The notes beneath the pieces were generated by a model. The model was not told the DNA's origin and made no database searches. It was given only the letters and a program-made list of their open reading frames with translations. A program made the position numbers and the translations under genes. A DNA stretch of 64,000 bases from Halichondria panicea (Eukaryota; Porifera; Demospongiae; Suberitida; Halichondriidae), in assembly GCF_963675165.1 (NCBI RefSeq), contig NC_087377.1:1575501-1639500 (forward strand), read 5' to 3'. Every line of letters begins with the position of its first letter. Within the stretch, counting starts at the first letter, position 1. Positions 1 through 64,000 of this stretch are shown here, in pieces.

Positions 1-1013
1 CAAAGTCTCCATAGCATGTGTTTGGACCTGTGTTAGCAGGCCACCCTCTATAATACAGCCAGGTTAATGGGCTCCATAGCATGTGTTTGGACCTGTGTTA
101 GCAGGCCACCCTCTATATTACAGCCAGGTTAATGGGTCCCAAAGTCTCCATAGCATGTGCTTGGACCTGGGTTAGCAGGCCACCCTCTATAATACAGCCA
201 GGTTAATGGGCCTCAAAGTCTCCATAGCATGTGTTTGGACCTGTGTTAGCAGGCCACCCTCTATATTACAGCCAGGTTAATGGGCCCCAAAGTCTCCATA
301 GCATGTGTTTGGACCTGTGTTAGCAGACCACCCTCTATAATACAGCCAGGTTAATGGGCCTCAAAGTCTCCATAGCATGTGCTTGGACCTGTGTTAGCAG
401 GCCACCCTCTATAATACAGCCAGGTTAATAGGCCCCAAAGTCTCCATAGCATGTGTTTGGACCTGTGTTAGCAGGCCACCCTCTATAATACAGCCAGGTG
501 AATGGGCTCCATAGCATGTGTTTGGACCTGTGTTAGCAGGCCACCCTCTATATTACAGCCAGGTTAATGGGTCCCAAAGTCTCCATAGCATGTGCTTGGA
601 CCTGGGTTAGCAGGCCACCCTCTATAATACAGCCAGGTTAATGGGCCTCAAAGTCTCCATAGCATGTGTTTGGACCTGTGTTAGCAGGCCACCCTCTATA
701 TTACAGCCAGGTTAATGGGCCCCAAAGTCTCCATAGCATGTGTTTGGACCTGTGTTAGCAGACCACCCTCTATAATACAGCCAGGTTAATGGGCCTCAAA
801 GTCTCCATAGCATGTGCTTGGACCTGTGTTAGCAGGCCACCCTCTATAATACAGCCAGGTTAATAGGCCCCAAAGTCTCCATAGCATGTGTTTGGACCTG
901 TGTTAGCAGACTACCCTCTATAATACAGCCAGGTTAATAGGCCCCAAAGTCTCCATAGCATGTGTTTGGACCTGTGTTAGCAGGCCACCCTCTATAATAC
1001 AGCCACTGTTGGT
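1..1013. repeat. 74-bp minisatellite with six-unit higher-order repeat
   Basis: About 14 tandem units of 74 bp, each containing CAAAGTCTCCATAGCATG, GGACCTGTGTTAGCAG and CTCTATAATACAGCCAGG. One unit type is about 9 bp shorter (GGGCTCCATAGC instead of GGGCCCCAAAGTCTCCATAGC), and this short unit recurs at 71 and 506. That gives a higher-order period of 435 bp (five full units and one short). Single-base variants (ATATTA/ATAATA, GGCC/GACC) recur in the same order. The array lies just 3' of the kinase exons on the minus strand and probably sits in an intron, because the copy-B array does. It continues off the left edge. Confidence 0.93.
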
Positions 1014-1062
1014 CTACCCACCACTATACATATACAGGGTATACTAATAGTAAGGTACTCAC

Positions 1063-1558
1063 AAAGACATTAGTGACATGGTTGGTGGTTCCTGTGATCC
1101 TGGACACCACCTCACACACTTGCCAGATACTGGGACGAAGCTCGGGGTCAGAGGTCAACAGGTAGCCTACAAGAGAGGGGGAGAATACACGTATCATTAG
1201 AGCAATACACTTAAGGATGGCAGAGTATCATAGCACCTGTAGCTAGTGTGAGTTCTTAAATACAATTAGCTCTGAAAAAACATGTCCAGTTTACAAAGAA
1301 AAAACCCACTTCATGATAACTCGGTTTTATACGTATACCAGTGGTACTGGTGACATTTACTATAAGATGTATGTGTGTGTGTGTGTGAGGGGGTGGAGGG
1401 TGTGTGTGTGTGTGTTTACATGTACCTATCAAGTTGTGCAGGTCTTGTGTGTAGGGAGAGTCTTCAGGAATGCTGTACTGAGCACTGACTATGGCTAGAG
1501 GGTTGTCACCAAATGGAGTATCCATGAAGCACAGCTTGAACAGTAGTACGCCCAGTGC
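1063..1558 (-). CDS. NAK-family (AAK1/BIKE-like) protein kinase, C-lobe exons, copy A (partial)
   Basis: Two exons join in frame: 1558-1426 (acceptor CACAG, donor GTACAT) and 1166-1063 (acceptor TTGTAG, donor GTGAGT). They encode ALGVLLFKLCFMDTPFGD...YSIPEDSPYTQDLHNLIG and YLLTSDPELRPSIWQVCEVV. This corresponds to kinase subdomains IX-XI; the arrangement ALGxLLxKLC, PFG, a short IP...Y loop, then DPxxRPxIxQV is that of the AAK1/BMP2K/GAK kinases that phosphorylate the AP-2 mu subunit in clathrin endocytosis (family knowledge). The catalytic loop and N-lobe were not found to the right, and the downstream exons would lie off the left edge beyond the 74-bp array. Copy B (39946-42303) shows the tail exons. 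Short TG runs occupy the intron at 1371-1414. Confidence 0.82.
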
Positions 1559-2149
1559 CTGTGTGTGGGCAGGTGTGTGTTGTGTGAGGGTGTGATGATA
1601 ATTATGGGTATTCAGTGTTCATTGAGAGCTTTCAAATGACTACCACTTAACATGGTTCAGTAAACGTGATTCAAGGAAATTCTCCACTCATCCCCACATT
1701 CCACAGTCTTACACAGACAGACCACATTCACAAAATGCAAACCTTATTACAAAAAACATAAGTCAACCACTAGCTACAGTGTACACAGTGGGACCACCCA
1801 TAAAGAGGAATTTCGCCCCTTTCAGCCTTGTTTCTCAGTAAACATAATCATTGCTCAGATCCTCCCCCTTTTCAGAGAGGTGTCACATTCCACCCCTTTC
1901 ACAGTACACAAAGCAATTTGGTTGAATGTCATTGAAAGGTCATAATTAGTGAAAGGTCACCTCCAATAGTACTGCCACATGTCCATCCATACATGCATGG
2001 ATAAATAATTACACCATACTGTAGTTTAAAATACAATGACAAATGAAACCTCTCAGCCCATGCCAACTCAGCTAGCATATGGTTGCTCAATATTGACCTC
2101 CCTCCACCAAAGGTCTAATACATTGCTACAAGTCATCAACCATCTTTAC
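1559..2149. other. non-coding stretch with one orphan 45-bp minisatellite unit
   Basis: No gene is seen. At about 1759-1799 a single copy of the 45-bp array unit (CTAGCTACAGTG, CACAGTGGGACCACC) occurs, preceded by AAGTCAACCACT, the same 12 bases that precede the large arrays at 4.8, 12.0 and 45.4 kb. Copy B keeps it at about 42504-42543. Copy A has about 12 extra bases just after it (AAAGAGGAATTTCG region). Confidence 0.7.
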
Positions 2150-2402
2150 CTGCACTTCCAGAGTTGAGCCAGCCTCCAGCTCATCAGTGTATGCATGAAC
2201 TAACACACTAGAGCAATATCAGCAATCCCATCAAACTGCAGTCTGAAGGTGTACTCCATGCAGTGTATAGTTGCCCTCATGCAGGGGTAGGCTGTAGAGT
2301 GGTCCCAGCTGGCAGTCCATCCACCAATATCACATTGATACTGCCCTTGTCATGAGTACACCAGTACAGCCTCTGGACCATAGATGAGAGGAGGGAAGTT
2401 AG
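2150..2402 (-). pseudogene. decayed exon of unknown protein, copy A
   Basis: A 253-bp segment has an intact acceptor (TGTACAG) and an intact donor (GTAAAG) on the minus strand, but no single frame is open. Protein-like pieces lie in different frames: NFPPLIYGPEAVLVYS, then DKGSINVILVDGLPAGTT, then MEYTFRLQFDGIADIALVC, then VHAYTDELEAGSTLEVQ up to the donor. This suggests a once-coding exon with two or three frameshifts. Copy B (42884-43136) has the same length; there CGA replaces one TGA stop. I do not recognise the family. Confidence 0.4.
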
Positions 2403-2407
2403 CTGTA

Positions 2408-2536
2408 CACTGTAAAAAATGATTGAAAAAAAGTGCGGTGGACACACTAAAACCGTCGCATATAGCACGCTTTTTTGAAAAAGTGTGCTATATGCGACGG
2501 TTTTAGTGTGCTCACCGCACTTTTTTTTTTACAGTG
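2408..2536. mobile_element. Tc1/mariner-type palindromic MITE, TA target duplication
   Basis: This 129-bp element runs from CACTGTAAAAAA to TTTTTTACAGTG and folds on itself almost completely: arms with AGTGCGGTG, ACACTAAAACCGTCGCATAT and their complements, loop TTTTTTGAAAAA. It is flanked by TA on both sides (2406-2407, 2537-2538). Copy B has the empty site with a single TA at 43140-43141 (GCTGTATAGGTAAAG). The TA duplication and CACTGT-type ends fit non-autonomous Tc1/mariner elements. It sits just upstream of the decayed exon without removing its acceptor. Confidence 0.9.
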
Positions 2537-2824
2537 TATAGGTAAAGTTGACATGCAGTTAGCAATTGCAATAAGTATATACCCAAGTGGACTAAGTGGT
2601 GGTTTTAGAGGGCAGTACCTTGACCTTGTATAAGCCCTTATACCTGCACATACTCTTTCCTCAGATCAGGACATGAATTCTTGTGTACCATTGGGTACAT
2701 TGCTAAACCTCACATGAACAATCTCCTACAACTGAGATAAGCTAATTGCAAACCACATTAGTTATTATACACGTACTTGTATTATAGCCGACAATAACAC
2801 ACATAATTATACGTATCTTCACAG

Positions 2825-3004
2825 CCCAACACTGCGTATACACTCTACGTATATGGAACAGATAACGAACATGCAAGCCTCTTATCAAACTTTATATTTC
2901 TCACAAGTTATGATGCAGGATGATGCTGCCCACCCGGGGTACCTGTGTAGGGCTGAGGAATTGATGGACACAATAAAGACAATAGACTACCATCATGCAC
3001 GCAG
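2825..3004 (+). CDS. candidate internal exon, unknown product, copy A
   Basis: An open 180-bp segment lies between a good acceptor (TATCTTCACAG) and donor (CACGCAG/GTACAC). It reads STYMEQITNMQASYQTLY...GYLCRAEELMDTIKTIDYHHAR. The same 180 bp recur at 43428-43607 without a difference that I can see, while surrounding sequence has indels. I do not recognise the protein; no neighbouring plus-strand exon was found, so it could also be chance. Confidence 0.3.
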
Positions 3005-3252
3005 GTACACTACCACCCACTCCACTCATCACACACCACCCACTACATTAGTAATGTATGAGTACGCAATGGGGGACCATACATTACAACAAAGGGAGCT
3101 AGAGAGCTAGTCCATAGATAAAGTATCTGGGTCCACTCAATAAGACCTGACACTACTCACCCTAGCATTGTCCAGCTCCCTCTGCAGACTAGCCACCATA
3201 TCCACCAACATTAATCAGGACTGCAATGCATGATCCTCCATCGTTCGCGCTC

Positions 3253-3302
3253 TAGCCTCGAGACCAGCCGTTTGTTATAAGGAAAGGTTGGTCTCGAGGC
3301 TA
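3253..3302. mobile_element. TAGCCTC fold-back element, 50 bp
   Basis: TAGCCTCGAGACCAGCC at the left and GGTCTCGAGGCTA at the right form a hairpin. The flanks are a 9-bp target duplication with one mismatch (TTCGCGCTC / CTCGCGCTC). Copy B has it at the same place (43856-43905), so insertion predates the A/B duplication. Confidence 0.85.
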
Positions 3303-3594
3303 CTCGCGCTCATGCCTGCCTTCTCTGATCTGAGGCTATGTGGTTAACAAGAAGCTGCAACTGAAGTGATCCCGTACCCAACAACAATGGTAAAGGGTCA
3401 CTAAACTAGAAAGCTGAAATGAAATTTTGCCAAAAAAGTATAAAAATAGAAGGTGATGGTATATATACATGTATGCACACACACAGAACACAGTGCATTA
3501 TAATAGTCAGTACTTATAGTCAACACAGAGTTAGTTCTTTACTTGACATTCTTGCATGCTTCTTTACTTGACATCAGTTCTTTATTCGTCCCTT

Positions 3595-4203
3595 TCAAGT
3601 AGCTCCAGTATCTGTATGAAAGCATGAGCACAGCACAATAAACTAGAGCCTTATAAGCAAAACATTGCAATAAAACACTGTGTGCAATGAAAATAGGGAT
3701 CAGATTTATGAATATTCCAGTAATAATCTGTTTAAAAACATGAGTGCATGATTTAGGAGCCCTCAGGGCTAGTAGAACCATCAAGTACTTAGAATGCTGT
3801 ATACTATTATTGCATGGCACAACTGCATGACGAGCAAGTTCACAAAGTTAATAAGGTAACTCACGTGTATCCTTGACACAGGCCTTGTGAATGCTGCGAA
3901 CTGCCTCTCCGTCCTCAATCTCTGAGGCAATTTCCACTAATCGACCGTAAGTAGCTGTTGAATTCAATGGATTGAATTGGAGAATATTTTTACTCTTCCA
4001 CTTCTTTAGAGCAGCGAGGAATTTCCCTGGAATACCAACAAATGTGTGATCGATAGCACCAATCTCAGCATCACTGAGGCCCAGCCTGTGCTTGTATCTG
4101 TCATAGCCAGCAATCTCGGTAGACAACTGGAGAAGAGCATCATCCCAGCACTCACTACTCAACCGAGGGGCAGTCGCTGTCACTATCGTCTTATGTGGTT
4201 GAA
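3595..4203 (-). CDS. death-fold domain protein, 3' exons, copy A1
   Basis: The exon 4203-3865 (acceptor CTGTACAG, donor CACGTGAGT) is open for 339 bp. It encodes a helical death-like module: LSTEIAGYDRYKHRLGLS, DAEIGAIDHTF, KFLAALKKWKSK, then TYGRLVEIASEIEDGEAVRSI. The spacing of W/L-rich helices and the ending GRLVEIA..IEDGEAVR resemble sponge death-domain adaptors, which act in innate immune or apoptotic signalling (family inference). A short last exon from 3611 adds HTGAT and a stop (3597-3595), so the domain is C-terminal. Three copies exist in the window (also 10863-11471 and 44199-44809). Upstream exons were not found; they would lie beyond the minisatellite. The hydrophobic reading across 3539-3820 is mostly intron. 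Confidence 0.6.
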
Positions 4204-4216
4204 CTGTACAGATCAA

Positions 4217-4762
4217 AGTACATTACATTATTTCAAATGACATGCAACGGCACGTAGTGGCAATACTCTGAAATGTACACCAAATACTTTATCACTGTCA
4301 CATGAGACCCCATACACAATACAACTGTCAAGGCTATAATTGAAGATTGCTTCAATTTAGATTGCTATACTTGTACAATAATGATGTCATGAATAATTAT
4401 AGTGATCACATTAATTCCCAAGTTGTTCCCTTAATTAGCTTATTACCAATGCATATGATTTAATTAGATCTCACTTTTCATTGGCTAACTAGAGCTATGT
4501 GTACAGAGGACTTCTGCCAACCAACCTGAAATCCTCTGTACATGTATATGTAGAGAAGTACATTTGTATCCTCAAGCAAACTATAGTTTGGGCAGAATAA
4601 TGGCAGTACATGGAATGCTGTGGTGAACCCATACAATGTTATTATTGCTTTCACTTCATTTGAAATGCAAACCTTAATTATTAAGTCACCACTAGCTATT
4701 TGCATTGTCCTAATACAAATCTATTTTGTAGCTCTTTATCAAAATATGTGTTTAAATTAGCG
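4217..4762. other. non-coding flank of array, conserved in three copies
   Basis: AT-rich sequence with no gene seen. It recurs nearly unchanged at about 11485-12025 and 44823-45387, differing by small indels (for example ATGCATATGA versus ATGAATTATGA). Confidence 0.7.
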
Positions 4763-7700
4763 ATAAGTCAACCACTAGCTACAGTGCACACAGTGGGACC
4801 ACACTATAGGCTCTGTACACTAGCTACAGTGCACACAGTGGGACCACACTATAGGCTCTGTACACTATAGCTACAGTGTACACAGTGGGACCACACTATA
4901 GGCTCTGTACACTAGCTACAGTGCACACAGTGAGACCACACTATAGGCTCTGTACACTAGTCTACAGTGCACACAGTGGGACCACACTATAGGCTCTGTA
5001 CACCAGCTACAGTGCACACAGTGGGACCACACTATAGGCTCTGTACACCAGCTACAGTGCACACAGTGGGACCACACTATAGGCTCTGTACACTAGCTAC
5101 AGTGCACACAGTGGGACCACACTATAGGCTCTGTACACTAGCTACAGTGCACACAGTGGGACCACACTATAGGCTCTGTACACTAGTCTACAGTGCACAC
5201 AGTGGGACCATACTATAGGCTCTGTACACCAGCTACAGTGCACACAGTGGGACCACACTATAGGCTCCGTACACTAGCTACAGTGCACACAGTGGGACCA
5301 CACTATAGGCTCCGTACACCAGCTACAGTGCACACAGTGGGACCACACTATAGGCTCCGTACACCAGCTACAGTGCACACAGTTGGACCACACTATAGGC
5401 TCCGTACACTAGCTACAGTGCACACAGTGGGACCACACTATAGGCTCTGTACACTAGCTACAGTGCACACAGTGGGACCACACTATAGGCTCTGTACACT
5501 ATAGCTACAGTGTACACAGTGGGACCACACTATAGGCTCTGTACACTAGCTACAGTGCACACAGTGGGACCACACTATAGGCTCTGTACACTAGTCTACA
5601 GTGCACACAGTGGGACCACACTATAGGCTCTGTACACCAGCTACAGTGCACACAGTGGGACCACACTATAGGCTCCGTACACCAGCTACAGTGCACACAG
5701 TGGGACCACACTATAGGCTCCGTACACCAGCTACAGTGCACACAGTGGGACCACACTATAGGCTCCGTACACCAGCTACAGTGCACACAGTGGGACCACA
5801 CTATAGGCTCTGTACACTAGCTACAGTGCACACAGTGGGACCACACTATAAGCTCTGTACACTAGCTACAGGGTACACAGTGGGACCACACTATAGGCTC
5901 TGTACACTACACAGTGGGACCACACACTACTATAGGCTCTGTACACTAGCTACAGTGCACACAGTGGGACTACACTATAGGCTCTGTACACTAGCTATAG
6001 TGCACACAGTGGGACCACACTATAGGCTCTGTATGTACTAGCTATAGGCTCTATACACCAGCTACAGTGCACACAGTGGGACCACACTATAGGCTCCGTA
6101 CACCAGCTACAGTGCACACAGTGGGACCACACTATAGGCTCCGTACACTAGCTACAGTGCACACAGTGGGACCACACTATAGGCTCTGTACACTAGCTAC
6201 AGTGCACACAGTGGGACCACACTATAGGCTCTGTACACTAGCTACAGTGCACACAGTGGGACCACACTATAGGCTCTGTACACTAGTCTACAGTGCACAC
6301 AGTGGGACCATACTATAGGCTCTGTACACCAGCTACAGTGCACACAGTGGGACCACACTATAGGCTCTGTACACTAGTCTACAGTGCACACAGTGGGACC
6401 ATACTATAGGCTCTGTACACCAGCTACAGTGCACACAGTGGGACCACACTATAGGCTCCGTACACCAGCTACAGTGCACACAGTGGGACCACACTATAGG
6501 CTCCGTACACCAGCTACAGTGCACACAGTGGGACCACACCATAGGCTCCGTACACTAGCTACAGTGCACACAGTGGGACCACACTATAGGCTCTGTACAC
6601 TAGCTACAGTGCACACAGTGGGACCACACTATAGGCTCCGTACACTAGCTACAGTGCACACAGTGGGACCACACTATAGGCTCCGTACACCAGCTACAGT
6701 GCACACAGTGGGACCACACTATAGGCTCCGTACACCAGCTACAGTGCACACAGTGGGACCACACTATAGGCTCCGTACACTAGCTACAGTGCACACAGTG
6801 GGACCACACTATAGGCTCTGTACACTAGCTACAGTGCACACAGTGGGACCACACTATAGGCTCTGTACACTATAGCTACAGTGTACACAGTGGGACCACA
6901 CTATAGGCTCTGTACACTAGCTACAGTGCACACAGTGGGACCACACTATAGGCTCTGTACACTAGTCTACAGTGCACACAGTGGGACCACACTATAGGCT
7001 CTGTACACCAGCTACAGTGCACACAGTGGGACCACACTAAAGGCTCCGTATACCAGCTACAGTGCACACAGTGGGACCACACTATAGGCTCCGTACACCA
7101 GCTACAGTGCACACAGTGGGACCACACTATAGGCTCCGTACACCAGCTACAGTGCACACAGTGGGACCACACTATAGGCTCTGTACACTAGCTACAGTGC
7201 ACACAGTGGGACCACACTATAAGCTCTGTACACTAGCTACAGGGTACACAGTGGGACCACACTATAGGCTCTGTACACTACACAGTGGGACCACACTATA
7301 AGCTCTGTACACTAGCTACAGTGCACACAGTGGGACTACACTATAGGCTCTGTACACTAGCTACAGTGCACACAGTGGGACCACACTATAGGCTCTGTAT
7401 GTACTAGCTATAGGCTCTATACACCAGCTACAGTGCACACAGTGGGACCACACTATAGGCTCCGTACACCAGCTACAGTGCACACAGTGGGACCACACTA
7501 TAGGCTCTGTACACCAGCTACAGTGCACACAGTGGGACCACACTATAGGCTCTGTACACTAGCTACAGTGCACACAGTGGGACCACACTATAGGCTCTGT
7601 ACACTAGCTACAGTGCACACAGTGGGACCACACTATAGGCTCTGTACACTAGCTACAGTGCACACAGTGGGACCACACTATAGGCTCTGTACACTAGTCT

Positions 7701-9549
7701 ACAGTGCACACAGTGGGACCATACTATAGGCTCTGTACACCAGCTACAGTGCACACAGTGGGACCACACTATAGGCTCCGTACACCAGCTACAGTGCACA
7801 CAGTGGGACCACACTATAGGCTCCGTACACCAGCTACAGTGCACACAGTGGGACCACACCATAGGCTCCGTACACTAGCTACAGTGCACACAGTGGGACC
7901 ACACTATAGGCTCTGTACACTAGTCTACAGTGCACACAGTGGGACCATACTATAGGCTCTGTACACCAGCTACAGTGCACACAGTGGGACCACACTATAG
8001 GCTCCGTACACCAGCTACAGTGCACACAGTGGGACCACACTATAGGCTCCGTACACTAGCTACAGTGCACACAGTGGGACCACACTATAGGCTCTGTACA
8101 CTAGCTACAGTGCACACAGTGGGACCACACTATAGGCTCCGTACACTAGCTACAGTGCACACAGTGGGACCACACTATAGGCTCCGTACACCAGCTACAG
8201 TGCACACAGTGGGACCACACTATAGGCTCCGTACACCAGCTACAGTGCACACAGTTGGACCACACTATAGGCTCCGTACACTAGCTACAGTGCACACAGT
8301 GGGACCACACTATAGGCTCTGTACACTAGCTACAGTGCACACAGTGGGACCACACTATAGGCTCTGTACACTATAGCTACAGTGTACACAGTGGGACCAC
8401 ACTATAGGCTCTGTACACTAGCTACAGTGCACACAGTGGGACCACACTATAGGCTCTGTACACTAGTCTACAGTGCACACAGTGGGACCACACTATAGGC
8501 TCTGTACACCAGCTACAGTGCACACAGTGGGACCACACTATAGGCTCCGTACACCAGCTACAGTGCACACAGTGAGACCACACTATAGGCTCCGTACACC
8601 AGCTACAGTGCACACAGTGGGACCACACTATAGGCTCCGTACACCAGCTACAGTGCACACAGTGGGACCACACTATAGGCTCTGTACACTAGCTACAGTG
8701 CACACAGTGGGACCACACTATAAGCTCTGTACACTAGCTACAGGGTACACAGTGGGACCACACTATAGGCTCTGTACACTACACAGTGGGACCACACACT
8801 ACTATAGGCTCTGTACACTAGCTACAGTGCACACAGTGGGACTACACTATAGGCTCTGTACACTAGCTACAGTGCACACAGTGGGACCACACTATAGGCT
8901 CTGTATGTACTAGCTATAGGCTCTATACACCAGCTACAGTGCACACAGTGGGACCACACTATAGGCTCCGTACACCAGCTACAGTGCACACAGTGGGACC
9001 ACACTATAGGCTCCGTACACTAGCTACAGTGCACACAGTGGGACCACACTATAGGCTCTGTACACTAGCTACAGTGCACACAGTGGGACCACACTATAGG
9101 CTCTGTACACTAGCTACAGTGCACACAGTGGGACCACACTATAGGCTCTGTATGTACTAGCTATAGGCTCTATACACCAGCTACAGTGCACACAGTGGGA
9201 CCACACTATAGGCTCCGTACACTAGCTACAGTGCACACAGTGGGACCACACTATAGGCTCTGTACACTAGCTACAGTGCACACAGTGGGACCACACTATA
9301 GGCTCTGTATGTACTAGCTACAGTGTACACAGTGGGACCACACTATAGGCTCTATACACCAGCTACAGTGCACACAGTGGGACCACACTATAGGCTCTGT
9401 ACACTAGCTACAGTGCACACAGTGGGACCACACTATAGGCTCTGTACACTAGCTACAGTGCACACAGTGGGACCACACTATAGGCTCTGTACACTAGCTA
9501 CAGTGCACACAGTGGGACCACACTATAGGCTCTGTACACTAGTCTACAC
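4763..9549. repeat. 45-bp minisatellite array A1, about 106 units, higher-order structure
   Basis: The tandem unit is 45 bp, with blocks AGCTACAGTGCACACAGTGG, GACCACACTATAGGCT and CTGTACACT. Variants are CTGTACACTAG, CCGTACACCAG, a 47-bp form with CTAGTCTACAG, a TATAG form with GTGTACAC, and a form with GTATGTACTAG. Variant strings recur in blocks: 6333-6542 matches 7653-7862 (1320-bp shift), and the block at 5550-6040 matches 8422-8912 (2872-bp shift). Because 45 is divisible by three, long periodic reading frames appear on both strands (15-residue repeats such as HTVGPHYRLCTPATV). I regard these as by-products, not genes. Confidence 0.95.
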
Positions 9550-10171
9550 ACTGCATGTCAATTAGAGTAGCATTTCTGCAAACAAGGTGAAAATGGTTTT
9601 TAGTGGAACAGCTGTCTACCCCTGGGCCCATACACGCAGATATTCTACTTTCAAAGGACTATAGAATATTTGCATATACACTAAATTGGAATTCCATGTA
9701 GTGGGACAAGACAACAGTCTGGCTAGGCTACCGATCAAAATTATCTCCGTAAAAATACAATTATTGGGGTCACAGATGTCACAGCTGAGTGGAGAGTGGA
9801 GTGGGAGGGCTAGCTGGATGAATGTGAGGGATGATGGGATCATTGTGACAGGGCAATGGACCGCTATTAAACCCTAGTTATCAGTCAACAGCTGGAGCTT
9901 TATTTCCTACAATGCATAGCGGGAAATTTTTGCTGGTGCAATTTGGCTCCAGAGCCCTCAGCAGAAATTTACGTGGGTTCTAATATTCGCGGGGTTCAAT
10001 GCCAGGAAACCACATATTATTTATGCTTCTTTACTTAATTCTTGCATGTATGCTTCTTTATGCTTCTTTACTTTATTCGTCCCCTTCAAGCTATGCAATA
10101 AAAAAGTATATATCAGTATAATGGATCATAATAATACATTAGTACAAACGTACCTTGTCAGGTTCTCATGA
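9550..10171. other. post-array flank, duplication breakpoint and decayed death-gene tail
   Basis: Sequence 9550-10010 (starting GTCTACACACTGCATGTC) repeats at 13747-14215 and 46928-47405. At about 10010, after AGGAAACCACA, it departs from the other copies: the others continue into CCCACCAATAGC, this one into TTATGCTTCTTTACTT. That new sequence is a diverged copy of the death-gene last-exon region (compare 3540-3610), so an internal tandem duplication ends here. The left half of a CCGTATAGCGGG-type MITE is cut at this point. No gene is seen. Confidence 0.65.
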
Positions 10172-10560
10172 TCAATTGGTGGCACTATGAGCAACTGCAG
10201 TTGCTGTCCTCACATACTTGTCTTCAATTTCCTCGGCTACATCGTTACGCTCAACAGTAGGACTCCTTAGACATTCACATATGTAAGGCCATGTCATCGG
10301 GTGCTCTGGATCAGTGACTTCAAGACGCTTGGCTACCATCTTCATTACGCGACGTTGGTTATGGCGGTATGCATCTTCAATGTCTTCCAAGTCGGTAATC
10401 TTCATTCCGAGAGCCAGTCCCAAGTTGAACCAATCTTTGCTTGCACTTCTCAGCTTCTCACAAATTGTTAGAATATCATCTCCAGTCAGAACAATGGACG
10501 ACCGTTGTTGTGCAATTTCTACTGTTTGGTTTCTGCTAGTAGGCTCCTCTTGTGACGATC
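10172..10560 (-). CDS. Death domain protein, terminal exon
   Basis: The exon starts at 10560 after TGTGTGTAG and runs open to a TGA at 10174-10172. The reading GSSQEEPTSRNQT is followed by a canonical Death domain of about 95 residues: DDILTICEKLRSASKDW, FNLGLALGM, DLEDIEDAYRHNQRRVMKM, MTWPYICECLRSPTVERND and VAEEIEDKY. The W...LG..LG, P.TW..IC..LRS..V..ND.A pattern is typical of adaptors with death domains in sponges. Its phase (leftover base 1) needs an upstream exon that I did not find. It has no counterpart in copy B; it lies at the junction of the internal tandem duplication and may be an older paralogue of the neighbouring death-fold genes. Confidence 0.75.
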
Positions 10561-10862
10561 CTACACACACAAGATTAGTACATATTGCATTGAAAATGGC
10601 CAGTTTGACAAGCGTACAATAAGCAAAACTGTTCTATTATAAGCAACATGTACGGAATGGGCCTTTAGGAATCAAGATAATGTATTTTTCAGACTAAGGG
10701 CTTTCAAATAGTTTTAAATAGAAGGTGATGGTATATATGCACACACACACACAGAACACAGAGCATTATAATAGTCAGTACTTATAGTCAACACAGAGTC
10801 AGTTCTTTACTTGACATTCTTGCATGCTTCTTTACTTGACATCAGTTCTTTATTCGTGCCTT

Positions 10863-11471
10863 TCAAGTAGCTCCAGTATCTGTATGAAAGCATGAGCACA
10901 GCACAATAAACTAGAGCCTTATAAGCAAAACATTGCAATAAAACACTGTGTGCAATGAAAATAGGGATCAAATTTATGAATATTCCAGTAATAATCTGTT
11001 TAAAAACATGAGTGCATGATTTAGGAGCCCTCAGGGCTAGTAGAACCCTCAAGTACTTAGAATGCTGTATACTATTATGGCATGGCACAACTGCATGACG
11101 AGCAAGCTCACAAAGTTAATAAGGTAACTCACATGTATCCTTGACACAGGCCTTGTGAATGCTGCGAACTGCCTCTCCGTCCTCAATCTTTGAGGCAATT
11201 TCCACTAATCGACCGTAAGTAGCTGTTGAATTCAATGGATTGAATTGGAGAATATTTTTACTCTTCCACTTCTTTAGAGCAGCGAGGAATTTCCCTGGAA
11301 TACCAACAAATGTGTGATCGATAGCACCAATCTCAGCATCACTGAGGCCCAGCCTGTGCTTGTATCTGTCATAGCCAGCAATCTCGGTAGACAACTGGAG
11401 AAGAGCATCATCCGAGCACTCACTACTCAACTGAGCTGCAGTCGCTGTCACTATCGTCTTATGTGGTTGAA
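10863..11471 (-). CDS. death-fold domain protein, 3' exons, copy A2
   Basis: This is a second copy of the 3595-4203 gene, offset 7268 bp. The main exon 11471-11133 is open for 339 bp with the same splice signals (donor here CATGTGAGT, reading CVKDTCELPY unspliced), and the last exon begins at 10879. Only a few substitutions separate it from copy A1 (for example RLSSECWDD becomes QLSSECSDD, ASEIEDG becomes ASKIEDG). Function as for copy A1: a death-fold module near a C-terminus. It is followed on its right by its own 45-bp array. Confidence 0.6.
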
Positions 11472-11484
11472 CTGTACAGATCAA

Positions 11485-12025
11485 AATATATTACATTATT
11501 TCCAATGACATACAACGCTATACTCTGAAATGTACACCAAATACTTTATCACTGTCACATGAGACCCCATACACAATACAACTGTCAAGGCTATAATTGA
11601 AGATTGCTTCAATTTAGATTGCTATACTTGTACAATAATGATGTCGTGAATAATTATAGTGATCACATTAATTCCCAAGTTGTTCCCTTAATTAGCTTAT
11701 TACCAATGAATTATGATTTAATTAAATCTCACTTTTCATTGGCTATGTGTACAGAGGACTTCTGCCAACCAACCTGAAATCCTCTGTACATGTATATGTA
11801 GAGAAGTACATTTGTATCCTCAAGCAAACTATAGTTTGGGCAGAATATTGGCAGTACATGGAATGCTGTGGTGAACCCATACAAATGTTATTATTGCTTT
11901 CACTTCATTTGAAATGCAAACCTTAATTATTAAAGTCACCACTAGCTATTTGCATTGTCCTAATACAAATCTATTTTGTAGCTCTTTATCAAAATAATTA
12001 TGTGTTTAAATTAGCGATAAGTCAA
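11485..12025. other. non-coding flank of array A2
   Basis: Second copy of the 4217-4762 sequence; no gene seen. Confidence 0.6.
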
Positions 12026-13746
12026 CCACTAGCTACAGTGCACACAGTGGGACCACACCATAGGCTCTGTACACTAGCTACAGTGCACACAGTGGGACCA
12101 CACTATAGGCTCTGTACACTAGCTACAGTGCACACAGTGGGACCACACTATAGGCTCTGTACACTATAGCTACAGTGTACACAGTGGGACCACACTATAG
12201 GCTCTGTACACTAGCTACAGTGCACACAGTGAGACCACACTATAGGCTCTGTACACTAGTCTACAGTGCACACAGTGGGACCACACTATAGGCTCTGTAC
12301 ACCAGCTACAGTGCACACAGTGGGACCACACTATAGGCTCCGTACACCAGCTACAGTGCACACAGTGGGACCACACTATAGGCTCCGTACACCAGCTACA
12401 GTGCACACAGTGGGACCACACCATAGGCTCTGTACACCAGCTACAGTGCACACAGTGGGACCACACTATAGGCTCTGTACACTAGCTACAGTGCACACAG
12501 TGGGACCACACTATAGTCTCCGTACACCAGCTACAGTGCAAACAGTGGGACCACACTATAGGCTCCGTACACTAGCTACAGTGCACACAGTGGGACCACA
12601 CTATAGGCTCTGTACACTAGCTACAGTGCACACAGTGGGACCACACTATAGGCTCTGTACACTAGCTACAGTGCACACAGTGAGACCACACTATAGGCTC
12701 TGTACACTAGTCTACAGTGCACACAGTGGGACCACACTATAGGCTCTGTACACCAGCTACAGTGCACACAGTGGGACCACACTATAGGCTCCGTACACCA
12801 GCTACAGTGCACACAGTGGGACCACACTATAGGCTCCGTACACCAGCTACAGTGCACACAGTGGGACCACACTATAGGCTCCGTACACCAGCTACAGTGC
12901 ACACAGTGGGACCACACTATAAGCTCTGTACACTAGCTACAGTGCACACAGTGGGACCACACTATAGGCTCTGTACACTAGCTACAGTGCACACAGTAGG
13001 ACCACACTATAGGCTCTGTATGTACTAGCTACAGTGCACACAGTGGGACCACACTATAGGCTCTGTATGTACTAGCTACAGTGCACACAGTGGGACCACA
13101 CTATAGGCTCTGTACACCAGCTACAGTGCACACAGTGGGACCACACTATAGGCTCTGTACACCAGCTACAGTGCACACAGTGGGACCACACTATAGGCTC
13201 TGTACACTAGCTACAGTGCACACAGTGGGACCACACTATAGGCTCTGTACACTAGCTACAGTGCACACAGTGGGACCACACTATAGGCTCTGTACACTAG
13301 CTACAGTGCACACAGTGGGACCACACTATAGGCTCTGTATGTACTAGCTACAGTGCACACAGTGGGACCACACTATAGGCTCTGTACACCAGCTACAGTG
13401 CACACAGTGGGACCACACTATAGGCTCTGTACACTAGCTACAGTGCACACAGTGGGACCACACTATAGGCTCTGTACACTAGCTACAGTGCACACAGTGG
13501 GACCACACTATAGGCTCTGTACACTAGCTACAGTGCACACAGTGGGACCACACTATAGGCTCTGTACACTAGCTACAGTGCACACAGTGGGACCACACTA
13601 TAGGCTCTGTACACTAGCTACAGTGCACACAGTGGGACCACACTATAGGCTCTGTACACTAGCTACAGTGTACACAGTGGGACCACACTATAGGCTCTGT
13701 ACACTAGCTATAGTGCACACAGTGGGACCACACTATAGGCTCTGTA
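12026..13746. repeat. 45-bp minisatellite array A2, about 38 units
   Basis: The same 45-bp unit as in 4763-9549, with the same left flank (AAGTCAACCACTAGC) and right flank (GTCTACACACTGCATGTC). The array is shorter and its right half is homogeneous (CTGTACACTAG type). Several units contain GTATGTACTAG. Confidence 0.95.
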
Positions 13747-15143
13747 CACTAGTCTACACACTGCATGTCGATTAGAGTAGCATTTCTGCAAACAAGGTGA
13801 AAATGGTTTTTAGTGGAACAGCTGTCTACCCCTGGGCCCATACACGCAGACATTCTACTTTCAAAGGACTATAGAATATTTGCATATACACTAAATTGGA
13901 ATTCCATGTAGTGGGACAAGACAACAGTCTGGCTAGGCTACCGATCAAAATTATCTCCGTAAAATACAATTATTGGGGTCACAGATGTCACAGCTGAGTG
14001 GAGAGTGGAGTGGGAGGGCTAGCTGGATGAATGTGAGGGATGATGGGATCATTGTGACAGGGCAATGGACCGCTATTAAACCCTAGTTATCAGTCAACAG
14101 CTGGAGCTTTATTTCCTACAATGCATAGCGGGAAATTTTTGCTGGTGCAATTTGGCTCCAGAGCCCTCAGCAGAAAGTTACGTGGGTTCTAATATTCGCG
14201 GTTCAATGCCAGGAAACCACACCCACCAATAGCATTGCATGTGAAATACCGGTGCATGGGAGTTTATCCCAGTTTTAAATGCTCTGCCCTCGAAAAACGA
14301 CGAAAATTTCCCGCTATACGGTACTTGTTATCAATACCCCATTTTTAATAATACATGTACAATGTATGCTAGCTGTGACAGGGCAATGGACCGCTACTAA
14401 ACCCCAGTGATCAGTCAACAGCTGGAGCTTAATTAATAATAATTATTATAATGAAGTTGATTGTTTCCCAGATGCTTGTTATCAATAATTATCCCGTCTT
14501 TGCTATATACAAAAGTACAGCTAGCATACATGTACATGTACATGTAGGTCCTAGGTGTGTTTTTTTACGTCAAAATCAGTACAGCTCAATTGCTTTTTTA
14601 GTATTTATTTGTATGCTAGCTGTACGTTTGGATCGACGTCAAATGATATTTCGGTCTCCCTTATTCCATTAAATAATGTGTGAAAAATTGATTAACTATT
14701 ATAGTGTGGGAAGTAGGGAGGAGGCACAGTGTACTATAATAATGCTTTTCTAACTCCCTAAAAATTCTATTCACAAATTTTGAGACAGTTTGCTCAATAT
14801 AATCTCAAAAGCCCAATGCTATGTCAACAGTTTATAACAAGAGAGCACAGTTAGCATACAAACAGCGTCAAATACAACAAATACAAGTTTTGCTGTTTTG
14901 GATGCTTCCATTAGAGGGAGTGTTAGCAAACGTACTGTACAAAGTTCATTCTAATCTTCACTGTCAGCTTTGAATCTGAGGCCTCAATTCACTTATTAGT
15001 TCTACTGCACGCTATAGCTGTACCTTAATTTGTAATTATTTCCCCCCACACACACACAGCACACCCACACACACACCCACACACACATACACACACCCCA
15101 CACACACACACCCCACACACCCCACACCCCACACAGCCTGTAC
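13747..15143. other. non-coding stretch with a CCGTATAG-type MITE and CA repeats
   Basis: No exon is supported; the expected last CFAP299 exon was looked for on the minus strand and not found. An approximately 200-bp element at about 14121-14324 has ends ATAGCGGGAAATTTT and AAAATTTCCCGCTATACGG. CA-rich microsatellite fills 15040-15135. Copy B carries the same at 46936-48332. Confidence 0.6.
14121..14324. mobile_element. CCGTATAGCGGG-type MITE
   Basis: Inverted ends ATAGCGGGAAATTTT / AAAATTTCCCGCTAT around about 170 bp. Same family as 16655-16815, 29866-30052, 34748-34849 and 35774-35875. The copy at 9905-10010 is truncated by the duplication breakpoint. Copy B has it at 47308-47510. Confidence 0.65.
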
Positions 15144-17026
15144 CTTTGGGTCAACGTTAATAATTTTTCTGTCTCGTTTATTCTTAAACAGCAGACCTGA
15201 GGCATTGTCTGCAATCACCTGTGTGTGCGTGCGTGGGGGGTGTGTGTGTGCGTGTTATATCAAACAAATACAAACAAAGTGTCCGTGTACAATAATCATG
15301 TCAACTAATTATGTACGACGAGACCAAAGGGAGCAACTGTATAATTGAGTAGTGCTATGGCGCCCTACAGACTAGGAGGGCACTCACTAGTGTAGTGTTC
15401 CAAACACACGTTATAGGCTATCAAAGTTCGCTGTGAAAATAAATTATGTTCTGAAAAAACACACACTTTAATTATTATAGCCCCACGCTTTCTTTTATAA
15501 TTTGTGCTCGTTGATCTAAGTTATAGTTAGAACATGGGCATGAGGTATCTATGTGTTATAGTGTCCCAAAGCTCGAGGGCTTCTATTTAAACCTATTGGC
15601 TACTAGAAATGCACTAGCTTAGCAACAGTCAACCTATATAAACAGCCAACCTAGCAACTGCATCATTATTCTTTTGAAAACTAATATCTAAAGTTGACAT
15701 CTCTGTGTCTCTACTAAATCTGTGGTCTCTATTCAAGTCAACCCTGTTCCTCCACCTCAGTTTGATGGACAAAATTATAGTCCTAGCTCCACCCACAAAA
15801 CGAAAACATCCAGCTCCTCCCCCAGTTTTGCAGCAAACAAGCCCAGCACACTTCCCAAGAAACGAGCGACTCGTACTACTCTCACAAAGCGAAAGGAAGA
15901 CACCTATAAGCTATAATTTGCAGCAAACAAGCCCAGCAAACGAGCGGCTCCTACTCTTGAACAAAGCAAAAGGAACTTTAGGAGAAGAAGCCAAACCTAG
16001 AATCTCAGCACTTCCATACATCCAGCTCCTCCCCCATGCAGCCTTGCAGCAAAAAAGCACAGCACACTGCCCAAAAAACGAGCGTCTCCTACTGCTTTCG
16101 AACAAAGCCAAAAAAAGAAACTAGAGCTTCTCTCTTTCATTCTAGTTCTGTTATTATAATTACTAGACAAAGCATCTACATGTAGCTACAATAATTTTTA
16201 CATGTGTATCTTCTTGTAAATCACAATACAATGTACAATGTTGTAGTTTGTAGCCCAGAGCAATCTATAGTACTGGTACTATAGCTCATAGTTCCCTGCT
16301 AAATACACTCAAATGGAATCTAAGGACACCATAATATTATTGTAGCACTACCAAACAGCTACTAATAAAATAATTAGCTTTTTGAAATTGGACGTTCCCA
16401 ACACAAGTTATAGCCCTTCAAAGAAAAACTACGAAAACATGACGACATGTAATTAATACATATTTTGGCAACCACCTCTTATATATTATACCCACGTACT
16501 TCAATATTTCTCACACGTACCTGATAATTAGGAGTGGAGTTGGACGAGGAGAAATTAGTGTCCCAGTTATAGAAGCTCAAGTCACTGTGTCTAGGGAGCA
16601 GCTTCTTCCGTGACGAGAATATGGGGTCAAAATCATCCACCTACAATTATCATGTACATGTATAATACTGCATAGCAAGTTTTCGTATCAAACAAAAATT
16701 AAAACTAGGGAATTATTCTACTGCAAGAGATTCGATGCGTCACTATCCTGAGCTGTCGAGCTATACTTAAAATACTAAATGGGAAGTTACGAAAATTACC
16801 CGCTATACGGCAGTTAGATCATTGGGGTGAGGTGTAATTTTATGTCATAAATACAGTACATGTTAGGACCTCCTTTATTAGTGGTAGTACCTTGAGTCGA
16901 TGTGCGTAATCAATGTATCCTGATATCTCCTGACCCTTGGCATTCCTGTCCCGAATAAATATAATTGACTGTGTGTGTGGGTGGAGGTGTGTGTGTGGAG
17001 GTGGTGGTGGTGGTGGTGGTGGTGGT

Positions 17027-17063
<37 letters not shown>

Positions 17064-18319
17064 AGGTGTGTGTGTGTGTGAGGGGGGATTGCTTATCATG
17101 TATTAAGAAGACTTACTGAAATTTTCCCGTTTCTGTTAGTCTCTTCCCTCTGAGCCAGCCCCTCCAGGAACACTGATCCTTGCAGGTCCTTCCCAGCACT
17201 GCACAACACTCTGTACCATGGGGGACACACTAGGTCAGCACAACACTCTGTACCATGGGGGGACACTAGGTCAGCACAACACTCTGTACCATGGGGAGGA
17301 CACTAGGTCAGCACAACACTCTGTACCATGGGGGACACACTAAACACTCTGTACCATGGGGGGGACACTAGGTCAGCACAACACTCTGTACCATGGGGGG
17401 ACACTAGGTCAGCACAACACTCTGTACCATGGGGGGACACTAGGTCAGCACAACACTCTGTACCATGGGGGGGACACTAGGTCAGCACAACACTCTGTAC
17501 CATGGGGGGGACACTAGGTCAGCACAACACTCTGTACCATGGGGGGGACACTAGGTCAGCACAACACTCTGTACCATGGGGGGGACACTAGGTCAGCACA
17601 ACACTCTGTACCATGGGGGACACACTAGGTCAGCAGCGATAAATTAATCTGCTTGCAATCACATACTTACAATCAGTTCAGATTCTTTTGCAATCGCATA
17701 TACAAACAAGTCTTGTACAGTTTGTAGCTAAGAATCATTGCCAGTATACCTGAATTGTCCATAATAATTATTAGCAAAAGGGAGCGTTAATGTGACAAAT
17801 ACACACTCACCCCCCACACACACCACCCACACACCTCAGCTGGTCTCGACGTGCTAGCTTACTGGCTGCAGCCGCTTCTTTCCTGAGCTCAAAGTCTTCT
17901 CTCTTGAGCACTTCCCCTGATCCACGATATTCTAGCTCTACTAGCTGACGTGCTAGTTCCTCGTCCTGTGTGTGTGTGTGTGTGTGTGTGGAGTGTGGTG
18001 TGTGAGTGTGGGTGGGTGTGTGTGTGTGTGTGTGTGTGAGGAGTGGAATGCAAACCACCAACTACGTAATACCGTAAAAATTACAAGCCACTGCAGATGT
18101 GTTTCTACTCGATACTTCGTAATAAGTGTGTGGGGGTTGGAGAACCGTCGCCCCCCACAGTCAATCAACCCTACCCCCCACCTCGAGCTATAACCTCACC
18201 TCCAGGTAGAATAGATCAGTTGGTGTTATTTGAGAGTCCAGGTAATCCTCATACGTGGCATACTCGGTGACTATAGTGTCTGCAGCAGTGTTACTAGCTT
18301 CCTCACCAGTAGCCGCCAT
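15144..18319 (-). CDS. CFAP299: CFAP299 (C4orf22-like) ciliary protein, copy A
   Basis: Six exons splice in frame on the minus strand: 18319-18200 ([13 protein letters not shown]...[18 protein letters not shown]), 17965-17835 ([30 protein letters not shown]), 17198-17117 ([20 protein letters not shown]), 16968-16891 ([20 protein letters not shown]), 16640-16521 ([20 protein letters not shown]) and 15218-15144 ([20 protein letters not shown]). Sizes 120, 131, 82, 78, 120 and 75 bp give 202 codons. The motifs [30 protein letters not shown] and [11 protein letters not shown] are those I recall for CFAP299, a conserved cilia/flagella-associated protein of about 230 residues. The last exon (about 30 residues) was not found. 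A minisatellite fills intron 2 and TG repeats flank several exons. The start codon is 107 bp from that of the divergent signal-peptide gene, suggesting a shared promoter. Confidence 0.92.
15515..16319 (+). other. about 800-bp segment present in copy A only, with TATA box and basic repeats
   Basis: Relative to copy B (about 48712), copy A carries about 800 extra bases inside CFAP299 intron 5, bounded by ATCTAAG on both sides (B has ATATAAG once). It contains CCTATATAAACAG (about 15633) followed by a reading of 139 codons (15705-16124) with three imperfect repeats [18 protein letters not shown]. In another frame the same repeats read as lysine/arginine-rich, for example [15 protein letters not shown]. 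No terminal inverted repeats or A-tail were seen. It may be an insertion in A or a deletion in B; I do not recognise a product. Confidence 0.5.
16655..16815. mobile_element. CCGTATAGCGGG-type MITE in CFAP299 intron
   Basis: Right end GAAAATTACCCGCTATACGGCAG pairs with a decayed left end CTGCATAGCAAGTTTTCGTA. It is shared with copy B (about 49040-49193). Confidence 0.55.
16975..17082. repeat. TG / TGG microsatellite
   Basis: (TGG)n followed by (TG)n in CFAP299 intron 3. It is one of the two TG tracts at which the 2.1-kb tandem duplication joins (other tract at 19140-19202). Confidence 0.85.
17199..17634. repeat. 37-bp minisatellite in CFAP299 intron 2
   Basis: About 12 units of CACAACACTCTGTACCATG + G-run + GACACTAGGTCAG, 36-39 bp depending on the G-run. 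It abuts exon 3, so the exon's own acceptor (GTGTTGTGCAG on the minus strand) is the edge of the first unit. Each unit contains on the minus strand a CTGAC and CTAG/TACAG motifs, which resemble branch-point and acceptor signals. Confidence 0.9.
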
Positions 18320-18426
18320 CTTTATACAGTTCAGAAAGCTGGCGTTGTCATAGCTGGTAAGGTGTGTTTGTATCGGGTAAAGATCGGCAGATTAATAATT
18401 GCATTATTGACGTCCACTATAATTCA

Positions 18427-19130
18427 ATGGCCACCCAGACCCAGTACTGCTCCTGCTCTGTATCGTGGCTTCCCTGTTTAGCACAAGCACTGGTATATAA
18501 TAATAAAAAGTGTTGTGTCTGATATTATTCTGGAGCTGTAATGCATTCAATTTATATGCAATGTTACAATGTTCGATAACAAACGTGTTTCATACTTTAA
18601 TACGTGTTTTTTTGTACTGCAGGTAGCGATGACAACCATGTGTGGCTTCTCGGAGAGGACTCAGGTTACCATGACAACTACGATACTATCTACTCGTCAT
18701 GTGACACAACTAGCATCGTAGCACTGACAAAGGTACGTCAGCTTGACTATTATATATAAATCACCCAAACCCTAACTCATTACTAATAAATTATTTTAAA
18801 TATACTCTTTAATATTAAATTTTGATAGGCCTTTCAAAGAGCTACAAAACACATTCTTTAGATTTGTAATTGGGCAATCCTAACTCAAGTTATCGATCAT
18901 CAAAGATCAAAGAAAAATATTATGTCTAGAAAATAATTGAGTATGAAAGAAACCGTATGTATGACTAATTGTTCCCTTCATCTCAGGACAGGCTTGATGT
19001 TGACTACTACACTGCTGTGGAACAGCTGAGAATGATTAGATTCAATTTTCCTCTATAGCGGTTGATTTTGTGGTCACCCGAATGATTAACGAGGAACAAC
19101 AGGACGAAGTGTTTGTGGCCGTGCATGAAG
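18427..19130 (+). pseudogene. signal-peptide membrane protein gene, truncated copy A1
   Basis: Exon 1 (18427-18492) begins ATGGCCACCCAGACCC, but a 7-bp deletion relative to copy A2 throws the signal peptide out of frame. Exon 2 (18623-18732) encodes SDDNHVWLLGEDSGYHDNYD...SIVALTK. Exon 3 (18987-19130) encodes DRLDVDYYTAVEQLRMIRFN but contains an extra TA (CTCTATAGCGG) that creates a stop after FPL. Sequence then enters a TG tract and jumps back into CFAP299 intron 3, so exons 4 and 5 are missing. This is the left part of the 2.1-kb tandem duplication. Confidence 0.75.
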
Positions 19131-19172
19131 GTACGTGTGTGGGTGTGTGTGAGGTGTGGGGTGGTGGTGGTG

Positions 19173-19204
<32 letters not shown>

Positions 19205-19322
19205 GGGGATTGCTTATCATGTATTAAGAAGACTTACTGAAATTTTCCCGTTTCTGTTAGTCTCTTCCCTCTGAGCCAGCCCCTCCAGGAACACTGATCC
19301 TTGCAGGTCCTTCCCAGCATTG

Positions 19323-19846
19323 CACAACACTCTGTACCATGGGGGGGGGGGGACACTAGGTCAGCACAACACTCTGTACCATGGGGGGGACACTAGGTCA
19401 GCACAACATTCTGTACCATGGGGGACACACTAGGTCAGCACAACACTCTGTACCATGGGGTGGACACTAGGTCAGCACAACACTCTGTACCATGGGGGGG
19501 ACACTAGGTCAGCACAACACTCTGTACCATGGGGGGGACACTAGGTCAGCACAACACTCTGTACCATGGGGGGACACTAGGTCAGCACAACACTCTGTAC
19601 CATGGGGGGGACACTAGGTCAGCACAACATTCTGTACCATGGGGAGGACACTAGGTCAGCACAACACTCTGTACCATGGGGGGGACACTAGGTCAGCACA
19701 ACACTCTGTACCATGGGGGGACACTAGGTCAGCACAACACTCTGTACCATGGGGGGGACACTAGGTCAGCACAACACTCTGTACCATGGGGGGGACACTA
19801 GGTCAGCACAACACTCTGTACCATGGGGAGGACACTAGGTCAGCAG
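19323..19846. repeat. 37-bp minisatellite, second copy
   Basis: Same unit as 17199-17634, about 14 units, differing in G-run lengths and unit order. It ends at the same sequence (CAGCAGCGATAAATTAATCTG). Confidence 0.9.
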
Positions 19847-20141
19847 CGATAAATTAATCTGTTTGCAATCGCATACTTACAATCAGTTCAGTATAATAGA
19901 TTCTTTTGCAATCGCATATACAAACAAGTCTTGTACAGTTTGTAGCTAAGAATCATTGTCCATAATATTACATCTAAGCAATAGGGTAGCGTTAATGTGA
20001 CAAATACACACCCACCCCCCACACACACTACATCCACCCACACACACCACCCACACACCTCAGCTGGTCTCGACGTGCTAGCTTACTGGCTGCAGCCGCT
20101 TCTTTCCTGAGCTCAAAGTCTTCTCTCTTGAGCACTTCCCC

Positions 20142-20203
20142 CGCGAGAAGCCGTCGAAGGGGGAAGGACGTCCTTCCCCCTTCGACGGCTGCTCGCGAGA
20201 CTA
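20142..20203. mobile_element. fold-back element remnant replacing part of CFAP299 exon 2
   Basis: CGCGAGAAGCCGTCGAAGGG pairs with CCCTTCGACGGCTGCTCGCG. The right end, CTCGCGAGACTA, is the complement of TAGTCTCGCGAG and so resembles the TAGNCTC fold-back family; the left TAGTCT end is missing. About 350 bp of CFAP299 exon 2 and intron 1 present in the first copy are absent here. Confidence 0.6.
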
Positions 20204-20462
20204 ACTGCAGATGTGTTTCTACTCGATATTTCGTAATAAGTGTGTGGGGGTTGGAGGTCACCGTCGCCCCCCACAGTCAATCAACCCTACCCCCACCTCG
20301 AGCTATAACCTCACCTCCAGGTAGAACAGATCAGTTGGTGTTATTTGAGAGTCCAGGTAATCCTCATACGTGGCATACTCGGTGACTATAGTATCTGCAG
20401 CGCTGTTACTAGCTTCCTCACCAGTAGCCGCCATCTTTATGTTCAGAAAGCTGGCGTTGTCA

Positions 20463-20504
20463 TAGCCTCCTTCACCGGCCTTGTGCGGCCTGGGATCGAG
20501 GCTA
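20463..20504. mobile_element. TAGCCTC fold-back element, 42 bp
   Basis: TAGCCTCCTTCACCGGCC ... GGCCTGGGATCGAGGCTA, flanked by a perfect 9-bp duplication GCGTTGTCA (20454-20462 and 20505-20513). The tandem sister copy at about 18341 and copy B at about 50840 have the empty site, so it inserted after the 2.1-kb duplication. It lies between the two divergent start codons. Confidence 0.92.
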
Positions 20505-20587
20505 GCGTTGTCATAGCAGTGGTAAGGTAGCGTGTGTTTGTATCGGGTAAAGATCGGCAGATTAATAATTGCATTATTGACGTCTAA

Positions 20588-22242
20588 ATGGCCACCCAGA
20601 CCCAACAACTAGTACTGCTCCTGCTCTGTATCGTGGCTTCCCTGTTTAGCACAAGCACTAATAATAAATTGAATGCATTACAGCTCCAGAATAATATCAG
20701 ACAAAACAATTATAATAATAAAAATTGTTGTGTCTGATATTATTCTGGAGCATTCAATTTATATGCAACGTTACAATGTTCGATAACAAACGTGTTTTAT
20801 ACTTTAATACGTGTTTTTTTGTACTGCAGGTAGCGATGACAACCATGTGTGGCTTCTCGGAGAGGACTCAGGTTACCATGACAACTACGATACTATCTAC
20901 TCGTCATGTGACACAACTAGCATCGTAGCACTGACAAAGGTACGTCAGCTTGACTATTATATATAAATCACCCAAACCCTAACTCATTACTAATAAATTA
21001 TTTTAAATATACTCTTTAATATTAAATTTTGATAGGCCTTTCAAAGAGCTACAAAACACATTCTTTAGATTTGTAATTGGGCAATCCTAACTCAAGTTAT
21101 CGATCATCAAAGATCAAAGAAAAATATTATGTCTAGAAAATAATTGAGTATGAAAGAAACCGTATGTATGACTAATTGTTCCCTTCATCTCAGGACAGGC
21201 TTGATGTTGACTACTACACTGCTGTGGAACAGCTGAGAATGATTAGATTCAATTTTCCTCTATAGCGGTTGATTTTGTGGTCACCCGAATGATTAACGAG
21301 GAACAACAGGACGAAGTGTTTGTGGCCGTGCATGAAGGTACGTGTGTGGGTGTGTGTGAGGTGTGGGTGTGTGAGGTGTGGAGTGTGGGTGTGTGAGGTG
21401 TGGAGTGTGAGTGTGTGTGTGGGTGGGTGTAAAAATAGACTAATGGCTGTTCAAGCTTTATTTAACACTGATGGGTCTCCTGTAATTTGAGAGTAGAGTT
21501 TTAATAATCAAAAGCCGTTCTCTAAATTTACTAACGGAACTGACGTTATTGCCGTTCAAAGATGCATGCCTCTATAGTACACTGTGATCTCCCACAAGTG
21601 GAGCTGTGTGTGTGTGTAGTACTGTCCCTACAATGCTCACACTAATTATTGTTGACCTCCCTAAACACACACTATTAATCCACCCACTCCACACTCCACA
21701 CCACCCACACACACACAGGTTATATGAGCGTCAACAGATTTGGCAACTTCACGATCTTCCCCATCTCCATGGGCAAATCCTCCAGCCTCATCATGATCTC
21801 CAACCTTGCTTGTACCACTCCCGTCCACACCGCCCACACCACACACATACTCTGTGTCAATATAATCAAAGGAACGCAAAAAATATGCAAGGACGATATT
21901 CCACCTGGTTCCCATGGTTACTCGGACGTCTGCCCACGTTTGCAACTTGTTTATATAGTGACATCGGATCAAAAGACGATTTTGAAATTCAACGTTAGCG
22001 ATGATTGTCTTGTATTGATATCTAAGAAGTCTGGAAATGACTACGGTAGTGCCATGTGGTTTTCTTATAATAATGGTTTGACATTATTTCTGAGTAATGG
22101 ACTGGCTTTGAATGTAGAGGCTGCTGGAACATTGGGTGGGGAAGACGTCGGCACTGTACACTATAGCTCTGTGTCACAACTATACAGTCAGGCAAGCCAG
22201 CTGGGAGGATCTAGCAAACTATACTTACATGGCCTATCATGA
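20588..22242 (+). pseudogene. signal-peptide membrane protein gene, copy A2
   Basis: Exon 1 encodes a good signal peptide (MATQTQQLVLLLLCIVASLF, then STST), but the splice donor seen in A1 and B (ACTG/GTATAT) is lost to a snap-back palindrome (20666-20763). Exon 2 is 20830-20939 and exon 3 is 21194-21337, the latter with the same extra TA and stop as A1. Exon 4 starts at 21719 and encodes GYMSVNRFGNFTIFPISMGK...DVCPRLQLVYIVTSDQKT...DDCLVLISKKSGNDYG...VGTVHYSSVSQLYSQ, then a frameshift gives KLYLHGLS and a stop at 22242, where copy B stays open for about 75 more codons. The transmembrane exon present in copy B is absent. No known domain recognised. Confidence 0.75.
20666..20763. repeat. snap-back palindrome at exon 1 donor
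   Basis: The left arm (20666-20710, AAATTGAATGCATTACAGCT...) is the inverted copy of the intron sequence that follows (20725-20763, ATTGTTGTGTCTGATATTAT...). Copies A1 and B have only the forward sequence. The left arm even retains TGCATTACAG, which the right arm of this copy has lost. It looks like a replication template switch rather than a transposon. Confidence 0.8.
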
Positions 22243-22496
22243 CCATACGAAATGATGTCATGAATAAAGTATTCCGTGGTCGGATTTATCTAGTAATGGT
22301 ACAGAGACTATTCCAAGCCCGAATGGCTACAGTATCGTCCGTCCAATCAGCTTGCAGTATTGTCAGATTGACTTTGCATATGCTTTAGTTACATACAAGA
22401 GGGAAAAGGACAATTTCCTTAGAACAGGTGTCGCTTATATTAAGTCTTATTTTTGAATTTTGCTGTTCATTAATTTTGCTATAATTATGTACGTAT

Positions 22497-22644
22497 GTTA
22501 TTGCCCAGCCAGAGTGCAACATGCCATATTATGTTGCCGAGGGCATTATGTCATCCCATAGATACTATGAATTACTGTAATTTATAGTATCTATGGTCAT
22601 CCAGTGCAATATATGGCATGTTGCACGAGGGCGCCTGCAATAAC
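22497..22644. mobile_element. fold-back repeat with nested 41-bp palindrome
   Basis: Outer arms GTTATTGC...GTGCAACATGCCATATT and AATATATGGCATGTTGCAC...GCAATAAC form a hairpin shared with copy B (53027-53128). Inside copy A only, CCATAGATACTATGAATTAC...GTATCTATGG (22556-22596, 41 bp, three pairing mismatches) is inserted with a 5-bp target duplication TCATC (22551-22555, 22597-22601). Copy B has one TCATC at 53081-53085. Confidence 0.8.
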
Positions 22645-22681
22645 CCCAATGACGTTAAACTCGCAAATGGTTACTCTAGAA

Positions 22682-22897
22682 TAGCCTCGAGACCAGCCCT
22701 TCCTTATCTGAAAGAACGCCTGGTCAAGTTCCAATGTAGCACTCGTCCAGCTGAGTCAGCTTTTATAGCATCATAATGATATTCATGGGTAATACACCTT
22801 GGGCGGACCTTGTGCGGGCAATTACCGGTCCAACGAGTGCTACATTGGAAATTGACCAGGCGTTCTTTCAGATAACGAACGGCTGGTCTCGAGGCTA
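22682..22897. mobile_element. TAGCCTC fold-back element, 216 bp
   Basis: TAGCCTCGAGACCAGCC at the left and GGCTGGTCTCGAGGCTA at the right, with arms of about 70 bp (including GAACGCCTGGTC and AGCACTCGT) around a short centre. It is flanked by 9-bp ACTCTAGAA at 22673-22681 and 22898-22906. Absent from copy B. Confidence 0.92.
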
Positions 22898-22906
22898 ACT
22901 CTAGAA

Positions 22907-22947
22907 TAGCCTCGAGACCAGCCGTTCGTTATCTGGTCTCGAGGCTA
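22907..22947. mobile_element. TAGCCTC fold-back element, 41 bp, adjacent derivative
   Basis: TAGCCTCGAGACCAGCCGTT ... GGTCTCGAGGCTA. It consists of the outer ends of the 216-bp neighbour plus GTTCGTTATCT from the latter's right arm in inverted orientation. It is flanked by ACTCTAGAA on both sides (22898-22906, 22948-22956), so two elements share three copies of one target sequence. Confidence 0.92.
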
Positions 22948-23019
22948 ACTCTAGAAGCGGCTCTTTTTGGTGTTACTAAGACAGTGGTGTTATGTTGCTA
23001 TGCCCTCAGGATATAAACT

Positions 23020-23083
23020 AGTTATAACACGTCCACTCGGGATGCATGGCATATATGTCATCCCTCGTGCCCGTGTTATAACT
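23020..23083. repeat. hairpin repeat
   Basis: AGTTATAACACG...GGGATG pairs with CATCCC...CGTGTTATAACT, loop CATGGCATATATGT. It is in copy A only; copy B has unrelated sequence holding the transmembrane exon. Confidence 0.6.
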
Positions 23084-23121
23084 ATAGATCTAACATATTC
23101 TGAAAGAAATACGTAAACAAG

Positions 23122-23409
23122 ATGCAGGCAAAGCTTTATGTTTTTGGTAAACAGTGCATTGAACCGACTTTTCGTGATAATCTGCATATTCCTCTAGCTG
23201 GCAGTATGCGGCCTGGAATCGAGGATATACTAGACAAGATTAATTTTAACGCGCATGTGCAGTATAATTGCGAGAGCACGTATAAAAGTAGTGAATGTAG
23301 CCTAGGATACTTTCATACTGAGTTGCAAGAAGCATTAGTCCATGATGAGTTGCTTACTGTGGAAATCAGTCACTGTCCTGAGCCTGGTTTGGGCTGTTGG
23401 AGGTGAGCT
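23122..23409 (+). CDS. small candidate ORF, unknown, intact only in copy A
   Basis: A 94-codon frame (MQAKLYVFGKQCIEPTF...VEISHCPEPGLGCWR) ends at GGAG/GTGAGC, a possible donor. In copy B the same sequence is split by a 709-bp fold-back element (54050-54758) and further indels, with no open frame left. No family recognised; could be non-coding. Confidence 0.25.
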
Positions 23410-24325
23410 GGCTATGCCTCTGGCATTACATATGTATCATAATTATAATGAAAGTAAAATAATAAAATTATAATTATTTCCCTTCCAATAATAATAATTA
23501 TACTTCTATACATACTCTGTTATTAAATGTTTCTACTCTGTATGATCGATGATTGTTTCTGCATAGAGTTGGTTAGACATGTAGGTAGGAATTCAGTGAG
23601 CGAGAATCAACGTTTTCTGTTAATAATTATTCTACTGCATGGTATTGTTGCTGTCCTGTTATGTTTGTATCATTGCTATAATTATGTATCGCGAGTAATT
23701 TTCGTATAGACTTTGTATTCTACAGCTCAAGATAGTGATGTAGAACTGAGAATAATTTTCCATTTTAAATTTCGTATGACACTTTACAATACAAAAATAC
23801 GCACCATGCGAAAGTAACTCGCTTAGCTAAAATAAAACAAAAGTGTTGTATAGCAGTTAGTAATGTCAATGAAGCTACTTATATTTATTTCAGCAGTTAA
23901 AACTTGAAAAGGCTTCTGATGTACTAACATAATTATTTATCAATATATATACATGCAGGAACATACACATTCCATTATAGTTTCCTATATTAATAAAGCT
24001 ATTGATTCCATGCTTTTCCTCTGAGTAATTGTAAGCTACCACAGTTATGTAGGTATCATGTTTTTCAGTAATGGTGTGAGGGGGGAATAACTGACTGGCC
24101 TACTCATAATTAACTCACACCTTTCGTCCCTAATTGTTACAGTTACCACAGTTATGTGGGGAATTAATACTGACTGGCCACTATTATGAGCCAATATCAG
24201 CTGCACACTGACTAATAAGACATAATTATAACAAGCCAGCTGTGAGCTAGAGAATCAGAGACATCAATTAATATGTTATGGATTCTAGCCGTGAGTGGCA
24301 ATAATTCTTCATTTCGTGCCCTCAG
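23410..24325. other. upstream region of SRCR gene
   Basis: AT-rich, shared with copy B (55023-56071). A 60-codon frame at 23527-23709 (55128-55310 in B) has a hydrophobic stretch FLLIIILLHGIVAVLLCL that could be a signal-peptide or anchor exon for the receptor, but no convincing splice junction links it to the first SRCR exon at 24326. No other gene seen. Confidence 0.4.
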
Positions 24326-27300
24326 GACAATTGAGTGGAGATGTGAGGCTGATAGATTCGTTTGGTTCAACAGATACCAGAATTGGCAGACTGGAGGTCT
24401 ATTACAATGGACAATGGGGGACAGTGTGTCAGGACAACTTCGGTATAAATGATGCAAGAGTGGCTTGTCGTCAACTAGGTTTCCTAGGTTACATAGGCTA
24501 TGGGGTCGTACGAAAGTAAGTATACCAATTATGGTTTGTGAATTTAGTTGATTTTAACTTGTATCACTCACCGATATTTTTACGATAGTGCCCTAACAGT
24601 GTCAGCATCCACACCGATATGGTTGGACGAGCTTGGTTGCTTTGGATCTGAAACTAGACTAGATGACTGCCCACACAATTCTATTGGAATTCATAATTGT
24701 GATCGTTCTGACGATGTGGGATTAGTGTGTGCAATAAGTGAGTGATGTTATACACTTTCAATATAATTATATATAATATATTACTTTAGATGAAGATTTG
24801 AGACTTGTGAATAGTTCTGGCACCACTGGGTTAGGTCCCGATGGTCGACTGGAGTTGTTTTATAACGGACAATGGGGGACAGTGTGTGACGATAGCTTCA
24901 GTCCAAACGATGCAAGGGTGGCTTGTCATCAGCTGGGGTACGATGACTATGCTAATTATGGACGAGTAGGAACATTAGGGTGAGTGCAGGGCCGTAGACA
25001 GTGGGGGGCAGCCTCCCTGTCATTCTAGATCTAGCTTTCAACAGAATTACTGATGTGCACATGCATAGTGCATATATTGAATGATGTAGTGGTGAAGCAC
25101 GGGTGCTGGAGTACCTTCTTAGCTCAAGCTGCCTTTCCTTAGTTGCTCCATGAATAGCTAAGTTGGTGCCAGAGCAAGTTACAAGTTGCCATGCATGAAC
25201 AGCTATATGCTCAGAAATAACGGCTGACATTTTTTTTAAGTAACCATTTTCAGCTGTTATTTTGCCATCCCTGCAAACCCAAATTATCTACGGGGAGTTG
25301 TCACTGCAATTAATTATAGATGTGATTTCTATAATAATAGTGCAATTGTGTTTTATTGCGATCATTTTTCCCTATAGTTTCTCCCAATCATCATCAACCA
25401 CTCGGACATGGCTAGACGAGCTTCGTTGCTTAGGAAACGAGACCAAACTCATTAATTGTCCTGCTAACACTATCGGAGTTGAAGATTGCACCCACACACA
25501 AGATGTGGCCTTATTCTGTATTTCGGGTAAGTTAAATAGATGAGTACGAATATGGTGCCACACTGCTGCAGTTCAATTTGCAAGTATAATGCGTAGCCAG
25601 AATTGTATTCTTTTAATGTACATATAATTATACACATCATGGTACAAGTATACCTAGAATAATGCGAGTAACTAACATAAATTATGTGAATTTTGTGAGG
25701 GTTGATAAATTCGCAACAATAAAATCGCAAAACCTAAATTATTACTAGTAAATGCAAACGATCCTTGCCAAATCACAGATCGCAAAGAGTCAAATTTTCT
25801 GCTGATTTAGCTCATTCGCAAAGGTTTTTCATCCGCAAAATATTCTAGTAATACGGTACATGCATCATAATTATACAGCCATGCACAATAATTCAGTAGC
25901 CACCTTGACATGTATTCATTGTCAGAGGGAGACCTGAGGCTGGTAGACAATTCAGGCCGAACAGGAGGCTCCTCTGGCACTCTGGAGGTCTATAACAGTG
26001 GACAATGGGGGACAGTGTGTGATGATAGCTTCAGTCCAAATGATGCAAAAGTGGCTTGTCGTCAGCTGGGGTACGATGACTATACTCAGTATGGACGAGT
26101 AGGAACATTAGGGTGAGTGTCACTGTATTTAAAGTGATTTCAGCTATAATTATTGCAATTGTGTTTTATTGTGATCATTTCCCCCTATAGTTTCTCCCAA
26201 TCATCATCAACCACTCGGACATGGCTGGACGAGCTTCGTTGCTTAGGAACTGAGAGCAGACTCATCGATTGTCCTGCTAACACTATCGGAGTGGAAGATT
26301 GCACCCACTCACAAGATGTGGCCCTGTTCTGTATTTTGGGTAAGTTAAATAGATGAGTACGAATTAATAGTGCCACATTGCTGCAGTTCAATTTTCTTTT
26401 TTTAAGTAATGCATGACAGACAGCGTAGCTAGAATCGTATTCTTTTAATGTATACATATTATACACATCATCATTATAAGTAAATGTATAATTTATAACA
26501 AGTTAATAGCCTGACATGTTAAATTCGCTGTATTCATTGTATCAGATGGAGACCTGAGGCTGATAGACAACTCAGGCCGAACAGGAGGCTCCTCTGGCAG
26601 ACTGGAGGTCTATTACAGTGGACATTAATTAAGCTATCATCACACACTGTCCCCCATTGCGCAATGGGGGACAGTGTGTGATGATAGCTTCAGTCCAAAC
26701 GATGCAAGAGTGGCTTGTCGTCAACTAGGATTCTCAACCTAAACTCGATACGGACCAGTTGGAACGCTAGGGTGAGTCAGTGTGTAAACTCATCATTGAG
26801 TTAACTATAATTATCTTACTATATAACTTGCCATTTGGTTCATCCATGCATGACGTATTATATACTTTATTGTGTACACTTCAATTAAAGTTTAAGCTTG
26901 TACAATATTTGTGGATAATTATTTCCCCCTGTCTATAGTTTCTCCCAACCTTCATCAACCACTCGGATATGGTTGGACCAACTTTGTTGCTCAGGAACTG
27001 AGAGCAGACTCATTAATTGTCCTGCTAACACTATCGGAGTGGAAGATTGCACTCATTCAGAAGATGTAGCCCTGGTGTGTGGTGCAGGTATATAAGAGTC
27101 AATGAGACCTGCTATATATAATTATAGCTCTGAATATTCTTGCAGCTTATAAATTACTATTACTATTCCATTACTTTGCAGCTACTTCCCCTTCTTCCCC
27201 TTCTTCCCCGTCCTCAACTCCAACTACATCCTCCAACATAACATCGATCAGCACAGGAGTGACTATTCCTATTATCATTGTTGTTGTGATCCTTTTTATT

Positions 27301-27678
27301 TTCCTGTTCTGTGTTTTCACAAACCGGAGGAGACGCCATGTTGGTCGCCCAGCAACCAGAGCTCCTGTAGTCGCTAATGTTAGATCAACAACTGTTATCA
27401 TCGCCAAGTCAACCGCACCAGCAGCAAAAGCACAAGATATGGCCTACCCTATGCAATCCAAACCCCAATATTTAAATCAGCCCCCCCCTCAGAATATGTA
27501 TCCGCCTCAATCAGCAGCCCCCTACACCACTGGACAGCAACCCCCAGCCCCCTACCCTACTGGACAGCAACCCGCTGCTCTGTACCCTGCTCTGTACCCT
27601 GCGTACCCCACTGGACAACCACCCCCTGCTCCGTCCTTGTCTGCATGGGGAGGAGCCCCTCCAGCATATCCAGGATGA
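24326..27678 (+). CDS. four-SRCR-domain type I membrane receptor, copy A (SRCR4 disrupted)
   Basis: Nine exons: 24326-24515, 24589-24737, 24790-24979, 25378-25526, 25926-26112, 26191-26339, 26546-26771, 26939-27087 and 27182-27678. Each SRCR domain is split over two exons: an N-half of 187-190 bp ([18 protein letters not shown].., [11 protein letters not shown]) and a C-half of 149 bp ([15 protein letters not shown]...C.H..DV.L.C). The last exon gives a Ser/Pro stalk, a transmembrane segment [18 protein letters not shown], basic stop-transfer RRRRH, and a proline/tyrosine-rich tail with [18 protein letters not shown] and PPAYPG. SRCR receptors bind ligands such as microbial surfaces; the tail could bind WW or SH3 partners (inference). 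In domain 4 a 39-bp snap-back insertion brings in a TAA, and a further TAA replaces TAC (STY becomes ST*). The first exon with signal peptide was not found. Confidence 0.85.
26631..26690. repeat. perfect 60-bp palindrome in SRCR4 exon
   Basis: AAGCTATCATCACACACTGT...CATTGC is followed directly by its exact complement GCAATGGGGGACAGTGTGTG...AGCTT, 30 + 30 bp. Copy B has only the coding half (GGACAATGGGGGACAGTG). The insertion is 39 bp, includes ATTAATT at its left, and puts a stop into the exon. Confidence 0.93.
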
Positions 27679-28204
27679 TTATGGGGACCTACTAGGCATG
27701 CAGTATATACATGTATTTTAACTGAAAGTAGTGAACTTTTAATAAGAGACATTGCAAATTGCAATTGACTGTATATAGCTGCATGTTAGTGATAACAAAC
27801 TTCTATTATTTTTTTAAGTTTAGACAATGAGAATTTTGTTTCTCATTTTTTAACAATTATTTTCAAAAGTAAACTCTTCGGCTGATTTTTTACAATTTAA
27901 TGAATGTATATACAGCGCGTATTATGGTTTTAGCCAATAAACGATCGATTTCACACAATTTAAATGACATTACCATCGTAATAATACAAAATATCTACTG
28001 TTCACACAAATAGAAATAATGTTCCCTATTGCAACGAGTACTTGCACTCCACGCCCTCGTCGAGCATATGCAGTATAATAGTCTTACTGCCTAACAACAC
28101 GACCCAAATGTAGTTGCTCGGTGATGGAGCTAGCATGGCCGGCCAACTGCATGCACACAAACTTGGATGCTTGGTTCATAATAAACAGGGACAATAATTA
28201 TATT
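27679..28204. other. 3' flank of SRCR gene, no gene seen
   Basis: AT-rich, with AATAAA-type motifs (for example AGCCAATAAACG at about 27932) that may serve as polyadenylation signals. Conserved in copy B (59474-60004). Confidence 0.5.
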
Positions 28205-28345
28205 CTGTAGGAGGAAGGGAGGTTACTAGTGTAAGCATGACAGTACGTGGGAGGAAGGGAGGTTACTAGTGTAAGCATGACAGTACGCGGGAGAAAGGGA
28301 GGTTACTAGTGTAAGCATGACAGTATACGCGGGATCCGGGAGGTT
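28205..28345. repeat. 40-bp minisatellite, about 3 units
   Basis: Unit GGAGGAAGGGAGGTTACTAG + TGTAAGCATGACAGTACGCG. Copy B has about 14 units (60005-60555), so this is a length-variable locus. Confidence 0.9.
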
Positions 28346-28629
28346 TAATACTATTTGGACCAACAAACATACTATAGATCTACAGTGCATGCTATTAATT
28401 AAGATTGCTTACCTCTATAGCTAGTCTCACTCTTCCAACTCCCCGTATAATACCATTTGCTCCGACATCTGTTTAATATAGAATGTATCCCACACAAAAA
28501 GACATGCACCTTAATACACAAGCATGGCCCCACCCACTTGTTAGATTACTTCTGTTGCAGTCGGCCACATTTACATAATTTGTGCTGTTGGTTACTGCAT
28601 GCATGGGCTTTGAAGCAAGAGGTAGATGG

Positions 28630-29110
28630 TCAGGACTCCGGCATGCGCACATCTATAACTTTCGTTTCTAAAGTTGTCGGCTGTATTGGTGCACTGGTCG
28701 GGACTCCGACTTAACTGGGACTCCAGTTACTGGCTAGGACTCTAGCTTGCGCAGAAGGTCGAGACGCCGGCTATTTTTTGTTTATCTATTTTTAATTAGT
28801 TTAATCATCACAGATAAAGAGAGGGAGCGAGCATATGCAAGATCTAGTGTTTATTTAATACCTCTTTCTTGAGGTTTGCGGAAAGTAATTTGCTTTCCGG
28901 CAATGCCTATATCTTTCGTTTCCAGTAATATACTGTAGTAGACTTGTTCACTATCTGGGACTCCAGCCTGCACTTAGCTCCTCATGGGACTCCATGCAGT
29001 TACCGCGTACTGGCTGGGACTCCAGCTCACGCAATTTGATACCGCGTACTGGCTAGGAACTCATAGCTGGGACATCAGTTAAAGGTCAGGATGCCAGCTG
29101 AACTCCTTTT
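28630..29110. repeat. degenerate GGGACTCCAGC repeats
   Basis: Roughly ten dispersed, imperfect copies of CTGGGACTCCAGC, often followed by TGCGCA or CACGCA (for example near 28634, 28700, 28735, 28975, 29025), plus two GATACCGCGTACTGGCT-type segments. They are kept in copy B (60790-61280). Meaning unknown. Confidence 0.6.
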
Positions 29111-30287
29111 TTACTTTTAGTTGGACATCTATAGAAACTATGTGTATATTGCCAGCTCATGCAAATGACTATGGGAAAACAAGTATAATATAGCTGTTAT
29201 ACCTAAAGCAATTAATCTGGACCCTTCCCGGCCCTTTTTTTATTGTTGTGAAGTCCTATAATTATTGCTAGAATGGTCTAACTAGGTAGATGGTTCAAAT
29301 ATTGTTAAGGAAGTGCAAGCTACTAGCAGCAGCATTCTTACACTGACAGTAAGACTTAAGGTTTGTCTTTCTGGTGATTTTTTTGAAAGTTAAAATAGGC
29401 GACTGTAACTAGACATGCAAAGCTAGCTATGCATGGCAGACTAGATGCAAGCAAAGTCAGCAGCCCTTCCCTCAAATGTGTTTGTTTGGTAAAGATCTCA
29501 CACAGATGAATAATAATTATGATAAGCAACAAAGAAAGAGTCAATGACTTTTATGAGCAAAATGTATAATTATGGATTCGCTAGTAAAGGTGAATTAGGT
29601 GCATTAGTCATTGTGAGGGGGTGTTATCCCAACTCGTACTTCTTGTCCGGCGCGGCGTAAGCCTACCGAGTATTGTGGAGCAGCTGGTCATAATATCTCA
29701 GATCCTTCACAGAGGGAGGGAGTTTGGGAATGGTGGCCAACTTTGATAAATGTTCTGAGTGTGCAGCTTAGCTCTTGGTGAAACCCCCTCCTCATCTGTT
29801 AGCTGATATCTGTACAATAATTATGAACAGTGATACGATCTTGGTAAAGTACCGTATATAGTGGGTTATTTTCGTATGGTGGGAATTTTCGGATATTTCG
29901 TATTGAAGAGCATTATACGAAAATTGAAATTGCAATAGATTCAACGTCACTATCTTGAGCTGTACGAATATTTAAAATACGAATGGGTATAATTATAGTC
30001 TGTACGAAAATTTGCACCAACAAAAATTACCTGCTATACGGCGGTATGCATGAAAATGACAAATTATGGCCCCGACTAAATTTTGGATTAAAACACATCA
30101 ATTAAAAGCTGAAAATCATAAAAAATGTTGATACTGATACTCAAGTTACGGCTATTTAGATATTATAATAATGTTCAACTACTAAAATAGTCTATAATAT
30201 ACTATTCAACCATAATTTTAACTCAAGTTATCGACCATCACAATAATTAAGGTATAGCTACTAAAGCACTCCCTCCACACACACAAT
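29111..30287. other. end of copy A homology, MITE, non-coding
   Basis: Homology with copy B runs to about 29850 (GATACGATCTTG). Here copy A meets a CCGTATAG-type MITE (29866-30052: CCGTATATAGTGGGTTATTT ... CCTGCTATACGG) and then unique sequence. No gene is seen. Confidence 0.6.
29866..30052. mobile_element. CCGTATAGCGGG-type MITE at end of copy A
   Basis: Ends TACCGTATATAGTGGGTTAT and ACCTGCTATACGG, with internal inverted pieces TTTCGTAT / ATACGAAAA. It starts within about 15 bp of the point where A and B lose similarity. Confidence 0.65.
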
Positions 30288-31015
30288 TCACTTTAGGCAC
30301 AAAACAGAAGATGATTTTTTCTCGTCATCAAACAAGAAATGGGAATGGAAGTCAGTGAGGCAGTCCTCATCCGTGGGAAACTTCTGTTCCCTTGTGAAGA
30401 CATTATTCTGACACAGCTTCTCTACACGTGTGTGTTGAAACTGTGTGTGGGGGAGCATGTTTATAAGATGCTCAACAATGGGAGATATTAATATTGAGTT
30501 GAAGTAAATAGTGCATTCTGTAGCTATTGGAGAGGACTATATATCACACGCCTGACAACTACACCACCACAATAATTATTACCTCACATTATACTTTAAT
30601 CTAAACACACCATTTGATAGGCCTTTCAAAGAGCTACAAAATGCATTCTTCAGAATTGTATAGGACAATCTCAACTCAAGTTATTGCCAATCAAAGATAG
30701 CTTCTGAAATAGTAATGCCTCGTATAATTATTTCATTACATCACCTTTCACCTGAGCTCAATGTCTGGTTCTAGACTGAGTGTTAGTAGTCGCTGGTCAA
30801 TATTCTGTTCAGCGCTGGATACCTGACCACCGATAACTGCATGTACGAGGAAAATAAATAAGACATTATTAATTTTTATAGAGATGATTGATACTAGGTG
30901 CAGAATATAATGGCTGGTAGATCCACACATGCACCTTTCTGTACAGGCTGCTGTACTCGTGGTAGCTCTTTATGACAGGAGAGACTTGTGTTGTTGAGGT
31001 AGACGGTTAGTAATA
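30288..31015 (-). CDS. unrecognised minus-strand gene, three candidate exons
   Basis: Exon-like segments on the minus strand: from about 31015 to 30935 (LLLLTVYLNNTSLSCHKELP, donor GGTGCAT), 30836-30752 (acceptor CATGCAG; VIGGQVSSAEQNIDQRLLTL...PDIELR; donor GTGAAA) and 30440-30288 (acceptor CACACAG; RVEKLCQNNVFTREQKFPTD...DFHSHFLFDDEKKSSS, stop at 30290-30288). The first two join in frame; the third needs a different phase, so a small exon may be missing. The first exon is interrupted upstream by a fold-back element (31025-31083). Same strand as the ankyrin gene, whose stop is at 31386. I do not recognise the family. Confidence 0.45.
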
Positions 31016-31024
31016 GCAGCGCCG

Positions 31025-31083
31025 TAGACTCGCCAGCCACCCCTTCCTCGGGGTAAGGAAGGGCTGGCTAGCTGGCGAGTCTA
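31025..31083. mobile_element. TAGACTC fold-back element, 59 bp
   Basis: TAGACTCGCCAGCCACCCCT ... GGCTGGCTAGCTGGCGAGTCTA, flanked by perfect 9-bp GCAGCGCCG (31016-31024 and 31084-31092). Same architecture as the TAGCCTC family with a different terminal sequence. Confidence 0.9.
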
Positions 31084-31132
31084 GCAGCGCCGTACGTGCT
31101 CGCAAGTACTAGCGCTAGTGCAAGTACTTTGG

Positions 31133-31183
31133 TAGCCTCGAGACCAGGCCGTGTATATTTTAATCGGCCTGGATTCGAGGCTT
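31133..31183. mobile_element. TAGCCTC fold-back element, decayed
   Basis: TAGCCTCGAGACCAGGCCG ... CGGCCTGGATTCGAGGCTT, about 51 bp. The terminal A is changed to T and no target duplication is recognisable, so this is an old copy. Confidence 0.75.
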
Positions 31184-31385
31184 CGTTGACCCGCATTGTA
31201 CCACATGGCCAGTGGGTAAAGATCCTCAAACAAATACCTCAATTATCACAACCAAAACCAAACAAACAACAAAAGGGTCACTAAACTAGAAAGCTTTAAC
31301 TCCCGCATTGAATGTATTAGGGGAAATCCCCAACATAAAATAATATGCATTCCAACTGAAGGTAAACAAAAACAAATTAATTATT

Positions 31386-32186
31386 CTATTGCAAAGTTCT
31401 TGTATCTATTGAGTTAGTGTTGGGGTCAGAGTTCATTGGTTGCCTAGACGACTCTAACGGTATAATAGGTGAAGGGAAACGATAATTTGCTGGAGCAGGT
31501 GAAAATGGAAACATTGGGAAGGACACAGGATTCAAATTAAATCGTGATGACTGTCCCAGCATTGAGTTGTGTGAAGAAGGTCCAGTGAAATGGTTGGGGA
31601 GTGGTGTATTGAATGGACCACCCCCGGGTACAAAGGTCGATTGCCCTGTGTTCATTAAACCAGTAGCTGTGGGGTACGTGTGTTGAGGGTACGTGTGAGT
31701 GGGCGGGCCATTTAAACTGGACTGTATGGAATCAATTTGCTGACGGAGAGAAGATATTGTATTCCAGAGTGGTGTCAAGTCAGTAGAGGTTGGTGGTGCT
31801 TGTGATTGAGTATTGGGACCATTGCTGTCTTGAGATACATTGCCTAGGTCATGCGACACTCCACTCGTATCATGTGATCTGTCCCCCTCCTGAGTGGTAG
31901 TATTAGTATTCGTTTGTACTCCTTTTTTCTTTCGTGGGTTAGTTTTGTTCTTGGATTTCTGAGTGTGTCCAGTTGAGGTCTTGTCAGAGCTACAGAAATC
32001 TTTCCAACTGCCGTACACCAGAGGAGATTCAACAAAGCTCTCGGCCAGTCCGGAGGTGACAAACTTCCTGTAGGTGTGACGTGAGCGACTGGGCGTGTCA
32101 TGTGACGTGGTAGAGGAGTCATGTGATTTGCTTGAATCTCTGTGCACTAGTACGACAATGTCAAATCCTGACAGAGATAGTTGGTC

Positions 32187-32231
<45 letters not shown>

Positions 32232-32238
32232 GTGTGTG

Positions 32239-32280
<42 letters not shown>

Positions 32281-35200
32281 TGATCCCTACCCCAGGGAAA
32301 ACTACTTCTATAATAATGGCTGTTTTGGAAAATTCAGACCTTTCCAAGCCCCCACAACTTCAATTTGGAAACTTTTTTGGGGGATTGCTAGGTAGTAGTT
32401 GGAGCATGCAAAGACTGTATACGTACCCTAGGTTGTTCTAGCTATAAGGACAGAAACATCATAAAGTGAAAAACTGTACCTACTGCCTATAGTGGTAGCT
32501 TGTGTCATAATAATTATAGCCTCAAGTATCAAACAGAAGTGAAATCTCACACTGACAGTAATTAAGACAATCATTTGTCTCTTTTTTGTGTCTTAAATGG
32601 CAATTTTTCCCCTGTGTATAGTGATTAAACCCCGGATAGTTTTCGAGGTGCTAAGTGTTACCTATCCATTTCTCTCTTCTATCTATGGATAAACTACCAC
32701 CTTAAGGCTGTACAATACAATATTACTGTTACTGGTACTAATACAGTATACAGTGTGTACTGTATAGTGACCTTTTTCTGTAGTATCTGCAGTAGGTTTG
32801 AAGGGTTTTTCACAATATCCTGGTCAGGTTTGGCCCTGCTCTTAGTGGAAGGAGGGAACTCGTGCTCACATTCAGGACATTTCTTGCAGCGGATGTGACA
32901 GCTCTCCTCACAGTTAGGACACTTTCTCTGAGTCACTGGCTGGGTACCTGTGTGGACATGTGTGTGTGGGCGTCTGAGTGTGTGTATATACGTGTGTGTG
33001 TGTGTATGTGTGGGTGGGTGTGCGTGTGTGGGCATATAAATGGTAGAGATGAATTAAGATGTACGTGCACATGGGATAAATAAATAATAGTCACTTTTTC
33101 GTTTCTTTGTTGGTGGTGGTCCATTCTCGTCACTCCTGGAGTCAGTGTCTCCAGTCACAGCAGCTGTATAGAGAGAGTAGCTGTATTGGACCACACTGTG
33201 TACTCATGATCCTAGTGAGCTTACATTGTTGTGGTAGAGACTTGAGGTAGTCAGCAATTTCAGTGTGACCATACCGTGTAGCAAGGTCAAGAGGAGTCTC
33301 GTCATCATCGTCAGTTACACCTGAACAACAGTGGGTGTAGAAACAAAGGTATAACACTGCATGGTGGTTGTGTTGTACTCACTGATATCACAGTTGGCCT
33401 TCTCCACCAAGTACTGCACCACATCTTTGTGTCCCCTAAGGCATGCATTGTGGAGAGGGGTCCAGTTGTCATCATCCCTCACACCTGCACATAACACACC
33501 ATACGCTATTAGACACACAATCAAAACACTAATAGTTATAATTATACACAGTCTAATCAACAAAATTAAGTACCATGCAGGGACACTACTTGCAGGTTGT
33601 GTTACGCTCTGTAGCTTGTCATTAATAATTATGGACTTTGAACTTTCGATATCCATTTTAAACACTTATAGTCGATTATATTTACCATTCTGTTCTGCAT
33701 GTCATTTCATGTTGTACATATATAAATTGTAACTGTAATAGTCTGCTAGTACTGTAGCTTGTAGCTTCATTACCATAAAGCTTTAGCACCCGTTGAGTTA
33801 GCAAGTAGTGAACACATACTAAAAGAGGCCATTAAAAGCACAATAGATTATCACACTCACTCTTGGGGTCAACTTTGTGTTGCTCGACTAGTTCCTTCAC
33901 TACACCCATGTTGCCATAGCAACATGCTGCACACAGAAACACGGCTTTGTTTTCATCACCACATGCACAGCCACGGCTCATCAGGTAGTGGGCAACATCC
34001 ATACAACCATCATTATAAACTCCCAGAGCTTTGTCCAGTGGTGACTGCCCCTCATCATCCCTCACATCTGTACATACACACAGTCAAACACAATAGTTAT
34101 CAGGGTGTTTGAGAAAACGTTTGGGCACGCGTAAGCGTCTGATGTTGTATTAATAATGATGATTATGTCATAATTATATCTGATGGTGATGATGTCATTA
34201 TTCTATGGGGGGAAGGTTAATTCACCCTCCCTGCCTCTAAACCAGGGCTGCATCCAGGATTTTAGATCAGGGGGGGCGTTTTGGGCAATTTAAAAATGTA
34301 GGAGGGGCAAAGTCATCAGAATTATTATAATAGCAGTACAAATGAATCTGCCAGATCCTAGGGGGGGTGCGAATTACCCCCTCGCCCCCCCCCCTTAATG
34401 CAGCCCTGTAAACTCTTGGTTAGCTACATACACATTGAATAGGACTGTGTCTAATCAACTGGGAAGAATCGAAAACAAACGATACTAAGTACCATCAAGG
34501 GCGTATGAAGAGAAGAGGGCATGCAACAGCTTGCGAGCAAAAACTGTAAGTGGGCGGTGGAAATTAATGAAGTGACATCTAAAAATAGAGATTTGTGTAA
34601 AGTACATGTGCAGACAATAAATAGATTGAATGCAGTTTTTGCTCGCACGTTGGACAAATAGTAAGTTGAATGCCCTCTTCACTTCATACGCCCTTGATAC
34701 CATGGATACGGTATGGTTGTGTTACACCATGAAGTAGTGAACACATACCGTATAGCGGGTAATTTTCATGGGGTAAAATGTTTTCTTTATTTTCGTGGGC
34801 AAGCTGACCTACATGAATTTTTTACACCACGAAATTACTCGCTATACGGTATTCAAAGAGGGTACATTAAATCATTTACTCACTCTTGGGGTCAACCGTG
34901 TGTAGCTCAACCAGTTCCTTCACCACACCCAGGTTGCCATAGTGACATGCTGCACAGAGTAACTTGGCTTTGTCCTCATCACTACCACAGCCACGGCTCA
35001 TCAGGTAGAGGGAAACATCCACATAATAATCATCATAATCAAGACCTCCCAGAGCTTTGTCCAGTGGTGACTGTCCCTTATCATCCCTCACATCTGTACA
35101 TACACACAGTCAAACACAATAGTTATCAGGGTGTTTGAGAAAATGTTTGGGCGCGCGTAAGCGTCTGATGTTGTATTAATAATGATGATTATGTCATAAT

Positions 35201-38200
35201 TATATCTGATGGTGATGATGTCATTATTCTATGGGGGGAAGGTTAATTCACCCTCCCTGCCTCTAAACCAGGGCTGCATCCAGGATTTTAGATCAGGGGG
35301 GGCGTTTTGGGCAATTTAAAAATGTAGGAGGGGCAAAGTCATCAGAATTATTATAATAGCAGTACAAATGAATCTGCCAGATCCTAGGGGGGGTGCGAAT
35401 TACCCCCTCGCCCCCCCCCCTTAATGCAGCCCTGTAAACTCTTGGTTAGCTACATACACATTGAATAGGACTGTGTCTAATCAACTGGGAAGAATCGAAA
35501 ACAAACGATACTAAGTACCATCAAGGGCGTATGAAGAGAAGAGGGCATGCAACAGCTTGCGAGCAAAAACTGTAAGTGGGCGGTGGAAATTAATGAAGTG
35601 ACATCTAAAAATAGAGATTTGTGTAAAGTACATGTGCAGACAATAAATAGATTGAATGCAGTTTTTGCTCGCACGTTGGACAAATAGTAAGTTGAATGCC
35701 CTCTTCACTTCATACGCCCTTGATACCATGGATACGGTATGGTTGTGTTACACCATGAAGTAGTGAACACATACCGTATAGCAGATAATTTTCATGGGGT
35801 AAAATGTTTTCTTTATTTTCGTGGGCAAGCTGACCTACATGAATTTTTTACACCACGAAATTACTCGCTATACGGTATTCAAAGAGGGTACATTAAATCA
35901 TTTACTCACTCTTGGGGTCAACCGTGTGTAGCTCAACCAGTTCCTTCACCACACCCAGGTTGCCATAGTGACATGCTGCACAGAGTAACTTGGCTTTGTC
36001 CTCGTCACTACCACAGCCACGGCTCATCAGGTAGAGGGAAACATCCACACAACCATCATACAAAGCTTTGTCCAGTGGCGACTGTCCCTTATCATCCCTC
36101 ACATCTGTACATACACACAGTCAAACACAATAGTTATCAGGGTGTTTGAGAAAATGTTTGGGCGCGCGTAAGCGTCTGATGTTGTACTACTAATGATGAT
36201 GACATCATAATTATATCTGATGGTGATGATGTCATTATTCTATGGGGGGAAAAGGTTCACCCCCGCACTAGATGCAAATACAAAACAAACGATACTAAGT
36301 ACCATCAAGGGCAGATAAAGAGAAGAGGGCATGCAACAGCTTGCGAGTAAAAACTGTAAATGGGCGGTGGGAAAGTACAGTAATATCTAATGATATTGTG
36401 TAAAGTACATGTGCAGATAGCTATAAATAGATCGAATACAGTTTTTGCTCGCACGTTGGACTAATAGTGAGTTGCATGCCCTCTTCTCTTCATACACCCT
36501 TGATACCATGGATACGGTATGGTTCATGAAGTAGTGAACACACACCGTATAGCAGGAAATTTTCGTGGGGTAAAATATTTTCTTTATATTCGTGGGCAAA
36601 TTTAATGATTGTCTTACTATCACTATACTAGTGTTCAAGCTGGCGCTGTGCTAATGCCTCTCGCCATGTTTTTGCTTTCGCTCAAAAGTATTAGAGTGTT
36701 ATCTATAATGAATTTTATATTAAAGTTAGCTTATCTATATAAAGTCACTGAGAAGAAAAGACTTATTTACATGCATCTATTGTAAGTTATTATTTTTTGT
36801 ATTATGTGGCTTACCAGGACATCAAGAAAGAAGAAAATTGATTCTTCCAGGATCTGTAGTTCAGTGTATATAATATCTAAGAAGAAAAGACCTGTGTACA
36901 TGCATATTGTTATCTATATTGTTATATGGTAGTGTTTTGTGGCTTACCAGGCCCTCACATATCAAAACATTTTGTCAAATGAATGTAAAAAATATGTAAA
37001 AGTTGTCATCAAACATTTAATCTACAAGTATACAAATGCAGTAAAAAGTGAGACAAAAACACACAATTTGTACTTCAAACACTAAAAAAGAAGGAATTTT
37101 ACCTAGAAATAATTTTAGTTTGCTCTCTATTGTATAATCTAGCTATTACTCTTTCCAATGATACCTCACATGCAGTTTCTACATGAGCTGCATACAGTGT
37201 TTTTCAGGTTTGAAATATAACAGTGATGACAGTTTTACCATTGAATTGCAGTGACTGGAAAGGGACTGTCCCATACTTTACATCATAAATTTTTGTGGGA
37301 AGGGTATTTACCTTTAGTTCGGTGCTAGGCAGCACAAGTAATTCCTAAGGATTCATATGAATGTGGGTTGCCTAGTTTCCTGTTAGTGTTAAGCAGCGTT
37401 AATTTTGCATAAGTGCATGTAAGTAGAGCTAGCTAAAGTTTATTGTGCCAGCTAGACTACTGTATACCTACTGAGGATGACAGATCAGCCCAAGTAACAG
37501 CCAAGGTATACTACTGTAACATAGAGCTGATGTCAAGTTTCCAAGACAAGCAAGGCAAAGCAAAGACAGTGCCCAGGAACTGAAGAAAGCCCCTGAAAAC
37601 TCTCTCCTGGTGGGATTTACCGACACTGACGATCCATCAAGAGATAGTTAACATACACATATTGGATATGATGATGAGTAGAGTAATTATGAATGGAGAG
37701 AATAGCTGGTAGACTTGATGGACTGGATGAAAGTCCGAACAGTGACACTGATAACTGATTACAGACTTAGTTTATTATCTTTTTCATTGTATTTTGAGTT
37801 AGAAACCAAGATTAAAGTATAATCTGGTCTGCAGAAGAAAGGTACAGATGCTAACTTGAATCTATGCTACCTTGTTTGCTAATTACACTGCAGTACTTTT
37901 ATTATTTATTATGAAGAGGAAATGACAAATATGACAAGTTATGACACGAAACGTCACAATTATTGAGTGGGCGGTAACAATTTTAATTTGACATTTCACA
38001 TTGCAATGTTTTGATATGAGACAAAGATGATTCTGCCAGGAGGATCTGGATCTGGATCTTGGATATTATTTTCTCACACATGGGGAATGAGCGCGCATGC
38101 GCATTACATCCACAGGAATAATTAAAGGGTGTGTCCAAAGAGATCAATTTTACAAATGGCTACTGTACTGCTAGCTAGCTGTTTTAACAGATATTTTCTG

Positions 38201-39661
38201 AGTATTGTAGCTAACAAAAAGCTAGCGCTTTAGTGCAAGGCTAACTCATATGTTGAATAGAAAGTTTGTGCGGACAGATGATGCTATGAAAGATTCTGAA
38301 GAGACTGCAACAGCCTTCAATGTGAGTCAAACTAGCCATAACTCGAGAAAGAAGCTTTAGTTTGCTAATCCACGAATCAAAATCCAAGAGAACGTGGCTA
38401 GAAGCCTATAAAAGCTGTTAGTTTTCGTCGCATTGTAACCGTTGAGCAGTTATAGCTGGAATACACACACACACACACAGACAGACACACACACAGTCAG
38501 CTTTACCGTATCCCTCGTGCGGCTACGCCTCGAGGCATAAAAAGCTTAACTTGCAGTTCCATACAATACTTGAGACCATAATTTTTATGAGACACGTACA
38601 GTACACTAGCTACTTAGTTAGACAGTTCTAGCTATGTATAGGATTTCTTTTTACAGCCATAAAAACTTGTTTTCCCAACGGATAGTTTCTAAATTAAGCC
38701 ACACCCCCATGCACAAAAGTAGACGTTTTGACGTCCGTTTCCAATCCCTCTCTCTTTTATCTATGATCTCACCAACATCCATCTTCTTCTCCTCCACCAG
38801 ATACTGTACCACGTCTATACTTCCTCCCCCACAAGCCCAGTGAAGATGAGTCTTGTTATCCTTATCCCTCACATCTGTTGTGGAACAGAGCACTAACACA
38901 GATATTATTGTGGCGACCAGAAAAAACATATCCAGGAACTTCAACTAAGCCATGAAAATTTCATGTATTATCATACGTAAAGGCGTAAGTAATACTAGGT
39001 ACATCGCAAATGTAAAAAAATAGTGAAAAAGTACGGTTATAATTATTATTATAATTTATTTAATATCAATACACAAACAAAATAACAACTACTTACCAGT
39101 GCTAAATCCAAGCTCGCGGAAAAAGTACTTGACCACCTCTTTGTCACCTCCCCAGCATGCCCAGTGAAATGGAATCAAGTTAGGCCACCCACCAGCTTCA
39201 TCAGTACGAGCTCCATGAGTAACAAGTGTCTTCACAATCTCAAGGTAGCCCCTCCAGCAAGCCCTGTGTAATGGAGGCTCCTTACCCACCCACTCGTCAC
39301 TCCAGTAGAGCTGGTGGTTGGGGTCTGCCCCCTGTCCCAACAGGGACCGCACTTTGATGACGTCATTATTGAGTACAGCCCAGTATAAGTCCTCGGCTAG
39401 CTTCTTTTGAGCACTGTACAAAATAGATGGTTGGGGGGTCAGTCATACAGAGAATTACTTGATATGTGTATATAGTTTATACAAGTGACACCATGCACAT
39501 ATCCAGCTGTCACTTTGCTGTTACAGTGTTCCACCTCTGATCATAGCCAGCTCTGATCTACTAATGGAATGAGTCTCCCTCCATGCAATCACAAGGTGCT
39601 ACCATGAGTAGTAATTATAGTCTACATCATTGTTCACTTACTCTGAATCTTGTTCAGCCAT
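31386..39661 (-). CDS. ankyrin-repeat protein with zinc-ribbon and low-complexity tail
   Basis: Eleven exons splice in frame from ATG (39661) to TAG: 39661-39642, 39413-39097, 38874-38773, 36104-35910, 35093-34884, 34067-33861, 33484-33383, 33320-33225, 33163-33095, 32947-32772 and 32189-31386; total 2298 bp, about 765 residues. About 12 ankyrin repeats: three in exon 2 (EPPLHRACWRGYLEIVKTL, IPFHWACWGGDKEVVKYFF), one in exon 3 (THLHWACGGGSIDVVQYLVE), pairs in exons 4-6 (GQSPLDKAL...YLMSRGC; LLCAACHYGNLGVVKELVE) and one each in exons 7 and 8. Exon 9 is basic (TKKRK). Exon 10 holds a CxxC zinc-ribbon (KCPNCEESCHIRCKKCPECE) resembling UPF0547/C16orf87. Exon 11 is Ser/Thr/Pro-rich. Internal exons are phase 1 and nearly modular. 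Exons 4-6 lie in tandem repeats. No signal peptide, so intracellular scaffold is inferred; TKKRK could be a nuclear signal. Confidence 0.88.
32191..32279. repeat. TG microsatellite abutting splice acceptor
   Basis: About 45 TG units with a few CG interruptions. On the minus strand this is a (CA)n tract ending in CACAG, which is the acceptor of ankyrin-gene exon 11. Confidence 0.9.
34243..34408. mobile_element. hAT-like MITE, first copy
   Basis: Inverted ends CAGGGCTGCATCCAGGAT and TTAATGCAGCCCTG around G-rich and C-rich arms. CAGGG termini suggest hAT affinity; the flanks CTCTAAAC/TAAACTCT do not give a clear 8-bp duplication. It is copied at 35269-35434 by the tandem exon-intron duplication. 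Confidence 0.65.
34748..34849. mobile_element. CCGTATAGCGGG MITE with TA target, first copy
   Basis: CCGTATAGCGGGTAATTTTC ... CCACGAAATTACTCGCTATACGG, 102 bp, flanked by TA on both sides. The paralogous intron at 33811-33830 (GAACACATACTAAAAGAGG) shows the approximate empty site, supporting a 2-bp TA duplication. The second copy, 35774-35875, came with the tandem duplication. Confidence 0.8.
35269..35434. mobile_element. hAT-like MITE, second copy
   Basis: Exact positional repeat (offset 1026 bp) of 34243-34408. Confidence 0.65.
35774..35875. mobile_element. CCGTATAGCGGG MITE, second copy
   Basis: Offset 1026 bp from 34748-34849, with one change (GCGGG to GCAGA). Confidence 0.8.
36601..38772. 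other. large ankyrin-gene intron, probably holding a decayed transposon
   Basis: No exon found. TCACATATCAAAACATTTTG (36955) reappears inverted near 38000 (CAATGTTTTGATATGAG), and AAGAAGAAAAGAC..TTACATGCAT recurs directly at 36752 and 36880. At 38505-38540 a TACCGTATCCCTCGTGCGGC motif borders a CA/CAGA microsatellite (38462-38496). Confidence 0.4.
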
Positions 39662-39945
39662 TGAAGCTTCTTTCAAACTCTGTCAAATTCGCCCCTCAGT
39701 AAACAAAGCAAATTAAGTGCCACACCCTCTTTTTGTATTTCAAGGGTCTTTAAGCTTCCGGCCATAAAAACTTAATTACTCTTTCAACAAAGATATTGCA
39801 TATGAAGTAAAGCACTGAACATCATTTATAATAATTATACCGACACAGTCAATAGTCAAGTCATGTGATCGATCCTACTACACACAAAACAACACTTATA
39901 AATAATAATTATACTAAACAGACGGAAAAATAAAATATTAAAAAT

Positions 39946-40827
39946 TCAGCTAAAAGGAACTGCTTCAAATTGATCTACAGTTGTCATTGTCGCCATAACC
40001 TTTGAACCCTCTCCAAAGGGGGGTGCTCCAAACAAATCTCGTCTTGCATTGTTAGCAGTATTATAAGAGGGCAGGTAGAGGAACGTCCGTCAAAATTAAT
40101 GGAGTGCTACCAAAGTCATCCGTAGGAAATGGACTGCCAGTCTGTGAGGTGTGTGTGTGTGTGTGTGTGTGGGTGTGGAGTGTGTGTGTGAGCAGGGTGT
40201 CATACAGGATTTTGAAGTAGAAGGGGGAAATGTTGCTAAAAAAAGGTCAACTGTTTCAATACCCTGTTATTGTAAAATTGCCAGCTATGGAGACTCAGTC
40301 ATACAACTAGTACTCATTTTAGAGGAGGGATATCCCCTCCCCCCCCCCCCCCCCCGGGCCCTGTATAACACCCTGGTGAGTGTGTGTGTGAGAGATCGAG
40401 TGAACACATGTGAGGGATGGGAGTGAACACATGTGAGGGGTGGGAGGTTCGGAGTCTGTCTATTGTGGTCACCCTCTATAATACAGCCAGGTTTAATAAG
40501 GGACCCAGAGTCAGCCTCTGCCCAGCCTAGGGGCCACCACAATAAACATTCTGTATAATTATAAGGCCATGCAAAGTCAATTTGAAGTCTCTCGGGCTCT
40601 CGCACTTGGAAATTGGCAAGTCAAATATCACGTGACCTCAGCACTAGAAAAAAATATTTGTATTGTTTTTTTTTATAATAATTATTGACTAAAATTAAAA
40701 CATCTGCTTATTGAGGAAGTTATGTGTTTCAATTTACGTATAATAATCACCTCCTTAATCTGCTTGCTAATTGCCTAAGGCAAGTAGTGAGAAAATAAAC
40801 ACTTAATTAATTTAACGCCCACTCACA

Positions 40828-40866
<39 letters not shown>

Positions 40867-42303
40867 ACTCACCACTGTGGTCAGGTTGGTCTCTGATCCT
40901 ATTCTTTGTGGAGTGAACGGGACATAACCAAAAGTCCACTGTCTACGCTCTAATGAATCCTGCATTCTGATTGGACGGCTTCAGATTCGATACTCGTTGT
41001 TGCCATGGCGAATTTGACCAGCGACCTCTTCCGAGGTCGATCTTGAGATCAAATGGTTGTCGTGGTAACTGCTGTAGCAATAATGTTAATGGGGGGTGAC
41101 AGTAACGGAGAGTTTTGATTGGTTGGTTGGTTTCTTAGCAACAGAACAAGCTTTTTTTTGGAGAAGGGAGAGTATTTGGCGGACAAGGGGAACGCTGTGT
41201 GGAGATAATTATAAATTATGGTGAATAATAACTAATACTTACACAATTTTTACACTGAATGTCCTATAATTATTAGCAGGCCACCCTCTATATTACAGCC
41301 AGGTTAATGGGTCCCAAAGTCTCCATAGCATGTGCTTGGACCTGTGTTAGCAGACCACCCTCTATAATACAGCCAGGTTAATGGGCCCCAAAGTCTCCAT
41401 AGCATGTGCTTGGACCTGTGTTAGCAGACCACCCTCTATAATACAGCCAGGTTAATGGCCCCCAAAGTCTCCATAGCATGTGTTTGGACCTGTGTTAGCA
41501 GACCACCCTCTATAATACAGCCAGGTTAATGGGCCCCAAAGTCTCCATAGCATGTGTTTGGACCTGTGTTAGCAGGCCACCGTCTATAATACAGCCAGGT
41601 TAATAGGCCCCAAAGTCTCCATAGCATGTGTTTGGACCTGTGTTAGCAGGCCACCCTCTATAATACAGCCAGGTTAATGTTCCCCAAAGTCTCCATAGCA
41701 TGTGTTTGGACCTGTGTTAGCAGACCACCCTCTATAATACAGCCACTGTTGGTCTACCCACCACTATACATACACAGGGTATACTAATAGTAAGGTACTC
41801 ACACAGACATTAGTGACATGGTTGGTGGTTCCTGTGATCCTGGACACCACCTCACACACTTGCCAGATACTGGGACACAGCTCAGGGTCAGAGGTTAACA
41901 GGTAGCCTACAAGGGAGGGGGAGAATACACGTATCATTAGAGCAATACACTTAAGGATGGCAGAGTATCATAGCACCTGTAGCTAGTGTGTGTTCTTAAA
42001 TATAATTAGCTCTGAAAAAACAGGTCCAGTTCACAAAGAAAAAAACCCACTTTATGATAACTCGGTTTTATACGTATACCAGTGGTACTGGTGACATTTA
42101 CTATAAGATGTATGTGTGTGTGTGTGTGAGGGGGTGGAGGGTGTGTGTGTGTGTGTGTGTGTGCATGTACCTATGAAGTTGTGCAGGTCTTGTGTGTAGG
42201 GAGAGTCTTCAGGAATGCTGTACTGAGCACTGACTATGGCTAGAGGGTTGTCACCAAATGGAGTATCCATGAAGCACAGCTTGAACAGTAGTACGCCCAG
42301 TGC
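39946..42303 (-). CDS. NAK-family (AAK1/BIKE-like) kinase, C-lobe and tail exons, copy B
   Basis: Exons 42303-42171 and 41906-41803 match copy A (subdomains IX-XI; MDTPFGDNPLAIVSAQYSIP). Downstream, beyond a 74-bp array lying in the intron, are 40959-40873 (acceptor ATGCAG; DSLERRQWTFGYVPFTPQRI...TNLTTV; donor GTGAGT; 29 codons, phase 0) and 40141-39946. The latter begins TGSPFPTDDFGSTPLILTDV and, after a one-base frame slip near 40065, continues SYNTANNARRDLFGAPPFGE...DQFEAVPFS and stop. Two D-x-FG-x-PF-like motifs recall the adaptor-binding tails of AAK1/BMP2K (inference). The slip could be a real mutation or a sequence error. The gene ends 285 bp upstream of the ankyrin gene start on the same strand. 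N-lobe exons not found; mammalian relatives have a longer linker. Confidence 0.75.
40193..40375. mobile_element. hAT-like MITE in kinase intron
   Basis: Ends CAGGGTGTCATACAGG and CCCTGTATAACACCCTG with a C-run centre; it sits in TG repeats, so the target duplication cannot be judged. Confidence 0.65.
41277..41752. repeat. 74-bp minisatellite, copy B, about 6 units
   Basis: Same unit as 1-1013 and the left end of copy-B homology. An orphan partial unit (CACCCTCTATAATACAGCCA) lies at about 40469-40488, some 800 bp to the left, so the repeat flanks kinase exon 40959-40873 on both sides. Confidence 0.93.
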
Positions 42304-42883
42304 CTGTGTGTGGGCAGGTGTGTGTTGTGTGAGGGTGTGATGATAATTATGGGTATTCAGTGTTCATTGAGAGCTTTCAAATGACTACCACTTAACATGG
42401 TTCAGTAAACGTGATTCAAGGAAATTCTCCACTCATCCCCACATTCCACAGTCTTACACAGACAGACCACATTCACAAAATGCAAACCTTATTACAAAAA
42501 ACATAAGTCAACCACTAGCTACAGTGTACACAGTGGGACCACCCATAAACCCCTTTCAGCCTTGTTTCCCAGTAAACATAATCATTGCTCAGATCCTCCC
42601 CCTTTTCAGAGAGGTGTCACATTCCACCCCTTTCACAGTACACAAAGCAATTTGGTTGAATGTCATTGAAAGGTCATAATTAGTGAAAGGTCACCTCCAA
42701 TAGTACTGCCACATGTCCATCCATACATGCATGGATAAATAATTACACCATACTGTAGTTTAAAATACAATGACAAATGAAACCTCTCAGCCCATGCCAA
42801 CTCAGCTAGCATATGGTTGCTCAATATTGACCTCCCTCCACCAAAGGTCTAATACATTGCTACAAGTCATCAACCATCTTTAC
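42304..42883. other. non-coding stretch, copy B equivalent of 1559-2149
   Basis: Contains the orphan 45-bp unit at about 42504-42543. No gene seen. Confidence 0.6.
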
Positions 42884-43136
42884 CTGCACTTCCAGAGTTG
42901 AGCCAGCCTCCAGCTCATCAGTGTATGCATGGACTAACACACTAGAGCAATATCAGCAATCCCATCAAACTGCAGTCTGAAGGTGTACTCCATGCAGTGT
43001 ATAGTTGCCCTCGTGCAGGGGTAGGCTGTAGAGTGGTCCCAGCTGGCAGTCCATCCACCAATATCACATTGATACTGCCCTTGTCATGAGTACACCAGTA
43101 CAGCCTCTGGACCATAGATGAGAGGAGGGAAGTTAG
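42884..43136 (-). pseudogene. decayed exon of unknown protein, copy B
   Basis: Counterpart of 2150-2402, 253 bp, with acceptor ATACAG and donor GTAAAG. The middle frame DKGSINVILVDGLPAGTT stays open longer here (CGA for TGA) but still hits a stop before the donor. Confidence 0.4.
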
Positions 43137-43427
43137 CTGTATAGGTAAAGTTGACATGCAGTTAGCAATTGCAATAAGTATATACCCAAGTGGACTAAGT
43201 GGTGGTTTTAGAGGGCAGTACCTTGACCTTGTATAAGCCCTTATACCTGCACATACTCTTTCCTCAGATCAGGACATGAATTCTTGTGTACCATTGGGTA
43301 CATTGCTAAACCTCACATGAACAATCTCCTACAACTGAGATAAGCTAATTGCAAACCACATTAGTTATTATACACGTACTTGTATTATAGCCGACAATAA
43401 CACACATAATTATACGTATCTTCACAG

Positions 43428-43607
43428 CCCAACACTGCGTATACACTCTACGTATATGGAACAGATAACGAACATGCAAGCCTCTTATCAAACTTTATAT
43501 TTCTCACAAGTTATGATGCAGGATGATGCTGCCCACCCGGGGTACCTGTGTAGGGCTGAGGAATTGATGGACACAATAAAGACAATAGACTACCATCATG
43601 CACGCAG
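43428..43607 (+). CDS. candidate internal exon, unknown product, copy B
   Basis: No difference from 2825-3004 that I can see, including both splice signals. Product unknown. Confidence 0.3.
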
Positions 43608-43855
43608 GTACACTACCACCCACTCCACTCATCACACACCACCCACTACATTAGTAATGTATGAGTACGCAATGGGGGACCATACATTACAACAAAGGGA
43701 GCTAGAGAGCTAGTCCATAGATAAAGTATCTGGGTCCACTCAATAAGACCTGACACTACTCACCCTAGCATTGTCCAGCTCCCTCTGCAGACTAGCCACC
43801 ATATCCACCAACATTTATCAGGACTGCAATGCATGATCCTCCATCGTTCGCGCTC

Positions 43856-43905
43856 TAGCCTCGAGACCAGCCGTTTGTTATAAGGAAAGGTTGATCTCGA
43901 GGCTA
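43856..43905. mobile_element. TAGCCTC fold-back element, 50 bp, copy B
   Basis: Orthologue of 3253-3302, one base different (GGTTGATCTCGAGGCTA). Confidence 0.85.
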
Positions 43906-44198
43906 CTCGCGCTCATGCCTGCCTTCTCTGATCAAGGCTATGTGGTTAACAAGAAGCTGCAACTGAAGTGATCCCGTACCCAACAACAATGGTAAAGGGT
44001 CACTAAACTAGAAAGCTGAAATGAAATTTTGCCAAAAAAGTATAAAAATAGAAGGTGATGGTATATATACATGTATACACACACACACAGGACACAGAGC
44101 ATTATAATAGTCAGTACTTATAGTCAACACAGAGTCAGTTCTTTACTTGACATTCTTGCATGCTTCTTCACTTGACATCAGTTCTTTATTCGTCCCTT

Positions 44199-44809
44199 TC
44201 AAGTAGCTCCAGTATCTGTATGAAAGCATGAGCACAGCACAATAAACTAGAGCCTTATAAGCAAAACATTGCAATAAAACACTGTGTGCAATGAAAATAG
44301 GGATCAGATTTATGAATATTCCAGTAATAATCTGTTTAAAAACATGAGTGCATGATTTAGGATCCCTCAGGGCTAGTAGAACCATCAAGTACTTAGAATG
44401 CTGTATACTATTATTGCATGGCACAACTGCATGACGAGCAAGCTCACAAAGTTAATAAGGTAACTCACGTGTATCCTTGACACAGGCCTTGTGAATGCTG
44501 CGAACTGCCTCTCCGTCCTCAATCTTTGTAGCAATTTCCACTAATCGACCGTAAGTAGCTGTTGAATTCAATGGATTGAATTGGAGAATATTTTTACTCT
44601 TCCACTTCTTTAGAGCAGCGAGGAATTTCCCTGGAATACCAACAAATGTGTGATCGATAGCACCAATCTCAGCATCACTGAGGCCCAGCCTGTGCTTGTA
44701 TCTGTCATATAGCCAGCAATCTCGGTAGACAACTGGAGAAGAGCATCATCCCAGCACTCACTACTCAACCGAGGGGCAGTCGCTGTCACTATCGTCTTAT
44801 GTGGTTGAA
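44199..44809 (-). pseudogene. death-fold domain protein, copy B (frameshifted)
   Basis: Exon 44809-44469 is 341 bp instead of 339 because CATAGCC has become CATATAGCC, an extra TA. The reading changes after TEIAGY to MTDTSTGWASV and ends early. The last exon (44215) is unchanged. The same type of TA gain also breaks the signal-peptide gene in copy A. Confidence 0.7.
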
Positions 44810-44822
44810 CTGTACAGATCAA

Positions 44823-45387
44823 AATACATTACATTATTTCCAATGACATGCAACGGCACGTAGTGGCAATACTCTGAAATGTACACCAAATACTTTATCA
44901 CTGTCACATGAGACCCCATACACAATACAACTGTCAAGGCTATAATTGAAGATTGCTTCAATTTAGATTGCTATACTTGTACAATAATGATGTCGTGAAT
45001 AATTATAGTGATCACATTAATTCCCAAGTTGTTCCCTTAATTAGCTTATTACCAAATGCATATGATTTAATTAAATCTCACTTTTCATTGGCTAACTAGA
45101 GCTATGTGTACAGAGGACTTCTGCCAACCAACCTGAAATCCTCTGTACATGTATATGTAGAGAAGTACATTTGTATCCTCAAGCAAACTATAGTTTGGGC
45201 AGAATATTGGCAGTACATGGAATGCTGTGGTGAACCCATACAAATGTTATTATTGCTTTCACTTCATTTGAAATGCAAACCTTAATTATTAAAGTCACCA
45301 CTAGCTATTTGCATTGTCCTAATACAAATCTATTTTGTAGCTCTTTATCAAAATAATTATGTGTTTAAATTAGCGATAAGTCAACCA
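44823..45387. other. non-coding flank of array B
   Basis: Third copy of the 4217-4762 sequence; no gene seen. Confidence 0.6.
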
Positions 45388-46935
45388 CTAGCTACAGTGC
45401 ACACAGTGGGACCACACTATAGGCTCTGTACACTAGCTACAGTGCACACAGTGGGACCACACTATAGGCTCTGTACACTATAGCTACAGTGTACACAGTG
45501 GGACCACACTATAGGCTCTGTACACTAGCTACAGTGCACACAGTGAGACCACACTATAGGCTCTGTACACTAGTCTACAGTGCACACAGTGGGACGACAC
45601 TATAGGCTCTGTACACCAGCTACAGTGCACACAGTGGGACCACACTATAGGCTCTGTACACTAGCTACAGTGCACACAGTGGGATCACACTATAGGCTCT
45701 GTACACTAGCTACAGTGCACACAGTGGGACCACACTATAGGCTCTGTACACTAGCTACAGTGCACACAGTGGGACCACACTATAGGCTCTGCACACTAGC
45801 TACAGTGCACACAGTGGGACCACACTATAGGCTCTGTACACTAGCTACAGTGCACACAGTGGGACCACACTATATAGGCTCTGTACACTAGCTACAGTGC
45901 ACACAGTGGGACCACACTATAGGCTCTGTATGTACTAGCTACAGTGTACACAGTGGGACCACACTATAGGCTCTATACACCAGCTACAGTGCACACAGTG
46001 GGACCATACTATAGGCTCCGTACACCAGCTACAGTGCACACAGTGGGACCACACTATAGGCTCCGTACACTAGCTACAGTGCACACAGTGGGACCACACT
46101 ATAGGCTCTGTACACTAGCTACAGTACACACAGTGGGACCACACTATAAGCTCTGTACACCAGCTACAGTGTACACAGTGGGACCACACTACTATAGGCT
46201 CTGTACACTAGCTACAGTGCACACAGTGGGACCACACTATAAGCTCTGTACACTAGCTACAGGGTACACAGTGGGACCACACTATAGGCTCTGTACACTA
46301 GCTACAGTGCACACAGTGGGACCACACTATAAGCTCTGTACACTAGCTACAGGGTACACAGTGGGACCACACTATAGGCTCTGTACACTAGCTACAGTGC
46401 ACACAGTGGGACCACACTACTATGGGCTCTGTACACTAGCTACAGTGCACACAGTGGGACCACACTATAGGCTCTGTACACTAGCTACAGTGCACACAGT
46501 GGGACCACACTATAGGCTCTGTATGTACTAGCTACAGTGTACACAGTGGGACCACACTATAGGCTCTATACACCAGCTACAGTGCACACAGTGGGACCAC
46601 ACTATAGGCTCTGTACACTAGCTACAGTGCACACAGTGGGACCACACTATAGGCTCTGTACACTAGCTACAGTGCACACAGTGGGACCACACTATAGGCT
46701 CTGTACACTAGCTACAGTGCACACAGTGGGACCACACTATAGGCTCTATACACCAGCTACAGTGCACACAGTGGGACCACACTATAGGCTCTGTACACTA
46801 GCTACAGTGCACACAGTGGGACCACACTATAGGCTCTGTACACTAGCTACAGTGCACACAGTGGGACTACACTATAGGCTCTATACACTAGCTACAGTGC
46901 ACACAGTGGGACCACACTATAGGCTCTGTACACTA
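45388..46935. repeat. 45-bp minisatellite array B, about 34 units
   Basis: Same unit and same flanks as arrays A1 and A2, one third the size of A1. Contains units with ACTACTATAGG (48 bp) and the AGGGTACACAG variant also found in A1. Confidence 0.95.
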
Positions 46936-48332
46936 GTCTACACACTGCATGTCAATTAGAGTAGCATTTCTGCAAACAAGGTGAAAATGGTTTTTAGTGG
47001 AACAGCTGTCTACCCCTGGGCCCATACACGCAGACATTCTACTTTCAAAGGACTATAGAATATTTGCATATACACTAAATTGGAATTCCATGTAGTGGGA
47101 CAAGACAACAGTCTGGCTAGGCTACCGATCAAAATTATCTCCGTAAAAATACAATTATTGGGGTCACAGATGTCACAGCTGAGTGGAGAGTGGAGTGGGA
47201 GGGCTAGCTGAATGAATGTGAGGGGTGATGGGATCATTGTGACAGGGCAATGGACCGCTACTAAACCCTAGTTATCAGTCAACAGCTGGAGCTTTATTTC
47301 CTACAATGCATAGCGGGAAATTTTTGCGGGTGCAATTTGGCTCCAGAACCCTCAGTAGAATTTTCGTGGGTTCTAATATTCGCGGGGTTCAATGCCAGGA
47401 AACCACACCCACCAATAGCTTTGCATGTGAAATACCGGTGCATGGGAGTTTATCCCAGTTTTAAATGCTCTGCCCTCGAAAAACGACGAAAATTTCCCGC
47501 TATACGGTACTTGTTATCAATACCCCATTTTTAATAATACATGTGCAATGTATGCTAGCTGTGACAGGGCAATGGACCGCTACTAAACCCCAGTGATCAG
47601 TCAACAGCTGGAGCTTTATTAATAATTATTATTATAATGAAGTTGATTGTTTCCCAGATGCTTGTTATCAATAATTATCCCGTCTTTGCTATATACAAAA
47701 GTACAGCTAGCATACATGTACATGTACATGTAGGTCCTAGGTGTGTTTTTTTACGTCAAAATCAGTACAGCTTAATTGCTTTTTTAGTATTTATTTGTAT
47801 GCTAGCTGTACGTTTGGATCGACGTCAAATGATATTTCGGTCTCCCTTATTCCATTAAATAATGTGTGAAAAATTGATTAACTATTATAGTGTGGGAAGT
47901 AGGGAGGAGGCACAGTGTACTATAATAATGCTTTTCTAACTCCCTAAAAATTCTATTCACAAATTTTGAGACAGTTTGCTCAATATAATCTCAAAAGCCC
48001 AATGCTATGTCAACAGTTTATAACAAGAGAGCACAGTTAGCATACAAACAGCGTCAAATACAACAAATACAAGTTTTGCTGTTTTGGATGCTTCCATTAG
48101 AGGGAGTGTTAGCAAACGTGCTGTACAAAGTTCATTCTAATCTTCACTGTCAGCTTTGAATCTGAGGCCTCAATTCACTTATTAGTTCTACTGCACGCTA
48201 TAGCTGTACCTTAATTTGTAATTATTTCCCCCCACACACACACAGCACACCCACACACACACAGCACACCCACACACACACCCACACACACATACACACA
48301 CCCCACACACACACACCCCACACAGCCTGTAC
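46936..48332. other. non-coding stretch, copy B equivalent of 13747-15143
   Basis: Contains the CCGTATAG-type MITE (47308-47510) and a CA repeat (48235-48320). No exon supported. Confidence 0.6.
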
Positions 48333-50441
48333 CTTTGGGTCAACGTTAATAATCTTTCTGTCTCGTTTATTCTTAAACAGCAGACCTGAGGCATTGTCTG
48401 CAATCACCTGTGTGTGCGTGCGTGGGGTGTGTGTGTGTGCGAGTTCGAGTTATATCAAACAAATACAAACAAAGTGTCCGTGTACAATAATCATGTCAAC
48501 TAATTATGTACGACGAGACCAAAGGGAGCAACTGTATAATTGAGTAGTGCTATGGCGCCCTACAGACTAGGAGGGCACTCACTACTGTAGTGTTCCAAAC
48601 ACACGTTATAGGCTATCAAACTTTGCTGTGAAAACAAATTATGTTCTGAAAAAACACCCACTTTAATTATTAAAGCCCACGCTTTTTTTTATAATTTGTG
48701 CTCGTTGATATAAGGACACCATAATAATATTGTAGCAATACCAAACAGCTGCTAATAAAATAATTAGCTTTTTGAAATTGGACGTTCCCAACACAAGTTA
48801 TAGCCCTTCAAAGAAAAACTACGAAAACATGACGACATGTAATTAATACATATTTTGGCAACCACCTCTTATTGTATTTCAATATTTCTCACACGTACCT
48901 GATAATTAGGAGTGGAGTTGGACGAGGAGAAGTTAGTGTCCCAGTTATAGAAGCTCAAGTCACTGTGTCTAGGGAGCAGCTTCTTCCGTGACGAGAATAT
49001 GGGGTCAAAATCATCCACCTACAATTATCATGTACATGTATAATACTGCATAGAAAGTTTTCGTATCAAACGAAAATTAAAACTAGGGAATTATTCTACT
49101 GCAAGAGATTCAATGCGTCACTATCCTGAGCTGTTGAGCTGTACTTAAAATACTAAATGGGAAGTTACGAAAATTACCCGCTATACGGCAGTTAGATCAT
49201 TGGGGTGAGGTGTAATTTTATGTCATAAATACAGTACATGTTAGGACCTCGTTTATTATTGGTAGTACCTTGAGTCGATGTGCGTAGTCAATGTATCCTG
49301 ATATCTCCTGACCCTTGGCATTCCTGTCCCGAATAAATATAATTGACTGTGTGTGTGGGTGGAGGTGTGTGTGTGTGGAGGTGGTGGTGGTGTGTGTGTG
49401 TGTGTGTGTGTGAGGGGGGATTGCTTATCATGTATTAAGAAGACTTACTGAAATTTTCCCGTTTCTGTTAGTCTCTTCCCTCTGAGCCAGCCCCTCCAGG
49501 AACACTGATCCTTGCAGGTCCTTCCCAGCACTGCACAACACTCTGTACCATGGGGGACACACTAGGTCAGCACAACACTCTGTACCATGGGGGGACACTA
49601 GGTCAGCACAACACTCTGTACCATGGGGGGGGACACTAGGTCAGCACAACACTCTGTACCATGGGGGGGACACTAGGTCAGCACAACACTCTGTACCATG
49701 GAGGGGACACTAGGTCAGCACAACACTCTGTACCATGGGGGGGACACTAGGTCAGCACAACACTCTGTACCATGGGGGGACACTAGGTCAGCACAACACT
49801 CTGTACCATGGGGGGGACACTAGGTCAGCACAACACTCTGTACCATGGGGGGGACACTAGGTCAGCACAACACTCTGTACCATGGGGGACACTAGGTCAG
49901 CACAACACTCTGTACCATGGGGGGGACACTAGGTCAGCACAACACTCTGTACCATGGGGGGGACACTAGGTCAGCACAACACTCTGTACCATGGGGGGGA
50001 CACTAGGTCAGCACAACACTCTGTACCATGGGGGGACACACTAGGTCAGCACAACACTCTGTACCATGGGGGGGACACTAGGTCAGCACAACACTCTGTA
50101 CCATGGGGGGGACACTAGGTCAGCAGCGATAAATTAATCTGCTTGCAATCACATACTTACAATCAGTTCAGATTCTTTTGCAATCGCATATACAAACAAG
50201 TCTTGTACAGTTTGTAGCTAAGAATCATTGACAGTATACCTGAATTGTCCATAATAATTATTAGCAAAAGGGAGCGTTAATGTGACAAATACACACTCAC
50301 CCCCCACACACCTCAGCTGGTCTCGACGTGCTAGCTTACTGGCTGCAGCCGCTTCTTTCCTGAGCTCAAAGTCTTCTCTCTTGAGCACTTCCCCTGATCC
50401 ACGATATCCTAGCTCCACTAGCTGACATGCTAGTTCTTCGT

Positions 50442-50476
<35 letters not shown>

Positions 50477-50818
50477 AGTGTGGTGTGTGAGTGTGGTGTG
50501 AGTGTGGGTGGGTGGGTGTGTGTGTGTGTGTGTGTGAGGAGTGGAATGCAAACCACCAACTACGTAATACCGTAAAAATTACAAGCCACTGCAGATGTGT
50601 TTCTACTCGATATTTCGTAATAAGTGTGTGGGGGTTGAAGAACCGTCGCCCCCCACAGTCAATCAACCCTACCCCCCCACCTCAAGCAATAACCTCACCT
50701 CCAGGTAGAACAGATCAGTTGGTGTTATTTGAGAGTCCAGGTAATCCTCATACGTGGCATACTCGGTGACTATAGTATCTGCAGCGCTGTTACTAGCTTC
50801 CTCACCAGCAGCCGCCAT
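48333..50818 (-). CDS. CFAP299: CFAP299 ciliary protein, copy B
   Basis: Exons 50818-50699 (ATG), 50442-50312, 49530-49449, 49346-49269, 49018-48899 and 48407-48333 have the same sizes and phases as copy A (120, 131, 82, 78, 120, 75 bp; 202 codons). Copy B reads [11 protein letters not shown] where copy A has [18 protein letters not shown] is the form I recall in animals generally. All six exons are open and all junctions are GT-AG. The expected last exon was not found here either. Intron 5 lacks the 800-bp segment of copy A. The tandem partial duplicate of copy A is absent. Confidence 0.92.
49545..50125. repeat. 37-bp minisatellite in CFAP299 intron 2, copy B
   Basis: About 16 units of the CACAACACTCTGTACCATG + G-run + GACACTAGGTCAG repeat; one unit has CCATGGAGGGG. 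Confidence 0.9.
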
Positions 50819-50865
50819 CTTTATGTTCAGAAAGCTGGCGGTGTCATAGCATGCAGTGGTAAGGT

Positions 50866-50999
50866 TAGCCTCAACCCCAGGCCGATCCGTCTCCAATTGA
50901 AAGGTTAGCCTCTATCCCAGGCCGATCCGTCTCCAATTGAACGCGTATTTTTCACCTTTGTTCTATTAAAAAAAAATCGGCCTGGGACCGAGGCTGCTA
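50866..50999. mobile_element. TAGCCTC fold-back element, 134 bp
   Basis: TAGCCTCAACCCCAGGCCG ... CGGCCTGGGACCGAGGCTGCTA, flanked by TGGTAAGGT / CGGTAAGGT (9 bp, one mismatch). The left 40 bp are duplicated in tandem (a second TAGCCTCTATCCCAGGCCG begins at about 50906). It lies between the CFAP299 and signal-peptide gene starts. Absent from copy A. Confidence 0.85.
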
Positions 51000-51061
51000 C
51001 GGTAAGGTGTGTGTTTGTATCGGGGATAAGATCGGCAGCTTAATAATTGCATTATTTACGT

Positions 51062-53645
51062 CCACTAACAACTAGTACTGCAGTGCTCCTGCTCTGTATC
51101 GTGGCTTCCCTGTTTAGCACAAGCACTGGTATATAATAATAAAAAGTGTTGTGTCTGATATTATTCTGGAGCTGTAATGCATTCAATTTATATGCAACGT
51201 TACAATGTTCGATAACAAACGTGTTTTTTTTGTACTGCAGGTAGCGATGACAACTATGTGTGGCTTCTCGGAGAGGACTCAGGTTACCATGACAACTACG
51301 ATACTATCTACTCGTCATGTGACACAACTAGCATCGTAGCACTGACAAAGGTACGTCAGCTTGACTATTATTATTATAATTTATATAAATCACCCAAACC
51401 CTAACTCATTACTAATATTTTAAATATACTCTTTAATATTAAATTTTGATAGGCCTTTCAAAGAGCTAAAAAATGCATTCTTTAGAATTGTAATTAGACA
51501 ATTCTAACTCAAGTTATCGACCATTAAAGACCAAAGAAAAATATTATGTCTAGAAAATAATTGGAAACCGTATGTATGACTAATTATTGTTCCCTTCATC
51601 TCAGGACAGACTACATGTTGACTACTACACTGCTGTGGAACAGCTGAGAATGATTAGATTCAACTTCCCTCTAGCGGTTGATTTTGTGGTCACTCGAATG
51701 ATTAACGAAGAACAACAGGACGAAGTGTTTGTGGCCGTGCATGAAGGTACGTGTGTGGGTGTGTGTGAGGTGTAGAGTGTGAGTGTGTGTGTGTGGGTGG
51801 GTGGGTGTAAATAGACTAAAGTCATGGCTGTTCAAGCTTTATTTAACACTGATAGGTCCCCTGTAATTTGATAGTAGAGTTTAGATTTTGTAAAAGCCAT
51901 TCTCTAAATTTACTAACGGAACTGAAGTTATGACCGTTCAAAGATGCATGCCTATATAATAATTTATTATAGTACGCTGTGATCTCCCACAAGTGGAGCA
52001 TGTGTGTGTAGTACTGTCCCTACAATGCTCACACTAATTATTGTTGACCTCCCTAAATACACACTATCAATCCACCCACTCCACACTCCCCACCACCCAC
52101 ACACACACAGGTTATATGAGCATCAACAGATTTGGCAACTCACGATCTTCCCCATCTCCATGGGCAAATCCTCCAGCCTCATCATGATCTCCAACCTTGC
52201 TTGTACCACTCCCGCCCACACCACACACATACTCTGTGTTAGCCTCGACCCCAGGCCGATCTGTCTCCAATTGAACGCTAGGTCGCCTACTATTTTTCAA
52301 CTTCGTTCTATTAAAAAAAAATCGGCCTGGGACCGAGGCTAACTCTGTGTCAATGTAATCAAAGGAACGCAAAAAATATGCAAGGACGATATTCCACCTG
52401 GTTCCCATGGTTACTCGGACGTCTGCCCACGTTTGCAACTTGTTTATATAGTGACATCGGATCAAAAGACGATTTTTAAATTCAACGTTAGCGATGATTG
52501 TCTTGTATTGATATCTAAGAAGTCTGGAAATGACTACGGTAGTGTCATGTGGTTTTCTTATAATAATGGTTCGACATTATTTCTGAGTAATGGACTGGCT
52601 TTGAATGCTGTTGAACTAGAGGCTGCTGGAACATTGGGTGGGGAAGATGTCGGCACTGTACACTATAGCTCTTTGTCACAACTATACAGTCAGACAAGCC
52701 AGCTGGGAGGATCTCGCAAACTACTGACATGGCCTATCATGACCATACAAAATGATGTCATGAATAGAGTATTCTATTTCAAGTGGTCGGATTTATCTAG
52801 TAATGGTACAGAGACTATTCCAAGCCCGAATGGCTACAGTATCGTCCGTCCAATCAGCTTGCAGTATTGTCAGATGGACTTTGCATATGCTTTAGTTACA
52901 TACAAGAGGGAAAAGGACAATTCCCTTAGAACAGGTGTCGCTTATATTAAGTCTTATTTTTGAATTTTGCTATTAATTTTAATGTTGCTATAATTATGTA
53001 CGTATGATTATAATAAATAATTATTAGTTATTGCCCAGCCAGAGTGCAACATGCCATATTATGTTGCCGAGGGCATTATGTCATCCAGTGCAATATATGG
53101 CATGTTGCACGAGGGCGCCTGCAATAACCCCAATGACGTTAAACTCGTTTGACTATAATTATAAGTCGTAATAAAAGACATGTGTTTTGAAGGAATTTAG
53201 TGTATTCATTAGTTTGTGAATACCATGACCAGATGTACGTGCCTTAATCTGTACTGGAAGTGAGCGTCATTAATAGTATCACTATAATTATTGTGCATTA
53301 CTGAGATCTATTAGTTCGGAATTAAGTTGCAAATATCTCAATGACTCGTGTGTATATACCTGAAATACATACTGGTTACACCATAATAAATTATTTTATG
53401 CAGCATTTACTTCCTCTTCATCATCTGACGTCTCGATCGGTCTTGGAGTGGCCTTTCCTTTCATCATTATCTTTGTAGTTGTGACTGTCATCTCGTTTAT
53501 CTTTGGTTTAATAAGGAAAGGGATTTGCCTGGTTGGCCTTGCAGCACGCTTCACATGCAGGACTCCCGTAACCGTAGTCACTAACACTGCTGCGGTGACA
53601 GATGTAACCGTTGCAAATAAACAAGATGCCTGCCCACCAACTTAG
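51062..53645 (+). CDS. signal-peptide, single-pass membrane protein gene, copy B (disrupted)
   Basis: Exon 1 (to 51128) keeps the hydrophobic VLLLCIVASLFSTSTG but the start codon and about 15 bp are missing and 5 bp are added. Exons 51241-51350 and 51605-51746 are intact (IRFNFPLAVDFVVTRMINEE). Exon 4 (from 52111) has lost one T (GGCAACTCACG) and carries a 102-bp fold-back element with a stop; beyond it the frame is open (VYIVTSDQKTIFKFNVSDDC...RPISLQYCQMDFAYALVTYK). A donor at 52934 (ACAG/GTGTCG) would join in phase to exon 53404-53645: TSSSSSDVSIGLGVAFPF, membrane segment IIIFVVVTVISFIFGL, then RKGICLVGLAARFTCRTPVT and a short tail ending QDACPPT. The extracellular part is not recognised; it looks lineage-specific. 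The last exon resembles the SRCR gene's transmembrane exon. Confidence 0.65.
52240..52341. mobile_element. TAGCCTC fold-back element, 102 bp, inside a coding exon
   Basis: TAGCCTCGACCCCAGGCCGA ... TCGGCCTGGGACCGAGGCTA with an A-run near the right arm, flanked by perfect 9-bp ACTCTGTGT (52231-52239, 52342-52350). Copy A has the uninterrupted exon. Element plus duplication is 111 bp, a multiple of three, but its last codon in frame is TAA. Confidence 0.95.
52964..53403. other. intron/flank of signal-peptide gene, copy B
   Basis: Contains the fold-back repeat at 53027-53128; from about 53147 the sequence has no copy-A counterpart. No gene seen. Confidence 0.5.
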
Positions 53646-54049
53646 AAGTGATTGTTAACTAAAACTTTAGACGGAGTACCTGAAAGAATATTGAACACTT
53701 GACAATTGTATAGTGATAGCAAATTAGTATCATGTATAATATCTAGATCTAGTTGATGTTTCATGCATAATTACAGCTTAATTTTCTCGCTATTTTCGGT
53801 GTTCTGATTTTGATATACACATGGTATATCTGGTATATCTGGTAGAAATGTCGACTGTAGAATGCCAATAGTTACATTAATTGATACAAAACTGCTAAGC
53901 ATGTACATGTTATCTGCATGGATGCCGGTAATTTTTAACACGTATATGCAGCCTCGATTTCAGGCTGATTAAGTTGGCATATTCTGAAAGAAATACGCAA
54001 ACAAGATGGAGGCAAAGCTTTATGTTTTTGGTAAACAGTGCATTGAGAC
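53646..54049. other. copy-B-specific non-coding stretch
   Basis: No gene seen. Homology with copy A resumes at about 53976 (CATATTCTGAAAGAAATACG). Confidence 0.5.
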
Positions 54050-54758
54050 TAGCCTCCTTTGCAGCCTCTCCTTTTTCTGTTCTTTGTCACAGAAGAGAAA
54101 TATTGGAGGAACAAAGAAAGAAAGAAGGAAGCAACTAAGAAAAAGGAGAGCCTGCCTTGCTAAGTCGCGTGATCCCCTACTGACATAGACAAATTTTAAC
54201 GAGCGTGGGCGAGAGAAAACCTCAATAACTGTCCTCCCACACAGTACTTGGAGCGCATTTACCAGGAACATAATCTGTTATGAACAGTACAGTACAGTGC
54301 AGTAGAGTCAGCCTTCGTGAGACCTTTAGTCAGTAGAGGAAGTATGAAAGACTAGAGTAGAGTAGACTATACTGCTGTAATAATTATATCTACTAATCAA
54401 GTGGGTCTGTTCTGAACTCAGGAAAAAAAACTGAGCTAAATTTAGATATTAACAGTCTCTTTAGTCTTTACTAGGTAAGCCCTTGTCTACGATGTTGATT
54501 CTGGCTTACTATCTACGATGCTAACAGCTTTTATTTAGAGTTTGTAATGCGTAGGCATGCTGTAGCTTTTGCTCTGTCAGGCTCCCGTTCATTTTCACTC
54601 GTCTACCACTTGTCTACCGTCACGCGACTTAGCAAGGCAGGCTCTCCTTTTTCTTAGTCTCTTCCTTCTTTCTTTCTTTGTTCCTCCAATTAGTCCCGTA
54701 TTTTATCTTATTGAACTATGACAAAGAACAGAAAAAGGAGAGGCTGCGGAGGAGGCTA
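54050..54758. mobile_element. TAGCCTC family long element, 709 bp
   Basis: Ends TAGCCTCCTTTGCAGCCTC and GAGGCTGCGGAGGAGGCTA, with inverted arms of about 130 bp (AAAAAGGAGAG, GCCTGCCTTGCTAAGTCGCG) and a unique AT-rich centre. It is flanked by perfect 9-bp CATTGAGAC (54041-54049, 54759-54767). No long ORF, so non-autonomous. It splits the small frame that is intact in copy A (23122-23409). Confidence 0.95.
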
Positions 54759-56071
54759 CATTGAGACCGACTTTTCGTGATAATTTGCATATTCCTCTAT
54801 AGCTAGCTGGCAGTATGCGGCCTGGAATCGAGGATATAATTATAATTTTAACGCGCATGTGCAGTAATTGCATGTGACTAGGTCTGCATGTATAAAAGTA
54901 GTGAATGTAGCCTAGAGACTTTCATACAGAATTGCAAGAAGCATTAGTCCATGATGAATTGCTTACTGTAGAAATCAGTCACTGTCCTGAGCCTGGTTTG
55001 GGCTGTTGGAGGTGAGCTGGCTATGCCTCTGGCATTACATATGTATCATAATTATAATGAAAGTAAAATATAATTATTTCCCTTCTAATAATAATAATTA
55101 TACTTCTATACTATACTCTGTTATTAAATGTTTCTACTCTGTATGATCGATGATTGTTTCTGCATAGAGTTGGTTAGACATGTAGGTAGGAATTCGGTGA
55201 GCGAGAATCAACGTTTTCTGTTAATAATTATTCTACTGCATGGTATTGTTGCTGTCCTGTTATGTTTGTGTCATTGCTATAATTATGTATCGCGAGTAAT
55301 TTTCGTATAGACTTCGTATTCTAAATATTCGTACAGCTCAAGATAGTGACGTAGAACTGAGAATAATTTTCCATTTTAAATTTCGTATGACACTTTACAA
55401 TACAAAAATACGAAAATTTACACCATGCAAAAGTAACTCGCTTAGCTAAAATAAATCAAAAGTGTTGTGTAGCAGTTAGTAATGTCAATGAAGCTACTTA
55501 TATTTATTTCAGCGGTTAAAACTTGAAAGACTTCTGATGTACTAAAATATTTATCAATATACATGCAGGAACGTACACATTCCATTAGTTTCCTATATTA
55601 ATAAAGGTATTGATTCCATATGCTTTTCCTCTGAGTAATTGGAAGCTACCACAGTTATGTAGTTATCATGTTTTTCAGTAATGGTGTGAGGGGGGAATAA
55701 CTGACTGGCCTACTCATAATTAACTCACACCTTTCGTCATATTAATAAAGCTATTGATTCCATGCTTTTCCTCTGAGTAATTGGAAGCTACCACAGTTAT
55801 GTAGTTATCATGTTTTTCAGTAATGGTGTGAGGGGGGAATAACTGACTGGCCTACTCATAATTAACTCACACCTTTTGTCCCTAATTGTTAGTTACCACA
55901 GTTATGTGGGGAATACTGACTGGCCACTATTATGAGCCAATATCAGCTGCACACTGACTAATAAGACATAATTATAACAAGCCAGCTGTGAGCTAGAGAA
56001 TCAGAGACATCAATTAATATGTTATGGATTCTAGCCGTGAGTGGCAATAATTCTTCATTTTGTGCCCTCAG
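54759..56071. other. upstream region of SRCR gene, copy B
   Basis: Counterpart of 23150-24325. An approximately 137-bp tandem duplication (55598-55737 and 55738-55874, with ATTGATTCCAT...ACTCACACCTTT) is present only in B. A 60-codon hydrophobic frame occurs at 55128-55310. No gene supported. Confidence 0.5.
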
Positions 56072-59473
<3,402 letters not shown>

Positions 59474-60004
59474 TTATGGGGACCTACTATGCATGCAGTA
59501 CATGTATTAACTGAAAGTAGTGAACTTTTAATAAGAGACATTGCAAATTGCAATTGACTGTATATAGCTGTTAGTGATAGCAAACTTCTATTATTTTTAA
59601 GTTTAGACAATGAGAATTTTGTTCCTCATTTTTTCACAAATTATTTTCAAAAGCAAACTCTTCGGCTGATTTTAATGAATGTATATACAGCGCGTATTAT
59701 GGTTGTAGCCAATAAACAATCGATTTCACACAATATAAATGACATGTGCCATCGTAATAATACAAAATAATAGTTTATTCTACTGTTCACACAAATAGAA
59801 ATAATGTTCCCTATAATTATAATTATTATTGCAACGAGTACTTGCACACCACGCCCTCGTCGAGCATATGCAGTATAATAGTCTTACTGCCTAACAACGT
59901 ACACGACCCAAATGTAGTTGCTATGGAGCTATATATAGCATGGCCGGCCAACTGCACACAAACTTGGATGCTTGGTTCATAATAAACAGGGACAATATAT
60001 TCTG

Positions 60005-60555
60005 TAGGAGGAAGGGAGGTTACTAGTGTAAACATGACAGTATAATATTATACGCGGGCGGAAGGGAGGTTACTAGTGTAAGCATGACAGTACGCGGGAG
60101 GAAGGGAGGTTACTAGTGTAAGCATGACAGTACGCGGGAGGAAGGGAGGTTACTAGTGTAAGCATGACAGTACGAGGGAGGAAGGGAGGTTACTAGTGTA
60201 AGCATGACAGTACGCGGGAGGAAGGGAGGTTACTAGTGTAAGCATGACAGTACGTGGGAGGAAGGGAGGTTACTAGTGTAAGCATGACAGTACGCGGGAG
60301 GAAGGGAGGTTACTAGTGTAAGCATGACAGCACGCGGGAGGAAGGGAGGTTACTAGTGTAAGCATGACAGCACGCGGGAGGAAGGGAGGTTACTAGTGTA
60401 AGCATGACAGTACGCGAGAGGAAGGGAGGTTACTAGTGTAAGCATGACAGTACGCGGGAGGAAGGGAGGTTACTAGTGTAAGCATGACAGTACGAGGGAG
60501 GAAGGGAGGTTACTAGTGTAAGCATGACAGTACGCGGGAGGAAGGGAGATTACTA
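60005..60555. repeat. 40-bp minisatellite, about 14 units
   Basis: Same unit as 28205-28345, greatly expanded; variable positions are CGCG/CGTG/CGAG at the unit end. Confidence 0.93.
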
Positions 60556-60789
60556 TTTGGACCAACAAACATATAGATCTACAGTGCATGCTATTAATTA
60601 AGATTGCTTATACCTCCTCATTCTTCCAATCCTCCCCCCGTATACCATTTGCTCGGACATCTGTTTAATATAGACTGTATCCTTCCCACACAAAAACTAC
60701 TTAACACACAAGCATGTTAGATCCTTACTTCTGTTGCAGTCGGCCACATTTACATTTGTGCTGTTACTGGGGCTTTGGAGCGAGAGGTA

Positions 60790-61280
60790 GATGGTCAGGA
60801 CTCCGGCATGCGCACATCTATATAATAACTTTCGTTTCTAAAGTTGTCGGCTGTATTGGTGCACTGGTCGGGACTCCGACTTAACTGGGACTCCAGTTAC
60901 TGGCTAGGACTCTAGCTTGCGCAGAAGGTCAAGACACCAGCTATTTTTTGTTTACCTATTTTTTTACTTAATTAGTTTAATCATCACAGATAAAGAGAGG
61001 GAGCGAGAGATCTAGTGTTTATTTAATACCTATTTCTTGAGGTTTGCGGACAGTAATTTGCTTTCCGGCAATGCCTATATCTTTCGTTTCCAAAGTTCTC
61101 AGTAATAATACTGTATAGTAGACTTGTTCACTATCTGGGACTCCAGCCTGCACTTAGCTCATGGGACTCCATGCAGTTACCGCGTATACTGGCTGGGACT
61201 CCAGCTCACGCAATTTGATACCGCGTACTGGCTAGGAACTCATAGCTGAGACACCAGTTAAAGGTCAGGACGCCAGCTGA
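60790..61280. repeat. degenerate GGGACTCCAGC repeats, copy B
   Basis: Counterpart of 28630-29110. The flanking 59474-60004 and 61281-62070 hold no gene. Confidence 0.55.
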
Positions 61281-61642
61281 ACTCCTTTTTTACTTTTAGT
61301 TGGACATCTAGAAACTATGTGTATTGCCAGCTCACGCAAATGTAGGAAAACAAGTATATAGCTGTTATACCTAAAGCAATTAATCCCTTCCCGGCCCTTT
61401 TGATACAATGCCTTGCCATCACTCGTAAATGTATTTTTTTATTGTTGTGAAGTCCTATTGCTACAATGGTCTAACTACGTAGATGGTTCAAGTATTGTTA
61501 AGGAAGTGCAAGCTATTAATTATTATAAGCAGCAGAATTCTTACACCGACAGTAAAACTTAAGGTTTGTCTTTCTGGTGATTATAGACATGCAAAGCTAT
61601 GCATAGCAGACTATATGCAAGCAAAGTCAGCAGCCCTGCCCT

Positions 61643-61670
61643 TAGCCTCGAGGGGCTGGAGTCGAGGCTA
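61643..61670. mobile_element. minimal TAGCCTC element, 28 bp
   Basis: TAGCCTCGAGGGGCTGGAGT + CGAGGCTA, i.e. the two ends with almost nothing between, flanked by 8-bp CCTGCCCT (61635-61642, 61671-61678). Copy A at about 29460 (CAGCCCTTCCCTCAAATG) has no insert. Confidence 0.88.
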
Positions 61671-62070
61671 CCTGCCCTCAAATGTGTTTGTTTGGTAAAG
61701 ATCATTAATCACACAGATGAATAATAATTATGATAAATAATGTTTATTATAGCAACAAAGAAAGAGTCAATGACTTTTATGAGCAAAATGCATAATTATG
61801 GATTCGCTAGTTAAAGGTGAATTAGTCATTGCATGTGAGGGGGCGTTATCCTAACTCGTACTTCTTGTCCGGTGCGGCGTACGCCTACAGAGTATTGTGG
61901 AGCAGCTGGTCATAATATCTCAGATCCTTCACAGAGGGAGGGAGTTTGGGAATGGTGGCCAACTTTGTTATAAATGTTCTGAGTTTGCAGCTTAGCTCTT
62001 GGTGAAACCCCCTCCTCATCTGTTAGCTGATATCTGTACAATAATTATGAACAGTAATACGATCTTGTTA

Positions 62071-62414
62071 AACACTAAACACGGGCAAACCCACTGCCAA
62101 TCCTATGTAAAACCTACTGGTTTTACTAATTTGAAAAATTGCACTATTTTCATATTTCACCGCGTTTCGTCTGACTGACTATAAGTAAGTAAGTAACATT
62201 CTTGGAAAGCATTTCCTCCTTGTACAGACATGTTCAGAAGATTCTAGATACAGACTCTAGTCGACTAGAACCCGGACCATGGGCGTTTTTCTCAGAATTG
62301 CGTCCGCTTCCAAGAGGCAGATGACCTCTCAGGCTCCACTTTTCTTACCTACGCAATTCCGCCATCTTTAAATGACTGCCACAGCAACGCACATGGCAAC
62401 ATCGCCGCTCCACC
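62071..62414. other. unique sequence right of copy B
   Basis: Similarity with copy A stops at about 62072. The stretch before 62415 has no convincing exon, though it may be the 5' part of the retroelement fragment. Confidence 0.4.
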
Positions 62415-62753
62415 ATGGCCCAGAGCTACAGAAGAAACGAGATGGAGAAGAAGAGAGCATATGAACAGCGTGTAAGAGAAGTCGAACATGTTTTCTCTGC
62501 TGCTGGAGGTATGGGTCCGGCTGCAGATATTGTCTACAAGAAACTAGCTTCAATGCTGGCAGAGAAACAGGACAAAACATACAGCACAACTCTGAATTGG
62601 ATGAGATGTAGGCTAAATTTCTCCCTCATAAGATCAGAGATTATGTGCATCAGAGGCTCTAGGAAGTCATTCACCACCACCACACCATGGAAGGCCTTAG
62701 ACACTGGCACTATTGACCTAGCAACTCAAGAAGGCCGGGTGCTATCGGTCTGA
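62415..62753 (+). CDS. C-terminal fragment of a retroelement reverse-transcriptase ORF
   Basis: A 112-codon frame MAQSYRRNEMEKKRAYEQRV then REVEH, GGMGPAADIVYKKLASMLAE, YSTTLNWMRCRLNFSLIRSE, IMCIRGSRK. I recall this pattern (KRAYEQRVREVEH, GGMG..A, YKRLASMLAEK, W.RC.L.F.L.RS.IMCIRGSR) as the C-terminal part of reverse-transcriptase ORFs abundant in marine invertebrate genomes. About eight residues expected between VEH and the glycines seem missing. An A-tract of about 20 follows at 62878-62900, as after a retrotransposon 3' end. Probably a 5'-truncated, dead copy. Confidence 0.5.
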   Translation: MAQSYRRNEMEKKRAYEQRVREVEHVFSAAGGMGPAADIVYKKLASMLAEKQDKTYSTTLNWMRCRLNFSLIRSEIMCIRGSRKSFTTTTPWKALDTGTIDLATQEGRVLSV

Positions 62754-62759
62754 AACATG

Positions 62760-63233
62760 TGTTTTCACCCAGGAACTTTATAAAATTATGTCACATGTTT
62801 TTGTTGTTTTTTCTTGGTTTGTTTTTTTGTTTTGTCTTTTGTCTTTTATCTTCTCACTTGCAATAAGTATTATAATTAAAAAAAAAAAAAAAAAAAAACT
62901 TATGAGATGGGCGTGGCCGGCTGTGACATCGATCGGTACACAAACCTAGTCCTTTTCTCCAACTTCTCTCCATTCTCAACTCAGGTATCATGCTACTGGC
63001 TAGATCTACCATGATAGGCCTCCATGCTTTTGCACTTTGAAGTATACACTCTAGTATTTAACATGCATAGATAAATGAACACTGTAATAAGAATTATGTG
63101 TTCATATTTTCCAGTCTGCATGGCCTGTCTTCTCTTCTCTTCTTGAACTTCTCTTGCTTCTTGACATTCCTCTTAGGCATTTCACATTTCATTATTGAAG
63201 AGTATAAAAATACTGCTGTACTGAAAAAGAAAG
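62760..63233. other. 3' flank of the retroelement fragment
   Basis: T-rich stretch, A-tract at 62878-62900, then unique sequence. No gene seen. Confidence 0.5.
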
Positions 63234-63729
63234 GGAATCAAACTAAAAAAAACATTTTCAATGTGAACGTTGCTAAGATTGCCAGGAAAAGAGAAGCGCG
63301 AAAAAGTGAAGAAACAAGAAATTCGGCGAGTGCATAACTCCAATCCGTTACAACGCCATGAACATGTACAGCCGAGTGGCCTACAAAAATACAAGTTGGG
63401 TACAAATGAACCACGAATAACTGAATTCACAATCATCCACCCACACATCCAACACTTGCATGTTTGCTCAACACTGTAAGGGAAAACATCACAAACATTA
63501 ATTATTTATATAGGTTGCAAAAATTCACTATAATTATATGATAAAAATTACTGAAGGATTGGCCAAGCACAAAACGAACAAAAAATTGAAACAGTATACA
63601 TGTGAATGAAGTTGTAACGGATTGGAGTTATGCACTCGCCGAATTTCTTGTTTCTTCGCTTTTTCGCGCTTTTCTTTTCCTGGCAATCCTAGCAACGTTC
63701 ACATTGCAAATGTTTTTTTAGTTTGATAG
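63234..63729. repeat. long inverted repeat, about 119-bp arms
   Basis: Left arm about 63234-63352 (ATCAAACTAAAAAAAACATT ... AACTCCAATCCGTTACAAC) and right arm about 63612-63729, its near-exact complement, separated by about 260 bp. The arms include GAAGCGCGAAAAAGTGAAGA and ATTCGGCGAGTGCATAACTC. Possibly a fold-back transposon with ATCAAACTA ends, but no target duplication could be fixed. The frames across it have no support. Confidence 0.85.
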
Positions 63730-64000
63730 TAATTAGCATGACATTGGGCACAGAATGACACTCATATAGAATTTGTTGTTTACATTTAATTTGTGTTACG
63801 TTATTATTATGGAAAGATCGTTGTTAAAAATTATACTGTTCACTGCAAAAAATTTTGTTTGAAACTACATTGCATAATCGTTTTAACACTATTCTTAAAC
63901 AGTTGAATCAACTTAATATTTAGTAAAATAAAAAGACAACGTTAAAATAATCAGTATATGTGGTTTTAACTTAAAATAATTATTGTAGAATCACACAATG
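63730..64000. other. AT-rich end of window, nothing seen
   Basis: No exon, repeat or hairpin of note. Confidence 0.5.

Follow-up and report, generated by a model that had tools for sequence, protein, structure and literature searches.

MITEs such as Tourist and Stowaway are short, non-coding DNA elements of high copy number, which carry terminal inverted repeats (TIRs) and target-site duplications (TSDs) and are cross-mobilised. Terminal inverted repeats together with 9-bp duplications are also usual in Mutator-like elements (MULEs), where the TSD measures about 8–11 bp, while the Foldback (FB) elements possess long TIRs composed of internal tandem subrepeats and Kolobok duplicates TTAA. The IESs of Paramecium are transposon remnants of down to less than 30 bp that are thought to have shrunk in place and are excised by a domesticated transposase. 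The AcademH DNA transposons are reportedly the subject of a paper by Kojima in 2020 in Mob DNA 11:15. AcademH makes duplications of 9 or 10 bp and AcademX of 3 or 4 bp, with a relation to helicase and nuclease (PMC10045372). Other papers mention a RecQ helicase in Academ (PMC3627910), give a mean length of 5,565 bp for the bivalve Academ elements (PMC10294476) and ascribe a RecQ helicase plus a transposase to KolobokH (PMC9587614).

The insertions considered here were recognised in a 64-kb stretch of sponge DNA (the window), part of an assembly of 131.5 Mb in 39 contigs. They are proposed, with a probability of roughly three in four, to be non-autonomous derivatives (MITEs) of a DNA transposon that encodes a RecQ helicase and a DUF6589 protein and fits the AcademH lineage. 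All the traits of MITEs are present, being short length, absence of coding capacity, TIRs, TSDs and high copy number, but many copies measure only about 40–58 bp and amount to little more than two ends. The putative source may be filed as AcademH-like: it resembles AcademH, as described in print, in its encoded helicase, 9-bp TSD, TIRs and length of about 5.6 kb, whereas the descriptions of AcademH consulted mention neither subterminal hairpins nor large numbers of very short derivatives. KolobokH likewise combines a RecQ helicase with a transposase, but the TSDs here are 9 bp long and varied rather than TTAA. Foldback and Mutator-like elements such as Tm1 share a fold-back structure and a 9-bp TSD; unlike them, the present family was found with no MULE transposase between its ends at the 30 of 31 PF10551 loci read, and its terminal repeats do not consist of extended subrepeat arrays. 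By eye, tandem subrepeats were not evident in the TIRs (~123–140 bp) of the 709-type copies described below, and the tiny copies are too short to hold them. The short IESs of Paramecium are comparable as remnants of similar size; in contrast, the sponge elements lie in genomic DNA between 9-bp TSDs. Among the papers listed by literature searches on sponge foldback MITEs, RecQ transposons, Academ, short palindromic MITEs and Amphimedon MITEs, none describes such tiny Academ derivatives in its title or the start of its abstract.

Insertions within the window

The window contains 21 occurrences of the heptamer TAGCCTC where 6.2 would be expected, and none of 100 shuffles attains 21. Beside the 709-bp element, the window holds eight further end pairs (one of them TAGACTC) and one degenerate pair. 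The coordinates are collected in Table 1.

Table 1. Elements with TAGCCTC/GAGGCTA or related ends in the window, with their target-site duplications
Feature	Position	Strand	Remarks
50-bp element	3253..3302	.	9-bp TSD, 1 mismatch
42-bp element	20463..20504	.	two differing end types; perfect 9-bp TSD GCGTTGTCA
216-bp element	22682..22897	.	member of ~216-245 bp family; perfect 9-bp TSD ACTCTAGAA
41-bp element	22907..22947	.	perfect 9-bp TSD ACTCTAGAA on both sides; tandem with 216-bp element, TSD common to both
59-bp relative	31025..31083	.	TAGACTC/GAGTCTA ends; perfect 9-bp TSD GCAGCGCCG
51-bp relative	31133..31183	.	right end damaged (GAGGCTT); without TSD
50-bp element	43856..43905	.	flanks identical to 3253 element; TSD 1 mismatch
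Degenerate relative of 102-bp/786-bp family	50866..50999	.	left end repeated; TSD TGGTAAGGT/CGGTAAGGT, 1 mismatch
102-bp element	52240..52341	.	perfect 9-bp TSD ACTCTGTGT
Left 9-bp TSD of 709-bp element	54041..54049	.	CATTGAGAC
709-bp element, non-coding	54050..54758	.	TAGCCTC/GAGGCTA ends; TIRs ~123-140 bp; TSD CATTGAGAC
Right 9-bp TSD of 709-bp element	54759..54767	.	CATTGAGAC
28-bp element	61643..61670	.	8-bp TSD

An earlier note on this DNA had regarded these elements as true insertions with one kind of ends, 9-bp duplications and very mixed lengths, a description borne out by the TSDs and empty sites in the window. All six perfect TSDs that it had named (at 20463, 22682, 22907, 31025, 52240 and 54050) were found again, as were the less perfect ones at 3253, 50866 and 61643, and the right end of the element at 50866 is degenerate, reading GAGGCTGCTA. 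Its appeal to empty sites as proof of insertion holds for four elements: exact empty sites exist for 20463 (at 18218-18475) and for 52240 (at 21718-21987 and in loci L002/L003), that of the 709-bp element (23094-23271 and L002/L003) has one base missing, and that of 61643 (29325-29582) has one substitution in the TSD. No empty site turned up in this test for 31025, 31133 and 43856, and for 3253, 22682 and 22907 it returned nothing beyond occupied copies or incomplete matches. The near-total self-complementarity attributed to the family is a property of the short copies only, the 709-bp copy being self-complementary in its TIRs.

The element at 43856 is the 3253 insertion itself, carried in a segmental duplication, and the block containing it lies at 2535-6337 and again at 43138-46942. 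Because all six listed copies of the 28-bp element, that of the window included, have the same flanks except for one base in one copy, this element is a single insertion copied with a larger repeat. The concern that the ends might be part of a larger repeat thus applies to the 28-bp element, and probably to many 50-bp copies, but not to the family as a whole, for which such an artefact is ruled out by differing flanks and TSDs and by the empty sites.

Between 22673 and 22956 (the same insertion is present in L002 at 1492-1796), the window displays the order TSD-element-TSD-element-TSD, with elements of 216 and 41 bp and one shared duplication. An independent tandem of the same order, of 57 and 36 bp, lies at L030 222-341.

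The 5.6-kb element and the longer families

A 786-bp element found adjoining a 709-type copy provides a link to a coding element. It carries a disrupted segment similar to the beginning of a RecQ helicase (DEAD E 1.4e-4, under the Pfam cut-off; joined fragments against RecQ, E 3.6e-10) and matches the 5,643-bp element described next by tblastx with E 1e-41. RecQ_Zn_bind has 11 matches in the genome. Of the three that were read, two belong to copies of the same element, in which the homology begins exactly at TAGCCTC. The complete copy (C14:5650576-5656218; 5,643 bp) has the ends TAGCCTCGATTCAAGG.../...GAGGCTA, a 58-bp TIR of 93% identity and the perfect 9-bp TSD GGTAAACAC; its reading frames are split, and it carries DEAD and oppositely directed DUF6589 segments (E 1.9e-15 and 2.7e-31) as well as a RecQ_Zn_bind match. 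The copy on C1 (C1:9261800), on which Helicase_C and RecQ_Zn_bind segments were scored, starts at the same TAGCCTC, with no right end within the stretch read. The third match belongs to a diverged relative of 5,561 bp (C1:11438718-11444278), which shares these ends and the gene order, possesses perfect 56-bp TIRs and is 57% identical in the aligned part of DUF6589, and which shows no TSD.

Set beside the AcademH traits, TSDs of 9 or 10 bp are seen in the 5,643-bp element and in 18 of 20 709-type copies and are absent from the 5,561-bp relative, the helicase gene is represented by DEAD, Helicase_C and RecQ_Zn_bind, and both full-length elements combine TIRs with a length of 5–6 kb. Across the genome DUF6589 was matched 92 times, and a comparison by eye places 5 of the 11 RecQ_Zn_bind matches no more than 5 kb from such a match. 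The DUF6589 protein gave no match in the PDB up to E 10, and no relatives were confirmed in IMG/VR and GTDB genomes. It is probably the transposase. The 709-bp copy, which the earlier note had considered perhaps closest to the source, belongs to a non-coding family with 40 scored places and is not the source; the 5.6-kb helicase and DUF6589 element is the better candidate.

With the 709-bp element as the query, 40 of 690 candidates were scored and all 40 matched, 35 of them near full length (the window copy included), the sizes being mostly 709-744 bp (~735). Among 20 copies read, 18 have a perfect 9-bp TSD, two of the 18 sharing flanks, while L015 and L021 fail. The 216-bp query gave 40 scored places, of which 38 are whole-length (again with the window copy) at 216-245 bp (~220), and several of those on C1 fall within a repeated region. 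The 786-bp element has 40 scored places including itself, the others at 95-97% identity (family ~795 bp). Exact duplications also flank elements of 135, 516, 607 (with TAGTCTC ends), 765 and 1209 bp. The last two are versions of the same insertion, with TSD CCTTATACC, in paralogous copies (1209 bp at C1:262000-263400, L064; 765 bp at C1:689080-690000, L066), the 1209-bp version holding an extra inverted-repeat insertion relative to the other.

Past the heptamer, which is common to families with otherwise dissimilar ends, most ends examined can fold into a hairpin, the stem sequence of which differs among families. In comparison with 200 shuffles each, five of seven ends of the large families fold better (0, 0, 0, 2 and 3 of 200 as good); the two that do not (38 and 46 of 200) are the right ends of the 5,643-bp and 786-bp elements. 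Heptamer, TSD length and this hairpin anatomy are the sole links of the 709-bp and 216-bp families to the helicase element.

The 102-bp element at 52240 consists of 53 bp and 49 bp of opposite ends of the 786-bp family (identity 52/53 and 48/49), joined at a 2-bp microhomology (TA); in it, an end-to-end deletion product of this helicase-remnant family is directly seen. By its sequence, the 41-bp element at 22907 is consistent with joined ends of the 216-bp family.

These observations may be accommodated in a single scheme. The transposase, probably the DUF6589 protein, would recognise the TAGCCTC(GA) end and probably the adjacent hairpin arm, and insertion leaves a 9-bp duplication, as observed. 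Internal deletion would then give rise to the MITEs of about 220, 735 and 795 bp, as the helicase remnant demonstrates for the 786-bp family and as is supposed for the other two. In a more extreme deletion, the two ends would be joined in or next to their hairpins to yield an arrangement of heptamer-arm-arm-heptamer of a few tens of bp; such a joint is seen in the 102-bp copy and would be expected in the other tiny elements. The tiny elements read have kept the heptamer and the outer hairpin arm from each end, and they are near-complete palindromes because the outer arms of both ends pair with each other. Some two thousand fold-back insertions would thereby be linked to a named kind of source, DUF6589, an uncharacterised domain, is suggested as a transposase, and the minimal transposable end could be read from a graded set of natural elements that begins at 5.6 kb and reaches a few tens of bp.

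Tiny elements across the genome

Exact TAGCCTC...GAGGCTA heptamers 10-30 bp apart occur at 521 places (reversed-pattern control 0) and those 31-61 bp apart at 1,601 (control 2), giving 2,122 places of 24-75 bp, a total that takes in copies carried inside larger repeats. A chance origin of the end pairs is ruled out by these controls together with the shuffles. Among the first 50 listed places of the search with 31-61 bp spacing, 18 are 50-bp copies on contig C1 between 1.28 and 2.38 Mb, which are probably one insertion multiplied by local duplications like that of the window. The same 50 places include lengths of 47 bp (8/50), 55 bp (5/50) and 58 bp (5/50), and three evenly spaced 55-bp places are perhaps one duplicated insertion; some recurring tiny sizes are indeed copies from segmental duplication.

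Flanks were compared for the 42 C1 places listed on both strands, 14 one-strand places and C1:4774450 (a repeat of C1:4734508) being omitted. Distinct flanks were present at 36 of the 42, among which three pairs (the 28-bp element, C1:2001544/2149445 and C1:8037770/8049719) appear each to represent a single insertion whose flank has diverged. A perfect 9-bp TSD was found in 14 of the 36, all 40-49 bp long, and one with at most two mismatches in 19, whereas mispaired flanks were perfect in 0.08% of cases. A further four have a duplication of 7-8 bp shifted by 2-3 bases, the 28-bp element has an 8-bp duplication in both versions of its flanks (one with a mismatch), and 11 of the 36, those of 24 and 27 bp included, have no TSD by eye even with shifts allowed. 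The smallest element seen with a perfect 9-bp duplication measures 36 bp. In a single case, that of C1:2001544 and C1:2149445, seemingly the same 44-bp insertion differs by two complementary changes at positions 18 and 27, which mirror each other, a pattern suggestive of one arm having served as template for the other.

Distinct 47-bp elements with a similar core have TSDs within one mismatch in five of seven, and their duplications differ. One 30-bp end was matched 293 times on one strand of the genome and 287 times on the other. Its roughly 100 listed places, judged by eye from their positions alone, contain convergent pairs in three size classes: 11 span exactly 58 bp (two of these within one repeated segment), six about 355-600 bp and three 1.7-3.5 kb. 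Recurring sizes together with differing duplications suggest, short of proof, that units of about 40-58 bp moved in their own right, and the commonest tiny classes, above all those of 47 and 58 bp, would most likely have been mobilised in trans as such. DNA of this length is far below that which bends easily to bring its own ends together. Actual movement of the 47- and 58-bp classes would make them remarkably short mobile units and pose the question of how ends so close to each other enter one complex.

Alternative origins and neighbouring repeats

A rival possibility is that the tiny elements never moved as such: a longer element would have inserted with a 9-bp TSD and later collapsed at its site, its two hairpin-bearing ends having recombined or slipped against each other, and left a scar like a solo LTR. 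Such a collapse would be favoured by the subterminal palindromes in the inverted ends, which are also mutual direct repeats, and the 765-bp and 1209-bp versions of one insertion indicate that insides do change in situ; the lower frequency of perfect TSDs in tiny elements than in the 709-bp family is in keeping with it as well, and would fit greater age equally. It is nonetheless judged unlikely, given that the sizes of 47 and 58 bp recur, that the 58-bp pairs of the 30-bp end outnumber the nine longer ones among the listed places, and that many uncollapsed copies persist in the longer MITE families. Conversely, the elements of 40–58 bp may be conceived as the true mobile units, the transposon's own RecQ-like helicase opening the ends, the palindromes folding and the ends of tiny elements annealing into one hairpin, with the fold-back form as the working substrate and the copying of arm from arm keeping the palindromes perfect; this elaboration is considered distinctly improbable.

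With regard to the source itself, the derivation from a RecQ helicase and DUF6589 transposon of AcademH type has to be set against two other assignments. Movement by a MULE transposase, the Mutator-like origin proposed in the earlier note, would draw on the 31 PF10551 matches in the genome and on the agreement of the 9-bp TSDs with the range of MULEs, which is not specific. For 30 of these matches the surrounding sequence was read to about 1.5 kb either way, and for nine of them again to about 3.5 kb (ends lying farther away would escape); no PF10551 locus examined lies between these ends with a duplication. Heptamers on both sides were met only at L060, where the ends are unlike beyond the heptamer, with 7 and 5 mismatches over the 9 flanking positions, and every pair with a matching duplication at these loci adjoins the gene instead of surrounding it. 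The helicase-DUF6589 element, by contrast, does have these ends and a TSD, and a MULE origin was rejected as scarcely credible. Alternatively, the helicase and DUF6589 element might represent a separate, undescribed superfamily with a RecQ-like helicase and a 9-bp stagger, rather than AcademH. Pfam gives the partner protein of the helicase as a family of unknown function and the term DUF6589 was found in none of the papers searched, which would suit such a status; the match of helicase, 9-bp TSD, TIR and length to what is published on AcademH/Academ makes it quite unlikely.

Several other repeats lie near MULE genes or in the window. MULE transposase loci (L047 1-1030, L058 5397-6494 and L059 973-2057) adjoin degenerate repeats of about 1 kb rich in GAGTCTA/TAGACTC, which might be extended ends of foldback type belonging to another MULE family. 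A palindrome with 50-bp arms at 2426-2527 of the window, within longer TACACTGTAAA/TTTACAGTGTA ends, could be a mariner-type MITE. A perfect 60-bp palindrome of a different kind (AAGCTATCATCACACACTGTCCCCCATTGC and its complement) occupies 26631-26690, with a related arm at 25996. Lastly, arrays of a 45-bp tandem repeat are located at 4773-9548, 12027-13758 and 45386-46942, within large duplicated blocks.
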